Shown here one piece after another: positions 1 through 64,000 of a stretch of DNA of 64,000 bases. This stretch comes from Nocardioides panzhihuensis (GTDB taxonomy: Bacteria; Actinomycetota; Actinomycetes; Propionibacteriales; Nocardioidaceae), in assembly GCF_013408335.1 (NCBI RefSeq), contig NZ_JACBZR010000001.1, positions 3,635,501 to 3,699,500 of the forward strand, in the 5' to 3' direction. The position numbers and the translations under genes were made by a program. The first letter of the stretch is position 1, and each line of letters opens with the position of its first letter. The notes beneath the pieces were generated by a model. The model did not search any database. It was not told where the DNA came from and saw only the letters and a list, made by a program, of their open reading frames with translations.

Positions 1-793
1 TGGCGGCGGGGACGGCGGAGGCGGTGGCGGCGGGGGCGGCGGAGGTCCGGCCGGCGGAGGTCGGGGCGGTGTCGCCGGGGACGACGATGAGGGAGAAGTA
101 GGGCACCGAGGACGGGTCGACGTCGGCCACCGGGAGCCAGCGCTCCTCGGGCTGCGAGGCACGCTCGACGTACCAGGCGCCGTCCAGCCGTCCGGCAGCC
201 GCGAGCGCGGAGCGGACCGCGGGGAAGGTGCGGCCGAGCTTCATGATGATGGCGGCCTCGGTGTCGGCGAGGCGTCGGGCGAGCTCGGGCTCGGGCAGTG
301 TACCGGGCAGGACGGTGAGGACGTCGGTCTGACGCACGAGCGGCGTCGAGACGGCGGCGGTGGCGGCCGCGAAGGCGGGTACGCCCGGCACCACCTCGGT
401 CGGGTAGATCTCCTTGAACCGGTCGTGGAGATACATCGAGGAGCCGTAGAAGAGCGGGTCGCCCTCGGCGAGCAGGACCACGTCGCGGCCGGCGTCGAGG
501 TGGGCCGAGAGCCGGACCGCGCAGGACTCGTAGAACTCGGCCATCGCTCCGACGTAACCGCCCGGGTGCGAGGTGGTCCCGGTCGTGACCGGGTAGCGCA
601 GCTCCTCCTCGATCGCGTCGGCGGGGATCAGCGAGGACGCGATCCGGCGGGCGTGGGACTGCTTGCGCACGCCCGCGTGGTAGGCGACGACCGGCGCCAC
701 GCCGATCAGCCGGGCGGCCTTGAGGGTGATCAGCTCGGGGTCGCCCGGGCCGATGCCGACGACGCTGAACCGGCCGCGTACCTCGGTGGTCAT
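1..793 (-). CDS. cobI: Precorrin-2 C20-methyltransferase, probable CobI-CobJ fusion (3' end outside window)
   Basis: S-adenosylmethionine-dependent methylation of the cobalamin corrin precursor at C20, in the cytoplasm. The 264 visible residues start MTTEVRGRFSVVGIGPGDPE, whose GIGPGDPELIT loop is typical of tetrapyrrole methylases. The AEGDPLFYGS loop (about residue 110) and VVPGVPAFAAA (about residue 135) are the other SAM-site loops. From about residue 240 the chain becomes an Ala/Thr/Pro/Ser-rich linker and is still open at base 1. In actinobacteria CobI is commonly fused to CobJ (precorrin-3B C17-methyltransferase), so a fusion is likely, but CobJ itself is not seen. The ATG at 793 overlaps the cobGH stop by 4 bp (ATGA), so the two are translationally coupled and share the upstream riboswitch. 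Confidence 0.88.
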   Translation of the reverse strand, partial: MTTEVRGRFSVVGIGPGDPELITLKAARLIGVAPVVAYHAGVRKQSHARRIASSLIPADAIEEELRYPVTTGTTSHPGGYVGAMAEFYESCAVRLSAHLDAGRDVVLLAEGDPLFYGSSMYLHDRFKEIYPTEVVPGVPAFAAATAAVSTPLVRQTDVLTVLPGTLPEPELARRLADTEAAIIMKLGRTFPAVRSALAAAGRLDGAWYVERASQPEERWLPVADVDPSSVPYFSLIVVPGDTAPTSAGRTSAAPAATASAVPAA

Positions 794-2286
794 TCCTGCT
801 CCTGGGCGAGTGCGTTGAGGGCGGACGAGGTCATCGCGGAGCCGCCGCGGCGGCCGCGGACGGTGACGAAGGGGATGTCGATCCCGTGCTCGTCGGCGAA
901 GGCGGCCAGCGCCTCCTTGGACTCGGCGGCGCCGATGAAGCCGACCGGGCAGCCGACGATCGCGGCCGGCCGCGGACCGCCGTCGAGGATCATCTCGAGC
1001 AGGTGGAAGAGCGCCGTCGGGGCGTTGCCGATGGCGACCACGGCACCTTCCAGGTAGGACTCCCACAGCGACAGCGCGGCCGCGGTGCGGGTGGTCCCCC
1101 ACTCCCGGGCGAGCGCCGGGACCCGGTCGTCGCCGAGCATGCAGAGCACCTCGTTGTCGCGCGGTAGCCGGCTGCGGGTGACCCCGGTCGCGACCATCGT
1201 CGCGTCGCACAGGATCGGGGCACCGGCCTCCAGCGCACCCCGCGCGGCCTTCACCAGGTCGGGGTGGATGACCAGGTCGGAGGCGAGATCGACCTGCCCG
1301 CTGCCGTGGATCATCCGCACCGCGAGCCGCTCGGCGTCGGCCGGCACCGCGGAGAGGTCGGCCTCTCGCCGAATGGTCGCGAAGGAGTCGACGTAGATCG
1401 CCGGGCCCTGGTCGATGTAGTCGTAACGCCGGGTCGGGCGCAGCCGCGGTGAGGGTACGAGCACGCCGTGCCACGGTGTCACCACGACGGCCGGGGCCTG
1501 CTCCGCCAGCGCCTCGATCGCGGCTCGGTCCAGGGCTCCGTCAGGGGCAGGGATGTGCTCGCCGCCGGGCACGAACCCGAAGGCGAGTGGATCGATGGGC
1601 GGCGGGACTCGCGGGTCGGGTTCAGAGGTCTCGACAAGCTCGACCTCCGCTTGCTGGAGCTCGGCGACGTGCCAGGGCGCCGAGGGGCCCTCACCGCGTA
1701 CGTCCAGGAAGCGCGAGGCGAGCGCGACCAGCCGGGGCGCGGCCTCGGTGATCGGTACGACGGGCCCCCACGCCTCGCCGACCCGGAGCTGAGCCTCGGT
1801 GGCGGACAGCGCGACCAGGCCGAGGTCGCACTCGCGCGAGACCAGGTCGCCGCGACCGTCGTCGAGCACGAAGAGGAACCGTCCCGGGAGCGCGGCCAGG
1901 CGGGACGAGCCGCACAGCAGCCGGTCCAGCGACGCGGCGACGCCGCGCAGGTCGGCCCGGCCCCCGGCGATCCCGGTCTGCGGGGAGACCATCACGTTGC
2001 GTACGAGCTCGTGGGTCTGCGCCGGCACCAGGCCGGTCGCCTTCAGCGCGGTGAGCACCTCACCCGGGAGGGCTCCGTCGACCGAGGGGAGGCCGCGGAC
2101 CTGCAGGTTCGCGCGGCCGGTGAGATAGACCTTGCCGTCGCCGTGGCGCTCGGCGACGGAGACGAGCGAGAGCAGCGCCGACGAGGAGACGGACCCGCCG
2201 ATCAGGCGCAGCCGCACCAGCAGGCCGTCCTCTGCCGGCCACGGACGGCCGACTCCCGGGCACCGGTCGGTTCGGACTCGCGTCAT
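790..2286 (-). CDS. cobH: CobG-CobH fusion: precorrin-3B synthase-like domain plus precorrin-8X methylmutase
   Basis: A 498-residue protein of two cobalamin enzymes. Residues about 1-285 resemble CobG of the nitrite/sulfite-reductase ferredoxin-like family: a Cys-Pro-Gly near residue 9, the RNVMVSPQTG segment near 95, and a second ferredoxin-like half. Residues about 286-498 are CobH, starting YDYIDQGPAIYVDSF, with the catalytic-His segment MIHGSGQVDL and GCPVGFIGAAESK. CobH moves a methyl group from C11 to C12 to give hydrogenobyrinate. I did not see a full set of [4Fe-4S] cysteines in the CobG part, so its activity is less certain. The segment VELVET (about residue 215) is encoded by a dispersed repeat at 1627-1645. 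First gene after the riboswitch. Confidence 0.88.
   Translation of the reverse strand: MTRVRTDRCPGVGRPWPAEDGLLVRLRLIGGSVSSSALLSLVSVAERHGDGKVYLTGRANLQVRGLPSVDGALPGEVLTALKATGLVPAQTHELVRNVMVSPQTGIAGGRADLRGVAASLDRLLCGSSRLAALPGRFLFVLDDGRGDLVSRECDLGLVALSATEAQLRVGEAWGPVVPITEAAPRLVALASRFLDVRGEGPSAPWHVAELQQAEVELVETSEPDPRVPPPIDPLAFGFVPGGEHIPAPDGALDRAAIEALAEQAPAVVVTPWHGVLVPSPRLRPTRRYDYIDQGPAIYVDSFATIRREADLSAVPADAERLAVRMIHGSGQVDLASDLVIHPDLVKAARGALEAGAPILCDATMVATGVTRSRLPRDNEVLCMLGDDRVPALAREWGTTRTAAALSLWESYLEGAVVAIGNAPTALFHLLEMILDGGPRPAAIVGCPVGFIGAAESKEALAAFADEHGIDIPFVTVRGRRGGSAMTSSALNALAQEQE
1627..1645 (-). repeat. Dispersed repeat GGTCGAGCTTGTCGAGACC inside cobGH
   Basis: A 19-bp exact copy of the repeat seen at 4255-4273 and 8635-8653. 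Here it lies in frame within the CobG part and encodes VELVET between two subdomains. The element is an imperfect palindrome with GGTC/GACC ends and a GTCGAG repeat. It is known as a very common intergenic repeat in Nocardioides-type genomes. Confidence 0.8.
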
Positions 2287-2308
2287 CGGGACACCTGCTC
2301 TGCGTCAT

Positions 2309-2355
2309 GTGCCCTTGCGCGGGGCACGTGGTGACCTGGCGGCGGGCGCCGCCAG
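2309..2355 (-). promoter_or_regulatory. Riboswitch expression-platform hairpins before cobGH
   Basis: Two hairpins lie between the cobalamin aptamer and the cobGH start. The first, CTGGCGGCGGGCGCCGCCAG at 2336-2355, has 9-bp arms. The second pairs GTGCCC (2309-2314 on the plus strand) with GGGCAC (2322-2327) over a 7-nt loop. The second ends about 23 nt before the ATG at 2286. Neither is followed by a U-tract, so control of translation or Rho-dependent termination is more likely than intrinsic termination. Their role is inference. Confidence 0.45.
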
Positions 2356-2357
2356 AG

Positions 2358-2530
2358 CCAGCAGGTCTTCGGACTCGGAATCGATCGGAGCGGAGCGCCT
2401 TCCCGGAGCCAGGCTCCAGTGACTGCTCCCCCGAAGAAGAGCGTGCCCCGCCCGTCATCCTCACCGCTGCGCGTCAGTCCCGGACTTGCACCGGGTTCCC
2501 TGACCCCATCAGGCATGGAGTACGACTGGC
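2358..2530 (-). promoter_or_regulatory. Cobalamin (AdoCbl) riboswitch aptamer
   Basis: Read on the minus strand, the conserved blocks occur in the right order: GGGAACCCGGTGCAAGTCCG (2481-2500 on the plus strand), then GACGCGCAGCGGTGA (the B12 box region), GTCACTGGAGCC, the GGGAAGGCG block, and finally CCGAGTCCGAAGACCTGC ending near 2361. This matches the cobalamin riboswitch consensus closely. Binding of coenzyme B12 should lower expression of the downstream cobGH-cobIJ genes. Confidence 0.93.
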
Positions 2531-2648
2531 AGGGCGAGACTACCCACTTGGGGACATCGCGACGAATTGCTCGCTGTCAGGCCGGGGTCTGTGGCAATCT
2601 TCGGCTACTCGGAATCTGCTCCGCGTCCTCCCACAGATGGAGTCTCCC

Positions 2649-3815
2649 GTGACCGGATCGGCCAACCGGCAGCTGTTCGTTCTCGTGACCGTCTCATCGC
2701 TCACGTTCGGCCTCGCCGGGTGCGCCTCGAGCTCGGAGTCGAAGGTCTCGATCGGCCTGGTGGTCCCGGCCTCCGGGGTGCACGAGTCGATCGGCACCGA
2801 CATGACCCGTGGCTTCGACCTCTACCTCGACCAGCACGACGGGAGGCTCGGCGGCAGGCTTGTGGACGTCGTCGAGGCCGACGAGGGCAACCACGTGCAG
2901 ACCGGGGTCGCCGCGGTCGCCAAGCTGATCGAGGAGGACGAGGTCCATGCGGTCGTCGGGCTGGTCGGCTCGGAGACGGCGCTCGCGGCCAAGTCCGTCG
3001 CGACCGCCAACGAGACGCCGCTGATCGTCACCGGCGCCGGGGCCGACCGGTTCGCCGACGGCTCCGACTATCTGTGGCGGACGTCCTCGACCAACTCGGG
3101 CCTGGGCGGCTCGCTCGGGAAGGCGGTCGCCGTCGACACCGACCGGGGCTCGGCGTACGTCATCGCCTCCGACGACGCCACCGGGCACGAGCTCGCCGAC
3201 AGCTTCATGATCGCCGTCGAGGCGTCGGGCGGGACCATCTCGGGCCAGGGATACACGTCGTCCGGCACGTCCCGGGAGTGGTCCGGCCTCTTCGACGAGG
3301 CCGCGAAGTCGGGCGCGGACGCCATCTACGCCGCCTATGCCGGCAAGCAGGCGGAGGCGTTCGTGCGGGCCTACCGCGGGTCCCGCACGGCTCGGAAGAT
3401 CCCGCTCTACGGTCCCGGCTTCCTCACCGAGGGCGACGTCCTGACCACGTTGGCCGGCGCCGCCACCGGGGTGCGGACCGCGCTGCACTACAGCGCCGCG
3501 ACGGACTCGCTGGCCAACGCCGCCTTCGTGCTGGACTACCGCGAGGCGTACGACGCCGCTCCGACGGTCTACGCGGTGCAGGCCTACGACGCGGCGGCTG
3601 CACTCGACAAGGCTCTCGCGCTCTCCGACGACGTCGACCGCAACGAGATCGCCGACTCCCTCGGGTCGGTCGGCACCATCGCCAGCCCGCGTGGGAACTG
3701 GTCCTTCGACCCCAAGAACAACCCGGACCAGCCCTACTTCCTGCGCGTGGTCAAGGGCGGCCCCGACGGCCACCGCAACGTGGTGCTGCGCAAGATCGGC
3801 TCGACCAGCGATTGA
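2649..3815 (+). CDS. ABC transporter substrate-binding lipoprotein, branched-chain amino acid type (Peripla_BP_6)
   Basis: A 388-residue extracellular ligand-binding protein of the LivJ/LivK fold. The signal peptide ends in the lipobox LAGC (FGLAGCASSS), so the mature protein is probably lipid-anchored. Segments such as VGLVGSETALAAKSVA and YVIASDDATGHELADSF fit the two Rossmann-like lobes. I chose the GTG at 2649 because GGAG at 2639-2642 lies 6 nt upstream; an in-frame ATG at 2637 is the alternative. Longer in-frame starts run back through the riboswitch and are not credible. No permease or ATPase gene adjoins it, so its ligand and partners are unknown; it may use components elsewhere or act as a sensor. 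Confidence 0.85.
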   Translation: MTGSANRQLFVLVTVSSLTFGLAGCASSSESKVSIGLVVPASGVHESIGTDMTRGFDLYLDQHDGRLGGRLVDVVEADEGNHVQTGVAAVAKLIEEDEVHAVVGLVGSETALAAKSVATANETPLIVTGAGADRFADGSDYLWRTSSTNSGLGGSLGKAVAVDTDRGSAYVIASDDATGHELADSFMIAVEASGGTISGQGYTSSGTSREWSGLFDEAAKSGADAIYAAYAGKQAEAFVRAYRGSRTARKIPLYGPGFLTEGDVLTTLAGAATGVRTALHYSAATDSLANAAFVLDYREAYDAAPTVYAVQAYDAAAALDKALALSDDVDRNEIADSLGSVGTIASPRGNWSFDPKNNPDQPYFLRVVKGGPDGHRNVVLRKIGSTSD

Positions 3816-3819
3816 GCTC

Positions 3820-3866
3820 GGCTAGCTGCGCGCTAGCTGGTCGCTAGCTGGTCGCTAGCTGGTCGC
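3820..3866. repeat. Short tandem repeat of GCTAGCTGGTC
   Basis: Between two convergent genes GCTAGCTGGTC occurs three times head to tail, preceded by a related GCTAGCTGCGC copy. The innermost unit supplies the stop codon and last residues (ATS) of the TauE gene, so a change in copy number would leave that protein intact. Confidence 0.75.
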
Positions 3867-4655
3867 CAGGTGCAGCGCGAGACCGAGCCCGGCGAGCCCG
3901 ACCAGCCAGCGCAGCGGACGCTCGGGCGCGACCCGGACGATCCCGGGGCCGAGGAAGCCGCCGATCACCGCCCCCAGCCCCAAGGCGATCGCGGCAGGCC
4001 AGTCGACAGGAGCGAAGAAGACGTACGCGATCGCCGCGGTGCCGTTGGCGACGCCGGTCGCGACGTTCTTGACGGCGTTGGTGATCGCGAGCGCCTCGGC
4101 GCGCTCGAGCACGAGAACGGCCAGCGCGATGATGCCGACACCCGCGCCGAAGTAGCCGCCGTAGATGCCGAGCACGAAGACGATCACGCCCCACCCGAAG
4201 CCGCGCGCCAACGTACGCCTGCCTGCGCCGTCTGGCGGTAGGGCGTCGATCGGTGGTCGAGCTTGTCGAGACCCCCTTGCAGCAGCCCACCCCCTGATCC
4301 GGTCACGGAGCAGCAGGAGGACGGCGCCGCTGCCGACGAGCCAGGGCACGATCGCCTCGAACGCCTCCGCCGGCGTGGTGAGCAGCAGAGCCGCGCCGAC
4401 CGCGCCGCCGAGGAACGAGGCCAGACCCAGCCAGGCGATCCTCCTGCCCTGGCCGCGGAGCTCGCGGCGCGACCCGGCGATGGTGCCGCCGGTGACGCCG
4501 AACATCGCCACGGTGTTGGTGACGTTGGCGACGACCGGCGGCAGGCCCGCGGCCAGCAGGGAGGGGTAGCTGACCAGCGAGGCCAGACCGGCCACCGAGC
4601 CGGTCAGTCCGGCGCCGATGCCGGCGAGCAGGAGCCAGGCGAGCTCGGCGTTCAC
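3855..4655 (-). CDS. TauE/SafE-family sulfite or organic-anion exporter
   Basis: A 266-residue membrane protein with about 7-8 hydrophobic segments in two homologous halves. The family motif is near the N-terminus (LLLAGIGAGLTGSVAGLASLV, residues about 10-30) and repeats in the second half (GIYGGYFGAGVGI). Family members move sulfite, sulfoacetate or related anions; the substrate here is unknown. The loop joining the halves (about residues 120-145, GSRQARPP) is encoded by a dispersed repeat at 4255-4273, in a different frame from the copy inside cobGH. It lies convergent to the lipoprotein gene and upstream neighbours give no clue to substrate. Confidence 0.8.
   Translation of the reverse strand: MNAELAWLLLAGIGAGLTGSVAGLASLVSYPSLLAAGLPPVVANVTNTVAMFGVTGGTIAGSRRELRGQGRRIAWLGLASFLGGAVGAALLLTTPAEAFEAIVPWLVGSGAVLLLLRDRIRGWAAARGSRQARPPIDALPPDGAGRRTLARGFGWGVIVFVLGIYGGYFGAGVGIIALAVLVLERAEALAITNAVKNVATGVANGTAAIAYVFFAPVDWPAAIALGLGAVIGGFLGPGIVRVAPERPLRWLVGLAGLGLALHLATS
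4255..4273 (+). repeat. Dispersed repeat GGTCGAGCTTGTCGAGACC inside the TauE-type gene
   Basis: An exact 19-bp match to the repeat in cobGH and to the first unit of the array at 8635. It lies in the central loop of a membrane protein, where the minus-strand reading gives GSRQARP. The host frame and orientation differ from those in cobGH, so the conservation is at the DNA level. Confidence 0.8.
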
Positions 4656-4695
4656 CGGGCCGACGTCCGCGGAGCCCCAGCCCAGAGCTCAGCGC

Positions 4696-6036
4696 TCAAC
4701 GGACCAGGCACGGGCGCTTGGGGTCGAAGGTCCACCCCGACACCAGGTACTGCATGGCGACGCCGTCGTCGCGTACGCCGAGGCCGTGCTCGAGGTAGAG
4801 CTCGTGGGCGGCCGCGACCCGCTCGCGGTCGAGCCGGATCCCGAGGCCGGGGGCGGTCGGGACCTCGATGGCACCGTCGCGGATCTGCAGCGGTGACTCG
4901 GTCAGCCCCTGGCCGTCCTGCCAGATCCAGTGGGTGTCCAGCGCGGTGATCTCCCCCGGCGCCGCGGCGCCGACGTGGGTGAACATCGCCAGCGAGACGT
5001 CGAAGTGGTTGTTGGAGTGGGAGCCCCAGGTCAGTCCGAAGTCGTGGCACAGCTGGGCGACGCGGACGGAGCCGGACATGGTCCAGAAGTGCGGGTCGGC
5101 CAGCGGGATGTCGACGGCGTCGGTGCGGATCGCGTGCGCCATCTGGCGCCAGTCGGTGGCGATCATGTTGGTCGCCGTACGCAGCCCGGTGGCGCGCTTG
5201 AACTCGGCCATGATCTCGCGCCCGGAGTAGCCGCCCTCGGCGCCGCAGGGGTCCTCGGCGTACGCGAGCACGTCGTCCTTGCCCTTCAGCAGCCGGACCG
5301 CGTCGGCGAGCAGCCAGCCGCCGTTGGGGTCGAGGGTGATCCGGGCGTCGGGGAAGCGCTCGTGGAGGGCTGTCACCGCCGCGACCTCCTCCTCACCGGG
5401 GAGGACGCCGCCCTTGAGCTTGAAGTCGGTGAAGCCGTAGCGGGCCTGGGCGGCCTCGGCGAGGCGTACGACCGCTTCGGGGGTCAGTGCGACCTCTCTC
5501 CTGACGCGGTCCCAGTCGTCGGCAGCCTCGGTCTCACGCAGGTAGGGCAGGTCGGTCTTGTCGGGGTCGCCGACGTAGAAGAGGTAGCCGAGCATCGGTA
5601 CGCTGTCGCGCTGCTGACCGTCGCCGAGCAGCTCGGCGACCGGCGCACCCTGCGCCTGACCTGCGAGATCGAGGAGCGCGGACTCCAGCGCGGTGACGGC
5701 GTGGACGGTCGTACGCAGGTCGAACGTCTGGGCTCCGCGGCCGCCGGCGTCGCGGTCGGCGAACCGCTCCGCCACCTGCCGAAGCAGGCTGCGGTAGCGG
5801 GTGACGGGCTGGCCGACGAGCAGCTCGGCGGCCTCCTCGATGGTGCGTCGGATCGGCTCGCCGCCGGGGACCTCGCCGACGCCCTCGCGGCCCTCGGAGT
5901 CGGTGAGGATCGCGATGTTGCGGGTGAAGAACGGCGCGTGGGCGCCGCTGAGGTTGAGCAGCATCGAGTCGTGGCCCGCGACGGGGACGACCTCGATCTT
6001 GCCAATGGTGGGCACAGTGGTGGTGCTGGCGGTCAT
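4696..6036 (-). CDS. gudD: Glucarate dehydratase
   Basis: Dehydrates D-glucarate (and L-idarate) to 5-dehydro-4-deoxy-D-glucarate, in the cytoplasm. The 446-residue enolase-superfamily enzyme has the KLK pair (K206, K208), the metal-ligand region LDPNGG (D236, N238), and the His/Asp dyad H340 ([10 protein letters not shown]) and D314. The C-terminal [13 protein letters not shown] is characteristic of GudD. I chose the ATG at 6036, which overlaps the upstream aldehyde dehydrogenase stop by 4 bp (ATGA); a longer start at 6078 would read into that gene. Third gene of the kdgD-dehydrogenase-gudD operon, which turns glucarate into 2-oxoglutarate. Confidence 0.95.
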
Positions 6037-7526
6037 GGCAGCTGGAGCTCGCCGTCGATCCGGCGGGCGAGGTGCCACGGGTTGTCGTCGCGTACGGCCT
6101 CCGGGAGGAGCGCCGTGGGGACGTCCTGGTAGGCGACCGGACGCTGGAAGCGCTCGATCGCGAGGCTGCCGACCGAGGTGGTGCGGGAGTCTGAGGTGGC
6201 CGGGAACGGGCCGCCGTGGACCATCGCGTGGCCGACCTCGACGCCGGTGGGCCAGCCGTTGAAGAGGATCCGGCCGACCTTCAGCTCGAGCGCGGAGACG
6301 ACCTGAGCGGCGGCCTCGTCGTCGGCGTCGGTGGCGTGGACCGTCGCGGTCAGCTGGCCCTCGAGGGAGCTCAGGCTGGGCAGCAGCTCCTCGACGGAGT
6401 CGTAGCGGATCACGACGCCGGAGGCGCCGAAGATCTCGTCGGTCACGCCGTCGAGGCGGGCGGCCTCGACGATCTGGGGTGCGGGGGCGTCCTCAGTGCC
6501 TGCCTTGCCCTCGCCGACGACGGTGACGCCGTCGGTGGCGCGGAGCGTCGCGATGCCCTTCTCGTAGGCGCTGGCGATGCCGGAGGTCAGCATGGTCCCG
6601 CCGACGGCCTCGGCGGTGGCGCGGCCGGCTGCGGCCAAGAAGGCATCGCCGGCCTCGCTCTTCGGGAGGAAGAGCAGGCCGGGGTTGGTGCAGAACTGGC
6701 CGGCGCCGAGGGTGAGCGAGCCGACGTACGCCGTGGCGAGCGCGTCGACGTCACCGTCAAGAGCGCCCGAGAGGACGACGACCGGGTTGATCGAGGACAT
6801 CTCGGCGTAGACCGGGATCGGCTCGGGCCGGGCAGCGGCGGCCGCGGCGATCGCGAGCCCGCCACCACGGGAGCCGGTGAAGCCGACGGCCTTGATCCGC
6901 GGGTCGACGACCAGGGTCTGGCCGAGCTCGATGCCGGCCTTGAAGTCGGTGGAGAGGAGGTAGGAGAAGGTGCCGACGGGCAGCCCGGCATTCTGGACGG
7001 CGCGGGTGACGGCCTGGGCGACCAGGTAGCCGGTGAGCGGGTGCGCCGGGTGGCCCTTCACGACCACCGGGCAGCCCGCGGCGAGCGCCGAGGCGGTGTC
7101 GCCGCCGGCGGTCGAGAAGGCGAGCGGGAAGTTGCTGGCGCCGAAGACCGCCACCGGGCCCAGCGGGATCTGGCGCTGACGGATGTCGGCCCGCGGGAGC
7201 GGGGTCCGGTCGGGAAGCGCCGGGTCGATGCGTACGCCGAGGTGGTCACCGCGTCGCACGACGCCGGCGAACATCCGGAGCTGGCCGGTGGTGCGGCCGA
7301 CCTCGCCGCTGATCCGGCCCTCGGGCAGGTGTGACTCGGCGACGGCTGCCTCGACGATCTCGGGACGGGACGCCTCGATCTCGTCGGCGACGGCTTCGAG
7401 GAAGTCAGCGCGTGCCTCGGGGGTCGTCGCGCGGTAGCCGGCGAACGCCTCGGCTGCGGCGGTGGTGGCGGTGGTGACGTCGGGCTGCTCGGAGTCGGCT
7501 CCGGCGATGATCGAGCGGTAGCTCAT
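6033..7526 (-). CDS. 2,5-dioxovalerate (2-oxoglutarate semialdehyde) dehydrogenase, NADP-type aldehyde dehydrogenase
   Basis: Oxidises 2-oxoglutarate semialdehyde to 2-oxoglutarate, the last step of the aldarate route. The 497-residue aldehyde dehydrogenase has N132 in ASNFPLAF, the GFTGSRGGG cofactor loop, general base E242 (VYAEMSS) and nucleophile C279 (AGQFCTNPG). The FCTNPG motif and lack of a C-terminal extension fit the semialdehyde dehydrogenases found with KdgD. The gene lies between kdgD (38 bp upstream) and gudD (4-bp overlap), so the three are cotranscribed. Confidence 0.92.
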
Positions 7527-7564
7527 GGTCCCTTCCTATCGGGTTGGTTCTAGGGAGGTCGGCG

Positions 7565-8479
7565 TCAGGAGATTCGGGCGACGAGGTCGCGCAGCTCGGC
7601 GACCTCGTCCTCGCGCAGGTCGGTCAGCGGCGGTCGGACCGGGCCGGCCGGTCGACCGGTCGCGGCCAGCCCACCCTTGACGATCGACACGGCATAGCCT
7701 GACGTGCGGTCACGGATGTCGAGGTACGGGATCACGAACTCGTTGAGACGACGGTAGACCTCGTCGCGGTCCTGGGCCCGCACGGCATCGTAGAACTCGA
7801 TCGCCCACTTCGGCGCGAAGTTGAACAGCGCCGAGGAGTAGGTGCTCACGCCGAGCTGGAGCAGCGGCAGCGCGAAGGTCTCGGCCGTCGGCAGACCGCC
7901 GATGTAGGTGAGCCGGTCGCCGACGCGGGCGTAGGTGCGGGTCATCTGCTCGATGTTGCCGACGCCGTCCTTGAAGCCGATCAGCGTGGGGTTGCGGTCG
8001 GCGAGCTGCGCGACGGCCTTGTCGTGCAGGACCGCGTTGGCGCGGCTGTAGACGATCACGCCGAGACCGGTGGCCTCACAGACGCGGCTGGCATGCTCGA
8101 CCAGGCCGTCCTGACCCGCCTCGGTGAGGTAGGGCGGCATCAGCAGCAGACCATCGGCACCGGCGGCCTCCGCCGCCTTCGCCTGTGCGATGGCGTTGGA
8201 GGTGCTGCCCGTCGCCGGCGCCAGGACGGGAACCGCGCCGGCCACCTCGTCGACGGCCGCGCGCACGACCCGGTCGGTCTCCTCCAAGGTCAGCGAGAAG
8301 CCCTCGCCTGTCCCGCCGGCCGCGAAGAGGCCTGCGACGGGGTACTCGGCCAGCCAGCTCAAGTGCTTGCGATAGTTCGCTTCGTCGAACTGCAGGTCAT
8401 CGGTGAAGTGAGTGACCGGGAACGAGAGAAGCCCGCTCTTGAGCTGGGCGGCCAGGTCGGTCGGGCTGTACTCGGTCAC
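7565..8479 (-). CDS. kdgD: 5-dehydro-4-deoxyglucarate dehydratase
   Basis: Dehydrates and decarboxylates 5-dehydro-4-deoxy-D-glucarate to 2-oxoglutarate semialdehyde. The 304-residue protein belongs to the dihydrodipicolinate synthase/N-acetylneuraminate lyase TIM-barrel family. Schiff-base lysine K170 lies in GFKDGVG and the catalytic tyrosine Y144 in VYSRANAV. The substrate loop [11 protein letters not shown] is KdgD-like. First gene of the operon; its start lies 58 bp downstream of a conserved promoter box (8537-8559) shared with two other sugar-acid operons in the window. Confidence 0.95.
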
Positions 8480-8536
8480 GAGTCACGTCCTTCAGGTGTT
8501 GTGAGGCAGAAGTGGTGCCCATCACGTTATGAACGT

Positions 8537-8559
8537 TCGGCGATGCCTGTCCAAGCCCG
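8537..8559 (-). promoter_or_regulatory. Sugar-acid promoter box, copy A (kdgD operon)
   Basis: On the minus strand this reads CGGGCTTGGAC, then AGG, then CATCGCCGA. It matches copy B before tctC (11699-11721) at 20 of 23 positions and copy C before the uronate operon (16629-16652) in its core GGCTTGGACNNGNATCGC. TTGGAC could double as a -35 element, with TAACGT about 19 bp further on as -10. It is probably an operator overlapping a promoter. Confidence 0.6.
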
Positions 8560-8632
8560 AATTTGAATCTCGTGATGCGTGTGGGGCATCGCGGGGGGTC
8601 TAGGCGTGAGTTCGTTGAGACAGCACGGCCCG

Positions 8633-8773
8633 GTGGTCGAGCTTGTCGAGACCCCCTCGCCCCGGTGGTCGAGCTGGTCGAGACCCCCTCGCCCCGCTGG
8701 TCGAGCTTGTCGAGATCTCTCTCGCCCCGCTGGTCGAGCCGCCGGAGCCGCTAGGCGGAGGCGTGTCGAGACC
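8633..8773. repeat. Tandem array of four GGTCGAG...TCGAGACC repeat units
   Basis: Units lie at 8635-8653 (exact consensus), 8667-8685 (one change), 8699-8717 (ends GATC) and 8731-8773, separated by CCCCTCGCCCC-type spacers with a period of about 32 bp. The last unit is a longer variant with a GCCGCCGGAGCCGCTAGGCGGAGGC stem inserted in its middle. The array lies between kdgD and the HNH gene, which are divergent. No unique spacers are present, so it is not a CRISPR. Confidence 0.8.
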
Positions 8774-9042
8774 AACACAGTTCCCTGCCGGAACGTCCCA
8801 CCCGAAGGCCGGACAGGGCCGCCGACCCGGGTGTGGCGCAGCGAAGTCTCGCTTCGGAACGGTGCTGTTCGTGGGGTGGGAGGGTGGTCCTCCGGGCCAC
8901 TTACCATCCACAGGACCGAGGCCGTTCGCTCACCGCGAAAACAGCGGTTGACCTGCGGATATAAGTAGAATCGAGCGGTCGAAAGGAGTAGAATCAGACC
9001 CACCACGACACGCCTCTGAACACACGGGAGAGGAGGGCGGCG

Positions 9043-10305
9043 ATGAGTCTCGAGCACGAGATCAACCACTGGGGCACCAACCCCGTGGACCCCATCGACG
9101 CAGAGCTCGCTGCCCTCGAATCCTCCCTCGACAACCTGCTCGCTAGGGACCCCGCCTACTGGCGCACCGGCGAAAAGAAGAACCGGCTGAAGCGCCTGGA
9201 GATCATCCAGGCCAAGCAGGCCGCGCTGAAGCTCCGGATCCTCGCTACTGCCGGTGATATCGCCGAAGAGACCGGCGCGAAAGATGCCTCGGGGTGGATG
9301 CTGACCGAGCTCCTCGTCGACAAGAAGATCGGCCGCGCTGAGGTGAAACTGGCTGCCGGTGTCGCGAAGTACGAGCTCGTCGCTGCCAGCCTCGCCGAGG
9401 GTGTCGTGTCCCAGGACAAGGCCCGGGTGATCACCAAGGCCCTCGAGGCGGTCGAAGCAGACCCGACCGCCACTGCTGATGACCTGGCCTACGCGGAGAA
9501 GCTGTTGGTCGACTACGCCACCGAGCTGACCGCCGACGACCTCAAGAACATCGGGAAACGGATCCTGGTCGAGGTCGACCCCGAACGGTTCGAGGCCGCC
9601 GAAGCCAAAGCCCTCCACCGGGAGGAAGAACACGCCCAACGGCGCACCTTCTTTCAATCCCGCGCCAACGGCGACGGCACCGTCGATATCCACGCCCGGG
9701 TCTCCTACGCGGTCGGGATGAGGCTGCGCACCGTCCTGGACTCCCTGGCTCAGCCGAGGAAGCTCTCTGCCGAGGACCGGGGCCGCAAAGCACCGTATGA
9801 CCGGCTGCTGGGCCAGGCCTTCGCTCGGATCGTTGAGACCTACGACGTCGACCAGCTCCCCCGCCATGGTGGCCACGCGACCACGGTGTTCATCACCATG
9901 GACGTCGAGGACCTCCGCAAGGATCTCGGCACCGCTGCGTTCGGGTTCGACGGCGACAAGATCACCGCCGCCGAGGCCCGCCGGATGGCCTGCAACGCCG
10001 ACCTCATCCCCGTCGTCCTCGGCACAGACTCCGAGATCCTCGACTTCGGTCGCACCACCCGCCTGGCGCCCCCGGTCCAACACCGAGCACTCCGGCTACG
10101 GGACAAGTGCTGCCAGGCTGAGGACTGTGATGCACCAGCGGCCTGGACCGAGGCCCATCATCTGAAACCGTGGTCTCAAGGCGGCGGAACCGATCTCGCG
10201 AACATGGTGTTGTTGTGTCCGAGCGATCATCGCCGGATCCACGACCCCAACTACGACTATGAACGCCTCCCGGATGGGCGGATCCGGTTCAGTCGTCGCG
10301 TCTGA
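9043..10305 (+). CDS. DUF222 and HNH endonuclease domain protein (13E12 repeat family)
   Basis: A 420-residue protein with an N-terminal helical DUF222 region (residues about 30-300) and a C-terminal HNH nuclease domain. The domain has zinc-binding cysteines in CCQAEDC, the core EAHHLKPWSQGG, and a final LLCPSDHRRIHD. This family is multicopy in mycobacteria and Nocardioides-type genomes; its biological role is not established, and mobility has been suspected. A GGAGGG ribosome site lies 7 nt before the ATG. The gene stands alone, with a repeat array upstream and two kinds of inverted repeat downstream, which may be its mobility or control sites. Confidence 0.88.
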   Translation: MSLEHEINHWGTNPVDPIDAELAALESSLDNLLARDPAYWRTGEKKNRLKRLEIIQAKQAALKLRILATAGDIAEETGAKDASGWMLTELLVDKKIGRAEVKLAAGVAKYELVAASLAEGVVSQDKARVITKALEAVEADPTATADDLAYAEKLLVDYATELTADDLKNIGKRILVEVDPERFEAAEAKALHREEEHAQRRTFFQSRANGDGTVDIHARVSYAVGMRLRTVLDSLAQPRKLSAEDRGRKAPYDRLLGQAFARIVETYDVDQLPRHGGHATTVFITMDVEDLRKDLGTAAFGFDGDKITAAEARRMACNADLIPVVLGTDSEILDFGRTTRLAPPVQHRALRLRDKCCQAEDCDAPAAWTEAHHLKPWSQGGGTDLANMVLLCPSDHRRIHDPNYDYERLPDGRIRFSRRV

Positions 10306-10335
10306 GCGCGCGCCCGGGCCTGCCCCTGTCTGCCG

Positions 10336-10365
10336 GTCCGACCTTGTGAAACATTCACAAGGTCG
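10336..10365. repeat. Perfect hairpin CCGACCTTGTGAA-ACA-TTCACAAGGTCGG
   Basis: Thirteen-bp perfect arms with a 3-nt loop, 30-40 bp after the HNH gene stop. No T-tract follows. A related imperfect copy lies at about 10421-10441. It may act as a terminator, a protein-binding site or a mobile-element end. Confidence 0.7.
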
Positions 10366-10420
10366 GGCCCTCTGTCCTAGCCGACGACCCGGCGACCTCC
10401 AGCAAGACACGGGAGCGCCC

Positions 10421-10441
10421 CCTTGCGAACGATTCACAAGG
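10421..10441. repeat. Second, imperfect copy of the CCTTG/CAAGG hairpin
   Basis: CCTTGCGAA-CGA-TTCACAAGG differs from the copy at 10336-10365 by one change in the left arm, while the right arm TTCACAAGG is identical. The outer bases of the long hairpin are not conserved. Confidence 0.55.
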
Positions 10442-10569
10442 TGTCATCGTCTAGTACAGCGCCCCGCAAACCTCCCCTGGCAGAACCGGCCGGCCCCCGA
10501 TCCCAATCCCGTACCCAACCCGAAATCCGCTGCGCCACACCCCGCCGCCGACCCGATAGCCAGCCAAAT

Positions 10570-10659
10570 TTCTCGCCGGATCACGGTGTCAAGGACCGCG
10601 ACAGCGGCCGGCGAAGCCGGCGGCCGAAGGCCGTCCTTGACTCCGGGATACGGCGAGAA
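10570..10659. repeat. 90-bp inverted repeat (REP or MITE-like)
   Basis: The outer 27 bp of each end are inverted copies with three mismatches: TTCTCGCCG...GTCAAGGAC on the left and GTCCTTGAC...CGGCGAGAA on the right. The centre, about 10598-10632, is itself rich in GCCGGC/GGCCGAAGGCC stems. No transposase is present. It could be a non-autonomous element mobilised in trans or a large transcription-end structure between the convergent HNH and LysR genes. Confidence 0.7.
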
Positions 10660-10737
10660 CACCATCCACAACGGGTCGGCGGCCCAACCCAACGAAGACG
10701 GCCAGCACACGAAGCCCTCACAGAGGGCCCACAGCCC

Positions 10738-11649
10738 CTACCGATTCATCTCGATGATCGCATCAAGCACCCGCCGTACAACCGGACTCACAGACCCCCG
10801 CGCCCAGATCGCATGCAGCTCGACCGGCCGCTCGGGGTCCTTGTCCAGGCGGGTGTCCCCGCCACCGTGCTCGATGGGACGGAAGACGACGCCTTCGACG
10901 TGCAGCGAGCTGGCCGAGACCGGGACGAAGCCGACGCCACGATCGGCGGAGACCAGGAGCATGGCGGTGAGGACCTGGTGGACTCGCTGCTCGATGCGGG
11001 GGTGGGCGTTGGCGAGGAAGCGTACGGAGAGCTCGTGGAAGTAGCGCGACTGCTGGGGGTGGTAGCCGATGACGGGCTCGCCCTCGAAGTCCTGCGGGGT
11101 CAGCGGCCGGTCCAGCTCGGCGAGCCGGTGTCCCTGCGGCAGCACGGCCATCAGGGGCTCGCGGGAGATGACTCGCGAGGAGAGCAGCTCGGTGTCGAAG
11201 GGCGGGCGGGCCAGGCCGATGTCGATCTCGCCGTGGCGGATGCCGTCTACCTGGGCGAGCGTGACCCGCTCGGAGAGTCGCACCTCGACATCCGGGACCT
11301 CCACGGTGAGGCGGCGCAGCAGGGGGCCCAGGATCGAGATGGCCGAGACCGCGGTGAAACCGAGCCGGACCACACCGGCGGCGCCCGCGTCGACCCGACG
11401 GGCCAGGTCACCGGCGCTCTCGACCAGGTTGAGCATCCGGTAGGCCTCGTCGAGGAAGGCGGCTCCGGCGCCGGTCAGGGCGACCCGGCGGTTGTCGCGC
11501 TCGAGCAGCTGCGCGCCGACCGCCTTCTCCAGCTTCTGGATCTGTCGCGACAGCGGTGGCTGGGTCATCCGGAGCCGCTCGGCCGCCCTACCGAAGTGGA
11601 GTTCCTCGGCGACCGCGACGAAAGAACGCACCTGGTCGAGGGTGATCAT
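10738..11649 (-). CDS. LysR-family transcriptional regulator
   Basis: A 303-residue LysR-type regulator. The N-terminal helix-turn-helix reads RAAERLRMTQPPLSRQIQKL (about residues 18-37), followed by a two-lobed effector domain. It is transcribed divergently from the tctCBA operon, with only 154 bp between the starts, and by the usual LysR pattern probably controls that operon in response to a sugar acid. I chose the ATG at 11649 (MITLDQVRSF) because LysR proteins begin close to the HTH; a GTG at 11667 is possible. Promoter box B at 11699-11721 lies in the shared upstream region. Confidence 0.88.
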   Translation of the reverse strand: MITLDQVRSFVAVAEELHFGRAAERLRMTQPPLSRQIQKLEKAVGAQLLERDNRRVALTGAGAAFLDEAYRMLNLVESAGDLARRVDAGAAGVVRLGFTAVSAISILGPLLRRLTVEVPDVEVRLSERVTLAQVDGIRHGEIDIGLARPPFDTELLSSRVISREPLMAVLPQGHRLAELDRPLTPQDFEGEPVIGYHPQQSRYFHELSVRFLANAHPRIEQRVHQVLTAMLLVSADRGVGFVPVSASSLHVEGVVFRPIEHGGGDTRLDKDPERPVELHAIWARGSVSPVVRRVLDAIIEMNR

Positions 11650-11698
11650 TTCGCCAGGGTAGACCACGATGCGTCAGGTGGAACACTCAATGCCGAAA

Positions 11699-11721
11699 CG
11701 GGCTTGGACCGGTATCGCTGA
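11699..11721 (+). promoter_or_regulatory. Sugar-acid promoter box, copy B (tctCBA operon)
   Basis: CGGGCTTGGAC, CGG, TATCGCTGA. It matches box A before kdgD at 20 of 23 positions. As a promoter it would read TTGGAC, 18 bp, then TAGTGT (about 11728-11733). It lies between the divergent LysR and tctC genes, so the LysR protein is one candidate ligand. Confidence 0.6.
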
Positions 11722-11803
11722 GACTCTTAGTGTCGGTGATCACACGACGTCGGGCCACCCCATTGCCACAAACCCGCCCGACCACCTGGATCTAGGAGCA
11801 ACG

Positions 11804-12799
11804 ATGCGCACGACCAACCACCTTCTCGCCGCGACTGCCGGCGTCGCGGCCCTGGCCCTCTCCGCCTGTGGTGTCTCGAACACGACCGGTGGTAGCGGTG
11901 ACGGCGAGGAGTATCCCGCCGGCAACGTCGAGATGTACGTCGGTGCGTCGGCCGGTGGGTCCAGCGACCTGATCAGCCGGGCCGTCTCCAAGGGCCTCTC
12001 CGACGAGCTCGGTGCCTCCTTCCCGGTGATCAACCAGGAAGGCGCCAACGGCGCGCTCGCCGCCAACAAGGTGGCGAAGGCCAAGGCCGACGGTCAGACC
12101 ATCGCCATCCAGAACGCCTCCCTCTTCGCCATCACGCCGCTGGCGGTCAGCGAGGACGAGGCCACGGATCTCGCCGACTTCGACGTGGTCCAGGGCGTCT
12201 CCCGCGACGACTACGTCATGGTCACCGGCCCGAAGAGCGGCTTCAAGACGCTCGACGACATCAAGGCCGCGAAAAAGAAGGTCACCTACGGCACCACCGG
12301 TGTCGGCACCGGCGCGCAGCTCTCCTGCGGCCTGACCTACGCCTCCGCCGACGTCGAGGCCGAGGCCGTGCCCTTCGACGGTGGCGCCCCGGCACTGACC
12401 GCGGTGCTCGGCAACCAGGTCGACACCGCCTGCATCCAGGTCGGCGAGGCGATCGAGAACATCGAGTCCGGCAAGCTGACCCCGCTCAGCGTCTTCGGCC
12501 CCGAGCGGGTCGAGTACCTTCCTGAGGTCCCGACCGCCAAGGAGCAGGGCCTCGACGTCGAGGTCGCGCAGTACCGCTTCATGACCGTCCCGAAGGGCAC
12601 CCCGGACAACGTCAAGGACGCCATCGCCGAGGCGATGCAGGCGACGTTCAAGACCGAGGAGTACCAGGCCTTCAACAAGCAGAACAGCCTCACCCCGATG
12701 GAGATCTCCGGCGACGAGGTGGTGACCCAGCTCGAGGAGGACAAGAAGCGGTTCGCCGACCTGGTCGAGCAGTACGGTCTCGACCTCGGCCAGGGCTGA
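11804..12799 (+). CDS. tctC: Tripartite tricarboxylate transporter substrate-binding lipoprotein (TctC)
   Basis: Binds the substrate outside the cell and passes it to TctAB. The 331-residue protein has a signal peptide ending in the lipobox LSAC (LALSACGVSN) and a Bug/TctC-type fold; typical segments are YVGASAGGSSDLISRAV near the start of the mature chain and YGTTGVGTGAQLSCG. I chose the ATG at 11804, preceded by AGGAG at 11795-11799; longer in-frame starts would include the promoter box. The family takes up tricarboxylates and other organic acids. Linkage to a glucarate-dehydratase-like enzyme suggests an aldarate substrate, which is inference. Confidence 0.9.
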   Translation: MRTTNHLLAATAGVAALALSACGVSNTTGGSGDGEEYPAGNVEMYVGASAGGSSDLISRAVSKGLSDELGASFPVINQEGANGALAANKVAKAKADGQTIAIQNASLFAITPLAVSEDEATDLADFDVVQGVSRDDYVMVTGPKSGFKTLDDIKAAKKKVTYGTTGVGTGAQLSCGLTYASADVEAEAVPFDGGAPALTAVLGNQVDTACIQVGEAIENIESGKLTPLSVFGPERVEYLPEVPTAKEQGLDVEVAQYRFMTVPKGTPDNVKDAIAEAMQATFKTEEYQAFNKQNSLTPMEISGDEVVTQLEEDKKRFADLVEQYGLDLGQG

Positions 12800-12840
12800 G
12801 CAGCACCCGGCACGGCGGAAAACACGACGAAGGCATGAGA

Positions 12841-13371
12841 ATGAGCGACGAACGTACCCCAGCTCCTGACCAGGACATCCTGGCCGAGATCCAGGCCGAG
12901 GTGGCCCACGACCTGGAGGAGGAGCGACCTCCTGCGGGCGGACCGGCCTACCAGGTGATCGGTGCGCTCGTCGCTCTCGTCGTCGGCATCGGCGGCGCGG
13001 TCCTCTCCTACGGCTACGGCATGGGATCGCTGCGCCAGCCAGGCCCCGGCATGTGGCCGTTCGTGGTCAGCATCGCGATCGCCCTGATGGCGGCGGCGCT
13101 GCTCGTCGTCGGCCGCGGGCTGAGCGACAGCGAGAAGTTCACCCGCTCCAGCGTGCTTCCCGCGGTCGGCCTGGTCACCTTCATCGTGCTGGCCATGCTG
13201 ATGCCCGTGATCGGCTTCGAGATCCCGTCGCTGCTGCTGTGCGTCGTCTGGCTGAGGTTCCTCGGCGGCGAGACCTGGCGCAGCACGATCATCACCTCGG
13301 TCCTCACGGTCGCCGCGTTCTACTTCCTGTTCCTCTATGGGCTGCGCATCCCGCTGCCCCACCTGTTCTGA
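12841..13371 (+). CDS. tctB: Tripartite tricarboxylate transporter small membrane subunit (TctB)
   Basis: A 176-residue membrane protein with an acidic cytoplasmic N-terminus and four predicted transmembrane segments, matching the DUF1468/TctB small subunit. The segment GSLRQPGPGMWPFVVSI (about residues 60-76) is characteristic. It pairs with TctA in the inner membrane. I prefer the ATG at 12841 because GAAGG at 12829-12833 is 7 nt upstream; the in-frame ATG at 12835 would leave almost no spacing. Located 41 bp after tctC and 12 bp before tctA. Confidence 0.88.
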   Translation: MSDERTPAPDQDILAEIQAEVAHDLEEERPPAGGPAYQVIGALVALVVGIGGAVLSYGYGMGSLRQPGPGMWPFVVSIAIALMAAALLVVGRGLSDSEKFTRSSVLPAVGLVTFIVLAMLMPVIGFEIPSLLLCVVWLRFLGGETWRSTIITSVLTVAAFYFLFLYGLRIPLPHLF

Positions 13372-13383
13372 GCGGAGCCCCCA

Positions 13384-14922
13384 GTGGACGTCAATGCATT
13401 CCTCGACGGCTTCGCGCTCGTCACCGAACCGCAGAACCTGCTCTACTGCCTGGTCGGCGTGCTCATCGGCATGCTCATCGGCGTACTCCCCGGCCTCGGG
13501 CCGGCGGCCACGATCGCCATCCTGCTGCCGATCACGTACAGCATCGACCCGGTCTCCGCGATCATCATGCTGGCCGGCATCTACTACGGCGCCCAGTACG
13601 GCGGCACGATCACCTCGGTCCTGCTCCGGCTGCCGGGCGAGGCCTCGTCGGTCGTCACCGTCTTCGACGGCTTCGCCCTCGCCAAGCAGGGCAAGGCCGG
13701 GACGGCCCTCGGCATCGCCGCGATCGGCTCCTTCGTCGGCGCGACCGTCTCGATCCTCGGCCTGACCCTGGTGGCTCCGCTGATCGCCGGCTGGGCGCTC
13801 AACTTCGGTGACCCGGAGTACGCCGCACTTGCCCTGCTGGGCGTCCTGCTGGTCGCCACCATCGGCAACGGCAACAAGCTCAAGGCGATGATCGCCGCCG
13901 CGCTCGGCCTGCTGCTGGCCACTGTCGGCCGCGACAGCTTCAGCGGCGCCGAGCGTTTCACCTTCGGCAGCCTGCAGCTGACCGAGGGCATCGACTTCGT
14001 GGTCGTCGCGATGGGTCTCTTCGGTGTCGGCGAGATCCTCTACAACCTCGAGGAGCGGCACGGGAAGCCCCACGTCCCCGCCGTCGTCACCAACATCTGG
14101 CCCTCCCGCAAGGACATCAAGCAGTCCTCCGGCGCCATCGGCCGCGGCTCGCTGATCGGCTTCGTCCTGGGCGTGCTGCCCGGTGGCGGCGCCGTGATGT
14201 CCTCCCTTGCCGCGTACGCCACGGAGAAGCGCATCTCCAAGCACCCCGAGCGCTTCGGCCGTGGCGCCATCGAGGGCGTCGCGGCCCCCGAGACCGCCAA
14301 CAATGCTGCCGCGACCTCCTCGTTCATCCCGCTGCTGACCCTCGGCATCCCGGCCAACGCCTCGATGGCGATGCTCTTCGGTGCCCTGCTGATCCTCGGC
14401 ATCTCGCCCGGTCCGCAGCTGGTCGAGGAGCGCCCGGACCTGTTCTGGGGCGTCATCAACTCGATGTACATCGGCAACCTGATCCTGCTGATCCTGAGCA
14501 TCCCGCTGGTGGGCATCTTCGTCCGCATCCTGCGGGTGCGCCCGGCGATCCTGGCCCCGATCACCGCGCTCATCACGATCCTGGGCGTCTACACGATCAA
14601 CAACTCCACCTTCGACATCTTCGTGATGATCGTCTTCGGCCTGATCGGCTACCTGATGAAGAAGGTCGGCTTCGAGCCCGGCCCGATGGTGCTCGCCTTC
14701 GTCCTCGGCTCGATCGTGGAGGACGGCTTCCGCCGCTCGATGCTGATCTTCGACGGCGACCCGACCGGCTTCTTCACCCGGCCGATCTCGGGCACCATCC
14801 TGGCGGCCTTCGTCCTGGTCGCGCTCTGGCCGGTCGCGAAGGCGATCCTGACCCGGCGCAAGGCCGCCACCGCCGCCCCGGCTCCGTCCGAGCGGGACGA
14901 CGTCGACACCCCGACCCGCTGA
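13384..14922 (+). CDS. tctA: Tripartite tricarboxylate transporter large permease (TctA)
   Basis: The 512-residue pore subunit with about 11-12 transmembrane segments. It carries the conserved GLGPAATIAILLPITY motif (about residues 38-53), YYGAQYGGTITS, and the mirrored second-half motifs GVLPGGGAVMSS and GIPANASMAMLFGALLILGI. The start is GTG at 13384 with GGAG upstream. Uptake through this family depends on a cation gradient. Last transport gene before the universal stress protein gene, in the same operon. Confidence 0.93.
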   Translation: MDVNAFLDGFALVTEPQNLLYCLVGVLIGMLIGVLPGLGPAATIAILLPITYSIDPVSAIIMLAGIYYGAQYGGTITSVLLRLPGEASSVVTVFDGFALAKQGKAGTALGIAAIGSFVGATVSILGLTLVAPLIAGWALNFGDPEYAALALLGVLLVATIGNGNKLKAMIAAALGLLLATVGRDSFSGAERFTFGSLQLTEGIDFVVVAMGLFGVGEILYNLEERHGKPHVPAVVTNIWPSRKDIKQSSGAIGRGSLIGFVLGVLPGGGAVMSSLAAYATEKRISKHPERFGRGAIEGVAAPETANNAAATSSFIPLLTLGIPANASMAMLFGALLILGISPGPQLVEERPDLFWGVINSMYIGNLILLILSIPLVGIFVRILRVRPAILAPITALITILGVYTINNSTFDIFVMIVFGLIGYLMKKVGFEPGPMVLAFVLGSIVEDGFRRSMLIFDGDPTGFFTRPISGTILAAFVLVALWPVAKAILTRRKAATAAPAPSERDDVDTPTR

Positions 14923-14934
14923 GAGAGGCACACC

Positions 14935-15330
14935 ATGACCATCCTGATCGGCTACGTACCCACCCCGGTAGGTGAGGCAGCACTCGAGGCCGGCCTGGCC
15001 GAGGCGGCCGCACGCGGCGACGACGTCGTGATCGTCAACAGCCCGCGCCGCGGCGCCCCCGTCGATGCCCGTCTCGTCGACGACGACGCTGATGCGGAGC
15101 TCGTCGCCCGCGCCGCCGAGGCCGGGGTGAGCGCCCGCGTCGACCACACCACGCACGGCGCCGACATCGTGGAGACCTTCGACGCGCTGGTCGCCTCGAC
15201 CGGCGCCCGGCTGATCGTGATCGGCCTGCGCCGCCGCTCCCCGGTCGGCAAGGCCCTGATGGGCAGCGACGCCCAGCGCATCCTGCTCGACGCCGGCGTA
15301 CCGGTCCTCGCGGTCAAGCCCACCGCATGA
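14935..15330 (+). CDS. Universal stress protein, UspA family
   Basis: A 131-residue single UspA domain. The C-terminal ATP-binding signature is visible as VIGLRRRSPVGKALMGSDAQRILLDAGVPVLAVK-type sequence, with the G-2X-G-9X-G(S) pattern reduced to GLRRRS...GKALMGS. Small Usp genes often sit inside TRAP or TTT transporter operons, where they are thought to modulate uptake. Here the gene lies 12 bp after tctA, and its stop overlaps the next start by 4 bp. Confidence 0.85.
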   Translation: MTILIGYVPTPVGEAALEAGLAEAAARGDDVVIVNSPRRGAPVDARLVDDDADAELVARAAEAGVSARVDHTTHGADIVETFDALVASTGARLIVIGLRRRSPVGKALMGSDAQRILLDAGVPVLAVKPTA

Positions 15331-16586
15331 GTCGTATCTCCAAGGTCGTCATCACGCCGGTCGCGTTCGCCGACCCGCCGCTGCTCAACGTGGTCGGCGT
15401 CCACCAGCCGTGGGCGCTGCGCGCGATCGTCGAGCTCCACACCGACACCGGCCTGCTCGGTCTCGGGGAGACGTACGCCGACGAGACCCACCTCGCCCGG
15501 CTCGACGCCGTCGCCCAGGCGCTCCCCGGCTCCGATCCCTACGACACCAACGCCCTGCGTCGGCTCGTCGTCGACGTGCTCGGCAAGGAGACCGGCGGCG
15601 CCGGTGCCTCCTTCGGAGGCATGCTCGACGTCTCCTCCGCGGTCGACACCGTCTACTCCCCCTTCGAGGTCGCCTGCCTCGACCTGGTCGCCCGCGAGGC
15701 CGGTCGCCCGGTGAGCGATCTGCTCGGCGGCGCGGTGCGCGACCGCGTGCCGTTCAGCGGCTACCTCTTCTACAAGTGGGCCGGCCACCCCGGCGAGCCC
15801 GACGACGAGTGGGGCGAGGCCCTGAGTCCCGACCAGATCGTCGCCCAGGCACGACGGATGGTCGACGGCTGGGGCTTCGGCTCGCTCAAGCTCAAGGGTG
15901 GGGTTTTCGATCCCGACCAGGAGTGCGCCGCGATCGAGGCGCTGCGCGACGCCTTCCCGAACCTCCCGCTGCGCCTGGATCCCAACGGCGCCTGGACCCC
16001 GGAGACGTCGGTGAGGGTCGCTGAGCGGCTGGCGGGCGTCGTGGAGTATCTCGAGGACCCCACCCCCGGCATCGAGGGCATGGCACAGGTCGCGGCCCGC
16101 ACCGACGTACCCCTGGCCACCAACATGTGCGTGATCGCCTTCGAGCACCTCAGACCGGCGATCGCGGCCGACGCGGTCCAGATCGTGCTCTCCGACCACC
16201 ATCTGTGGGGTGGGCTACGCCGCTCGGCGTTGCTGGGCGGCATCACCGACACCTTCGGGATGGGCCTGTCGATGCACAGCAACTCCCATCTCGGCGTCTC
16301 GCTGGCCGCGATGGTCCAGCTGGCCGCCGCGACCCCCAACCTGACCTACGCCTGCGACACCCACTACCCATGGAAGACCCAGGACGTCGTACGCTCCGGC
16401 GTGCTTGACTTCGACGACGGCGCGATCACGGTGCCGACCGGCCCGGGGCTGGGTGTGGAGCTGGACCGTGACCTGCTCGGCGAGCTGCACGAGCAGTACC
16501 TCGGCTGCGGCGTACGCCGCCGGGAGGACACCGTCTACATGCGTTCCATCGAGCCAGGATTCACCCCGAACACGTCACGCTGGTGA
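15327..16586 (+). CDS. Glucarate dehydratase-like enolase-superfamily enzyme
   Basis: A 419-residue member of the glucarate-dehydratase branch, clearly distinct from GudD at 4696-6036. It keeps the catalytic elements: K188/K190 in SLKLKGGV, D218/N220 in RLDPNG, H317 in SMHSNSHLG, and D290 as dyad partner. It therefore probably abstracts the alpha proton of a sugar diacid and dehydrates it. It ends in a tail (about residues 395-419) unlike the GudD C-terminus. Translationally coupled to the Usp gene by ATGA. The substrate may be glucarate, idarate or another diacid imported by TctCBA; the product should feed KdgD if it is a 5-keto-4-deoxy diacid. Confidence 0.82.
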   Translation: MSRISKVVITPVAFADPPLLNVVGVHQPWALRAIVELHTDTGLLGLGETYADETHLARLDAVAQALPGSDPYDTNALRRLVVDVLGKETGGAGASFGGMLDVSSAVDTVYSPFEVACLDLVAREAGRPVSDLLGGAVRDRVPFSGYLFYKWAGHPGEPDDEWGEALSPDQIVAQARRMVDGWGFGSLKLKGGVFDPDQECAAIEALRDAFPNLPLRLDPNGAWTPETSVRVAERLAGVVEYLEDPTPGIEGMAQVAARTDVPLATNMCVIAFEHLRPAIAADAVQIVLSDHHLWGGLRRSALLGGITDTFGMGLSMHSNSHLGVSLAAMVQLAAATPNLTYACDTHYPWKTQDVVRSGVLDFDDGAITVPTGPGLGVELDRDLLGELHEQYLGCGVRRREDTVYMRSIEPGFTPNTSRW

Positions 16587-16596
16587 CCCCCGGGTG

Positions 16597-16617
16597 ACGA
16601 TACCTTCACAGTATCGT
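16597..16617. promoter_or_regulatory. Operator-like inverted repeat ACGATAC-N7-GTATCGT
   Basis: A perfect 7-bp inverted repeat with spacer CTTCACA, in the 138-bp gap between the glucarate-dehydratase-like gene and the uronate/TRAP operon. It lies immediately upstream of promoter box C and is AT-rich against its background, so it is a good candidate for a regulator site controlling 16725-21729. Confidence 0.55.
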
Positions 16618-16628
16618 CTAATGCGATA

Positions 16629-16652
16629 TGTGGCTTGGACATGAATCGCCAA
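16629..16652 (+). promoter_or_regulatory. Sugar-acid promoter box, copy C (uronate/TRAP operon)
   Basis: GGCTTGGAC, ATGA, ATCGCC, sharing the core GGCTTGGACNNGNATCGC with boxes A and B. A GCGAT at 16623 and ATCGC at 16645 also form a loose inverted repeat around it. It lies about 75 bp before the GTG start at 16725. Confidence 0.5.
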
Positions 16653-16724
16653 TCCTGACAGTCTCCTGTGACCAGGGCCACAAGTGGGCCCGGTCACAGA
16701 ACGACGAGCCAGGAGCAACCACCG

Positions 16725-17933
16725 GTGACACAGATCGATGCAGGCGAGACCGAGGCGATACCGCCGGTTCCGGTCGTCGGTTACGCCTATCCCTGGGACG
16801 TAGTCGGCGATCCCACCTTCGCAGCTCGCGCCCGGGCCCTCGGCGTCTCCAGGGTCGCCCTCGCCGCCGCCTACCACACCACCCGCGCCGCGACCCCGCT
16901 CCACCCCGAGCACCGGATCGTCGAGGCCCGCAGCGCGGCGCTCTACCGCCCGGTGCGCGCCGAGGCGTGGGACGGCGCCCGGCTGGTGCCGCCCGCGGCG
17001 ACCTGGGTCGCCACGGAGGACCCCTACGGCGAGGCGACCGCCATCCTGACCGACGCCGGGTTCGAGGTCGCCGCCTGGATCGTGCTGACCCACTCCAGCC
17101 GCCTCGGCGAGGCCAACCCCGACCTCGCGGTCGTCAACTGCTGGGGCGAGCCCTACCCCTACGCCCTGTGCGCCCGCCACGAGGACGTCCGCCGCTACGC
17201 GGAGACCCTGGCCGCCGAGGCAGTCCGGGACACTCCCACCTCCACGGTCATCCTGGAGGCGTGCGGTCAGCTCGGCTTCGGCCACGGCGGACACCACGAG
17301 AAGACCGACGGTGCCTACGACGCCGCGACCCAGCAGCTGCTCTCGATCTGCTGTTGCGCCGGCTGCCGTGAGGACTGGGCAGGCCGTGGGCTGGACGCCG
17401 ACGCGACCGTCGCGGCGCTGCGTGCCGCGACCGGCGCGGACGCCGCCGACGCGACAGTGGACGCCGAGGCCCTGGACACGATCCTCGCCTCCCGCCACGC
17501 CGCTGCCGACGAGCTCCGCCACCGCGTCATCGCGGCCGTACGCGAAGCCGCCCCCGATGTCGTCGAGGTCGCCCTGCACGCCCAGCCCGACCCCTGGGCC
17601 ACCGGCGCCAACCCGGGCCTGACCCCGACCGCCGCCGACGACGTCGACGTCGTCATCGCCGCCTGCTGGCCGACCACCGAGGCCTCGGTGCAGACCGCGC
17701 GCCGGCTGGCCGAGGCCGTCGACGGTAAGGCGGTCGCCGCTGCGTACGTCACCGTTCTCCCGCCCACCACCGAGGACACCTTCGGTGGACATGTGCGGGC
17801 ACTGGTCGATGCCGGGATCGACCAGATCCACCTCTACCACCTCGGTCTGGCAGGCGCGGACAGGCAGCACCTGCTCGCCGAGGCGACCGAGGTCCCCCAC
17901 CACCGCCGCGACGAGGACGGACTTTCGGAATGA
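16725..17933 (+). CDS. Unrecognised conserved-looking protein in the uronate operon
   Basis: A 402-residue Ala-rich, probably cytoplasmic protein that I do not assign to a family. There is no signal peptide or membrane segment. The alternation of short hydrophobic strands and helices suggests a TIM-barrel-like enzyme; segments such as VNCWGEPYPYALCARHEDV, EACGQLGFGHGGHHEK and ICCCAGC carry clustered Cys and His that could bind a metal. GTG at 16725 has AGGAG 9 nt upstream and avoids a long unstructured N-terminus. It is the first gene of the TRAP/uronate-dehydrogenase operon and overlaps dctQ by 4 bp. A sugar-acid or oligouronide role is plausible from context only. Confidence 0.6.
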   Translation: MTQIDAGETEAIPPVPVVGYAYPWDVVGDPTFAARARALGVSRVALAAAYHTTRAATPLHPEHRIVEARSAALYRPVRAEAWDGARLVPPAATWVATEDPYGEATAILTDAGFEVAAWIVLTHSSRLGEANPDLAVVNCWGEPYPYALCARHEDVRRYAETLAAEAVRDTPTSTVILEACGQLGFGHGGHHEKTDGAYDAATQQLLSICCCAGCREDWAGRGLDADATVAALRAATGADAADATVDAEALDTILASRHAAADELRHRVIAAVREAAPDVVEVALHAQPDPWATGANPGLTPTAADDVDVVIAACWPTTEASVQTARRLAEAVDGKAVAAAYVTVLPPTTEDTFGGHVRALVDAGIDQIHLYHLGLAGADRQHLLAEATEVPHHRRDEDGLSE

Positions 17934-18445
17934 ACGCACACAACGAGAACGGAACCTTCAGGCGCACCTGGCGCGCTGTCGACACGGTCTTCGAGATCTT
18001 CAGCATCCTGTGCCTGATCGCCACGCTGCTGATCGTGCTCTGGCAGGTGTTCAGCCGAGAACTGCTGAGCAACTCCCCCAGCTGGAGCGAGGAGAGCGCC
18101 CGCATCCTGCTGGTCTGGATCGGCTTCCTCGGCGCCACGATCGGCTTCCGCGAGGGCGCCCACATCGCGGTGACCTTCCTGGTGGACAGGTTCCCGGCGA
18201 CGCTCCAGGCGGTGATCGACCGTGTCGTGCAGGGGCTGCTGCTGGCGTTCGGGCTCTTCCTGATCGTCCAGGGCAGCCAGTTCGTCGTCGACGCCCAGGC
18301 GGCGACCCTGCCCGGCACCGGCCTCCCCCGCAGCGTCCTCTACATCATGATGCCGGTCGCCGGCGCCATGCTCATCCTCTACACCGTCCTCCAGGCCTTC
18401 GGCATCAGCACCCAGCGGTACGCCGAGTCCGCCGAGATCGACTGA
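17930..18445 (+). CDS. dctQ: TRAP transporter small permease (DctQ type)
   Basis: A 171-residue protein with four transmembrane helices, the DctQ fold. Typical features are the WQVFSRELL and ARILLVWIGFLGATIGFREGAHIAV segments around helices 2-3. Together with DctM it forms the membrane part of a sodium-driven TRAP transporter for organic acids. It overlaps the upstream stop by 4 bp (ATGA) and is followed 17 bp later by dctM. Confidence 0.92.
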   Translation: MNAHNENGTFRRTWRAVDTVFEIFSILCLIATLLIVLWQVFSRELLSNSPSWSEESARILLVWIGFLGATIGFREGAHIAVTFLVDRFPATLQAVIDRVVQGLLLAFGLFLIVQGSQFVVDAQAATLPGTGLPRSVLYIMMPVAGAMLILYTVLQAFGISTQRYAESAEID

Positions 18446-18462
18446 GCCGGGAGTCCCTCACA

Positions 18463-19758
18463 ATGCCTATCGACCCGCTTGCCATCACGATCCTTCTGGG
18501 CAGCTTCGCCGTCCTGATCCTGCTCCGCATCCCGGTGGCCCTCGCCCTCGCCCTCGCCGCCATCTTCGAAGCCCTCTACATCGGCCTGCCGCTGACCATC
18601 GTGGGCCAGCGGATGGTCGCCGGCCTCGACACCTTCGCGCTGCTCGCCATCCCGTTCTTCATCCTCGGCGGCGAGATCATGGGCGCCGGCGGCATCTCCC
18701 GCCGCCTGATCGCACTGGCCGGCCTGCTCGTCGGCTGGGTGCGCGGCGGTCTCGGGATGGTCAACATCGGCGCCAGCACCTTCTTCGGGGCCCTGTCCGG
18801 CTCCTCGGTCGCGGACGTCTCCGCGATCGGCTCGGTGACCATCCCGATGATGAAGAAGCGCGGCTACGACACCGACTACGCGGTCGCGGTCACCGTCTCG
18901 GGCGCCACCCAGGCGGTCATGATCCCGCCGAGCCACAACCTGATCATCTACTCCATGGCCGCGGGCGGCGTCTCCATCGGCGCCCTGTTCACCGCCGGCA
19001 TCATCCCGGGCATCCTCCTAGGCGCATCGCTGATGACCCTGGCGTACATCCTGGCGGTCAAGCGGGGCTACCCGAAGGAGGAACTGGTCCCGCTCAAGGA
19101 CATCCCCAAGATCGTCAGCGACGGGCTGCTCAGCCTGCTGATGCCGGTGATCATCCTGGGCGGCATCCTCAGCGGCCTCTTCACCGCAACCGAGTCGGCG
19201 GCGATCGCCTGCCTGTACGCCTTCATCCTGACCTTCTTCGTCTACCGCGACATTCCGCTCAAGGCGATGGTCCCGATCCTGCAGAGCGCCCTGCGCACCC
19301 TCGGCGTGGTGCTGTTCATCATCGCGGCGGCGGGCGCCTTCGGCTACTTCCTGGCCTTCCTGCAGGTGCCGGCGCTGGCCACCGACGCACTGCTCGGCGT
19401 CTCCGACAACGTCGTCGTGGTGCTGCTGCTGATCAACCTGCTCCTGCTCGCGCTCGGCGCGATCATGGACATGGCGCCACTGATCGTGATCATGACGCCG
19501 ATCCTGCTGCCGGTCGCCACCGGGCTCGGCATGGACCCGGTCCAGTTCGGGATCATGCTGGTCCTCAACCTGGCCATCGGCCTGATCACACCGCCGGTCG
19601 GCAACGTCCTCTTCGTCGGCTGCGCGATCGGACGGACGACCATCGAGAACGTCATCAAGACGGTCTGCCTCTTCCTGATCCCGATGCTCATCGTCCTGAT
19701 GCTGATCACGTACGTCCCGTTCTTCTCCCTCGCCCTTCCCGATGCACTCGGTCAATGA
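18463..19758 (+). CDS. dctM: TRAP transporter large permease (DctM type)
   Basis: A 431-residue protein with about 12 transmembrane segments. Hallmarks are IPFFILGGEIMGAGGIS (about residues 62-78), GSSVADVSAIGSVTIPMM (about 110-127), and LITPPVGNVLFVGCAIG near the C-terminus. It is the transport channel working with DctQ and the binding protein DctP. ATG at 18463 is preceded by GGGAG; upstream in-frame starts would run through dctQ. Confidence 0.94.
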   Translation: MPIDPLAITILLGSFAVLILLRIPVALALALAAIFEALYIGLPLTIVGQRMVAGLDTFALLAIPFFILGGEIMGAGGISRRLIALAGLLVGWVRGGLGMVNIGASTFFGALSGSSVADVSAIGSVTIPMMKKRGYDTDYAVAVTVSGATQAVMIPPSHNLIIYSMAAGGVSIGALFTAGIIPGILLGASLMTLAYILAVKRGYPKEELVPLKDIPKIVSDGLLSLLMPVIILGGILSGLFTATESAAIACLYAFILTFFVYRDIPLKAMVPILQSALRTLGVVLFIIAAAGAFGYFLAFLQVPALATDALLGVSDNVVVVLLLINLLLLALGAIMDMAPLIVIMTPILLPVATGLGMDPVQFGIMLVLNLAIGLITPPVGNVLFVGCAIGRTTIENVIKTVCLFLIPMLIVLMLITYVPFFSLALPDALGQ

Positions 19759-19777
19759 GTCGGGTCAATGAGCTCGG
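19746..19777 (+). repeat. Short direct repeats CGGTCAATGAG around the dctM stop
   Basis: The sequence around the dctM stop repeats CGGTCAATGAG, GGGTCAATGAG and CGGTCAAGTAG in about 30 bp, each carrying an in-frame stop. It looks like local slippage; no function is apparent. Confidence 0.5.
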
Positions 19778-19807
19778 TCAAGTAGTCACCATCGAAAGGA
19801 ACCAACC

Positions 19808-20860
19808 ATGAACACCGCATCCCCCAGACCGGTCGCCCGGCGCTCCCTGTTCAAAGCCGGGGCCTTCGGCGCCGCGGCCGTCGCCGGCGGTCTCGCCCTC
19901 AGCGCGTGTGGCGGCGGGTCTCTCGCCGGCAGCGGCGGTGGCGGCGGAGAGTCGAAGACGTTCAAGCTCGCCGAGACCCACCCCGACGACTACCCGACCA
20001 CCCTGGGCGACAAGAAGTTCGCCGAGCTGGCCGAGAAGTACAGCGACGGCCGGATCAAGATCCAGGTCTACCCCAACGCCCAGCTCGGCGAGGAGTCCGA
20101 CGCCATCGAGCAGGTGCAGATGGGCTCGATCGAGATGACCCGGATCAGCTCGGCCCCGATGGGCGAGTTCGTGCCCGCGATGGGGCTCTTCAGCCTGCCG
20201 TACCTCTTCGACGACGCCGACCACCTGTGGCGCTTCCTGGAGAGCGAGAGCGGCAAGAAGCTGCTCGGCGAGGTCGACGGTGCCGGCTTCAAGGGTCTGG
20301 GCTACTTCGACCCCGGTGCCCGCAGCTTCTACACCTCCAAGAAGCCCATCAAGGCACCGACGGACGTCAAGGGGCTCAAGATCCGGGTCCAGGAGTCGCA
20401 GGTGCAGATCGACTTCATCAAGGCGCTCGGCGGCTCCCCCACCCCGATGGACTACGGCGAGGTCTACAGCTCGCTGCAGAGCGGGCTGCTGGACGGTGCC
20501 GAGAACAACGAGCCGTCCTACCTCTCCGCCTCCCACTACGAGGTCGCGAAGAACTACACCCTCGACCGGCACATGCGCGTCGCCGAGGTGCTGCTCATCA
20601 ACAAGGACACCTGGGCCGGGCTCGACACCAAGGACCAGGAGGCCCTGCAGAAGGCTGCCGACGAGGCCGCCCCGTTCCAGCGCGAGAAGTGGGATGCCCA
20701 GGTCGAGACCGACCTCGAGAAGCTGCGCGGCGAAGGGGTCACGATCAACGAGATCAGCGACCTCGCCCCCTGGCGCGAGGCGACCAAGTCGGTCATCGAC
20801 AAGCACGGTGCCAAGCTCGGCGAGTACCTCGACGCCGTCGAAGAGCTCCGCACCGCCTGA
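19808..20860 (+). CDS. dctP: TRAP transporter substrate-binding lipoprotein (DctP type)
   Basis: A 350-residue binding protein. The N-terminus combines ARRSLFKAG, a twin-arginine-like motif, with the lipobox LSAC (ALSACGGG) at about residues 32-36, so it is probably exported folded and lipid-anchored. The DctP fold is shown by GAMSLPYLF-like LFSLPYLFDDADHLW and by IRVQESQVQIDFIKALGGSPTPMDYGEVYSSLQ, which contains the carboxylate-binding Arg. It is related to binding proteins for uronates and other sugar acids. An AAGGAACC ribosome site lies before the ATG. Confidence 0.93.
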   Translation: MNTASPRPVARRSLFKAGAFGAAAVAGGLALSACGGGSLAGSGGGGGESKTFKLAETHPDDYPTTLGDKKFAELAEKYSDGRIKIQVYPNAQLGEESDAIEQVQMGSIEMTRISSAPMGEFVPAMGLFSLPYLFDDADHLWRFLESESGKKLLGEVDGAGFKGLGYFDPGARSFYTSKKPIKAPTDVKGLKIRVQESQVQIDFIKALGGSPTPMDYGEVYSSLQSGLLDGAENNEPSYLSASHYEVAKNYTLDRHMRVAEVLLINKDTWAGLDTKDQEALQKAADEAAPFQREKWDAQVETDLEKLRGEGVTINEISDLAPWREATKSVIDKHGAKLGEYLDAVEELRTA

Positions 20861-20892
20861 TCCCGCATCTCCCCACCCAACCGGAAGGAACC

Positions 20893-21729
20893 ATGTCCGA
20901 GACCGTACTCATCACCGGCGCCAACGGCGTCGTCGGGCGGCTCATGCGCCCGCGCCTCGCCCGCGAGGGCCGGGTGCTTCGCCTCCTCGACATCGTACGT
21001 CCCGAGCCCGCCGCTGAGGGCGAGGCCGTCGAGGTCATCGAGGCGTCGGTGACCGACGAAGCGGCGATGCGCGCCGCTTGCGAGGGCGCGGACGCGATCA
21101 TCCACCTGGGTGGCATCAGCGTCGAGGCCCCCTGGGCCGACATCCTCGCGGCCAACATCGACGGCACCCGGGTGGTCCTCGAGGCCGCCCGGGACGCCGG
21201 GGTCCGTCGCGTGGTCCTGGCCTCGAGCAACCATGCGACCGGCTTCTACGACCTCGAAACCGTGCAGTCGGAGGGGCCGGAGGGTGGGCTCCCGGCAGAT
21301 GTCTTCCCCCGGCCCGACACCTACTACGGGGTCAGCAAGGTCGCGATCGAGGCCCTCGGGAGCCTCTTCCACGACCGCTACGGCATCGACGTGACCGCGC
21401 TGCGGATCGGCTCCTGCTTCGAGAAGCCGTGGGACCGCCGCTCGCTGTGGACCTGGATGTCCCCCGACGACGGCGCCCGCCTCCTCGAGGCGTGCCTGTC
21501 CACTCCCGAGCCCGGCTACCGGGTGGTGTGGGGCATCTCCCGCAACACCCGCAACTGGTGGTCGCTGGAGGCCGGCAAGGCGATCGGCTACCACCCGCAG
21601 GACGACTCCGAGGTCTTCGCCGCGGAGCTGCTCGGTGACGCGATCGACGACGGCCCGCAGGGGCCCGAGGAGCGGCTGGCGGGCGGCAAGTTCTGCTTCA
21701 CGCCGCTCGGGGAGCACCAGCAGAAGTAG
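20893..21729 (+). CDS. udh: Uronate dehydrogenase (extended SDR)
   Basis: Oxidises D-glucuronate or D-galacturonate with NAD to the aldaro-lactone, which opens to glucarate or galactarate. The 278-residue extended short-chain dehydrogenase has the Rossmann motif TGANGVVG (residues 8-15), HLGG near 71, and the catalytic Y145-x3-K149 in YYGVSK. The sequence ATSNHATGFY-like ASSNHATGFYD and the SCFEKPWDRR segment are typical of bacterial uronate dehydrogenases. It is the last gene of the TRAP operon and links uronate uptake to the two aldarate dehydratases. A strong palindromic terminator follows. Confidence 0.9.
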   Translation: MSETVLITGANGVVGRLMRPRLAREGRVLRLLDIVRPEPAAEGEAVEVIEASVTDEAAMRAACEGADAIIHLGGISVEAPWADILAANIDGTRVVLEAARDAGVRRVVLASSNHATGFYDLETVQSEGPEGGLPADVFPRPDTYYGVSKVAIEALGSLFHDRYGIDVTALRIGSCFEKPWDRRSLWTWMSPDDGARLLEACLSTPEPGYRVVWGISRNTRNWWSLEAGKAIGYHPQDDSEVFAAELLGDAIDDGPQGPEERLAGGKFCFTPLGEHQQK

Positions 21730-21755
21730 CAGTAAGAGACAACAGGCCCCATGGG

Positions 21756-21791
21756 GAACGGGTGGCCCGGCGATCGCCGGGCCACCCGTTC
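21756..21791. terminator. Perfect 36-bp palindromic terminator between convergent genes
   Basis: GAACGGGTGGCCCGGCGA followed by its exact reverse complement, then TCTTTG. It lies between the udh stop and the convergent pectate lyase stop, so it can end transcription from both sides. Confidence 0.8.
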
Positions 21792-21807
21792 TCTTTGCTC
21801 AGCGGTG

Positions 21808-23637
21808 TCAGGAAGCGGACGCGCGGATCAGCGTGCCGAGGTTCTCGACGAACGTCGAGGTGTTGATCAGCTGGGGCGGCTCGGCCGGCTGGTACGGCGG
21901 CACCGCCGGCGGGTTGTTCGCCGGGTAGGGCGAGGTGTCGAAGGTGTCACCGACGTGCTTGCTCATGTAGGCCTTCCCGTCATAGGGATGCTTGCTCCCC
22001 GGACCCCGGAACGGGTTGGTGATCGCATCCGCCGCGGAGAGCCAGTAGCCCTTCTCACCGAGATCGGTGACGACTCGCGCGACCTCGGCATCGCCCGGCC
22101 GGGAGACCTCGTGGGACGTGCCGCGCAGGAGCTCGAGCAGACCCAGGTCGTGCAGCGAGAAGAACGGCGGCAGCTCGTAGGAGTCCCCCGGAGTGAGCGG
22201 CGAGCGGGCCACCAGGTCGGCGACCTCGGCATCGGACAGCGCCCGCAGCCGGTCGTACTCGGCACGCAGCCGCGCCTCCGGCACCGAGCGACCGCCGGAG
22301 TAGTGGCTGAGCGTGTCGCGGTGGTCGTAGTCGTAGTAGTAGGCGCCGTTGACGATGTTGGAGCCGAACCGGTGCACGAACAGCGCCCGGTTGGTCCCGG
22401 GCTCGACGAACGTCGGGTGGGTGCGGCTGGCGATCAGCGGGTTCTCCGCGCGCTGCTGCTCGGTCAGCCGGCAGCCCGCCAGCCAGTCCAGCGCAGCCGG
22501 GACGCCGTCGAGGAAGGAGCGGTCACCGGTGAGCTGGAAGTAGGTGAACAGCTGCTCGACGTTGGTCTGCGTGGTGTGGGTGGCCAGCGCACGCGGCTCG
22601 TAGGAGCGGCCTGCGGCGACCGCGCCGGCCGGTCGCCCGTCCAGGTCCTCGGCGAGGTGCTGGAGACCCCAGCCGGCCTGGGGCGCGGGCTGCTGCATGC
22701 GGCGTACGCACTCCATGGCCCGGCGCACGGGCTCGACCAGGTCGTCACGGCCGAGCGAGACGACGCACATCAGCATGAGCTTGATGTTCTCGCCGAGGAC
22801 GTTGTCGTTGAACGTGACGTGCTGGGTGTAGTCACCGTCGACCATCCCGGGCTTGGCGTCGGCAGAGAGCCAGGACGGCCGCTTCTTCGGCCACGGCATC
22901 TCGGTCGTCGCCTTCGGGTCGACCGGCCAGCGCTGCGGCCAGCCGCCGTCGCCGACGCCCCCGCGGATCTGGGCGTCGGTGATGAAGGCGATCACCTTGT
23001 TCAGCGACCGCTTGAAGCCCCGGTCGCGCGGGTCGAGCAGGTGGAGACGCAGGATCAGCTGACCGGCGGTCGAGGTGGCCGCGTCGTCGAAGGTGGAGTT
23101 GTCGTAGAGGTGCTGGAACTCCTCCAGGCGCCAGCCGTTGATCCCGATCGACTCGTACCAGCGCTTCAGCGACTTCGGGCCGGCGAAGTCGTGGATGTAG
23201 TTCCAGCCGCCTTCGGGACGCTGGGCGCGGACGAGAGCCCGGCCGGTGCGGCGGGCGGCGTCCAGGAACCGCTTCTCCCCCGTCGATGCGTACGCGTCGA
23301 GCAGGGCGTGACCGACGGTCGGCGTGCCTGGGGGCTGGACCCAGCACATGGTGCGCCGAGCCTCCATCTCACCCCAGGTCAGCGACATGTCGGGGCGGTA
23401 GCTCCAGACGTAGGCACCCTCGTAGGAGACCGTCTCGTCCATGTACGTGGCCGCGCGGAGCATCGCGTCGCGGACACCCTCCGCGGAGGTCGCCGTCGCG
23501 GCCGCGGCGGACGAGGTGAGGCCGGCGGTGGTGAGACCGCTCGCGGCACCGACGAGCGGTGCGGCCGTTGCTGCTTGAACGAGCCGACGACGGCTCAGCG
23601 TCGAGCTCGGTGGGGACTTCTTCGCAGGTGAGTTCAT
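21808..23637 (-). CDS. Secreted pectate lyase (PelA/PL10-like)
   Basis: Cleaves polygalacturonate by beta-elimination outside the cell. The 609-residue protein starts with a Tat-type signal, LSRRRLVQAATAAPLVGAA, with an Ala-rich cleavage region. The mature part matches the pectate lyase Pec_lyase family, with helical-toroid style repeats: GGWNYIHDF, QHLYDNSTFDDAAT and GGVGDGGWPQRWP. It is longer than a minimal PL10 domain and has extra C-terminal sequence of unclear role. I chose the ATG at 23637 because an RR signal follows at once; an upstream start at 23709 would only add non-signal sequence. It is alone on its strand, next to its presumed regulator. Confidence 0.82.
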   Translation of the reverse strand: MNSPAKKSPPSSTLSRRRLVQAATAAPLVGAASGLTTAGLTSSAAAATATSAEGVRDAMLRAATYMDETVSYEGAYVWSYRPDMSLTWGEMEARRTMCWVQPPGTPTVGHALLDAYASTGEKRFLDAARRTGRALVRAQRPEGGWNYIHDFAGPKSLKRWYESIGINGWRLEEFQHLYDNSTFDDAATSTAGQLILRLHLLDPRDRGFKRSLNKVIAFITDAQIRGGVGDGGWPQRWPVDPKATTEMPWPKKRPSWLSADAKPGMVDGDYTQHVTFNDNVLGENIKLMLMCVVSLGRDDLVEPVRRAMECVRRMQQPAPQAGWGLQHLAEDLDGRPAGAVAAGRSYEPRALATHTTQTNVEQLFTYFQLTGDRSFLDGVPAALDWLAGCRLTEQQRAENPLIASRTHPTFVEPGTNRALFVHRFGSNIVNGAYYYDYDHRDTLSHYSGGRSVPEARLRAEYDRLRALSDAEVADLVARSPLTPGDSYELPPFFSLHDLGLLELLRGTSHEVSRPGDAEVARVVTDLGEKGYWLSAADAITNPFRGPGSKHPYDGKAYMSKHVGDTFDTSPYPANNPPAVPPYQPAEPPQLINTSTFVENLGTLIRASAS

Positions 23638-23740
23638 CCCTCCATCGTGACGACAGTCACAGTCCACGGCCAATACCGATGCCGACTCACGCGATGCCCA
23701 CCAGGGCAACGTCTACCGCCGCTGAATCAACGGCGCCGGC

Positions 23741-24424
23741 TCACTGACGCAGGCGCCGGCGGGTGCTGCCCAGATGCACCCGCATCGCGGCCCGGGCCGT
23801 GTCGGCGTCACCGGTGAGGATCGCCGTGGCGATGTTGTCGTGCTCGCGCTGCACCCGCTCGACGTGGACTGTGTCGCTGGGCGAGTAGGCGTCACCGAGG
23901 CGGGTGCGCGGCAGCATGATCATCATCGGACCCAGCGAGTCCATCAGGTCGAGGTAGAAGCGGTTGCCGGTCGCGGCGGCGACCGCGCGGTGGAAGGCGA
24001 AGTCGGCCTCCACCGCCCCGTCGGGTCCCGCGGTCGCCAGGGCGGAGAGCGCCTCCTCGATCGAGCGCGCGCTCTGCTCGTCGTGGTGGGCGGCTGCCAG
24101 GGCGGCCGCCTCGCACTCCACCCCGAGCCGGAAGTCGACCATGTCGAGCACGTCGTGCTGCGTACGGATCGCAGAGGACTCCAGCGCGAACGGCGACGGC
24201 GCCGGCACCGCCAGCACGAAGGACCCGCGCCCCTGGAAGGTCTCGACCAGGCCCTCCGCGCGCAGGCGGGTGACCGCCTCGCGCGCCACCGTCCGCGACA
24301 CCCCGTACGCCGCGACCAGGTCGGACTCCGAGGGCAGCTTCGCCCCCGGAGGGAGGTCTCCGGCCAGGATCTGGTCCTTGATCCCGGAGACGACGCGGTC
24401 GGCGAGCCCCGCACTAACAGTCAT
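23741..24424 (-). CDS. GntR-family regulator, FadR/FCD subfamily
   Basis: A 227-residue repressor with an N-terminal winged helix (LPPGAKLPSESDLVAAYGVSR, about residues 20-40) and a helical C-terminal FCD ligand domain with conserved Asp/His positions for metal and carboxylate binding. FCD regulators commonly sense sugar acids. The ATG overlaps the galrD stop by 4 bp, so it is cotranscribed with the galactarate dehydratase. The palindrome TTGTATTACAA at 25570-25580 in front of that operon is the likely operator, implying autoregulation. Confidence 0.9.
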   Translation of the reverse strand: MTVSAGLADRVVSGIKDQILAGDLPPGAKLPSESDLVAAYGVSRTVAREAVTRLRAEGLVETFQGRGSFVLAVPAPSPFALESSAIRTQHDVLDMVDFRLGVECEAAALAAAHHDEQSARSIEEALSALATAGPDGAVEADFAFHRAVAAATGNRFYLDLMDSLGPMMIMLPRTRLGDAYSPSDTVHVERVQREHDNIATAILTGDADTARAAMRVHLGSTRRRLRQ

Positions 24425-25542
24425 ACCGAGAACTTAGCCGTCTCCACGGTGAGCTTGCGCATCTGGTCGCTGAGCGTGAAGCCGAGACCCGGACGGTCCG
24501 GCACCCACATCCGGCCGTCGTGGATGTCGATGCGCTCCTCGAAGAGCGGGTTGAGCCACTCGAAGTGCTCGACCCACGGCTCGGTCGGGTAGGCCGCGGC
24601 CAGGTGCAGGTGGATCTCCATCGCGTAGTGCGGCGCGAGCGCGAGACCGGCGTGGGCGGCGAGGGTGGCGAACTTCAGGAACGGGGTGATGCCACCGATG
24701 CGAGGCGCGTCCGGCTGCACGATGCCGCGGTAGCCCGCGTCGATCAGCGCCATGTGCTCGGGCACCGAGGTCAGCATCTCGCCGGTCGCGATCGGGGTGT
24801 CGAAGACGCGCGAGAGATCGGCGTGGCCGACCGCGTCCCAGGCGTCGAGCGGCTCCTCGATCCAGATCAGGTCGAACTGCTCGAGCTCGCGGCACATCCG
24901 GCGGGCACGGGCACGGTCCCACTGCTGGTTGGCGTCGACCATGAGCGGCGTGTCACCGAGGTGCTCGCGGATCGCGGCGACCCGGCGCAGGTCCTCGGCC
25001 CAGTCGGGCTGGCCGACCTTGATCTTGATGCCGCCGATGCCGGCCTCGAGCGAAGCGGTCGCCTTCTCCTTGATCTCCTCCACGCCCGCTTGGAGGAAGC
25101 CGCCGGAGGTGTTGTAGACGCGGCAGGAGTCGCGGTGGGCACCGAGCAGCTTGGCCAGAGGCAGGCCGGCACGGCGGGCCTTGAGGTCGTAGAGCGCCAC
25201 GTCGAGGGCGGCCACGGCCTGGGTCGCCACTCCGCTGCGGCCGACGGAGGCGCCGGCCCACATCAGCGACTCGTAGATCTTCGCGATGTCGGAGGGGTCC
25301 TGGCCGATCGCGACCTGGGCGATCTCCTTGAGGTGAGCGAACTGCGCCGGACCACCGGCGCGCTTCGAGTAGCTGAAGCCCATCCCCTCGAAGCCCTGCT
25401 CGGTGGTCACCTCGACGAAGAGCAGCACGGTCTCGGTGAGCGGCTTCTGCCGCCCGGTGAGCACCTTGGCGTCGCTGACCGGGTTGTCGAGAGGGAGGAC
25501 GACGTGGGAGAGGTTCAGTGACTTGATGCGGTCGGCGGCCAT
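24421..25542 (-). CDS. L-talarate/galactarate dehydratase (enolase superfamily)
   Basis: Dehydrates galactarate (and L-talarate) to 5-dehydro-4-deoxyglucarate. The 373-residue protein closely follows the characterised Salmonella TalrD/GalrD from memory: PVSDAKVLTGRQKPLTE, GFSYSKRAGG, LMWAGASVGRSG, YNTSGGFL, LMVDANQQWDR and VEHFEWLNPLF. Catalytic residues are K173/K175 (IKIKVG), metal ligands D203, E229 and E255, and H305 (APHYAMEIH). It joins uronate dehydrogenase output from galacturonate to KdgD, and so completes pectin breakdown. First gene of the minus-strand operon with the GntR gene. Confidence 0.92.
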   Translation of the reverse strand: MAADRIKSLNLSHVVLPLDNPVSDAKVLTGRQKPLTETVLLFVEVTTEQGFEGMGFSYSKRAGGPAQFAHLKEIAQVAIGQDPSDIAKIYESLMWAGASVGRSGVATQAVAALDVALYDLKARRAGLPLAKLLGAHRDSCRVYNTSGGFLQAGVEEIKEKATASLEAGIGGIKIKVGQPDWAEDLRRVAAIREHLGDTPLMVDANQQWDRARARRMCRELEQFDLIWIEEPLDAWDAVGHADLSRVFDTPIATGEMLTSVPEHMALIDAGYRGIVQPDAPRIGGITPFLKFATLAAHAGLALAPHYAMEIHLHLAAAYPTEPWVEHFEWLNPLFEERIDIHDGRMWVPDRPGLGFTLSDQMRKLTVETAKFSV

Positions 25543-25565
25543 GGCGGGGGTGCTCCTCGATGGGC

Positions 25566-25592
25566 TAAGTTGTATTACAAGTTCAGAACTTA
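25566..25592. promoter_or_regulatory. GntR/FCD-type operator TTGTATTACAA with adjacent AAGTTC-A-GAACTT
   Basis: Two perfect palindromes in the 77-bp divergent region between galrD and the hydroxyacid oxidase: TTGTA-T-TACAA at 25570-25580 and AAGTTC-A-GAACTT at 25579-25591, overlapping by two bases. FadR-type GntR proteins bind TNGTNNNACNA-like sites, so the first is the likely site for the linked regulator. It could control both directions. Confidence 0.7.
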
Positions 25593-25619
25593 TCCGATGA
25601 GTGACGAGGAGTCCAGAGC

Positions 25620-26852
25620 GTGCAGTATTCCCCGACCGTCAGACAAGTGCCCCGATGGCGCGATCTCGCGCCGTTCCTGCAGCCGCGCCCGTTCCACTGG
25701 CGAGCCGCCGACCGCCGGCTGGCCCGCTGCCTCAGCGTCGACGACCTGGAGCACGCCGCTCGGCGGCGGGTCCCGACCGCGGTCTGGGACTACGTCTACG
25801 GCGGCTCGGACGGCGAGCACGCGATGCGCCGGAACCGGGAGGCCTTCGACCGTGTCGAGCTGCGGCCCACGGCCTTCGGTCAGGTGGGCGAGCCCGACGT
25901 GCGTACGACGATCCTCGGGCAGCCCGCAGCAGCACCCGTCGTGCTGGCTCCGACCGGCTACACCCGGCTCAGTCACCACACCGGCGAGCGGGCGGTCGCC
26001 GCGGCGGCCGCCGCGGCCGGGCTGCCCTACACGCTCTCGACCTACGCGACCACCTCGATCACCGACGCGGCCCGCGCGGCCCCGCAGGGGCGAAACTGGT
26101 TCCAGGTCTACCTGATGAAGGACCGGGCGGTGACCCTCGACCACATCGCCGAGGCGGCCTCGCAGGGCTATGAGGCGCTGATGCTGACCATCGACACGAC
26201 CGTGACCGGCATGAAACGCAAGGACAAGCTCAACGGCTTCGCGATCCCGCCTCAGCTCAGCCTGCGTACGTTCGCGGACATGGCGCGCCACCCCGGCTGG
26301 GTCGCCAACATCCTGACCACCGAGCCGCTGCGGTTCGCGACGTTCCCCGAGGGGTCGCACTACGGCCGCTGGGGCATGTCCAACGAGCTGCGCGAGCAGG
26401 CGATCCGGCCCGCGGACATCGGCTGGCTCAAGGAGCACTGGAACGGCCCGGTGGTGGTCAAGGGCGTGCTCTCGGTCGCCGATGCGGCGGCCGCCGTCGA
26501 GGCCGGGGCCGACGCGCTGGTGCTCTCCAACCACGGTGGCCGCCAGCTCGACCGCGCACCGGTCCCGCTGGAGCTGCTGTCGGCGGTGGTCGACGCGGTG
26601 GGCGACCGGGCCGAGGTGTACCTCGACTCCGGCGTGCGCTCCGGTGGCGACATCGCGGCCGCCCTCGGTCTCGGCGCTCGCGGCGTGATGATCGGGCGGC
26701 CCTACCTCTACGGCCTCATGGTCGCCGGCCGGCAGGGGGTCGACGCCGGCCTGACCCTGCTGGTCGAGGAGCTGCGGCGGGCGATGTGCCTGCTCGGCAC
26801 CCCCGACATCGCCGCGATCGGCCCCGAGCACGTCCGGCTGCGCTCGGCGTGA
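25620..26852 (+). CDS. FMN-dependent alpha-hydroxyacid dehydrogenase (LldD family)
   Basis: Oxidises an L-2-hydroxyacid to the 2-oxoacid using FMN. The 410-residue protein has the TIM-barrel motifs of lactate dehydrogenase/glycolate oxidase: VWDYVYGGSDGE near 55, the LAPTGYTRL FMN loop near 112, and the active-site SNHGGRQLDR with catalytic His near 300, followed by SGVRSGGD and GRPYLYGL. GTG at 25620 has GAGGAG 8 nt upstream. It is divergent from galrD and shares its operator, so the substrate may be a sugar-derived hydroxyacid rather than lactate, but that is inference. Confidence 0.87.
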   Translation: MQYSPTVRQVPRWRDLAPFLQPRPFHWRAADRRLARCLSVDDLEHAARRRVPTAVWDYVYGGSDGEHAMRRNREAFDRVELRPTAFGQVGEPDVRTTILGQPAAAPVVLAPTGYTRLSHHTGERAVAAAAAAAGLPYTLSTYATTSITDAARAAPQGRNWFQVYLMKDRAVTLDHIAEAASQGYEALMLTIDTTVTGMKRKDKLNGFAIPPQLSLRTFADMARHPGWVANILTTEPLRFATFPEGSHYGRWGMSNELREQAIRPADIGWLKEHWNGPVVVKGVLSVADAAAAVEAGADALVLSNHGGRQLDRAPVPLELLSAVVDAVGDRAEVYLDSGVRSGGDIAAALGLGARGVMIGRPYLYGLMVAGRQGVDAGLTLLVEELRRAMCLLGTPDIAAIGPEHVRLRSA

Positions 26853-26884
26853 CCGCGAGCAGCACCCCCACCCGAAGGAGAACC

Positions 26885-28291
26885 ATGACCGCCAACCTCG
26901 TCCACGACCTGCGTACCGCTCTCGGCGAGAGCGCCGTGGTGACCGATCCTGCCGACATGGCGGCATACGTCACCGACTGGACCGGCAGCTTCACCGGCAC
27001 CGCCCTCGCGGTGGTGCGCCCGGCCTCGACCGCCGAGGTCGCCACCGCGGTGAGGCTGTGTGCGGCCGCCGGCGTCGGGGTCGTCCCCCAGGGCGGCAAC
27101 ACCGGTCTGGTCGGCGGCGGCGTGCCCGACTCCGGTGGCGACCAGATCGTGATCTCGCTCGGCCGGATGCGCCGCGTCCGGGAGGTCGACCCGGTCGCCG
27201 ACACCCTCACCGTCGAGGCCGGCACACCGCTCGCGACCGTCCAGGAGGCCGCCGCGGCCGCCGGTCGGCTGTTCCCGCTCTCGCTCGGCTCGGAGGGCTC
27301 GTGCACCATCGGCGGCACGATCGCGACCAACGCCGGCGGCACCGCGGTGCTGCGCTACGGGATGATGCGCGAGCTGGTGCTGGGCCTCGAGGTCGTCCTC
27401 CCCGACGGCCGGGTCTGGGACGGGCTGCGGCCGCTGCGCAAGGACAACACCGGCTACGACCTCAAGCAGCTGTTCATCGGGTCGGAGGGCACGCTCGGCG
27501 TGGTCACCGCTGCGGTGCTGCGGCTGCTGCCGGCGACACCGCGCCGGGCGACGGCGTTCGTGGCGCTCGAGTCGGTCGAGGCGGCGACCGCGCTCCTCCC
27601 GCTGCTCCGCGAGCACGGCGGCGGACAGCTGACCACCTGGGAGCTGCTCGGGCGCCAGGCCGTCGACCTCGTCCTCGCCCACCTGCCTGGCGCCCGTGAC
27701 CCGTTCCCGGAACGGCACGCGTGGTACGGACTCGTCGAGCTCGCCGGCACCTCCGCCGACGTCGACGAGCGGCTCGAGGAGGCCCTCGCGGACGCCTCCG
27801 AGCAGGGCCTGCTCGTCGACGCGGTCCTCGCCGGCAGCCCCGCTCAGCGCGAGTCGCTGTGGGCTCTGCGCGAAGGGGTCTCCGAGGCACAGAAGAGCGA
27901 GGGCGCGACCCTCAAGCACGACGTCACCCTGCCGATCACCGCCCTGTCCCGGTTCGTCGCCGAGGTCGGGCCAAGGCTGCTGACAGCGCTGCCGGGGCTG
28001 CGGCTGGTGACGTACGGCCACATCGGGGACGGCAACCTGCACTACAACATCTCCGCGCCGGTCGGCGACGATGCGGCGCTGAAGCGGGAGGCGCCCGCCC
28101 TGACCCGGATCGTCTACGACGCCGTCACCGCGCTCGGCGGCAGCATCTCCGCCGAGCACGGGATCGGTGCGCTCAAGCGGGATGCCGCTGCGGCGTACAA
28201 GACGGGGGTCGAGGTCGACCTCCTGCGAGCCGTCAAGCAGGCGATCGACCCCGACGGGGTCATGAACCCCCGAAAAGTGGTCCCCGGCTAG
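26885..28291 (+). CDS. FAD-linked D-hydroxyacid dehydrogenase (GlcD/D2HGDH family)
   Basis: Oxidises a D-2-hydroxyacid such as D-lactate, glycolate or D-2-hydroxyglutarate. The 468-residue protein has the FAD_binding_4 domain with PQGGNTGLVGGG (about residues 64-75) and GGTIATNAGG, and a C-terminal FAD-oxidase domain with the metal-binding HIGDGNLHYN and AEHGIGALK motifs. ATG at 26885 follows GAAGGAG. It lies 32 bp after the LldD-type gene, so the two probably handle opposite enantiomers of one or more hydroxyacids. Its stop overlaps the convergent TetR stop by 4 bp. Confidence 0.88.
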   Translation: MTANLVHDLRTALGESAVVTDPADMAAYVTDWTGSFTGTALAVVRPASTAEVATAVRLCAAAGVGVVPQGGNTGLVGGGVPDSGGDQIVISLGRMRRVREVDPVADTLTVEAGTPLATVQEAAAAAGRLFPLSLGSEGSCTIGGTIATNAGGTAVLRYGMMRELVLGLEVVLPDGRVWDGLRPLRKDNTGYDLKQLFIGSEGTLGVVTAAVLRLLPATPRRATAFVALESVEAATALLPLLREHGGGQLTTWELLGRQAVDLVLAHLPGARDPFPERHAWYGLVELAGTSADVDERLEEALADASEQGLLVDAVLAGSPAQRESLWALREGVSEAQKSEGATLKHDVTLPITALSRFVAEVGPRLLTALPGLRLVTYGHIGDGNLHYNISAPVGDDAALKREAPALTRIVYDAVTALGGSISAEHGIGALKRDAAAAYKTGVEVDLLRAVKQAIDPDGVMNPRKVVPG

Positions 28292-28908
28292 GCGTATGTG
28301 CGCAGATAGGCGAGCAGCGCCACGCGTAGCTGCTCCGACAGCGCGGAGCGGGTCGCCTCGTCGGGCGCGTCGACGAGGAGCGGCGTCATGCCGCGGACGA
28401 TCTGGATGGCGACGGTGCTCATCAGGTCGACCTCGTCGCGGCCACGGTCGGGGAAACGGGAGGCGACCAGGTCGGCGATCCCGGCATGGACGACCTGATG
28501 GGCCGGCGCCACGGCCTCACGCAGCGCCGGCGGCATGTCCGTGCGAGCGAAGAGAGCCTTGAACCCGGGGTGGGCGAGGTTGAACTCCAGCAGCGAGGCG
28601 AGAACCGTCTCGACGAGCTCGTCGAGACCGACGTCGGCCTGCGCGGCCGGGTCGATGGTCTGCGTACGCAGCCGGGTGAGCTCACCGGCGTAGTACTCCG
28701 CCAGCGCTCTGGCGATCTCCTCCTTGTTGCCGAAGAACTGGTAGAGCGAGCCCGGGGAGATGCCTGCCTCGGTCGCGATCGCGTTCGTCGAGGCCGCGTC
28801 GTAGCCCTTCTCGGCGATCACCGCCGCCGCGGCATGCAGGATCTGCTGAATCCGCCGCTCGCCCCTGGCCTGCCGCTTTCGGACCGGCCGAGCCGTCCCC
28901 TCTTGCAT
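28288..28908 (-). CDS. TetR-family transcriptional regulator
   Basis: A 206-residue TetR repressor. The HTH is AIATEAGISPGSLYQFFGNKEEI (about residues 43-65), followed by an all-helical ligand domain. It is divergent from the MMPL transporter, with 29 bp between the starts. That gap holds the inverted repeat TACGAG-N6-CTCGTA, so it very likely represses both genes and is released by a lipid or drug substrate of the pump. Confidence 0.9.
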   Translation of the reverse strand: MQEGTARPVRKRQARGERRIQQILHAAAAVIAEKGYDAASTNAIATEAGISPGSLYQFFGNKEEIARALAEYYAGELTRLRTQTIDPAAQADVGLDELVETVLASLLEFNLAHPGFKALFARTDMPPALREAVAPAHQVVHAGIADLVASRFPDRGRDEVDLMSTVAIQIVRGMTPLLVDAPDEATRSALSEQLRVALLAYLRTYA

Positions 28909-28909
28909 T

Positions 28910-28927
28910 TACGAGTCACCTCTCGTA
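28910..28927. promoter_or_regulatory. TetR operator TACGAG-TCACCT-CTCGTA
   Basis: A perfect 6-bp inverted repeat with a 6-bp spacer in the 29-bp gap between the divergent tetR and mmpL starts. Any bound dimer would cover both promoters. Confidence 0.75.
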
Positions 28928-28937
28928 TTTTCGAATT

Positions 28938-31187
28938 GTGAGCATTCACTCGCAAACATACCCCGCCCCTACTCCGCCTGAAACCACCCGGCGCTCCTCT
29001 CGCCTGGAAGCGCTCGCCGGTCTCGTCTACCGCCGCCGCCTCGTTGTCATCATCGCCGCGATCGTGGTGTCCCTCGGCCTGCTGGTCGTTGCCGCAGGGG
29101 CGATGTCGACGTTCGTGCTGAGCCGTTGGGAGGCGGCCGGGACCGAGTCCGTGCGTGCCCAGGACGAGCTCGCCGACCGGTTCGGGACCGGCAACGCCAA
29201 CCTCATCCTCGTCGTGACCGCGACCAGCGGGTCGGTCGACGACCCGACGGTGGCCCGTGCCGCAGAGCAGCTCGGCGACGAGCTCGCCGACGAGGAGGCG
29301 GTCGCCGAGGTCTGGTCCTACTGGTCCGGTCCGGCGCCCGACGCCACCATGCGCAGCGAGGACCGCTCCTCCGGAGTGATCCTCGCGCACGTCACCGGTG
29401 ACGCGACCAGCGCCCGAGAGGCGATCCGCGGCTACCTCCCCGACTACACCCGGGACGGGTCCGCGGGGCCGATCGAGGTGCGCATCGCCGGCTCCGAAGC
29501 CGCCTCGACCCAGATCGGCGAGCAGGCCACCGCCGACTTCGTCCGCGCCGAGATGGTCATCATCCCGCTGATGCTGATCCTGCTGATCGTGATCTACCGT
29601 CGCCTCTCGTCCGCGCTGCTGACCCTCGGCGTCGGACTCTTCTCGGTCCTCGCCACCCTCGCCGGGCTCCGGGCGCTCACCGGCATGGTCGAGATCGCGA
29701 GCTTCGCCGCCAACATCACGCTGGTGATGGGCATCGGTCTCGGCGTCGACTACAGCCTGTTCGTCATCTCCCGTTTCCGCGAGGCCCTCGGCCGCGGCGC
29801 AGGCGTCGAGGAGGCGTTGCGGGAGACGCTGCGTACCTCGGGACGTACGGTCCTGTTCAGCGGTGCCACTGTCGCGGCCGCGATGGCGGTGCTGCTCATC
29901 CTCCCCTTCGACTTCCTGCGTTCCTTCGCCTGGGCGGGCATCCTCACGGTCATCACCGCGGGCATCGGTGCGCTCGTCATCCTGCCCGCTGCCCTCGCCG
30001 TCCTCGGCGAGCGCTGGGCTCGCCGTGGCATCACCGTCCCGGCGCAGCGCCCGGTGGAGCAGGGCCGTTGGTATCGGCTCGGCTCGCAGGTCATGCGACG
30101 GCCTCTCGCCTGGGGCGGGATCGCCCTGATCGTCCTGATCGCGCTGGCCGCGCCCGTGGCTGGAGTGCGGATCGGCGTACCCGACGACCGCGTGCTGCCG
30201 CCCGGTCACTCCGTGCGCGACGCCTACGACCAGCTTCGCGCCGACTTCGCGGCCGAGCCACAGGACGCGCTGCAGATCGTGCCGGCCGAGGCCGGCACCA
30301 CCGCCGACCCTGACGAGCTGGCCACGTACGCCGCGGACCTCTCGCTCGTCGACGGCATCGCCCAGGTCGGCTCGCCGGCGGGGACCTTCGCCGACGGCTC
30401 TCGGATCGGACCGGCAGATCCGCGTCTGACCTCCGCATCGGGCGAGCAGCGGATCGAGGCGGTGCCGACCCATGCCGCGCTGCAGGACCGCGTCGCCGAC
30501 GATCTCACCGGCGACGTACGGTCCCTCCCCTCGCCCTTCGGGGAACATCTGGTCGGGGGCTACCCGGCCCAGCTGGTCGACCTCCGAGTGGCTCTGGTCG
30601 AACCGCTGCCGCTCATCGGGGCGCTGTTGCTGGTGGTGACCTTCGTCCTGCTGTTCCTGTGCAGCGGCAGCCTGCTCATCCCGCTGAAGGCCACGCTGCT
30701 GAACCTGCTCTCGGTCGGGGTGATGTTCGGAGTGCTCATCATCATCTTCCAGAACGGGCTCTTCGCCGATGTGCTCGGGTTCACCCCGGTCGGCACGTTG
30801 GACCCGGCGTTCCCGCTGCTCATGTTCTGCGTCGTCTACGGGCTCTCGATGGACTACGAGGTGTTCATGATCTCCCGCATCCGCGAGGCCTACGACCAGA
30901 CCGGCGACAACCAGGCAGCGGTGCTCACAGGTCTGCAGCGCAGCGCCCCGCTGATCACCGCTGCCGCGTTCACGCTTGCGGTCTCGTTCGGTGTCTACGC
31001 CACCGGCGAGGTGATGTATCTGCAGATGGTCGGGATCGGCACCGCCGTCGCCATCCTCCTCGACGCCACCGTGATCCGCGGGATCCTGGTCCCGGCGTTC
31101 ATGCAGCTGGCCGGCGACGCGAACTGGTGGCTCCCGGGCCCGCTGCAGCGGGCCTTCGGGAGACTCCGCATCCGCGAAGCCGAATAG
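28938..31187 (+). CDS. MMPL-family RND transporter
   Basis: A 749-residue inner-membrane exporter with two six-helix bundles and two extracytoplasmic domains. Family hallmarks are GIGLGVDYSLFVISRFREAL (about residue 265) and its second-half counterpart YGLSMDYEVFMISRIREAY (about residue 635). The GLG/GxDY aspartate-tyrosine pairs carry the proton. MMPL proteins export lipids, siderophores or drugs; the substrate here is unknown. The start is GTG at 28938 with no clear Shine-Dalgarno and very little upstream space beyond the operator, so a leaderless mRNA is possible. Confidence 0.9.
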   Translation: MSIHSQTYPAPTPPETTRRSSRLEALAGLVYRRRLVVIIAAIVVSLGLLVVAAGAMSTFVLSRWEAAGTESVRAQDELADRFGTGNANLILVVTATSGSVDDPTVARAAEQLGDELADEEAVAEVWSYWSGPAPDATMRSEDRSSGVILAHVTGDATSAREAIRGYLPDYTRDGSAGPIEVRIAGSEAASTQIGEQATADFVRAEMVIIPLMLILLIVIYRRLSSALLTLGVGLFSVLATLAGLRALTGMVEIASFAANITLVMGIGLGVDYSLFVISRFREALGRGAGVEEALRETLRTSGRTVLFSGATVAAAMAVLLILPFDFLRSFAWAGILTVITAGIGALVILPAALAVLGERWARRGITVPAQRPVEQGRWYRLGSQVMRRPLAWGGIALIVLIALAAPVAGVRIGVPDDRVLPPGHSVRDAYDQLRADFAAEPQDALQIVPAEAGTTADPDELATYAADLSLVDGIAQVGSPAGTFADGSRIGPADPRLTSASGEQRIEAVPTHAALQDRVADDLTGDVRSLPSPFGEHLVGGYPAQLVDLRVALVEPLPLIGALLLVVTFVLLFLCSGSLLIPLKATLLNLLSVGVMFGVLIIIFQNGLFADVLGFTPVGTLDPAFPLLMFCVVYGLSMDYEVFMISRIREAYDQTGDNQAAVLTGLQRSAPLITAAAFTLAVSFGVYATGEVMYLQMVGIGTAVAILLDATVIRGILVPAFMQLAGDANWWLPGPLQRAFGRLRIREAE

Positions 31188-31219
31188 GCCGGCGGCACGA
31201 TCGGTGCCGGGCTGAGCCG

Positions 31220-31268
31220 GACCCTAGGAGTGCGAGTCACGTCATCGGTGACTGGCACTCCTAGGGTC
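31220..31268. terminator. Long inverted repeat between mmpL and araA
   Basis: Arms of 21 bp (31220-31240 and 31248-31268) match with one mismatch around a 7-nt loop; the arms start GACCCTAGGAG and end CTCCTAGGGTC. It lies between convergent mmpL and araA stops and probably ends transcription from both, although no T-tract follows. It may also be a dispersed repeat unit. Confidence 0.7.
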
Positions 31269-31296
31269 AGTGATCAGTGGTTGAGCGCGCCCCGGT

Positions 31297-32823
31297 TCAC
31301 AGCCCCTGGGCGACGCGGTAGAACACCTGGTTCCAGCGCACCTGGTCGGCGAAGCCGCGCCGGGTGGTGGACTCGTCGATGACCAGCAGCTCGGTGCGGG
31401 CGATGTCGGCGAAGACCTCGAAGGCCTCGATCCCGGCGGCGGTCGACATCACCGTGTGGTGCGCGCCGCCGGCGGTCAGCCAGGCCTCGGCCGAGGTGGT
31501 GAAGTCGGGACGCGGGGCCCAGACGGCCCGGGCGACCGGCAGCTTCGGCAGCGCCTGGGCCGGCGGGACCACGTCGACCACGTTGGCGGTCATCCGGAAG
31601 CGGTCACGCATGTCGGCGAGCGAGACGACGACGGCACCCTCGCGAGCGTCGGCGTCGAAGACCATCCGGACCGGGTCCTCGCGGCCGCCGATCCCGAGCG
31701 GGTGGATCTCGACCTTCGGCTTCGACGTGGTCAGCGAGGGGCAGACCTCGAGCATGTGGGCGCCGAGGATCACCACCGCGCCAGGGGTCAGGTCGTAGGT
31801 GTAGTCCTCCATCAGGGAGGCACCGCCGGGCAGCCCCTCCCCCATCACCTTCGCGGCGCGGACCAGGACCGCGGTCTTCCAATCGCCCTCGGCGCCGAAG
31901 CCGTAGCCCTTGCTCATCAGCCGCTGCACCGCGATGCCGGGGAGCTGGCGCAGGCCGCCGAGGTCCTCGAAGTTGGTGGTGAACGCCATCGCGTCGCGCT
32001 CGACCAGGAACGCCTCCATGGCGATCTCCTGGCGGGCGGCGTAGCGCAGCGACTCGTGGCGCTCGCCGCCCTTGCGGAGCTCGGGGGTCACGTCGTAGAG
32101 GTCCTCGTACTCGGTGACGAGCGCGTCCACGGCGGCCTCGTCGACGGCCTCGACGGCCGCGACCAGGTCGTTGACGCCCCAGGTGTTGACCGAGACGCCG
32201 AAGCGCAGCTCGGCCTCGGTCTTGTCGCCCTCGGTGACCGCGACGTTGCGCATGTTGTCGCCGAAGCGGACCAGGTTGAGCCCGTGGGTCGCAGCCCAGC
32301 CGGCAGCGCCGCGGATCCAGGTGCCGACGCGGCGAGTGACCGCGGGGTTGGAGACGTGACCGACGACGGTGGTGCGGGCGACGCCGAGGCGGGTGGCGAT
32401 GTAGGCGTACTCACGATCGCCGTGGGCGGCCTGGTTGAGGTTCATGAAGTCCATGTCGATCTCCGACCAGGGGAGCTCGACGTTGGCCTGGGTGTGCAGG
32501 TGCAGGAGCGGCTTCTGGAGTGCGTCCAGGCCGGCGATCCACATCTTGGCCGGGCTGAAGGTGTGCATCCAGGTGATCACGCCGAGGACGTTGTCGTCGG
32601 AGCTCGCCTCGAGCATCGCGCGGCGGATGGACGCGGAGTCCTTCAGGACGGGCTTCCACACGACCTTCGCCGGGACGTCGGAGGAGGCGTCGAGCGCGCG
32701 GGCGACCTCCTGGGACTGCTCGGCCACCTGACGCAGGGTCTCCTCGCCGTAGAGGTCCTGGCTGCCGGTGAAGAACCAGACCTCGCGGTCGCCATAGGGC
32801 TTCGGCGCTGTGGGCTTGCTCAT
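31297..32823 (-). CDS. araA: L-arabinose isomerase
   Basis: Interconverts L-arabinose and L-ribulose, Mn-dependent, cytoplasmic. The 508-residue protein matches the AraA family in length and order: [13 protein letters not shown] at the N-terminus, [25 protein letters not shown], and [10 protein letters not shown] in the C-terminal domain. ATG at 32823 has AAGGAAGG-type sequence 9-12 nt upstream; an in-frame start at 32838 would add only a few residues. Last gene of araB-araD-araA. Confidence 0.96.
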
Positions 32824-32865
32824 GTGGGGTCCTTCCAAAGCTGACGTTGTTGTTCGCGGCGCAGC

Positions 32866-33555
32866 TCAGTGCTGGCCGTAGACGTTCTGGTAGCGGTCGT
32901 AGAGCGAGTCGATGTGGTGGGGGTCGATCGGCAGCGGCTGGCCGAGCTGGCGCGCGATGTGCACGGTGCGGGCGACCTCTTCGCACATCACGGCGGCCTT
33001 GACCGCGGAGCGGCCGTCCTTGCCGATGGTGAACGGCCCGTGGTTCTGCATCAGCACCGCCGGGCTGCGTGACTCCCGCAGCGTCTCCACGATGCCGCGA
33101 CCGATGGAGTCGTCACCGATGATCGCGAACGGCCCGACCGGGACCGGGCCGCCGAACTCGTCGGCCATCATGGTGAGCACGCAGGGGATCTCCTCCCCGC
33201 GGGCGGCCCAGGCCGTGGCGTACGTGGAGTGGGTGTGCACCACTCCCCCGACCTCGGGCATGTTGGCGTAGACGTAGGCATGGGCGGCGGTGTCCGAGGA
33301 CGGCGACCGCTCTCCCTCGACGAGGTTGCCGGCGAGGTCGCACACGACCATCGCCTCGGCGGTGATGTCCTCGTAGGCGACGCCGGAGGGCTTGATGACC
33401 AGCAGGTCCTCGCCGTCGGGGTTGCTGACCCGCTCGGAGACGTTCCCGGCGGTCCACACGACCAGCTCCCAGCGGGGCAGCTCGGCGTGCAGCGCGGCGA
33501 CGCGCTCCTTGGCGGCGTCGACGGCGGCGCGAAGAGTGGCAGGTACGCCCGTCAT
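32866..33555 (-). CDS. araD: L-ribulose-5-phosphate 4-epimerase
   Basis: Converts L-ribulose 5-phosphate to D-xylulose 5-phosphate. The 229-residue class II aldolase-like protein has the zinc site HTHSTYATAW (His near 95 and 97) and QNHGPF (His near 170), plus the phosphate loops TAGNVSER and KPSGVAYE. ATG at 33555 shares one base with the araB stop (TGATG) and has GAAGGAG upstream; GTG at 33558 is an alternative. It lies between araB and araA. Confidence 0.95.
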   Translation of the reverse strand: MTGVPATLRAAVDAAKERVAALHAELPRWELVVWTAGNVSERVSNPDGEDLLVIKPSGVAYEDITAEAMVVCDLAGNLVEGERSPSSDTAAHAYVYANMPEVGGVVHTHSTYATAWAARGEEIPCVLTMMADEFGGPVPVGPFAIIGDDSIGRGIVETLRESRSPAVLMQNHGPFTIGKDGRSAVKAAVMCEEVARTVHIARQLGQPLPIDPHHIDSLYDRYQNVYGQH

Positions 33556-35198
33556 CACTGGTCTCCTTCTGCTGCGTTCTTCGGGTTGTCGGCGCCGGAG
33601 ACGAGGGAGGCCACGGCAGCGCGCTCGATCTGCAGGCCGGCCTCGTAGCGCTCGAGGTAGGTCCGGAACCCGGCGAGGTCGGCGGCGTCCGGCTCGACGA
33701 CCTCGAGATCGATGTCACCGAAGACGCGCTCGGCGAGATAGTCGCTCAGCGTCAGGTCGCGCTCGGCCGCGGCCGCCCGGGCGTACGCGGCCAGCACCGC
33801 GATCCCCCAAGCGCCGCCTTCGCCGGCGGTGCGGCCGACGGCGACCGGGGCGCCGATCGCCGCGGCGAGCAGCCGCTGGGCGACGCCCGCGGTGCGGAAC
33901 AGGCCGCCGTGGGCGAACATCGCGTCGATCTCGACACCCTGGTCGGCGAGCACACGCATGCCGAGGGCGAGGGTGCCGAAGACGCCGTAGACCTGGGCGC
34001 GCGCGAACCCGGCGAGGTCGAGGCGGCTGCCGGGGGTGCGTACGAAGAGCGGGCGGCCCTCGTCGAGGCCGGCGATCGGCTCGCCGGCCAGGTAGTTGTA
34101 GGCCACCAGCCCGCCACCGTCGGGCGAGCCCTTCAGTGCTGCGGTGAGCAGGGCGCTGAAGACCGCGTCGGGTTCGCAGGGGTGACCGAGCGCGGCAGCG
34201 AACTCGCCGAAGACCCCGGCCCACGCGTCGAGCTCGCTGGCACCGTTGTTGCAGTGCACCATCGCGACCGGGTCGCCGGCCGGAGTGGTGACGATGTCGA
34301 TGGCGTGGTGGACGGTGGCCAACGGTGCCTCGAGCACGACCATCGCGAAGATCGAGGTGCCGGCGCTGACGTTTCCGGTGCGCTTGGCGACCGAGTTGGT
34401 GGCGACCATCCCGGTGCCGGCGTCGCCCTCGGGCGGGCACAGCGGGATGCCGGGCCGGAGGAGTCCGGTGGGATCGAGCAGCGCGGCGCCCGCGGGGGTG
34501 AGCCGGCCGGCGTCGGCGCCTGCCGGGAGGACCTGCGGGAGCAGCCCTTCGACCCGCAGGCCGGGGCGCTTGGCGGCGGCCAGGTGACCGAGCTGCTCCA
34601 GCATCCGCTGGTCGTAGCTCCCGGTGGCGGGGTCGATGGGGAACACTCCGGAGGCGTCGCCGACGCCGAGCACGTGCTCACCGGTCAGCGCTCGATGGAC
34701 GTAGCCCGCGAGGGTGGTCAGCGAGGCGATCCGAGGCAGGTGGGGCTCGTCGTCGAGGATCGCCTGGTAGAGGTGGGCGACCGACCAACGCAGCGGGATG
34801 TTGGTGCCGAGGATCTCCGACAGCTCGGCGGCGGCGACGGCGGTGTTGGTGTTGCGCCAGGTGCGGAAGGGCACCAGCAGCTCGCCGGCGTCGTCGAAGG
34901 CGAGGTAGCCGTGCATCATCGCCGAGACCCCGATCGACCCGAAGGTCATCGGCCGGGTGCCGTAGCGGCGCTCGACCTCGTCGCCGAGGGCGGCGACGGC
35001 GCCCTGCACGCCTGCCCAGACCGCCTCGAGCGAGTAGGTCCACAGCCCGTCGACGAGCTCGTTCTCCCACAGGTGGGAGCCGGTGGCGAGGGGCGCGTGG
35101 TCGGGCCCGATCAGGCACGCCTTGATGTTGGTGGAGCCCAGCTCGATGCCGAGCGAGGTCTCTTCGAGGTCAGGCAGCACGCCTGCTCGCTGCGTCAT
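33555..35198 (-). CDS. araB: Ribulokinase-type FGGY carbohydrate kinase
   Basis: Phosphorylates L-ribulose with ATP. The 547-residue FGGY-family kinase has an N-terminal GIELGSTNIKACLI phosphate loop, the SIGVSAMMHGYLAFD segment, and a C-terminal domain with MFAHGGLFRTAGVAQRLLA. It is of the actinobacterial ribulokinase type rather than the E. coli araB type. ATG at 35198 has GGAG 5 nt upstream; GTG at 35201 is possible. First gene of the ara operon, with a LacI-type operator 46 bp upstream of the start. Confidence 0.88.
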   Translation of the reverse strand: MTQRAGVLPDLEETSLGIELGSTNIKACLIGPDHAPLATGSHLWENELVDGLWTYSLEAVWAGVQGAVAALGDEVERRYGTRPMTFGSIGVSAMMHGYLAFDDAGELLVPFRTWRNTNTAVAAAELSEILGTNIPLRWSVAHLYQAILDDEPHLPRIASLTTLAGYVHRALTGEHVLGVGDASGVFPIDPATGSYDQRMLEQLGHLAAAKRPGLRVEGLLPQVLPAGADAGRLTPAGAALLDPTGLLRPGIPLCPPEGDAGTGMVATNSVAKRTGNVSAGTSIFAMVVLEAPLATVHHAIDIVTTPAGDPVAMVHCNNGASELDAWAGVFGEFAAALGHPCEPDAVFSALLTAALKGSPDGGGLVAYNYLAGEPIAGLDEGRPLFVRTPGSRLDLAGFARAQVYGVFGTLALGMRVLADQGVEIDAMFAHGGLFRTAGVAQRLLAAAIGAPVAVGRTAGEGGAWGIAVLAAYARAAAAERDLTLSDYLAERVFGDIDLEVVEPDAADLAGFRTYLERYEAGLQIERAAVASLVSGADNPKNAAEGDQ

Positions 35199-35243
35199 CA
35201 CGGCTCCGTTTCTGCCCGACGGCTCGGGATGGGGTTCGAGGCG

Positions 35244-35259
35244 ATGTGAACGCTAACAT
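35244..35259. promoter_or_regulatory. LacI-family operator ATGTGAACGCTAACAT before araB
   Basis: A 16-bp near-palindrome centred on CG, matching the LacI-type pattern ATGTTAGCGCTAACAT. It lies 46-61 bp before the araB ATG, and a LacI-family gene follows directly upstream. That protein is the obvious binder, probably releasing on arabinose. Confidence 0.75.
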
Positions 35260-35261
35260 GA

Positions 35262-35380
35262 ACCGGTCGAAGCGTCACCCCGGTCGGTCGAAGCGTCACC
35301 CCGGTCGGCCGAGTGGGCAACGTTGTGCCCACTCGACCGACGTACCTGACGTCTCGACCGACCTAACTGACGTCTCGACC
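35262..35380. repeat. Direct repeats and a stem-loop between araB and the LacI gene
   Basis: GGTCGAAGCGTCACCCC is repeated twice in tandem (about 35265-35303). A stem-loop with 15-bp arms (one mismatch) and a 6-nt loop follows at about 35305-35340, core GAGTGGGCA/TGCCCACTC. CTGACGTCTCGACCG is then repeated twice (about 35347-35381). The stem-loop can terminate the LacI transcript before araB. Confidence 0.65.
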
Positions 35381-36394
35381 GGGGGTCAGCGGGGCTGCCG
35401 AGTCTCGGACGACCAGCTCCGGAGCGATCAGCGGGGGCACCTCGACGGATCCCTCGGCGATGGCCTTCGTGGCCACCTCGACCGCGAGCTCGCCCAGCGA
35501 TGCGAAGTCCTGCCGGACGGTGGTCAGGGGCGGCCACAGGTACGCGGCGTCCGGGACGTCGTCGAAGCCCACGACGCTCACGTCCTGAGGAACCCGGCGG
35601 CCCGCCTCGTGCAGCGCCCGGATCACGCCGAGCGCCATCGAGTCGTTGGCCGCGAAGACGGCGGTGACCGAGGCGTCCCGGGCGATCACGGCGCCGGCCT
35701 CGTACCCGCTCCTGCTCGACCAGTCGCCGAAGATCTCGGGCCCCGGTTGCGCGCCGCCGTCCCGGAGCGCGGCGAGCCACCCCTCCCGGCGCTGCCTGGC
35801 GTCGATCCAGCCGACCGGACCGGCCACATGGGCGATGTTGCGATGGCCGAGGTCCAGCAGGTACTGGGTCGCCAGCACTGCGCCGGCGTGCTGGTCGATC
35901 CCCACCGAGCGCACTCCCTCGGGCGGGTCGCTGTGGATCATCACCACCTCGACGGTGGTGGCGAGCTGGGCGACGAGGTCCTCGAAGGACTGGTGCGAGA
36001 CGCCGAGGAGCACGGCCTCGACCGCGTCGTCGAGCAGAGCCTCGATCGCACGCTCCGTCGAGGTCGCCTCCAGATGAGGGACCGGACTGAGGATGATGTC
36101 GTAGCCGGCCCGCTGTCCGGCTTGGTGCACCGAGGCGGCCAGCGTGCTCGGCCCGTAGAGGTGCGGCTGCGAGTAGAGCAGGCCCAACCGACCCGACCGC
36201 CGCGTCACCAACGCTCGCGCCGACTTGTTGCGCCGGTAGCCCAGCTCGTCGATGGCGGCCTGCACCCGCTCACGGGTGTCACCGCGGACGGCATCGGAGC
36301 CGTTGACCACCCGGGACACGGTCTGGTGGGAGACCCCGGCCAGCGCCGCGACATCTGCCATGCTCGGCGCGTTCTTCGACTCCCCGTTGACCAT
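35363..36394 (-). CDS. LacI-family regulator, probable arabinose repressor
   Basis: A 343-residue LacI regulator. The N-terminal HTH and hinge are visible as ADVAALAGVSHQTVSRVVNGS and RRNKSARALVTRRSG (residues about 12-65), followed by a periplasmic-binding-like domain. It lies immediately upstream of araBDA on the same strand with an operator-like site in between. I infer control of arabinose use; the effector is not proven. Confidence 0.88.
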   Translation of the reverse strand: MVNGESKNAPSMADVAALAGVSHQTVSRVVNGSDAVRGDTRERVQAAIDELGYRRNKSARALVTRRSGRLGLLYSQPHLYGPSTLAASVHQAGQRAGYDIILSPVPHLEATSTERAIEALLDDAVEAVLLGVSHQSFEDLVAQLATTVEVVMIHSDPPEGVRSVGIDQHAGAVLATQYLLDLGHRNIAHVAGPVGWIDARQRREGWLAALRDGGAQPGPEIFGDWSSRSGYEAGAVIARDASVTAVFAANDSMALGVIRALHEAGRRVPQDVSVVGFDDVPDAAYLWPPLTTVRQDFASLGELAVEVATKAIAEGSVEVPPLIAPELVVRDSAAPLTPGRDVS

Positions 36395-36633
36395 GCGGTG
36401 ATCCTAAGCGGGTTCCCTCCGCGCGGAGGGAAGAGCCTCAGCTCTCCTCGAGACCGGGAAGCCCGTGACGCGCTCTGGTGAGGGCTGCGGCGAGCGGGGC
36501 ACAGCGTCCACCGGGTGCCAACGAGGCGAGCTCGTCCGGGTCCTCGGGCAGACCGAGGTCACGCGCGCTCCCCGGCATCCTGACCGCGGTGGCGGAGCTG
36601 TTGTTGGGCGGGCGAGGGCTGAGCTTCACTGAG

Positions 36634-36651
36634 CGAACGAAAATTCGTTCG
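36634..36651. promoter_or_regulatory. Palindrome CGAACGAAAATTCGTTCG
   Basis: Arms of 8 bp with AA in the centre. Its reverse complement recurs exactly at 36696-36713. Probably a dimer-binding operator. The wide spacing of the CGAAC/GTTCG halves (8 bp rather than 4) argues against a LexA box. Confidence 0.55.
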
Positions 36652-36695
36652 TCGCCGACCTCGAGCCGCCGCCGCTGGACTCAGATTCGGATGCG

Positions 36696-36713
36696 CGAAC
36701 GAATTTTCGTTCG
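36696..36713. promoter_or_regulatory. Palindrome CGAACGAATTTTCGTTCG
   Basis: Exact reverse complement of the copy at 36634-36651, with starts 62 bp apart, close to six helical turns. Two sites so spaced could be bridged by a repressor loop. Confidence 0.55.
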
Positions 36714-36755
36714 CCCGAGACCTACTCGGTCCGAGACTCTCCCAACGATGCCTTC

Positions 36756-38072
36756 TCATCGGCCCAGTACGTGGCGCAGTGCCGCCCCCAGCGTGGGGTG
36801 GCGGAACTCGTGGTCTGCGAGCGCGACCGGCTCGACCCGCTGGCTCGCCAGCGCCACCTCCTCGGCGCCCTCCTTGCCGAGCAGGAGCCGAGGGCCGAGG
36901 GCCGGCGTGGGCAGCAGCGCGGGCCTGTGGAGAACGTGCGCGAGCGTCTGCGCGTAGTCCCGGCTGGTGACCGGTTCGGGCGCGACCGCGTTGACCGGGC
37001 CGGTCAGCGACTCGTCGAGGATCACCCGGTGGTAGACGTCGACGAGGTCGTCGATGCCGATCCAGCTCAGCCACTGCTCGCCGCTGCCGAGCCGGCCACC
37101 CAGTCCGGCAGCGAAGAGCGGCCGCTGAAGCCGCAACGCTCCCCCGGCCGGCGTCTGGACGATGCCGGTCCTCACCGCGACGTTCCGCGGCCCGTCCACC
37201 CGGCCGGCCGCCTCCCAGTCGGCGACCACGTCGGCGAGGAAGCCGGTGCCCGGCGCCGAGGACTCGGTGAGCACCTCGTTTCTCCTGTTCGCACCGTAGA
37301 TCCCGATAGCGGAGGCGCCGACGAACGTGTGTACGCCGCTGCGTGCCGCCGCCTCCGCGAGCCGCCGGGTCGGCTCGATCCTGGAGTCGCGGATCGCCGC
37401 CTTGTGCGCCGCGGTGAAGCGGCCGGCGATGGACGCCCCGGCGAGATGGACGACCGCGTCGACACCGTCGAGGAGGTCCGGCGCCGGCGCCGATGGATCC
37501 CAGCGGCGCTGGTCCGCGCCCTCCGGGGCGCCTCTGACCAGCCTGATCACCCGATGGCCACCCGTGGTCAGAAACGGCACCAGCGCCTGACCGACGGTCC
37601 CGCTCGATCCGGTGACCGCGATGGTGAGGGACCTGCCCGCGGCGTACGTCCTGTGGTGGGCTGCGAGGTCGGCGCCCAGCTGAGCATGGCGGTAGGCGAT
37701 CATCCGGTCCACCATCCGCCCGAGCACGTTCGTCTCGATCCGGTCGGTGACCAGCGTCGCGGCGCCGTCGGCGGCGAACTCGTGCCGGTGGGTCCACGAC
37801 AGCGGCCGCAGCGAGGCGAGCCGGTCGGTGAACAGGTGCGGCGCCTCGTAGGCGGCTGGGTCGTGGCGGGCCACCCAGTCCACGCCGCGACCGAGCGAGA
37901 TCACCGCGGTGCCGTCGGCCAGGTCGGTCGCCTCCACCCGCGCCTCACCCGGCATCCACGGCGGCATCAACCGGTGGATCGCCCCGGGGCGCCGATGCCA
38001 CTCGAAGACCTCCTCGACCGGCGCGTCGATGCGCGTCGTCAGCGAATGGACCCGGACCAGCGGTGACGTCAT
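36756..38072 (-). CDS. TIGR01777-type NAD-dependent epimerase with N-terminal SRPBCC domain
   Basis: A 438-residue fusion. Residues about 1-145 form a START/SRPBCC ligand-binding domain, beginning VHSLTTRIDAPVEEVFEWHRRPGA. Residues about 150-438 are a YfcH-type epimerase, with VTGSSGTVGQALVPFL as the Rossmann loop and a DUF1731 end. The enzyme's substrate is not known in any organism to my knowledge. ATG at 38072; the frame stays open further upstream but that part overlaps the divergent LysR gene. Transcribed away from that LysR gene with 66 bp between the starts. Confidence 0.87.
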   Translation of the reverse strand: MTSPLVRVHSLTTRIDAPVEEVFEWHRRPGAIHRLMPPWMPGEARVEATDLADGTAVISLGRGVDWVARHDPAAYEAPHLFTDRLASLRPLSWTHRHEFAADGAATLVTDRIETNVLGRMVDRMIAYRHAQLGADLAAHHRTYAAGRSLTIAVTGSSGTVGQALVPFLTTGGHRVIRLVRGAPEGADQRRWDPSAPAPDLLDGVDAVVHLAGASIAGRFTAAHKAAIRDSRIEPTRRLAEAAARSGVHTFVGASAIGIYGANRRNEVLTESSAPGTGFLADVVADWEAAGRVDGPRNVAVRTGIVQTPAGGALRLQRPLFAAGLGGRLGSGEQWLSWIGIDDLVDVYHRVILDESLTGPVNAVAPEPVTSRDYAQTLAHVLHRPALLPTPALGPRLLLGKEGAEEVALASQRVEPVALADHEFRHPTLGAALRHVLGR

Positions 38073-38138
38073 ACCAGTAGCCTCGCGCGGATCCGCCGGG
38101 CGGACAACCACCGGGTCGGCCAGGCGTAAGGTCGGGCT

Positions 38139-39020
38139 GTGGACCTGCGGCTGCTGGAGTACTTCGTGGCTGTGGTCGACCATGGCGGCGTGACCAAGGC
38201 CGCCAACACGCTCTACATCTCGCAGCCGTCCCTGTCGCAGGCGATCCGCAACCTCGAGCGGGAGGTCGGCGCCCCGCTCTTCGACCGCAGCAACCGCACC
38301 CTCGAGCTCAACGCGGCCGGAGCGGCCTTCGTCGAGCCGGCGCGGCGGGTGCTCCGTGAGGCGCAGGAGGCCCGGCGCAAGGTCGGCGCGGTCCGGGACC
38401 TTCGAGGAGGCCGGCTCACTGTCGCCGCGCTGGCGAACCTCACGATCACGCCGCTCTCCGAGCTCGTGAGCGAGCTGCGCAGCCGGTATCCGGGGATCCA
38501 GGTGCACGTCGACGATCCGGGCAGTCCTGCCGGCGTGGTCGCCGCGGTGCGGCAGGGGCGGGCCGAGGTGGGGTTGACCCAGTTCTCCGCCCGACCCGAC
38601 ACCCTCGCCGTCGACGAGCTGTGGACCGAGCGGGTGATGCTGGCCATGGCGCCGGAGCTCGCGGCCGATCTGCCCGACCCGGTGCCGTTGGAGCTCGTCC
38701 GGGAGATCCCGCTGGTGCTGGAGGTCGATGACCGGCTCAGCAGCGTCATCGCGGACCCGGAGCTGCGCGACGCGATCGGGCAGGTGGCGGTCCGCTGCGC
38801 CCACCGACAGGCGATCTGGGAGCTGGTGGCGATGGGAGCCGGGGCGACGTTCCTGCCGGAGCGGCTGGCCGAGCGCGTCCTGCGCAAGGTCGTGCTGCGC
38901 GCGATCGAGCCGGAGGTACGCCGGCGGGTGGGGGTCGTCTACCGAGCCGATCAGCTCTCGCCGGCCGCCCGCGCCTTCGTCGACCTGACTCGGGAGACGG
39001 CGGGGTCTGCATCGTCCTGA
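38139..39020 (+). CDS. LysR-family transcriptional regulator
   Basis: A 293-residue LysR regulator, with the HTH KAANTLYISQPSLSQAIRNL (about residues 19-38) and an effector domain of the CynR type. The start is GTG at 38139, which leaves the typical MDLRLLEYFVAV N-terminus. It is divergent from the TIGR01777 gene. Its 3' end overlaps the convergent LysR gene by 70 bp. Target genes could be the epimerase or the acyl-CoA operon to the right. Confidence 0.88.
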   Translation: MDLRLLEYFVAVVDHGGVTKAANTLYISQPSLSQAIRNLEREVGAPLFDRSNRTLELNAAGAAFVEPARRVLREAQEARRKVGAVRDLRGGRLTVAALANLTITPLSELVSELRSRYPGIQVHVDDPGSPAGVVAAVRQGRAEVGLTQFSARPDTLAVDELWTERVMLAMAPELAADLPDPVPLELVREIPLVLEVDDRLSSVIADPELRDAIGQVAVRCAHRQAIWELVAMGAGATFLPERLAERVLRKVVLRAIEPEVRRRVGVVYRADQLSPAARAFVDLTRETAGSASS

Positions 39021-39916
39021 GCTGCGTGCTCCCGGGCCAGCTCGACGAATGCCTCGGCCGCCGGTGAAAGCCGCGCCGGCTCGAACACCAGCCCGTAGCG
39101 TCGGCTCAGAGCCGGCGTGAACGAACGGACCTCGGCACCACGTGCCCGGGCGAAGCCGGCCAGCGAGCGCTCGATGAAGGTGCCGCCGACGCCCGCCAAG
39201 GCGAAGGACAACCGAGCCTCGCGGTTCTGGAGCACGGCGGCCGGCGGCCGCAGCCGTCCAGCGGCCGCCATGGTGCGTACGATCTCCTCGGCGTGCGACC
39301 CTCCTGGCGGCACGATGACGAGCGGGATCTCAGGCAGCTCCTCCCACCGGATCGGGTCGTGCGCAGGGATGTCGCTCCCCCCGGGGAACGCGATCCAGAA
39401 CTCCTGCGTGCCGAGCTCGAGCACATCGAGCTGCTGCTCTCTGGACGTCGGTCGCGCGCCGTCGGCGTAGGGAAGATGGGTCACCACGATCTCGCAACGA
39501 CCGCTGCGCAAAGCGACGGCCGGGTCGTCATCGCTCTGCTTGCCGATGCTGATCAGCACCTTCGGATAGCGGCGGCGGTACTCTGCGACGAGCGCAGGCA
39601 CCAGCCCCGTACCCAACGCGGGGATCGTGGAGAGGTCGAGACGGCCGTGGAGCTGACCTTCCCGGTCGCGTACGGCACCTTCGGCCGCAGCGACGCCGCG
39701 CAGAATCCGCCGAGCCGAGCCGACCATGGTCAGCCCCGCGGAGGTCGGCACCATCCCCCGCCCGATCCGGTGGAAGAGGGCGGTGCCGAGCTCACGTTCG
39801 AGCGAGCGGAGCGCCTGCGAGACCGTCGGCTGCGCGACGCCGAGCGCCGTCGCGGCCGCGTGAACGCTGTCGTGGTCGACGACGGCTAGGAAGTAGCGCA
39901 GGTGGTGCACGTCCAT
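38951..39916 (-). CDS. LysR-family transcriptional regulator, convergent and overlapping
   Basis: A 321-residue LysR regulator with HTH AAATALGVAQPTVSQALRSL (about residues 20-39). Both this and the facing LysR protein end in LSPAAxAFVxL, so they are related. Here about 23 further residues are read antisense to the C-terminal codons of the facing gene. It lies just downstream of the acyl-CoA operon 39963-47875 on the same strand, with a 46-bp gap. Confidence 0.85.
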   Translation of the reverse strand: MDVHHLRYFLAVVDHDSVHAAATALGVAQPTVSQALRSLERELGTALFHRIGRGMVPTSAGLTMVGSARRILRGVAAAEGAVRDREGQLHGRLDLSTIPALGTGLVPALVAEYRRRYPKVLISIGKQSDDDPAVALRSGRCEIVVTHLPYADGARPTSREQQLDVLELGTQEFWIAFPGGSDIPAHDPIRWEELPEIPLVIVPPGGSHAEEIVRTMAAAGRLRPPAAVLQNREARLSFALAGVGGTFIERSLAGFARARGAEVRSFTPALSRRYGLVFEPARLSPAAEAFVELAREHAAQDDADPAVSRVRSTKARAAGES

Positions 39917-39962
39917 GGTCCCAACCTAGGCCGTACGCCGTGCCGTGCCCGGAACAGTCGGC

Positions 39963-40727
39963 TCAGCGCGGCGTCATCCGGATCGCGCCGTCCAGCCGGA
40001 TCGTCTCGCCGTTGAGATAGCCGTTCTCGAGGATGGTGCCCGCAAGGTGGGCGAACTCGTCGACGTGACCGAGCCGGGCCGGGTTGGGGACGGTGGCCTC
40101 CAACGAGGCGCGTACGTCGTCGCGCAGCCGGGCGAGCAGCGGAGTGTCCATGATGCCCGGCGCGATGGTGCAGACACGGATGTGACGGCTCGCCAGGTCG
40201 CGCGCGGCGGTCAGGGTCATCCCGACGACGCCGGCCTTCGACGCGGTGTAGTTGATCTGCCCGATCTGCCCTTCGTACGCCGCGACCGATGCGGTGAGCA
40301 CGATGGCGCCGCGCTCGCCGTCGACGACGTCGAGCCGCGCCATCCGCTCCGCGCCGAGCCGCAAGGCGTTGAACGAGCCGATCAGGTTCAGCCGGATCAC
40401 GAACTCGAAGTCCTCCAGCGACCCCGGGGTGCCGTCCTTGTCGAGGATCCGCATCCGGCGACCGGCACCGGCGCAGTGCACCAGCCCGCGTAGCCCGCCC
40501 TGGGCGTCGGCGATGTCGAGAGCGGCGGCGAACTGGTCGGCGTCGGTGACGTCCGCCGGGACGAACGTGGCGTTCACCCCGAGGTCGGCCGCGACCCGCT
40601 CGCCGTCGGATTCCGGCAGGTCGATCAGGGTGACCCGGCCGCCCTCCTTCAGCAGTCGGCGCGCGGCGGCAAGGCCGAGACCGGAGGCTCCTCCGGTGAC
40701 GGCGGTGGTGAGGCCTTCGAGGCGCAT
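39963..40727 (-). CDS. SDR-family dehydrogenase, 3-hydroxyacyl-CoA dehydrogenase type II-like
   Basis: Probably oxidises a 3-hydroxyacyl-CoA or related alcohol with NAD. The 254-residue protein has the cofactor loop TGGASGLG (residues 11-18) and the catalytic NYTASKAG (Y-x3-K) near 160. The inserted PxxVTD and EDFEFVIRLNLIGSFNALRL segments fit the HSD10-like branch. It is the last gene of the minus-strand acyl-CoA operon, 22 bp after the thiolase, the order expected for beta-oxidation. Confidence 0.86.
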   Translation of the reverse strand: MRLEGLTTAVTGGASGLGLAAARRLLKEGGRVTLIDLPESDGERVAADLGVNATFVPADVTDADQFAAALDIADAQGGLRGLVHCAGAGRRMRILDKDGTPGSLEDFEFVIRLNLIGSFNALRLGAERMARLDVVDGERGAIVLTASVAAYEGQIGQINYTASKAGVVGMTLTAARDLASRHIRVCTIAPGIMDTPLLARLRDDVRASLEATVPNPARLGHVDEFAHLAGTILENGYLNGETIRLDGAIRMTPR

Positions 40728-40749
40728 GGGTGGTCCTTTCAGAGAAGTG

Positions 40750-41880
40750 TCAGAGGAGCTCGAGGATCGTGGCGTTCGCGAGGCCGCCCGCCTCGCACAT
40801 CGTCTGCAGGCCGTAGCGGATGCCGTTGTCGCGCATGTGATGGACCAGCCGGGTCATCAGGATCGCGCCGGAGCCGCCCAGCGGGTGGCCAACGGAGATC
40901 GCGCCCCCGAGTGGGTTGAGCCGCTCGTCGAGGCCTCCGGTCTCCGCCTGCCAGGCCAACGGCACCGGCGCGAACGCCTCGTTGACCTCGTAGGTGCCGA
41001 TGTCGTCGATGCCGAGCCCGGCACGCCGCAGCGCCTTGGCGGTAGCGGCGAGAGGGGCGGTCAACATCATCACCGGGTCATCGCCCGCGAGGGCCGAGGT
41101 GTGCACCCGCGCGATCGGCCGCCACCCCCGGGCCGCAGCGGTCTCGCTCGACGTCACCAGCAGCGCCGCGGCACCGTCGGAGATCTGCGAGGAGTTGCCC
41201 GCGGTGACCACTCCGTCCTCCCGGAACACGGTACGCAGCCCGGCGAGCGACTCCACCGAGGTGCCACGGCGCAGCCCCTCGTCCACCTCGAGGCCGGCGA
41301 GCGGTGCCAACTGGCCGGCGAAGGCACCGGCATCGGTGGCCGCCGCGGTGCGCTCGTGCGACCTCGCGGAGTACTCATCGAGCCGCGTCCGGGACAACCC
41401 CCACTTGTCGGCGACCATCTCGGCGCCGATGCCCTGGTTGAACCCGTCGACGCCATAACGCGCGAGGACGGACAGCGGATACGGCGCACCGCCGGCCGCG
41501 GCGCTGCCCATCGGCACCCGGGTCATCGACTCGACGCCGCCGGCCACGGCGATGTCGTAGTGGCCCGCGATCACGCCGGCGGCGGCGAAGCTGACAGCCT
41601 GCTGGCTCGAGCCACAGCGGCGGTCGACCACGGTGCTCGGCACCGACTCGGGCCACCCGGCCGCGAGCACGCCGACCCGTCCGATGCTGCCGGACTGGTC
41701 ACCGACCTGGCTCACGCAGCCCCAGACGACGTCGTCGACGGTAGCCGGGTCGAGGTCGTTGCGTGCCGCCAGCGCAGTGAGCACGTGCGCGCTCAGATTC
41801 CCCGGGTGGATACCGGCGTACGCGCCGTTGCGCTTGCCGATCGGGGTGCGGACGGCGTCGACGATCACTGCATCACGCAT
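40750..41880 (-). CDS. Thiolase (acetyl-CoA acyltransferase)
   Basis: Cleaves a 3-oxoacyl-CoA with CoA to acetyl-CoA and a shortened acyl-CoA. The 376-residue protein has nucleophile C89 (RRCGSSQQA), the GHPLGGSGA loop with catalytic His, and a second Cys in MCEAGGLANA. The start overlaps the acyl-CoA ligase stop by 8 bp. It resembles FadA-type thiolases used in steroid or aromatic side-chain degradation. Confidence 0.92.
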   Translation of the reverse strand: MRDAVIVDAVRTPIGKRNGAYAGIHPGNLSAHVLTALAARNDLDPATVDDVVWGCVSQVGDQSGSIGRVGVLAAGWPESVPSTVVDRRCGSSQQAVSFAAAGVIAGHYDIAVAGGVESMTRVPMGSAAAGGAPYPLSVLARYGVDGFNQGIGAEMVADKWGLSRTRLDEYSARSHERTAAATDAGAFAGQLAPLAGLEVDEGLRRGTSVESLAGLRTVFREDGVVTAGNSSQISDGAAALLVTSSETAAARGWRPIARVHTSALAGDDPVMMLTAPLAATAKALRRAGLGIDDIGTYEVNEAFAPVPLAWQAETGGLDERLNPLGGAISVGHPLGGSGAILMTRLVHHMRDNGIRYGLQTMCEAGGLANATILELL

Positions 41881-43597
41881 GGGTGTCTCCTGGTTCGTTG
41901 GCGATGGCCCTGAGCTCGGTCTTGAGGATCTTTCCGGCGGGGTTGCTGGGCAGCCTGTCGACGAAGTGCACGGCCCGGACCTTCTTGTAGGGCAGCACCC
42001 GCTCCGCGACGTACGCCATCAGCTCGGCCGCGTCGACCTGGCCGCCTGCAGCGGGAACCACGAAGGCCACCGGCTCCTGGCCGACCGCGGTGAGGTCGCG
42101 GCCGACGACCGCGGCGCCGTCGACGTCGGGGTGGGTGACGAGCAGGTCCTCGAGCTCGCGCGGGTAGACGTTGTAGCCCTTGTAGATGAGCATGTCCTTG
42201 GCCCGGTCGCAGATGAAGAGGAAGCCGTCCTCGTCGACGTAGGCGATGTCGCCGGTGTCGAGCCAGCCGTCGACGAACTGCTGCGCGGTGGCCTCGGGAC
42301 GCTCGAAGTAGCCGTCGGTCACCTGCGGGCCACGCACCCACAGCTCACCGCGCTCCCCCGGGCCGAGCGGTTCACCGGTGAGACCCGCCCGGATCTCGAC
42401 CTCGGTGTCGAAGATCGGTACACCGACCGCACCGGGCTTGGTCCGTCCGTCACGGAAGATCGGACCGACGGACACCAGGCAGGTCCCCTCGGTGAGGCCG
42501 TACCCCTCGAGGATCACTGTGGACGGGAAGAGCTCCTGCAGCGCCTCCATCGTCGGCAGGTCGATCGGCGCAGCACCGGACGACACGACCCGCAGCGAGG
42601 TGAACTCGCGGGCTCCGGCGTTCTCGCCGGCGCCGACCAAGGCGTGCCACATGGTCGGGCTACCCGTGATGTAGGTCGCCCGCTCACGCTCGATCAGTCC
42701 CAGCATCCGCTGTGGGTCGAAACGGCCCGACAGCACCTGCCGTGTGCCGCACAGGTGGAGGAAGCTCGCATTGATCAGCGCGTGCGCATGGAACATCGGC
42801 GAGACGACGACCGTCACCGAGTCCCCAGGCACCACTCCGGCCTCGGCGGCGTCCGGGAGGGGGCGCAGGGTGGCCCCGTGGTCGTCCTGGCCAAGGATGT
42901 GGCCAGCCCGCCAGCCCGCCATCTGGGCGACGTTCGACACGACGTTGCGGTGCAGTACCCGGACCGCCTTCGGGACGCCGGTGGTCCCGCCCGTGTACGC
43001 GAGGTGGGCGAGGTCGTCAGGCCCGGTGGTGGTCTCCGGCCGGGTCGTCGGCTGACCCGCCATCAGACCCGCCAGCGTCACCGCGTCCGCGGGCAGGTCC
43101 TCGGAGGCCGGAGCCACATCCGTCCCGGGCGCGACGACCAGGGTCCGCAGCGCGGTGCCCTGCCGGGCCTCCTCGAGGAGCGCCAGGTGCTGGGGATGTG
43201 ACAACGCCGCCACGGCGCCGGTCTCCTCGATCTGGGCTCGCAACCCCGCCACCGGGTGAAGGGGGTTCGTCGGGGCCACGGTCGCACCGGCCAGCAGGAT
43301 CCCGTAGTAGCAGGGCAGGAACCACAGCGAGTTCGGCTGGTGCAGCACGACGACGTCGCGCTCGCGCACCCCGGCAGAGCGGAGGCCGTGCGCCACCTGG
43401 CAGGCGTGCGCGTGGATCTCGGCGAAGGTCAAGGTCGCGTCGCCATCCCGGACGCCGACCCGGTCGGAGTAGGCGCGGGCGGCGTACTCGTTGAGGTCGC
43501 CGACGGTCAGCGCGGGGTACTCGAGATGGCGCGGCAGCTGGTGCGGCCAGTAGCCCTGCTCGACAACGGGCGTCGTGGACTCGGTCACGGTGGTCAT
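41873..43597 (-). CDS. Acyl-CoA synthetase (AMP-forming)
   Basis: Activates a carboxylic acid with ATP and CoA. The 574-residue ANL-superfamily enzyme has the P-loop YTGGTTGVPKAV (about residue 215), the EGYGLTEGT motif (about residue 370), the LDTGDIAYVDEDGF hinge region, and the C-terminal catalytic Lys in NPAGKILK. Its length is slightly over the FadD3/FadD17 type. ATG at 43597 overlaps the enoyl-CoA hydratase stop by 4 bp. It is the entry enzyme of this operon. Confidence 0.93.
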   Translation of the reverse strand: MTTVTESTTPVVEQGYWPHQLPRHLEYPALTVGDLNEYAARAYSDRVGVRDGDATLTFAEIHAHACQVAHGLRSAGVRERDVVVLHQPNSLWFLPCYYGILLAGATVAPTNPLHPVAGLRAQIEETGAVAALSHPQHLALLEEARQGTALRTLVVAPGTDVAPASEDLPADAVTLAGLMAGQPTTRPETTTGPDDLAHLAYTGGTTGVPKAVRVLHRNVVSNVAQMAGWRAGHILGQDDHGATLRPLPDAAEAGVVPGDSVTVVVSPMFHAHALINASFLHLCGTRQVLSGRFDPQRMLGLIERERATYITGSPTMWHALVGAGENAGAREFTSLRVVSSGAAPIDLPTMEALQELFPSTVILEGYGLTEGTCLVSVGPIFRDGRTKPGAVGVPIFDTEVEIRAGLTGEPLGPGERGELWVRGPQVTDGYFERPEATAQQFVDGWLDTGDIAYVDEDGFLFICDRAKDMLIYKGYNVYPRELEDLLVTHPDVDGAAVVGRDLTAVGQEPVAFVVPAAGGQVDAAELMAYVAERVLPYKKVRAVHFVDRLPSNPAGKILKTELRAIANEPGDTHA

Positions 43598-44382
43598 CGT
43601 CCTTCCCAGACGGGCGTGCGCTTCTCGGCGAAGGCGCGGGCGCCCTCCTCGGCGTCCGCGGAGGCGAAGACCCCCTCGACGATCTCCCGCTGCCGGTGGT
43701 AGCGCTCCTCGACCGGCCAGCCGCGCGACTGGACCATCACGCGCTTGCTCGCCGCGACCGCGAGCGGGCCGTTTGCCGCGATCCGGTCGGCGAGGGCGAG
43801 CGCGGCTTCGAGCGCGGACCCGTCGTCGACGATCTGATTGACCAGGCCGACGTCGTAGGCCCGCTGAGCCTCCAGGAAGTCCCCGGTGAGCACAAGCTCC
43901 ATCGCGACCGCGGGCGGGATCCGCTCGGGCAGCCGGAGCAGGCCGCCGCCCGCCGCGACCAGGCCGCGTTTGACCTCGGGGACGCCGAACCGGGCGCCGC
44001 GTGCGGCGACGACCATGTCGCACGCGAGCACGATCTCGCAGCCTCCGGCGAGCGCGTACCCCTCGACGGCGGCGATGATCGGCTTGGCCGGTGGGGTCTC
44101 GGTGATGCCCGCGAAGCCGCGGCCCGGGACGCTCGGGCGCTCGCCGCGCAGGAAGGCCTTCAGGTCCATCCCCGCGCAGAACGTTCCGCCCGCTCCGGTG
44201 ATGACGCCGACGGACAGGTCGGGCCGGGCGTCGAGCGTGTCGAGCGCCGCGGCGACGGCTTCGGAGACCGCGCGGTCGACGGCGTTCCTGGCCTCGGGGC
44301 GGTCGAGGGTGATGACGAGGACGCCGGGGCGTTCCTCGACGCGGACCGCTCTGGCGGTCTCAGGACTGACTTCGGTGCTCAT
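43594..44382 (-). CDS. Enoyl-CoA hydratase/isomerase (crotonase family)
   Basis: A 262-residue crotonase. The oxyanion-hole loops are AGGTFCAGMDLKAF (about residues 65-78) and ALAGGCEIVLACD (about 112-124), with an EVKRGLVAAGGG catalytic helix following. The Glu normally acting as base lies near PEVKRG. It may hydrate an enoyl-CoA or, as in some ring-opening crotonases, hydrolyse a C-C bond. It is coupled to the acyl-CoA ligase. Confidence 0.9.
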   Translation of the reverse strand: MSTEVSPETARAVRVEERPGVLVITLDRPEARNAVDRAVSEAVAAALDTLDARPDLSVGVITGAGGTFCAGMDLKAFLRGERPSVPGRGFAGITETPPAKPIIAAVEGYALAGGCEIVLACDMVVAARGARFGVPEVKRGLVAAGGGLLRLPERIPPAVAMELVLTGDFLEAQRAYDVGLVNQIVDDGSALEAALALADRIAANGPLAVAASKRVMVQSRGWPVEERYHRQREIVEGVFASADAEEGARAFAEKRTPVWEGR

Positions 44383-44401
44383 CGGATCCTCCTCCTCGGG
44401 G

Positions 44402-45553
44402 TCACAGACCGAGCGACTTGGCGACGATGGTCTTCATGACCTCGCTGGTGCCGCCGTAGATGCGGCTGACCCGGGCATCGGCGTAGAGCCGCGCGATCGG
44501 GTACTCGTTCATGTAGCCGTAGCCGCCGTGCAGCTGCAGGCACTTGTCGACGACCCGCGCCTGCATCTCCGTCATCCAGAGCTTGACGGCAGCCGCGTCG
44601 GGGCCCGAGAGCTCGCCGCGGTCGTGCGCCTCGAGCGCCTGGTCGAGGAACGCCTGGCCGGCCGCGACGTCGACGGCGCACTCGGCGAGCACGAACTTGG
44701 TGTTCTGGAACTCGGCGACCGCCTTGCCGAACACCTGCCTCTCACCCGTGTAGTCACGCGCCAGGTCAACGGCGTGAGCGGCGGCCGACCACGCGCCGAC
44801 CGCGATCGTGAGCCGCTCCTGCGGCAGATTGTTGCTGAGATAGGCGAACGCCTGACCCTCCTCGCCTAGCAGATCCTCGAACGGCACCCGTACGTCGTCG
44901 AAGGACAGCTCGCAGGTGTCCTGCGCCTTCAGCCCCAACTTGTCGAGCATCCGGCCGACCTCGTAGCCCGGGCTCTTGGTGTCGACGACCAGGATGCTGA
45001 GCCCGGTGCGCCGGTTGGTGGGGTCGGGCGCGGAGGTCCGGGCGACCACCAACACCCGGTCGGCGTTGTAGCCGCCGGTGATGAACGTCTTCGCCCCGTT
45101 CAGGACGTAGCAGTCGCCGTCAAGACGGGCGGTGGTGCGGATCCCGGCGAGGTCGGAGCCGGTGCCGGGTTCGGTCATCGCGATCGCGGTCATCAGCTCA
45201 CCGGCCGCGAACCCTGGCAGCCATCGCTGCTTCTGCTCCTCGGTGGCGTACGAGAGAAGGTAGGGCAGCACCAGGTCCATGTGCACGCGGAGCGGTCCGA
45301 GGTTGATGTCGGACCGCACCGACTCCTCGGTGACGATCGCGTTGAACTTGTACGACGCCACCCCGGCGCCGCCGTACTCCTCCGGCACCTGGATCCCGAC
45401 GATCCCGAGCTCGGCAGCCTGACGGTAGAAGTCCCGCGGTGGGTGGCCCGCCCGCTCCCAGGCGGAGAACCCGGGGGCGACCTGCTTCTCGAAGAACTGT
45501 CGGACCGTGCCCCGGAAGGCCTCGTGGTCCTCGCCGAAGATCGTTCGCTGCAT
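44402..45553 (-). CDS. Acyl-CoA dehydrogenase
   Basis: A 383-residue flavoprotein that desaturates an acyl-CoA. It has FAD-binding segments AMTEPGTGSDLAG and VLNGAKTFITGG, and the C-terminal QLHGGYGYMNEYPIARLYADARV. The motif that carries the catalytic Glu in many members (YEGT) reads YGGTSEVM here. As in isovaleryl-CoA dehydrogenase, the base may lie on another helix. It lies 19 bp upstream of the enoyl-CoA hydratase. Confidence 0.92.
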   Translation of the reverse strand: MQRTIFGEDHEAFRGTVRQFFEKQVAPGFSAWERAGHPPRDFYRQAAELGIVGIQVPEEYGGAGVASYKFNAIVTEESVRSDINLGPLRVHMDLVLPYLLSYATEEQKQRWLPGFAAGELMTAIAMTEPGTGSDLAGIRTTARLDGDCYVLNGAKTFITGGYNADRVLVVARTSAPDPTNRRTGLSILVVDTKSPGYEVGRMLDKLGLKAQDTCELSFDDVRVPFEDLLGEEGQAFAYLSNNLPQERLTIAVGAWSAAAHAVDLARDYTGERQVFGKAVAEFQNTKFVLAECAVDVAAGQAFLDQALEAHDRGELSGPDAAAVKLWMTEMQARVVDKCLQLHGGYGYMNEYPIARLYADARVSRIYGGTSEVMKTIVAKSLGL

Positions 45554-45566
45554 GGTTGCTCCTGGG

Positions 45567-47875
<2,309 letters not shown>

Positions 47876-48004
47876 GGTTGTCTCCTTCGCAGAACCACTG
47901 GGATCGCTGCCCCGGCTGACCGGTGCTCAGGACGTCATCGGGCGGCATCACCATGGTTGTGGCGCCGGGCCCCGGACCGCAAAGACTCTTCGGCTAACCG
48001 ATCG

Positions 48005-48019
48005 ATAGGCTCTTCCTAT
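48005..48019. promoter_or_regulatory. LysR-type box ATAGG-CTCTT-CCTAT
   Basis: A perfect 5-bp inverted repeat with a 5-bp spacer, which fits the T-N11-A LysR pattern. It is embedded in a larger loose palindrome with CGATCG on both sides (about 47998 and 48022). It lies 130 bp upstream of the MFS start and is the best operator candidate for the 39963-47875 operon. Confidence 0.5.
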
Positions 48020-48078
48020 GACGATCGTCACACTTCTCTACGGCTGCATCGAAGCGCGAAAGACGCCGGCGGCGGCCC

Positions 48079-48858
48079 TCAGGCGCTGATGAAGTCGGGC
48101 CGTCGGCGCTCGAGGAAGGCCGCCCGGCCCTCGGCGAACTGTCGGCCGCCGAGCAGCTCGACCTGGAGGTCGGCCTCGGCCGCGAGTACGCCGTCGAGAC
48201 TTTGGTCGGGTTGGGTGAGGATGCGTCGGGTGCCGGTCACCATCGGCCCCGAGAGCTCGGCAAGGCGCGAGGCCAGCTCGACCGCTTGGTCGAGGGCCGT
48301 GCCGTCGTCGACGACGCTCTCGACCGCTCCGATCCGCTCGGCCTCGGCTGCGTCGAAGGTGCGTACGGTCAGGAGCAGCTCACGTGCCCTGCCCTGCCCG
48401 ACGCGCCGTGGGAGCGTGTAGGCGAGACCGGTGTCGGGGCCGAGCGCGATCTTCCCGAAGGACGTCGAGAAGGTCGCCGAGCGGCCGGCGACCACCAGGT
48501 CGCAGGCGGCGGCCAGCGCGAGCCCGAGCCCGTACGCGCCGCCCTCGACCGCGGCGACGACCGGCCGGGCCCCGGTCACCAGCTGGCGCACGACGGCGTT
48601 GACGACCTCGAGCCGCTGCCGGGCGACGTCCTGGTCCTGCGACATCGACCGGATGTCGCCACCCGCGGAGAACACCGAGCCCGCACCGGTCAGAACGACT
48701 GCACGCGCCTCCTGGTCGGCGGTCCGGAGTGCGGCGAGGAGGTCCAGCCGGTCGGCGAGGTCGAGCGCGTTGCGGCGCTCGGGGCGGTCGAGGGTGAGGA
48801 TGCGGACATGGCCACGGTCCTCGACCCGGACCGCCCTGGTCCGCGGCTCCTCGCTCAT
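48079..48858 (-). CDS. Enoyl-CoA hydratase/isomerase (crotonase family)
   Basis: A 259-residue crotonase with oxyanion-hole loops AGSVFSAGGDIRSM (about residues 62-75) and GGAYGLGLALAAACD (about 107-121). The region after them (ATFSTSFGKIALGPDTGLAY) has Gly/Asp where hydratases usually have Glu, so isomerase or other activity is possible. Its start overlaps the upstream dehydrogenase stop by 4 bp. It ends the operon formed with the acyl-CoA dehydrogenase and CoA transferase. Confidence 0.88.
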   Translation of the reverse strand: MSEEPRTRAVRVEDRGHVRILTLDRPERRNALDLADRLDLLAALRTADQEARAVVLTGAGSVFSAGGDIRSMSQDQDVARQRLEVVNAVVRQLVTGARPVVAAVEGGAYGLGLALAAACDLVVAGRSATFSTSFGKIALGPDTGLAYTLPRRVGQGRARELLLTVRTFDAAEAERIGAVESVVDDGTALDQAVELASRLAELSGPMVTGTRRILTQPDQSLDGVLAAEADLQVELLGGRQFAEGRAAFLERRRPDFISA

Positions 48859-50003
48859 CCCTGGAACTCCTTGACCATCTGCTTGGCGATGATCAGCTTC
48901 TGGATCTCGCTGGTGCCCTCGTAGAGCCGGAACAGCCGCGCGTCGCGGTAGAACCGCTCGACCGGCACCTCACGCATGTAGCCGAGGCCGCCGTGGATCT
49001 GGACCGCCCGGTCGGCGATCCGGTCGACCGCCTCGGTGCAGAACAGCTTGCACATCGAGGGTGCCGTACGCCGGTCGCTGCCGTCGTCCCAGCTGCGGGC
49101 CGCCTCGAGGACCATCGCGCGACCGGCGTACGCCTCGGTCCGGCTCTCGGCGAGCATCGCCTGGATCAGCTGGAACTCGGCCAGCTTCTGGCCGCCCTGG
49201 CCGTTGGTCGTGGCGTGACGGAGGCTCTCCTCGATCAGGCGGTCGGCCAGGCCGACGGTCAGCGCCGCGATGTGCAGCCGGCCCTTGGCCAGCGATCGCA
49301 TCGCCGCGGAGAAGCCCTCGCCCTCGACCTCGCCGACCAGGTTCTCGGCGGGCACCCGGACGCCGTCGAGGAAGATCTCGGACGTCGAGGTGCCGCGCTG
49401 ACCCATCTTGTGGTCTCGCGGACCGACGGTGACGCCTGGGGTGTCGGTCGGCACCACGAACACCGAGATGTTCTTCGCGCCCTCACTGAGGTCGCCGGTG
49501 CGGGCGAACACCATGAGCAGATCTGCCCAGTTCGCGTTGGTGATGAAGCGCTTCTGTCCGTTGATGACGTACTCGTCGCCCTCGCGGACGGCTCGGGTGC
49601 GCAGGCCGCTCGGGTCGGAGCCGGCCTCCGGCTCGGTGAGCGCGAACGAGGCCACCAGCTCACCACTGGCCAGCCGGGGCAGATACTGCTGCTTCTGCCG
49701 ATCGGTGCCGCAGTTGACCAGCACCTGACCGGCGATGCCGTTGTTGGTGCCGAACACCGAGCGGAACGACGGCGTGGTCCAGCCGAGCTCCATCGCCAGC
49801 CGGACCTCCTCCGACATGGTGAATCCGAGACCGCCGTACTCCTCGGGGATGGCATAGCCGAACAGCCCCATGGCCGCGGCCTGCTGCCGGAGCCGGTCGG
49901 GGATCTGGTCGGTCTCCTCGATCTCGTCCTCGGCTGAGACGACCTCCTTGCGGACGAACGCGCGGACTGCGTCGAGGATCGAGGCGAACTCGTCGGGCTC
50001 CAT
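48855..50003 (-). CDS. Acyl-CoA dehydrogenase
   Basis: A 382-residue acyl-CoA dehydrogenase with ALTEPEAGSDPSG and VINGQKRFITNA FAD segments, and the canonical catalytic Glu in LYEGTSEIQ near the C-terminus. ATG at 50003 has GAAGGAG 9 nt upstream; the open frame continues into the CoA transferase but without cause. It lies between the CoA transferase and the crotonase, which suits the order activation, desaturation, hydration. Confidence 0.93.
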   Translation of the reverse strand: MEPDEFASILDAVRAFVRKEVVSAEDEIEETDQIPDRLRQQAAAMGLFGYAIPEEYGGLGFTMSEEVRLAMELGWTTPSFRSVFGTNNGIAGQVLVNCGTDRQKQQYLPRLASGELVASFALTEPEAGSDPSGLRTRAVREGDEYVINGQKRFITNANWADLLMVFARTGDLSEGAKNISVFVVPTDTPGVTVGPRDHKMGQRGTSTSEIFLDGVRVPAENLVGEVEGEGFSAAMRSLAKGRLHIAALTVGLADRLIEESLRHATTNGQGGQKLAEFQLIQAMLAESRTEAYAGRAMVLEAARSWDDGSDRRTAPSMCKLFCTEAVDRIADRAVQIHGGLGYMREVPVERFYRDARLFRLYEGTSEIQKLIIAKQMVKEFQG

Positions 50004-50040
50004 GGGTGCTGCTCCTTCGTGCGGGACGATCAAGACCGGG

Positions 50041-51261
50041 TCAAAGCGTGGGAACGGGTACGTCGGTGGGCCGGCCGACCACGCCACCGGCAGCCAGCCG
50101 GTCGATCTCGCCGGCGTCCAGGCCGAGCTCCGCGAGCACGGCATCGGTGTGGGCGCCGAGCTCCGGGATCGCGCCCATCGGCAGCTCGACGTCACGGAAC
50201 GTCATCGGAGGCAGTACGCCGCGGACCGGCCCGGCAGGAGTGTCGACCGCGCGCCACCGGTCACGGCCGGCGAGCTGCGGGTGCTCGACCAGGCCGGACA
50301 TGTCGTTGATCTGGGCAGCCGGAACACCGGCGGCGGCGAGCCGGGCATCGAGGTCGGCGGTGGCGAAGCCGCGGGTGTGCTCGGCGACGACCGCGTCGCA
50401 CTCCTCTCGGTGGGCGACCCGCAACGGGTTGGTGGCCAACCGGGGATGGTCGACGAGATCGGGCCGATCGAAGACGTCGGTCACCAGCGCCCGCCAGCCG
50501 CGGTCGTTCTGGACGCCGATCAGGATCTCCCCGTCGGCGGTCGGGTAGGCGTCATACGGCGCGATCGAGGCGTGGCTGAGCCCCATCCTGGGCACCTGGC
50601 GGCCACCGTACATCTGCATGTACATCGGGTGCCCGAGCCACTCGACGGTCGCGTCGAACATCGACACATCGACGATGCCGCCCTTGCCGGTGCGCTCACG
50701 GCGGAAGAGGGCCGCGACGATCGCCTGGCTCGTGTAGAGGCCCGCGGCGATGTCGGAGCTGGGGACGCCGGTCTTGGTCGCCGTCTCCGGGGTGCCGGTG
50801 ACCGAGATCAGCCCGGATTCCGCCTGGATCAGCATGTCGTACGCCTTGCGGTCGCGCAGCGGGCCGCCGGTGCCGTAGCCGGAGATGCCGGCGACGACGA
50901 GCCCCGGGTGCCGTTCGGCGAGCTCCTCCGCGCCGAGCCCGAGCCGCTCGGCGGCGCCGGGCGCGGCGTTCTGCAGGAACACGTCGGCGCGGGCGACCAG
51001 CCGGCGCGCGAGCTCGGCGCCGTCGGCGGACTTGAGGTCGAGCGCCACCGACTCCTTGCCGCGGTTGAGCCAGACGAAGTGCGAGGCGAGGCCGTGCACC
51101 GCATGGTCGTAGTTGCGGGCGAAGTCACCCTCGCCCACCCGCTCCAGCTTGATCACGCGGGCACCGAGGTCCGCGAGGTGACGGGTGGCGAGCGGGGCCG
51201 CGACGGCCTGCTCGAGGGCGACCACGGTGATGCCCTCCAGCGGCAGCAGGTCGTTGGTCAT
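50041..51261 (-). CDS. CaiB/BaiF-family (class III) CoA transferase
   Basis: Transfers CoA from a donor such as succinyl-CoA or acetyl-CoA to a carboxylic acid. The 406-residue protein has LEGITVVALEQAVAAPLATRHLADLGA at the N-terminus, and the catalytic Asp in SSDIAAGLYTSQAI (about residue 168). The segment FVWLNRGKESVALDLK is the family's hallmark. I chose the ATG at 51261. First gene of the set 48079-51261 and divergent from a LysR gene. Confidence 0.92.
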   Translation of the reverse strand: MTNDLLPLEGITVVALEQAVAAPLATRHLADLGARVIKLERVGEGDFARNYDHAVHGLASHFVWLNRGKESVALDLKSADGAELARRLVARADVFLQNAAPGAAERLGLGAEELAERHPGLVVAGISGYGTGGPLRDRKAYDMLIQAESGLISVTGTPETATKTGVPSSDIAAGLYTSQAIVAALFRRERTGKGGIVDVSMFDATVEWLGHPMYMQMYGGRQVPRMGLSHASIAPYDAYPTADGEILIGVQNDRGWRALVTDVFDRPDLVDHPRLATNPLRVAHREECDAVVAEHTRGFATADLDARLAAAGVPAAQINDMSGLVEHPQLAGRDRWRAVDTPAGPVRGVLPPMTFRDVELPMGAIPELGAHTDAVLAELGLDAGEIDRLAAGGVVGRPTDVPVPTL

Positions 51262-51305
51262 GCAGCAAGCATCCCGCGACTTCTTATGCGCGTCCAATAC
51301 CTAAT

Positions 51306-51324
51306 CCTTGGAGGATTGTTCCCA
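51306..51324. promoter_or_regulatory. Palindrome AATCC-TTGGA-GGATT in the divergent LysR/CoA-transferase region
   Basis: A 15-bp inverted repeat in the 83-bp gap between the CoA transferase and LysR starts. It is a plausible LysR operator but its spacing departs from the simple T-N11-A pattern. Confidence 0.4.
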
Positions 51325-51344
51325 CTGATGCAATAGTTGTACGT

Positions 51345-52262
51345 ATGGACCTGCACCATCTCGAGGCCTTCCTGGCCGTCGCCGAAGAGCTCCACTTCGG
51401 CCGCGCGGCCGAGCGGCTGCACATCGCCCAGCCTCCGCTGAGTCGCACCATCAAGCAGCTCGAGCGCGACCTCGGCGCCCAGCTGTTCGACCGCACCACC
51501 CGGAGCGTCCGACTGACGTCGGCCGGCGAGGCACTGGTCCGGCCCGCCCAGGAGGTGCTCGAGGGCCTGCGCACCGCGCGCCGAGCGGTCCGCTCCGCCG
51601 GCCGCGGAGAGACCGGCCGGGTCCGGATCGGGTTCGCAGGGCCTTCCTCCCACGTGCTCGTCGGCCAGCTCGGCCGGATCGTCCGCGAGCAGCATCCCGG
51701 GATCGAGCTCATGCTGCAGAGCACGACGTACAACTACGAGGCGCTGCGCTCGTTGCAGGACGGCGAGCTCGACCTGGCGATCGCGCGGTGGCGGATCGAG
51801 CCGCAGGGCCTGGCGCACCGCGTGATCGCGGTCGAGCACTACGTGATCGCCGTGCCCGCCGGTCACCGGCTCGCCGGCCGCGGGGAGGTCAGCATGGCGG
51901 AGTGCCGGGACGAGCCGTTCGTGGCCCTGCCGGCGGACCCCGGCTCCAGCGTGCGTGACGCCTTCATCGAGACGTCCTCCCAGGTCGGGTTCGTGCCCAA
52001 CATCGTGCAGACCGCACCGGACAGCTGGACCGCGGTCGCGCTGGTCGCTGCCGGCGTCGGCATGACGTTCACGCTCGACACCGCGATCGCCAACGTCGTG
52101 CAGACCGGCATCGAGGTGGTCAGGATCAGCGAGTGCGACCGCCCCACGTTCCAGCAGCTCGCCTGGCGCCAGGAAGACCGGAGCCCAGCGCTGCATGCGG
52201 TGCTGCGTGCCTCGGAGGAGGCCCTGCCGACGCCGGACCTGCCGTCGGCGCCGCCCGCCTGA
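51345..52262 (+). CDS. LysR-family transcriptional regulator
   Basis: A 305-residue LysR regulator with HTH RAAERLHIAQPPLSRTIKQL (about residues 18-37). The effector domain resembles those of BenM/CatM-type regulators of aromatic and acid catabolism. The start ATG gives MDLHHLEAFLAVAEELHFG. By divergence it is expected to control the CaiB-dehydrogenase-crotonase operon. Confidence 0.88.
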   Translation: MDLHHLEAFLAVAEELHFGRAAERLHIAQPPLSRTIKQLERDLGAQLFDRTTRSVRLTSAGEALVRPAQEVLEGLRTARRAVRSAGRGETGRVRIGFAGPSSHVLVGQLGRIVREQHPGIELMLQSTTYNYEALRSLQDGELDLAIARWRIEPQGLAHRVIAVEHYVIAVPAGHRLAGRGEVSMAECRDEPFVALPADPGSSVRDAFIETSSQVGFVPNIVQTAPDSWTAVALVAAGVGMTFTLDTAIANVVQTGIEVVRISECDRPTFQQLAWRQEDRSPALHAVLRASEEALPTPDLPSAPPA

Positions 52263-52269
52263 CCACCGG

Positions 52270-53187
52270 TCAGCGGTCGGTCGAGACCTTCACCAGGCCG
52301 ACCTGCGACGCGGTGGCGACGTGGCGACCGGTCTCGTCGAACAGCTCACCGACGCCGTGGGCCCGCCCGTGGGCGATCGCCTCCACGCGGCAGTCGAACT
52401 GGTGCCAGCCGGTCAGGTCGGAGGCGGCATGGAAAGTCAGAGCATGGGTCAGGCTGAGGATCCGGGCGCCGGGTTTGTGCCGAGCCGACCCGAGCGCCAG
52501 GAACGACGCCTCGAGGATGCTCATGTCGCTCACGTAGGCGAGCACCGCCGACCGCAGGACCGGCTCCTCGGGCAGCGGGCCGGTCGCCCGGAAGAAGCTG
52601 GTCTGTCGGTCGTTCGGATCGGCGACGGTGAAGTACGGCGGGGCCACCGCATGGCGGAAGTGGACCGGTCGGTTCAACCGCCACCAAGGCGGGATCCGCT
52701 CGTCTGAGCCGAACCGGTCGGCCAGGTCCGGCAGCGTCTCGGGGTCAGGAGCGGGCCGCGGCCGTAGCGAGCTGTGGGACGGCAGGTCGGCACGGACCGT
52801 CGCCCATCGGGTGACTGCTCCGAAGAGCTCCTCCCCCGCGTCGTCGAGCAGACGGCTGCGCCGGGTCGCCAGCGACGGCGCGTCCGAGACGACCGTGACC
52901 TCCCAGTGCAGCGGCCGGTCCGTCGGCACGCCGCCGACGAAGTCGGCCTGCAGGCTGATGATCCGCTGGTCGGCCCCGACCCCGCGCCCGGCGGCGACCA
53001 GCGCCTGAGCCAGGAGGAGGCCACCGAAGAGCCTGCCCGCGGGATGCTGCTGAGGTTGCCCGACCCAGTGGCTGACCCGGCCGGTCGGCTCGTCGACACA
53101 GGTCAGGTCGAGGAGGTCGAGCAGCTCGTCGAGGGTCACGGCAGCACGGGTGTCAGCGGCAGGAGAGGCAGGGTCCACTCGGCTCAT
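52270..53187 (-). CDS. Acyl-CoA thioesterase II (TesB-type double hotdog)
   Basis: Hydrolyses acyl-CoA esters and so can release CoA from dead-end intermediates. The 305-residue protein has two hotdog domains. The first holds RLFGGLLLAQALVAAGRGV (about residues 47-65), and the second ends in HGVGELFDETGRHVATASQ with the catalytic Asp/Thr/Gln positions of TesB. I chose the ATG at 53187, close to the domain start; starts at 53235 and 53241 are possible. It is convergent with the LysR gene and divergent from the two-subunit CoA transferase. Confidence 0.82.
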   Translation of the reverse strand: MSRVDPASPAADTRAAVTLDELLDLLDLTCVDEPTGRVSHWVGQPQQHPAGRLFGGLLLAQALVAAGRGVGADQRIISLQADFVGGVPTDRPLHWEVTVVSDAPSLATRRSRLLDDAGEELFGAVTRWATVRADLPSHSSLRPRPAPDPETLPDLADRFGSDERIPPWWRLNRPVHFRHAVAPPYFTVADPNDRQTSFFRATGPLPEEPVLRSAVLAYVSDMSILEASFLALGSARHKPGARILSLTHALTFHAASDLTGWHQFDCRVEAIAHGRAHGVGELFDETGRHVATASQVGLVKVSTDR

Positions 53188-53208
53188 TGTGCCGTCGTTT
53201 GTCGTCAC

Positions 53209-53218
53209 TTTCGATATC
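53209..53218. promoter_or_regulatory. Shared element TTTCGATATC, copy 1
   Basis: An AT-rich 10-mer in the divergent region between the thioesterase and the CoA-transferase operon. The same 10-mer recurs at 63066-63075 before the last transporter gene. It could be part of a promoter or a regulator site. Confidence 0.35.
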
Positions 53219-53341
53219 TGTCTCGAACTATTCATACCCATCCGTCAACAGTGATCGGCGGAAGAAGTATTGGAGTTCGGCAGGCGGCTGGCGGCAGGCT
53301 GGGACCACTGACCACCCCCTGCCCGCCCCGAGGAGCACCCA

Positions 53342-54289
53342 ATGGCCGCGCCCGACAAGGTCACCGATCTCAGCTCGGCGGTGGCCGCCCACGTACGGGA
53401 CGGCATGACGGTCGCGCTCGAGGGCTTCGGCCATCTGATCCCGTTCGCCGCGGGCCACGAGATCATCCGCCAGGGCCGACGGGACCTGACGTTCTGCCGG
53501 ATGACCCCCGATCTGCTGGCCGACCAGATGATCGCCGCCGGCTGCGTCTCGAAGCTCGTCGCCTCGTTCTTCGCCAGCGGCTCGGCGGGCTCCCTGCACG
53601 AGGTCCGGCGGCGGGTGGAGAACGCCGACCCGCAACCGCTCGAGGTCGAGGAGTACAGCCACTACGGCATGGTCTGCCGCTACCAGGCCGGCGCCGCCGG
53701 ACTGCCGTTCTTCCCGCTCCGCTCGTACGCCGGCAGCGACCTCCCGAAGCTCAACCCGCTGATCCGCAAGGTCTCCGATCCCTACGGCGGACCCGACATC
53801 TACGTCGTGCCGCCGCTGCGCCCGGACGTGACGATCGTCCACGCCCAGCGCGCCGACCGCTCCGGCAACGTCCAGATGTGGGGCATCGTCGGAGCCCAGC
53901 AGGAAGCGGCGTACGCGGCTGAGACCGTGATCGCGACCGTCGAGGAGATCGTCGAGGAGGACGTCGTCCGCTCCGACCCGAACCGCACCGTGCTGCCGTC
54001 CCACGCGGTCACCGCCGTGGTGGAGTGCCCCGGCGGCGCGCACCCGTCCTACACGCAGGGCCACTACGACCGGGACAACGCCTTCTACCGCGAGTGGACG
54101 CCGATCAGCCGCGACCGCGAGGCGGTGCTGGGCTGGCTGGAGGAGTGGGTGCACCAGGTGCCCGACCGCGCTGCGTACCTCGACAAGCTCGGAGCGGAGC
54201 GCTGGCGCGGGCTCGGTGTCGCTCCTCGGCCCTCGCAGCCCGTCGACTTCGGCCGCCGCCGGGTGGCCGCCCAGGAGGTGGCCTCATGA
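53342..54289 (+). CDS. CoA transferase alpha subunit (GctA/IpdA-like)
   Basis: A 315-residue class I CoA-transferase subunit, beginning DLSSAVAAHVRDGMTVALEGFG. It contains the ECPGGAHPS loop (about residue 235), shared with the IpdA subunit that opens the last steroid ring, and an extended C-terminal helix region WLEEWVHQVPDRAAYLDKLG seen in glutaconate-CoA-transferase relatives. Function may be CoA transfer or CoA-dependent ring hydrolysis. ATG at 53342 follows GAGGAGC. It is coupled to the beta subunit gene by ATGA and starts the large plus-strand operon. Confidence 0.82.
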   Translation: MAAPDKVTDLSSAVAAHVRDGMTVALEGFGHLIPFAAGHEIIRQGRRDLTFCRMTPDLLADQMIAAGCVSKLVASFFASGSAGSLHEVRRRVENADPQPLEVEEYSHYGMVCRYQAGAAGLPFFPLRSYAGSDLPKLNPLIRKVSDPYGGPDIYVVPPLRPDVTIVHAQRADRSGNVQMWGIVGAQQEAAYAAETVIATVEEIVEEDVVRSDPNRTVLPSHAVTAVVECPGGAHPSYTQGHYDRDNAFYREWTPISRDREAVLGWLEEWVHQVPDRAAYLDKLGAERWRGLGVAPRPSQPVDFGRRRVAAQEVAS

Positions 54290-55071
54290 GTACGCCGCTC
54301 TCGGATGTGGCTCCGTCCAGCACCGAGTTCCTCGCCGCGGTCGCCGCCCGACAGCTCGTCGGCAAGCACCGGGTCTTCGCGGGCGTCGGGCTGCCGACGC
54401 TCGCCGTCGACCTGGCGCGCCGCACCGTGAACCCCGACGTCGAGCTGGTCTACGAGTCCGGTGTCTGCGGCGCACAGCCGGAGGGCCTGGCGGAGGGCAT
54501 CGCCGACTCGGTGCTGGTCTCCGGTGCCGCGGCGGTGCTGAGCATGCCCGCGCTGTTCGGCTACGTCCTGCAGCGCGGCCATGTCGATGTCGGGTTCCTC
54601 GGCGCCGCCCAGATCGACCGCTGGGGCAGCCTCAACACCAGCTTCATCGGCGCCTGGGACAAGCCCGCCGTACGCCTCCCCGGTGCCGGCGGCGCCGCGG
54701 AGATCATGCCGAACGCGGGCGAGTGCATCGTCGTGCTGCGCCGCCACGACCCCGGCGCCCTTCCGGCGCAGCTCGACTTCTGCACCTCGCCCAGCCCGGT
54801 GCGCGCGCACGAGGAGGACCCCCGGATGGTGCCTCGCGGCCACGGGGTCTCCACCGTGATCACCCCGATGGCGGTGCTGCGTCGCCCCGACAAGCTCGGC
54901 GAGCTCGAGATCAGCGAGGTCCACCCCGGCCTCACCGTCGACCAGGTCCGCGCCGCAACCGGGTGGGACATCCGGGTCGCCGATGACGTACGTGAGACCG
55001 GCCGGCCCACCGTCGAGGAGGTCCGGCTGCTCCGCGACGAGATCGACACGGTGCGGCTCTACCTCCGATGA
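54286..55071 (+). CDS. CoA transferase beta subunit (GctB/IpdB-like)
   Basis: A 261-residue partner of the preceding subunit. The catalytic-Glu region is YESGVCGAQ (about residue 65); the glycine-rich FLGAAQIDRWGSLNTSFIG and PGAGGAAEIMPNAGE segments are typical of the beta chain. With its partner it should form a heterotetramer in the cytoplasm. ATG at 54286 gives ATGA coupling; longer starts lie within the alpha subunit. Confidence 0.85.
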   Translation: MSTPLSDVAPSSTEFLAAVAARQLVGKHRVFAGVGLPTLAVDLARRTVNPDVELVYESGVCGAQPEGLAEGIADSVLVSGAAAVLSMPALFGYVLQRGHVDVGFLGAAQIDRWGSLNTSFIGAWDKPAVRLPGAGGAAEIMPNAGECIVVLRRHDPGALPAQLDFCTSPSPVRAHEEDPRMVPRGHGVSTVITPMAVLRRPDKLGELEISEVHPGLTVDQVRAATGWDIRVADDVRETGRPTVEEVRLLRDEIDTVRLYLR

Positions 55072-56444
55072 GCCCGTCCACCATCACGTACGAACCGCGC
55101 CGGTCGGCGTACATCGCCCTGCTGGCGTGCTCGACTCTCGGCACCTTGTCGAGCACGATCATCAGTGCGCCGATCAACGTGATCGCCCACGCGATAGGGG
55201 CCTCTCCGCGCGGGATCGTCTTCGCGGTCAGCGCCTTCACCCTGGCGATGGTCGTCTTCGCACCCGTCTCGGGCTGGATGTGCCAGCGGTTCGGCTCCCG
55301 GCCGGTGCTCGCCGGATCGCTGCTCCTGATGGTGGCCGCGCAGGCTGGTGCGGCCTTCAGCCAAGGGCTCGCCTTCCTGGTCGTGATGCGTGCTCTGCAG
55401 GGGATCGCGTGCTCGGCGGTGCCGCCCGCGATCCAGCAGGTGCTCGGCCAGCATTGGGCCGGCGACCGAGCCCGGGTGATGGCGGGCTGGGCAGCGGCGA
55501 TCGGAGTCGGTCAGGCACTCGGTCCACCACTGGGTGGCCTGGTCGCCGACACGCTCGGCTGGCGCTGGGTGTTCCTCACCCACGCCTCGCTCAGCGCCGT
55601 GCTGCTGGTGCTGTGTCTGACCGTGGTGCCCGTTGTGCCCGCCACGGACGCACCGCTCCACGTCAGCGGCATGGTGACCCTCCTCATCGGGGTCGGCGCG
55701 CTCGTCGGTGCGGTGAGCTGGCTCGGACAGCACGGCGGGGTCGCGGTCGCGGTGGCGATGGCGGCGGTGGGCGTGCTCGCCCTGATCGGCCACACCCAGC
55801 TCGGCCGCACCAGCGTTGGACCGTTCGTCCCGCCCGGCCTCCTCACCGAGCGGAGGTTCGTCGCGAGCACCACGGCCGCCGCGACGGTGATGGGCTGTCT
55901 GGGAGTGGCGATCGTCGCGACTCCCCTGCACCTGGGCCGCGACCTCGGGCTGGGGCCCGGACACATCGGCATCACGATGCTCGCGCTGGCCCTCGCGATG
56001 ACGCTTGCGGCCCCGCTCTCCTCAAAGGCCACCGAACGCTTCACCGCGCGGCGCACCCTGCGCGGCGGGCTGGTGCTGCTCGCGCTCGGCCTGCTCGCGC
56101 TTCCCTTGGCCGCGACCGTCTCCGGATCCGGCACGGTCGTCGCGCTCACCGTGGCCGCGCTCGCACTGACCGGCTCGGCGATCGGGGTCGTGCAGGCGAC
56201 CTCGGCGCTCGGGCTGATGACGTCGCCGGCGGCAGCCGACGGCGTCGCGCTCGGGATCCACAACATGCTCCGCTTCACCGGCCTCGCCGTGGGCTACTCC
56301 TGGGTCGCGATCGCCTACCCGACCGGGAGCCTCTTCCTCGTCTACGGCGTCCCCGTCATCGCGGTGGCCCTGACCTGGGCGATGGCCGGACCCTCCGCCA
56401 CCCCTCGCCTCGCCACAGAAAGGGTGCTCCATGACCACCGCTGA
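55068..56444 (+). CDS. MFS transporter (DHA2/EmrB-like)
   Basis: A 458-residue membrane protein with 12-14 hydrophobic segments. The GWMCQRFGSRPVLAG loop between helices 2 and 3 is the MFS signature, and VMRALQGIACSAVPPAIQQ resembles the DHA2 drug-transporter branch. It overlaps the CoA-transferase beta gene by 4 bp and the next gene by 14 bp. In this operon it more likely moves a catabolic substrate than a drug. Confidence 0.85.
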   Translation: MSPSTITYEPRRSAYIALLACSTLGTLSSTIISAPINVIAHAIGASPRGIVFAVSAFTLAMVVFAPVSGWMCQRFGSRPVLAGSLLLMVAAQAGAAFSQGLAFLVVMRALQGIACSAVPPAIQQVLGQHWAGDRARVMAGWAAAIGVGQALGPPLGGLVADTLGWRWVFLTHASLSAVLLVLCLTVVPVVPATDAPLHVSGMVTLLIGVGALVGAVSWLGQHGGVAVAVAMAAVGVLALIGHTQLGRTSVGPFVPPGLLTERRFVASTTAAATVMGCLGVAIVATPLHLGRDLGLGPGHIGITMLALALAMTLAAPLSSKATERFTARRTLRGGLVLLALGLLALPLAATVSGSGTVVALTVAALALTGSAIGVVQATSALGLMTSPAAADGVALGIHNMLRFTGLAVGYSWVAIAYPTGSLFLVYGVPVIAVALTWAMAGPSATPRLATERVLHDHR

Positions 56445-57678
56445 CCCCACTTCCGGACCACTAGCCGGCCTGCGCGTGGTCGAGGTGTCCAGCTTCGTCG
56501 CCACGCCGCTGTGCGGCACGACCTTGGCACAGCTCGGTGCGGAGGTGATCCGCGTCGAGCCGCTCGAGGGTGCGCCGGACCGATCTCGCTGGCCACTCAG
56601 CGACAACGGTGCCAGCCTGTACTGGAACGGACTCAACCCCGGCAAGAAGGCCATCGCGGTCGACTGCACCCACCCGGAGGGCCGACAGCTGGTCTCGGAC
56701 CTCGTGGTCTCGGGCGGCCCCTCCGGCGGCATCGTGGTCACGAACACCGAACGCTGGTCGGACCTTGGGTACGCCGCGCTGCGCGCCCGCCGCGACGACG
56801 TCATCCACGTGCTCCTCACCGGACGCCACGACGGCGGGACGGCCGTCGACTACACCGTGCAGGCCGGCACCGGCTTCCCCCTCGTGACCGGCCCGGAGGA
56901 GCATGCTGCACCGGTGAACGGCGTGGTGCCGGCGTGGGACCTCGCGGCGGGACTCCACCTCGCGACCGGCCTGCTCGCCGCCGAGCGCCGGCGCGGGGTC
57001 ACCGGCGAGGGCGCCGAGGTGCGAGTCGCCCTGGAGGACGTCGCCCTCGCCGTCGCCGGCAACCTCGGCTACCTCGCCGAGGCGCAGCTGCGGCCGGCGA
57101 GCGAGCGGGGCTCGACCGGAAACCACGTCTATGGCACGTTCGGTCGCGACTTCGTCACCACGGACGGCGACCGTTTCATGCTGGTGGCCCTCACCCCACG
57201 GCAGTGGTCGGACCTGCTGGGCATGACCGGCCTCGCCGAGGCGGTGGCAGCGCTCGCTCGCGCGCTCGGTGCCGACTTCTCCGACGAGGGCGCGCGGTTC
57301 CGGCACCGCACCGTGCTCGGCGGTCTGATCGCCGCCTGGTTCGAGCAGCACGACACGGCGTACGTGACGCGGGCGCTGACGCGGACCCGGATCCTGTGGT
57401 CGCCCTACCGCAGCTTCCGCGATCTCGCCGCCGACGATGCCCGGATGCTGCGCGAGCACCCGTTGTTCTCGACGATCACCCAGCCCGGCGTCGGCGACCT
57501 GCTCGCCCCGGGCGCGCCCATCACCGTCGACGGCCACCGGAGCGCACCACGGCCGGCGCCTGCCGTCGGGCAGGACACCGGCGAGGTGCTCGCCGGCGCG
57601 CTCGGGCTGGCCACCGAGAGGCTGGACGACCTGCTCGCCCGCGGTGTCATCGGCGCCCGGGAGGTGGCGACGCGATGA
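56431..57678 (+). CDS. CaiB/BaiF-family (class III) CoA transferase
   Basis: A 415-residue class III CoA transferase, with LAGLRVVEVSSFVATPLCGTTLAQLGAEV at the N-terminus and the catalytic Asp in WDLAAGLHLATGLLAAE (about residue 170). The GKKAIAVDC segment replaces the more common GKxSVxLDL. Adjacent to a CitE-type lyase, it is a candidate itaconate- or mesaconate-type succinyl-CoA transferase. It starts within the last 14 bp of the MFS gene. Confidence 0.88.
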   Translation: MTTADPTSGPLAGLRVVEVSSFVATPLCGTTLAQLGAEVIRVEPLEGAPDRSRWPLSDNGASLYWNGLNPGKKAIAVDCTHPEGRQLVSDLVVSGGPSGGIVVTNTERWSDLGYAALRARRDDVIHVLLTGRHDGGTAVDYTVQAGTGFPLVTGPEEHAAPVNGVVPAWDLAAGLHLATGLLAAERRRGVTGEGAEVRVALEDVALAVAGNLGYLAEAQLRPASERGSTGNHVYGTFGRDFVTTDGDRFMLVALTPRQWSDLLGMTGLAEAVAALARALGADFSDEGARFRHRTVLGGLIAAWFEQHDTAYVTRALTRTRILWSPYRSFRDLAADDARMLREHPLFSTITQPGVGDLLAPGAPITVDGHRSAPRPAPAVGQDTGEVLAGALGLATERLDDLLARGVIGAREVATR

Positions 57679-58517
57679 GCACCGCCGAGATCGCCGGGAC
57701 GGCGCGCACCTGGCTGTTCGTTCCCGGGAACCGGCCGGAGCGGTTCGACAAGGCTGCCGCCGCCGGCCCCGACGTGGTGGTCCTCGACCTCGAGGACGCC
57801 GTCGCCCCGGCTCACAAGGACGCGGCCCGCGCCCACGTCACCGACTGGCTCCCGCAGGCAGACGTCACCGTCGCCGTGCGGATCAACGCCGCCGCCACCA
57901 TCTGGCACGATGCCGACCTCGCCGCGCTCGCCGCACTCGACGGACCGTCGCTGGTGATGCTGCCGAAGGCCGACAGCCCCGAGACCGTGGCGGCCGTCCT
58001 GGCCGCCCTCCCCGACGGCTCCGCCGTCGTCGCACTGGTCGAGACCGCTCTCGGCGTCGCGGGAGCCATCGACCTGGCCCGTTCCCCCGGAGTCGTACGC
58101 CTCGCCTTTGGGAGCTTCGACCTGGCCGCCGAGCTCGGCGTCGATCCCGACCACGCACCCGCCCTCGCGCCGGCGCGCGGGAAACTGGTGCTCGCCTCGG
58201 CCGTCGGCGAGCTGGCCGGCCCGATCGACGGCGTCACCGGCGACGTACGCGATCACGAGCGGCTGGCCGAAGACGTCACCGCGGCCGCGGCTCTCGGGTT
58301 CGCCGGCAAGCTCTGCATCCACCCCGGCCAGGTGGCTCCGGCCGCCGTGGCCTTGGCCCCCACCCCCGACGAGGTCGCCTGGGCCGAGCGCGTCCTGGCC
58401 GCCGCGACCGAGGACGGCGTCGCCCTCGTCGACGGCCGGATGGTCGACGCCCCCGTCGTCGCCCGCGCCCGCCGCATCATCTCCCTCAACCGACCCATTC
58501 CAGGAGCACCCAGATGA
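57675..58517 (+). CDS. HpcH/HpaI-family CoA-ester lyase (CitE-like; citramalyl-CoA lyase candidate)
   Basis: Cleaves a 3-hydroxyacyl-CoA diacid, such as citramalyl-CoA or malyl-CoA, in a retro-aldol step. The 280-residue TIM barrel has TWLFVPGNRPERFDKA (about residues 11-26), VVLDLEDAVAPAHKDAAR, the Mg ligands in ALVETALGV and AFGSFDLAAELG, and the LCIHPGQV loop. It is coupled by ATGA to genes on both sides. With the adjacent CoA transferase and MaoC hydratases it fits an itaconyl-CoA-style route to acetyl-CoA and pyruvate, but this is inference. Confidence 0.88.
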   Translation: MSTAEIAGTARTWLFVPGNRPERFDKAAAAGPDVVVLDLEDAVAPAHKDAARAHVTDWLPQADVTVAVRINAAATIWHDADLAALAALDGPSLVMLPKADSPETVAAVLAALPDGSAVVALVETALGVAGAIDLARSPGVVRLAFGSFDLAAELGVDPDHAPALAPARGKLVLASAVGELAGPIDGVTGDVRDHERLAEDVTAAAALGFAGKLCIHPGQVAPAAVALAPTPDEVAWAERVLAAATEDGVALVDGRMVDAPVVARARRIISLNRPIPGAPR

Positions 58518-59674
58518 CCAGTCTGACACCCGACGAGCAGGACATGGTCCGGCTCGTGGCCGACTTCGTCGACGAGCGCGTACGCCCCCGGGTGCGCGAG
58601 TTCGAGGCCGACGACATCTACCCCGAGGAGCTCATCGAGGAGATGAAGAAGCTCGGCTTCTTCGGTCTCCTGGTGCCCGCCGAGCGCGGCGGCGTCGACG
58701 TGAGCACAGCCTGCTTCGCACGGGTGACCGAGGAGCTCGCCCGTGGCTGGATGAGCCTGGCCGGCGCGATCGGCGGACACTCCGTGATCAGCTATCTGAT
58801 CCGCCACTTCGGGACGCCGGAGCAGCAGGAGTCCTACCTGCCCCGGATGGCCGACGGCAGCCTGCGCGCCACGATGGCGCTGACCGAGCCGTCCGGCGGC
58901 AGCGACCTGCAGGGCATGCGTACGTTCGCGGACAACGATGGCGACGAGCTGGTCATCACCGGCTCGAAGACCTGGATCTCCAACGCCCAGCACGCCTGCC
59001 TGATCGGGCTGCTCTGCGTCACCGACCGCTCCGCCTCGCCCGCGCACCGGGGCATGAGCGTGGTACTGGTCGAGCCCGGCGACGGGCTCACCGTCTCGGG
59101 CAAGATCCCCAAGCTCGGCTACCGCGGCGTCGAGGCCTGCGAGCTCACCTTCGACAAGATGCGGGTGCCCGCGACCGCGGTGCTCGGCGGCACACCGCAC
59201 CTCGGCTGGGGCCACATGATGCGCGGCCTCGAGGTCGGCCGGATCCAGGTGGCGGCTCGCGCCGTCGGCGTCGGCCAGGCCGCGCTCGATGACGCGGTCT
59301 CCTACGCCCAGACCCGGGAGAGCTTCGGCAAGCCGATCTGGAAGCACCAGTCGGTCGGCAACCTGCTCGCCGACATGGGCACCAAGATGCGCGCCGCCCG
59401 GCTGATGACCCTCGACGCGGCCGAGCGGCTCGACGCCGGCGACCGCGCCGACATGGAGGCCGGGATGGCCAAGCTCTTCGCCTCGGAGGCGGCGATGCAG
59501 GTCGCCCTCGACGCGGTGCGGGTGCACGGCGGCTACGGCTACTCGAAGGAGTACGACGTGGAGCGCTACTTCCGCGACGCCCCGCTGATGATCGTCGGCG
59601 AGGGCACCAACGAGATCCAGCGCAACGTGATCGCCGCCCAGCTGGTGGCGCGCGACCAGAAGGGAAAGAACTGA
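58514..59674 (+). CDS. Acyl-CoA dehydrogenase
   Basis: A 386-residue acyl-CoA dehydrogenase with FAD segments [13 protein letters not shown] and [11 protein letters not shown] and the catalytic Glu in [11 protein letters not shown]. The segment [12 protein letters not shown] precedes the substrate pocket. It resembles PA0879-type and FadE-type dehydrogenases for branched or diacid CoA esters. It is coupled to the lyase gene by ATGA and followed after 1 bp by the SDR gene. Confidence 0.92.
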
Positions 59675-59675
59675 C

Positions 59676-60413
59676 ATGGCACTTCTCGAGAACCGGACCG
59701 CGGTCATCACCGGTGGAGCGCAGGGCATCGGATTCGCCGTCGCCGAGCGCTTCGTGGCGGAGGGTGCCCGGGTCGTGATCGCCGATCTCGACGGCGCCGC
59801 AGCCGAGGCCGCGGCGAAGAAGCTGGGCCAGGACATGGCCACAGGCGTGGCCTGTGACGTGGTCAGCGCCGAGGACGTCGAGCGCGCTCTGGAGACCGCG
59901 GTCGCGACGTACGGCTCGCTCGACATCGTCGTCAACAACGCCGGCATCACCCGTGACGCGACGATGCGGAAGATGACCGAGGACCAGTTCGACCAGGTGA
60001 TCGCCGTGCACCTCAAGGGCTGCTGGCACGGCACCCGGCTGGCCGCCGCCCGGATGCGTGAGCAGAAGTCCGGCGCGATCGTGAACATCTCCTCGATCTC
60101 CGGCAAGGTCGGCATGGTCGGGCAGACCAACTACTCGGCTGCGAAGGCCGGCATCGTCGGCCTCACCAAGGCCGCGGCCAAGGAGATGGCCCACCACGGG
60201 GTCCGGGTCAACGCGATCCAGCCCGGGCTGATCCGCTCCGCCATGACCGAGGCGATGCCGCAGCGGATCTGGGACGAGAAGTTGGCCGAGATCCCGATGG
60301 GTCGCGCCGGTGAGCCGGCCGAGGTCGCGAACGTCGCACTCTTCTACGCCTCCTCGCTCTCCTCGTACATGACCGGGACGGTCGCCGAGGTGACCGGCGG
60401 AAGGTTCATGTGA
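59676..60413 (+). CDS. SDR-family 3-oxoacyl reductase/3-hydroxyacyl-CoA dehydrogenase (FabG-like)
   Basis: A 245-residue short-chain dehydrogenase with [13 protein letters not shown] (residues 11-23), [14 protein letters not shown] (about 88-101), the Ser in [10 protein letters not shown], and Y-x3-K in NYSAAKAG. It is FabG-like, but its place in a catabolic operon suggests that it oxidises a 3-hydroxyacyl-CoA before thiolysis. Its stop overlaps the next start by 4 bp. Confidence 0.9.
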
Positions 60414-61291
60414 CCTGGCGGCCGCGGCGGGTGACGTCGGTCGAGGCCCTCGACGCGGGGCCGGTCGCCGCGCTCGGCGCTCTCCTCGACAGCGGCGCTC
60501 CGGTGCCCGCTGCCGGGGACGTGCTCCCGCCGCTGTGGCACTGGGTGGCGCTGCCGCGCTGGCCGGTGTCGTCGGTCGTCGGCGTCGACGGCCACCCGCG
60601 CCGCGGCGACTTCCTGCCACCTATCGACCTGCCCCGGCGGATGTTCGCCGGTGGTGAGGTGACCTTCCACAGCGACCTCCGGGTCGGCACCGAGGTCGTC
60701 CGCGAGTCCGAGGTGGTCTCGGTCGAGGAGAAGGAGGGCCGCAGCGGCCGGCTGGCGGTCGTGACGGTCCACACCCGGCTCGTCGACGCCGACCGGGACG
60801 AGCTGCTCGTGATGGAGCGGCAGGACCTGATCTACCGCGATGCCGCGCCGACGCCGGCATCGTTCCCGGACCCCGAGCCCGCCTCGGCGACCGCACCGAC
60901 AGGCCCGCCGCTCGTGGCCGAGGACGACGGCTGGCGGTTCGTCACCGACCCGACCCTGCTCATGCGGTTCAGCGCGGCGACCGCCAACCCGCACCGGATC
61001 CACTACGACTGGCCCTACGCCACCCGGGTCGAGGGCTATCCCGGGCTGGTCGTGCACGGCCCGCTCTCGACCCTGGTGCTCGCCGAGGCCCTTCGCCTGG
61101 CCCACCCCGATCGCGTCGTACGCCGCCTGCGGCACCGCAACACCGCGCCGCTGTTCTGCGGAGACCGTGCCCACGTGGCCGTCGACCACCCCGCTCCCGA
61201 CACCGCCCATGACACTGCCGAGGTCGCGCTGCGGCGCCCCGACGGCACCGCTCTGGCCGGCCTGACGGCCGAGCTGTCCACCCACCCCTGA
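60410..61291 (+). CDS. Double-hotdog MaoC/HTD2-like hydratase (mesaconyl-CoA hydratase type)
   Basis: A 293-residue protein of two hotdog domains. The N-terminal half has the FAS1-type dehydratase sequence [21 protein letters not shown] (about residues 70-90). The C-terminal half has an R-specific hydratase motif, [18 protein letters not shown] (about 186-203), with the catalytic Asn-x4-His replacing Asp-x4-His. Mesaconyl-C4-CoA and itaconyl-CoA hydratases have this layout. The start is GTG at 60410. Confidence 0.82.
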
Positions 61292-61304
61292 AAGGCACCC
61301 AACC

Positions 61305-62527
<1,223 letters not shown>

Positions 62528-62528
<1 letters not shown>

Positions 62529-62980
62529 TGCGTACGTTCACCTCGATCACGGCGATCGAGGCCGTTGTCGGCGAGGACCTCGGCACCACCGACTGGGTTC
62601 CGATCACTCAGGATCGCGTGGACCGCTTCGCGGAGATCACCGGCGACCACCAGTGGATCCATGTCGACGTCGAGCGTGCCGCAGCCTCGTCCTTCGGCGG
62701 GACCATCGCCCACGGCTATCTCACCCTGTCGATGCTCCCTGCCTTCGCCGCCGAGCTCTACACGATCGATACCGGCTCCGCACGGCTCAACTACGGCCTC
62801 GAGAAGGCGCGGTTCCCCGCGCCGCTCAGGGTCGGCTCGAAGATCCGGGCCACGCCGCGGATCAAGGAAGTCCGGACGGTCGAGGCCGGCACCCAGCTCT
62901 TGGTCGCCTGGACGGTCGAGGCCGAGGGCGCCGAGCGCCCGGTCTGTGTCGCGGAGACCATCACGCTGATCCTTCCCTGA
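62528..62980 (+). CDS. MaoC-family (R)-specific enoyl-CoA hydratase
   Basis: A 150-residue single hotdog protein with the hydratase-2 motif FAEITGDHQWIHVD, in which D40 and H45 are the catalytic pair, followed by the FGGTIAHGYLTLSMLP loop. It hydrates a trans-2-enoyl-CoA. ATG at 62528 (TGATG with the thiolase). It is the last gene of the operon, before a hairpin at 63004-63034. Confidence 0.9.
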
Positions 62981-63003
62981 TCCCTCACGAACGCCGCCGA
63001 TCC

Positions 63004-63034
63004 GCCGCCGATCCTGCATCGGGTGATCGGCGGC
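63004..63034 (+). terminator. Terminator hairpin after the acyl-CoA operon
   Basis: GCCGCCGATC and GATCGGCGGC form perfect 10-bp arms around an 11-nt loop, 24 bp after the MaoC stop. A short T-rich stretch lies further downstream. Probably ends the 53342-62980 transcript. Confidence 0.65.
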
Positions 63035-63065
63035 TTCGGCATGCCCGCGACTTCATTTGGCTCAT

Positions 63066-63075
63066 TTTCGATATC
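63066..63075. promoter_or_regulatory. Shared element TTTCGATATC, copy 2
   Basis: Identical to the element at 53209-53218, again upstream of a plus-strand catabolic gene. CAACATTTGGTGTTG (63084-63098), a 5-5-5 palindrome, follows closely. Confidence 0.35.
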
Positions 63076-63094
63076 AATGCCATCAACATTTGGT

Positions 63095-63140
63095 GTTGGA
63101 CGTGCAATGGCCCGGGTTCTTAGTGTGAACGCGGTCACAC
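63095..63140 (+). promoter_or_regulatory. Promoter TTGGAC-TAGTGT with CRP-type site TGTGAACGCGGTCACA
   Basis: TTGGAC (63096-63101) and TAGTGT (63121-63126) form a plausible promoter, spaced 19 bp. Overlapping the -10 is GTGTGA-ACGCGG-TCACAC (63123-63140), which contains the TGTGA-N6-TCACA consensus of CRP/GlxR-type regulators. A protein there would block or modify initiation. It lies 48 bp before the transporter ATG. Confidence 0.6.
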
Positions 63141-63187
63141 CGCATGCCGGTGCGTGACGACACACAATCCCCGGAGGAGCAGTCCCC

Positions 63188-64000
63188 ATGACCCAGTCAA
63201 CGCGCGTCCCCGACGAACGGATGGCCCGCAAGGCGGGCATCGCCGCCTTCGTCGGCACCACGATCGAGTGGTACGACTTCTACATCTACGGCACCGCGTC
63301 CGCCCTGGTCTTCGGACCGCTGTTCTTCAGCAACGCCGAGCCCGCCGTCGCCACCCTGCTCTCGTTCGCGACCTTCGCCGTCGGGTTCCTCACCCGGCCC
63401 CTCGGCGGCGTGGTCTTCGGTCACCTCGGTGACCGGATCGGCCGCAAGCGCTCCCTGATCCTGACTCTGCTTCTCATGGGCGTCACCACGGTAGGTGTCG
63501 GTCTGCTCCCGACGCACGCGGCCATCGGCGCCGCCGCGCCGGTTCTGCTGATCGTATTTCGACTGCTGCAGGGTCTCGCTGTCGGTGGCGAGTGGGGCGG
63601 CGCGGTGCTGATCGCGACCGAGCACACCAGAGCCGACCGCGGCTTCCTGTTCGGGGCGTTCGCCCAGCAAGGCTCTCCTGCCGGCCGGATCCTGGCCACC
63701 CTCAGCTTCCTCGCCGTGACCGGCCTGCTTCCCGACGAAGCCCTTCTCGAGTGGGCCTGGCGACTGCCGTTCCTGGCCTCCGCCGCGCTGGTGGTGGTCG
63801 GGCTCGTGATCAGGCTCAGTCTCGAGGAGTCCCCGGCGATGAAGGACCTCCAGGAGAGCGACCAGATCGTCCGTGTTCCGGTGATCGAGCTGTTCCGCAA
63901 CAACTCCCGGGAGCTGACCCTCGGCGTCTTCGGCATCCTGTGCGTCTTCGTCGTGGTCTACGCACGCGACACCTTCGCGCTCTCCTGGGCAACGACCTAC
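63188..64000 (+). CDS. MFS transporter, metabolite:proton symporter (MHS) family, 3' end outside window
   Basis: The first 271 residues of a transporter. The family signature TTIEWYDFYIYGTASALVF (about residues 26-44) and the RPLGGVVFGHLGDRIGRKRSL loop (about 71-91) place it in the MHS group (ShiA/ProP/KgtP-like), which imports organic acids and osmolytes. LQGLAVGGEWGGAVLIATEH follows in helix 5. ATG at 63188 has GGAGGAG 9-14 nt upstream. Its partner enzymes may be the preceding acyl-CoA operon, but it has its own promoter. Confidence 0.9.
   Translation, partial: MTQSTRVPDERMARKAGIAAFVGTTIEWYDFYIYGTASALVFGPLFFSNAEPAVATLLSFATFAVGFLTRPLGGVVFGHLGDRIGRKRSLILTLLLMGVTTVGVGLLPTHAAIGAAAPVLLIVFRLLQGLAVGGEWGGAVLIATEHTRADRGFLFGAFAQQGSPAGRILATLSFLAVTGLLPDEALLEWAWRLPFLASAALVVVGLVIRLSLEESPAMKDLQESDQIVRVPVIELFRNNSRELTLGVFGILCVFVVVYARDTFALSWATTY

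Follow-up and report, generated by a model that had tools for sequence, protein, structure and literature searches.

The LysR-type regulators BenM and CatM offer one of the closest known counterparts for the promoters considered here. In the available text on benA and catB of Acinetobacter, site 1 carries a T-N11-A motif in ATAC-N7-GTAT, sites 2 and 3 differ slightly from site 1, and the -35 element lies just past site 2 (TTGAAC in benA); effector binding moves occupancy from sites 1 and 3 to sites 1 and 2 (PMC6628147). For the target genes, a parallel is the regulon of the GntR-family factor GguR in Halomonas. The accessible part of its source describes one operon for galactarate and glucarate that includes a TctABC transporter; one strain has another, encoding Udh and a transporter for hexuronates (PMC5507952). 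In E. coli, galactarate and glucarate genes are regulated by CdaR, according to the excerpt available (PMC7652997). CdaR belongs to the PucR family and is unrelated to the LysR protein discussed below, the common ground being the galactarate/glucarate genes.

The window, by which we mean the whole stretch of 64,000 nucleotides analysed, contains a gene set similar to that of the GguR regulon as far as the latter is described in the available text, whereas the regulator we propose is of the LysR type and not of the GntR family. One published GguR site (PMC8376909, a single site seen in part of the source and compared by eye) is unlike the motif found here. Among the open-licence papers listed, no title or abstract names this LysR regulon or its motif. 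The genes concerned are as follows.

4696-6078, minus strand: glucarate dehydratase-like enolase, operon A (TIGR03247, 800.9 bits, just below the cut-off of 828.7)
6033-7526, minus strand: aldehyde dehydrogenase, operon A (PF00171)
7565-8479, minus strand: kdgD, 5-dehydro-4-deoxyglucarate dehydratase, operon A (TIGR03249, 395.2 bits, cut-off 373.95)
10738-11649, minus strand: LysR-type regulator, divergent from tctC (PF00126, 4.6e-22; PF03466, 3.6e-34; domain search on the longer ORF 10738-11667)
11804-16586, plus strand: operon B, with tctC, tctB, tctA, a universal stress protein and an enolase-superfamily protein (PF03401, PF07331, PF01970, PF00582, PF13378)
16725-21729, plus strand: operon C, with an unnamed protein, TRAP DctQ, DctM, DctP and an NAD-dependent epimerase
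23741-24424: GntR gene, beside a galactarate dehydratase gene

By context, the aldehyde dehydrogenase is probably a 2-oxoglutarate semialdehyde dehydrogenase (87.9 bits against NF042993, far under the cut-off of 770) and the epimerase of operon C probably a uronate dehydrogenase. The start of operon C assumes the GTG at 16725 within an ORF open from 16668. Among solved chains, the LysR protein is best matched by 7w06, an unnamed LysR (2.4e-40), followed by BenM (1.5e-29) and CatM (8.7e-28). Its gene and tctC diverge around one of the promoter sites described below, copy B, an arrangement found likewise in all six tctC loci compared.

The initial annotation had reported a shared 18-bp box upstream of kdgD, tctC and the uronate/TRAP operon. 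The box, GGCTTGGACNNGNATCGC, precedes precisely these three operons: its three exact copies in the whole 6,307,769-base genome all lie inside the window, and no exact copy precedes unrelated genes in this genome. A recount over the intervals of that annotation confirms that copies A and B are identical at 20 of 23 positions. Genome-wide, one site has a single mismatch and 19 have two; the resulting total of 23 matches lies below the 32 of a reversed-pattern control, so the exact copies alone are distinctive. All 20 inexact matches fall within ORFs of at least 230 aa, which is weak evidence of coding because the genome has 70% GC. With up to three mismatches, the window holds seven matches against 4.35 expected by shuffling. 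Since the pattern was taken from its own three copies, rarity in the genome by itself proves little, and the real test of the box is conservation.

Judged by its sequence, the box is a genuine element and the downstream half of a longer LysR-type operator-promoter, whose upstream part had been overlooked. In all three copies, a T-N11-A palindrome (site 1, consensus GATRC-N7-GYATC, with the right arm degenerate before tctC) lies exactly 16 nt upstream of the box. The elements of the three promoters are listed below.

8574-8590, minus strand: site 1 of copy A, GATGC-N7-GCATC with T-N11-A; 0 mismatches to GATGC-N7-GCATC-N16-GGCTTGGAC
8540-8557, minus strand: box copy A, with the -35 TTGGAC at 8549-8554, the half-site GCATC at 8542-8546 and the right arm of site 2
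8524-8529, minus strand: candidate -10 of kdgD, TAACGT, spacer 19; the profile match ends here
11668-11684, plus strand: site 1 of copy B, GATGC-N7-GGAAC; T-N11-A retained with a degenerate right arm
11701-11718, plus strand: box copy B; -35 TTGGAC at 11704-11709
11728-11733, plus strand: candidate -10 of tctC, TAGTGT, spacer 18
16599-16615, plus strand: site 1 of copy C, GATAC-N7-GTATC
16632-16649, plus strand: box copy C; -35 TTGGAC at 16635-16640
16659-16664, plus strand: candidate -10 of the uronate/TRAP operon, CAGTCT, spacer 18; the weakest of the three

The start codon of lysR is 18 bp away from site 1 of copy B, whose position reads GATGC-N7-GGATC in several relatives. A search of this genome with GATGC-N7-GCATC-N16-GGCTTGGAC at up to three mismatches gives seven matches against two in the control, the best three being the sites of the window (0, 2 and 2 mismatches).

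The box overlaps the likely -35 element TTGGAC, which is followed by a candidate -10 element after 18-19 nt. If transcription starts 7 nt after the -10 element, site 1 is centred at about -64 to -65 in all three copies, and this layout of palindrome, box, -35 and -10 elements is, in its sequence features, the anatomy of a LysR-type operator-promoter. A second left arm, that of site 2 (NATNC-N7-GGCTT), lies 21 bp past the first. Columns 23, 24 and 26 of the composite are A, T and C in all 58 unique genus sites, although the search left these columns unconstrained, and AT occupies columns 23-24 in 95 of the 108 unique sites among the listed matches of an open scan across genera. Among the same listed matches, a right arm GCATC or GTATC follows 32 bp past the first in 63 of 108 unique sites. 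The partner arms of site 2 and of this spacer half-site are degenerate, and both elements could be retained for reasons of sigma contact or DNA bending.

Conservation was assessed in 147 genomes of the genus. A looser box, GGCTTGGACNNNNATCGC, has 21 matches there against one in the control; 17 precede orthologues of the three operons (the three window sites and 14 of 18 other loci), and the other four of the 18 loci lack homology to the window genes compared. The composite element occurs at 79 places with up to three mismatches against five in the control; the column analysis used the 65 places with up to two mismatches (58 unique) and excluded the 14 with three. The element is thus conserved before orthologous operons in relatives, and it recurs ahead of the corresponding genes in other soil bacteria. 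At up to two mismatches, it is present in 27 of the 29 genomes with an orthologue of the LysR protein (E up to 1e-60) and in two of the 118 genomes without one (Fisher 7e-25). Both of these LysR-less genomes have kdgD in pieces. As for the two LysR-positive exceptions, G133 has sites with three mismatches beside its LysR gene, and in G049 the LysR match is only partial. Eight LysR-less genomes have a composite place at up to three mismatches; the loci of six were inspected, with G115 and G117 (three mismatches) outside this set.

Among the 121 sites listed in the open scan, 92 precede aldarate/uronate genes by gene-match thresholds of our own choice, and 29 have no gene assignment. Bradyrhizobium is prominent among these sites, so they are not independent. 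A LysR homologue lies within 1.2 kb of 71 of the 121 listed sites and is adjacent and divergent at 13; many of the listed kdgD sites instead follow a same-strand LysR gene. For 23 of the 92 assigned sites listed, including all 10 dctP sites, the whole fetched stretch lacks a LysR homologue. In its DNA-binding part, the window's LysR shares 60-98% identity with 69 LysR proteins from the scan loci, while identity in the effector part falls as low as 30%.

A profile was built from 39 sites exclusively from other genera: Nocardioides sites, coding-looking or odd sites, near-duplicates and sites truncated at the end of a locus were excluded, and five of the 44 remaining sites were removed by hand. 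It places the three window sites at the top of the genome (E 2.3e-10, 1.3e-6 and 1.4e-6, with 150 of 1009 first-look candidates scored). The fourth genome site precedes a second kdgD gene 657 bp beyond the end of the window and, by its sequence, is likely a fourth member of the regulon. The fourth in-window match, at 63096-63127 (E 0.12), has no site 1 and was rejected as a member.

The LysR at 10738-11649 had been named as a possible regulator, and the T-N11-A motif at fixed spacing, the co-occurrence with its orthologue and the LysR homologues near the sites indicate that it very probably controls the aldarate/uronate regulon via the composite site. Site 1, the 16-nt spacing, the second left arm, the -10 spacing, the conservation and the LysR co-occurrence can all be read from the sequences, and we have high confidence in an operator-promoter model in which the box serves as the downstream half of the operator of this LysR. 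At all three promoters, a LysR tetramer would be anchored on site 1 (about -64), and its second dimer would occupy either site 2, 21 bp further and touching the -35 element, or an alternative site, 32 bp further, that ends in the GNATC half-site inside the -35/-10 spacer. In the uninduced state, LysR would occupy the outer pair of sites and obstruct polymerase; a ligand derived from an aldarate or uronate would shift it to site 2, where it would activate transcription. Binding, activation over repression, the ligand and dimer sliding are predicted parts of this model. The degenerate right arm of site 1 in copy B and the poor -10 element of copy C are two features that fit the model less well.

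The T-N11-A site 1, the candidate further sites and the placement of the -35 element resemble the BenM/CatM arrangement, as far as it is described in the available text, and the LysR protein itself matches BenM and CatM. Unlike there, the palindrome here is GATRC-N7-GYATC, the -35 element is TTGGAC, the genes concern aldarates and uronates and not benzoate, and the shift between sites is a prediction.

The same LysR might instead act mainly as a repressor that its ligand relieves, sites 1 and 2 providing no activation. The GNATC half-site lies between the -35 and -10 elements, where binding would block polymerase; however, site 1 at -64, the 18-19 nt spacer and the non-consensus -35 element would suit an activator-dependent promoter, and we consider a pure repressor improbable.

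There is a slight chance that the main regulator is another LysR or the GntR at 23741-24424. TTGGAC lies upstream of nine of the 27 LysR genes in this genome (24 of 26 family matches were used, two under the family cut-off being left out, and coordinates were estimated for one contig-end locus), so other LysR proteins might act at these sites. Four other LysR genes here are preceded by a form of the composite core that scores, so related LysR proteins may recognize similar DNA. A site upstream of another LysR gene, L265, scores 33.5 against 33.7 for copy B on the 42-nt core, and 14.5 against 30.5 bits on the full profile. The GntR gene has its place beside galactarate dehydratase in its favour. 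Against both candidates, the presence of sites tracks the orthologue of the LysR at 10738-11649, the protein for which co-occurrence was computed, and sites in other genera are often near its homologues. GntR-FCD operators are as a rule short palindromes, unlike the present layout.

The initial annotation had left open whether the box marks a regulon or a class of promoters sharing a -35 region. The LysR regulon is supported, and TTGGAC within the box is the likely -35 element, which probably makes the two options one and the same. A pure promoter class, in which a particular sigma factor would read the box as a -35 and spacer element and no regulator would be dedicated to it, is very improbable. 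TTGGAC is followed by TA at a spacer of 18 or 19 nt in 89 of 108 unique sites among the listed scan matches, positions that the search left unconstrained, and its presence upstream of other LysR genes means that it is not by itself regulon-specific. Yet a sigma factor leaves unexplained both the palindrome at fixed spacing and the link to the LysR orthologue, and more promoters would be expected than the three with exact boxes. An AraC-type or MerR-type site, considered for the box length and long spacer, was dropped given the palindrome and the LysR co-occurrence, and a resemblance to sigma-54 promoters (GG/GC doublets) is, by eye, one base short in spacing.

Under the LysR operator-promoter model, a set of similar-looking promoters becomes a concrete regulon that can be tested and whose regulator has a name. 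The sugar acids concerned derive from pectin and are also made as platform chemicals, and the LysR protein is a candidate sensor for glucarate, galactarate or uronates. Tentatively, aldarate genes in Actinobacteria, in Alphaproteobacteria and in at least one Xanthomonas may all have retained one LysR operator-promoter, with site 1, site 2, -35 element and spacer half-site at fixed spacing, and the upstream regions of further LysR genes of this genome would be marked by a related core in which TTGGAC follows T-N11-A after about 20 nt. If so, TTGGAC would be read by LysR itself while serving as the -35 element, and would constitute a conserved activation-site motif. In the accessible part of one account, no such motif had been deduced for LysR proteins as of 2016 (PMC4730206). 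A layout kept over such great distances would give an unusually clear view of how the parts of a LysR tetramer may be placed with respect to the -35 and -10 elements, a question on which debate continues in this very large bacterial regulator family.

The 18-bp box, described in the initial annotation as common to three sugar-acid promoters, is borne out as three exact copies in the window, and a whole-genome pattern search returned no fourth in the 6.3-Mb genome. The copies, the palindromes (site 1) that precede them and the adjoining genes are as follows.

Box copies, site 1 sequences and adjoining genes
8540-8557, minus strand: box copy A, exact match; site 1 GATGCCCCACACGCATC
11701-11718, plus strand: box copy B, exact match; site 1 GATGCGTCAGGTGGAAC, right arm degenerate
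16632-16649, plus strand: box copy C, exact match; site 1 GATACCTTCACAGTATC
8479 leftward, minus strand: operon A; kdgD (TIGR03249 above cut-off), aldehyde dehydrogenase, glucarate dehydratase-like enolase (just below its own cut-off)
11804-16586, plus strand: operon B; TctCBA, stress protein, enolase-superfamily protein
16725-21729, plus strand: operon C; unnamed protein, TRAP transporter, epimerase-family enzyme
10738-11649, minus strand: LysR-type regulator gene, divergent from tctC

Inexact matches in the same genome (one with one mismatch, 19 with two) do not exceed a reversed control in number, and all 20 fall within long ORFs. Among 147 genomes of the genus, a looser form of the box gave 21 matches against 1 in the control. 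The box is kept in relatives before the same genes: 17 matches precede orthologues of the three operons, and the DNA around the other four has no homology to the compared window genes. The ORF heading operon C (16668-17933) matched no Pfam or NCBIfam model (1e-5 for each), yet it accompanies the TRAP gene dctQ in all six relatives' loci that contain it. A DUF222/HNH endonuclease gene (9043-10305) separates kdgD from lysR; it is present in some close relatives (L040, L050-L052), while elsewhere kdgD adjoins lysR (L209), and the gene therefore looks inserted. The kdgD-DUF222 intergenic region (8630-8775) contains, by eye, repeated units like ggtggtcgagcttgtcgagaccccctcgcccc.

The box as first annotated is incomplete. 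Alignment of the three promoters indicates that it is one half of a larger element, as a 17-bp palindrome lies exactly 16 nt 5' of every copy, each time with the T-N11-A of LysR-type sites. In L041, from a relative with just 60% identity in the downstream protein, GATGC-N7-GCATC-N16-GGCTTGGAC is intact and the flanks are, by eye, largely different. The TTGGAC of the box is followed 18 or 19 nt on by TAACGT, TAGTGT or CAGTCT. If transcription is assumed to start 7 nt past the -10, the midpoints of the palindromes fall at -64 to -65, about where high-affinity LysR sites are described as often located (PMC4730206). A second left arm, NATNC, lies 21 bp past the first, with A, T and C at fixed places in 58 of 58 unique genus sites, and pairs with GGCTT, the opening of the box, in the same 5-7-5 geometry (site 2).

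The LysR at 10738-11649, already proposed as a candidate, is favoured as the regulator. Its start codon is 18 bp away from site 1 of copy B, and the composite tracks its orthologue, which is found in 29 of the 147 genomes (E up to 1e-60). With up to three mismatches the composite occurs at 79 places against 5 in the control; with up to two, in 27 of the 29 genomes with the orthologue versus 2 of the 118 without. The two exceptions among the former are G133, which has two 3-mismatch sites beside a LysR set between kdgD and tctC, and G049, where the LysR match is only partial. G021 (L222) and G068 (L224), the two genomes that have a site but no LysR orthologue, each carry a fragmented kdgD beside it, which would suit ongoing loss of the regulon or else a sequencing error. 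Six more LysR-less genomes have a 3-mismatch place.

An open scan of a public genome collection with the window-derived pattern GATNC-N7-GNATC-N16-GGCTTGGAC yielded at least 120 stretches with at least 121 sites. Among the matches listed, and with gene-match thresholds set by us, the first downstream gene is an aldarate/uronate gene at 92 of 121 sites (60 kdgD, 12 tctC, 10 dctP, 8 glucarate dehydratase, 1 galactarate dehydratase and 1 orthologue of the unnamed operon C gene); these counts are not independent, because Bradyrhizobium is prominent in the sample. The 29 unassigned listed sites include look-alikes missing the second arm and sites near locus ends. Columns that the pattern left open are still conserved among the 108 unique listed sites: AT at 23-24 in 95, ATC at 47-49 in 69, and TA at spacer 18 or 19 in 89. 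A LysR homologue lies within 1.2 kb of 71 of the 121 listed sites and anywhere in the fetched stretch for 75; it is adjacent and divergent at 13, and many listed kdgD sites stand downstream of a same-strand LysR gene. For 23 of the 92 assigned listed sites, including all 10 dctP sites, the fetched stretch contained no LysR homologue. The DNA-binding part of 69 LysR proteins from these loci is 60-98% identical to that of the window's LysR, the effector part down to 30%. For two further LysRs encoded in the window, identity over the DNA-binding part is 39% and 29%. MTQPPLSRQIQ is nearly invariant among the scan-locus proteins, which alone is weak evidence since this branch of LysR proteins often has strings like it.

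A profile built from 39 sites outside the genus was searched against the source genome. Among the best 150 of 1009 first-look candidates scored, copies A (E = 2.3e-10), C (1.3e-6) and B (1.4e-6) came first, followed by a new site (1.3e-5); the next match reached only 0.14.

Fourth composite site
G000:C1:3700157-3700225 (source genome; L247, L251), 657 bp beyond window position 64000: profile match

This site reads GATGTTGGAC in place of the box's GGCTTGGAC and was therefore missed by the original pattern. Downstream lie a second kdgD (identity 62.7%; 389 bits to TIGR03249 against a cut-off of 373.95) and a D-isomer 2-hydroxyacid dehydrogenase gene. A blastx comparison across L251 (16.5 kb) found no homologue of the LysR at E up to 1e-5; that the same regulator acts here is a guess. 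At 63096-63127, TTGGAC-N19-TAGTGT lies 5' of an MFS transporter gene (PF07690) running off the window and looks like the element's right half, site 1 being absent (profile E 0.12).

From its sequence and distribution, the element, which is real and well conserved, is best explained as the predicted operator-promoter of a LysR-type aldarate/uronate regulon, of which no account was found in the openly licensed literature searched. A similar gene set in Halomonas is described under GguR (PMC5507952), a GntR-type protein, whereas the regulator proposed here is LysR-type. BenM and CatM tetramers are described as occupying sites 1 and 3 until effector binds, and sites 1 and 2 thereafter (PMC6628147). 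The distance of the present arms from site 1, two and three helical turns, would suit that scheme; an extra right arm, GCATC or GTATC, lies in the spacer 32 bp past the first in 63 of the 108 unique sites among the scan matches listed. We infer that the LysR binds here, responds to a ligand and shifts between sites; in the absence of ligand a tetramer would hold site 1 and the spacer half-site, and in its presence sites 1 and 2. On this mechanism the overlap of site 2, the -35 and the spacer half-site would account for how little the 18 bp vary.

The own genome has four composite matches with three mismatches, three of them just 5' of other LysR genes and pointing away, as do 3-mismatch matches in two LysR-less relatives (L220, L230). 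A composite-core score above 11 occurs upstream of 5 of 27 own-genome LysR genes, the window's LysR included; none of 400 random sequences scored above -6.5, but 60 shuffles per upstream region gave up to 10.1. The two weakest of the five, 11.4 and 11.1, exceed that maximum by little, though they clearly surpass the shuffles of their own regions, which reached 1.8 and -15.6. Another of the five (L265) has an upstream core score as high as that of copy B. TTGGAC pointing away lies upstream of 9 of the 27 genes, and none of 179 permuted hexamers reached 9 (1.3 on average, 6 at most). The second genome compared, G014, has it before 4 of 24 LysR genes, and 9 of 179 permuted hexamers do equally well or better; enrichment there is not convincing. 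At eight other LysR genes (L256, L257, L259, L262, L265, L269, L273, L275) the hexamer points away 40-85 nt 5' of the HTH, several having, by eye, a T-N11-A-like box ahead of it. TTGGAC is therefore partly a general feature of LysR promoters, at least in this genome, and specificity would reside in the arms of sites 1 and 2 plus ATCGC. Its presence at other LysR promoters is both a caution and the most interesting lead.
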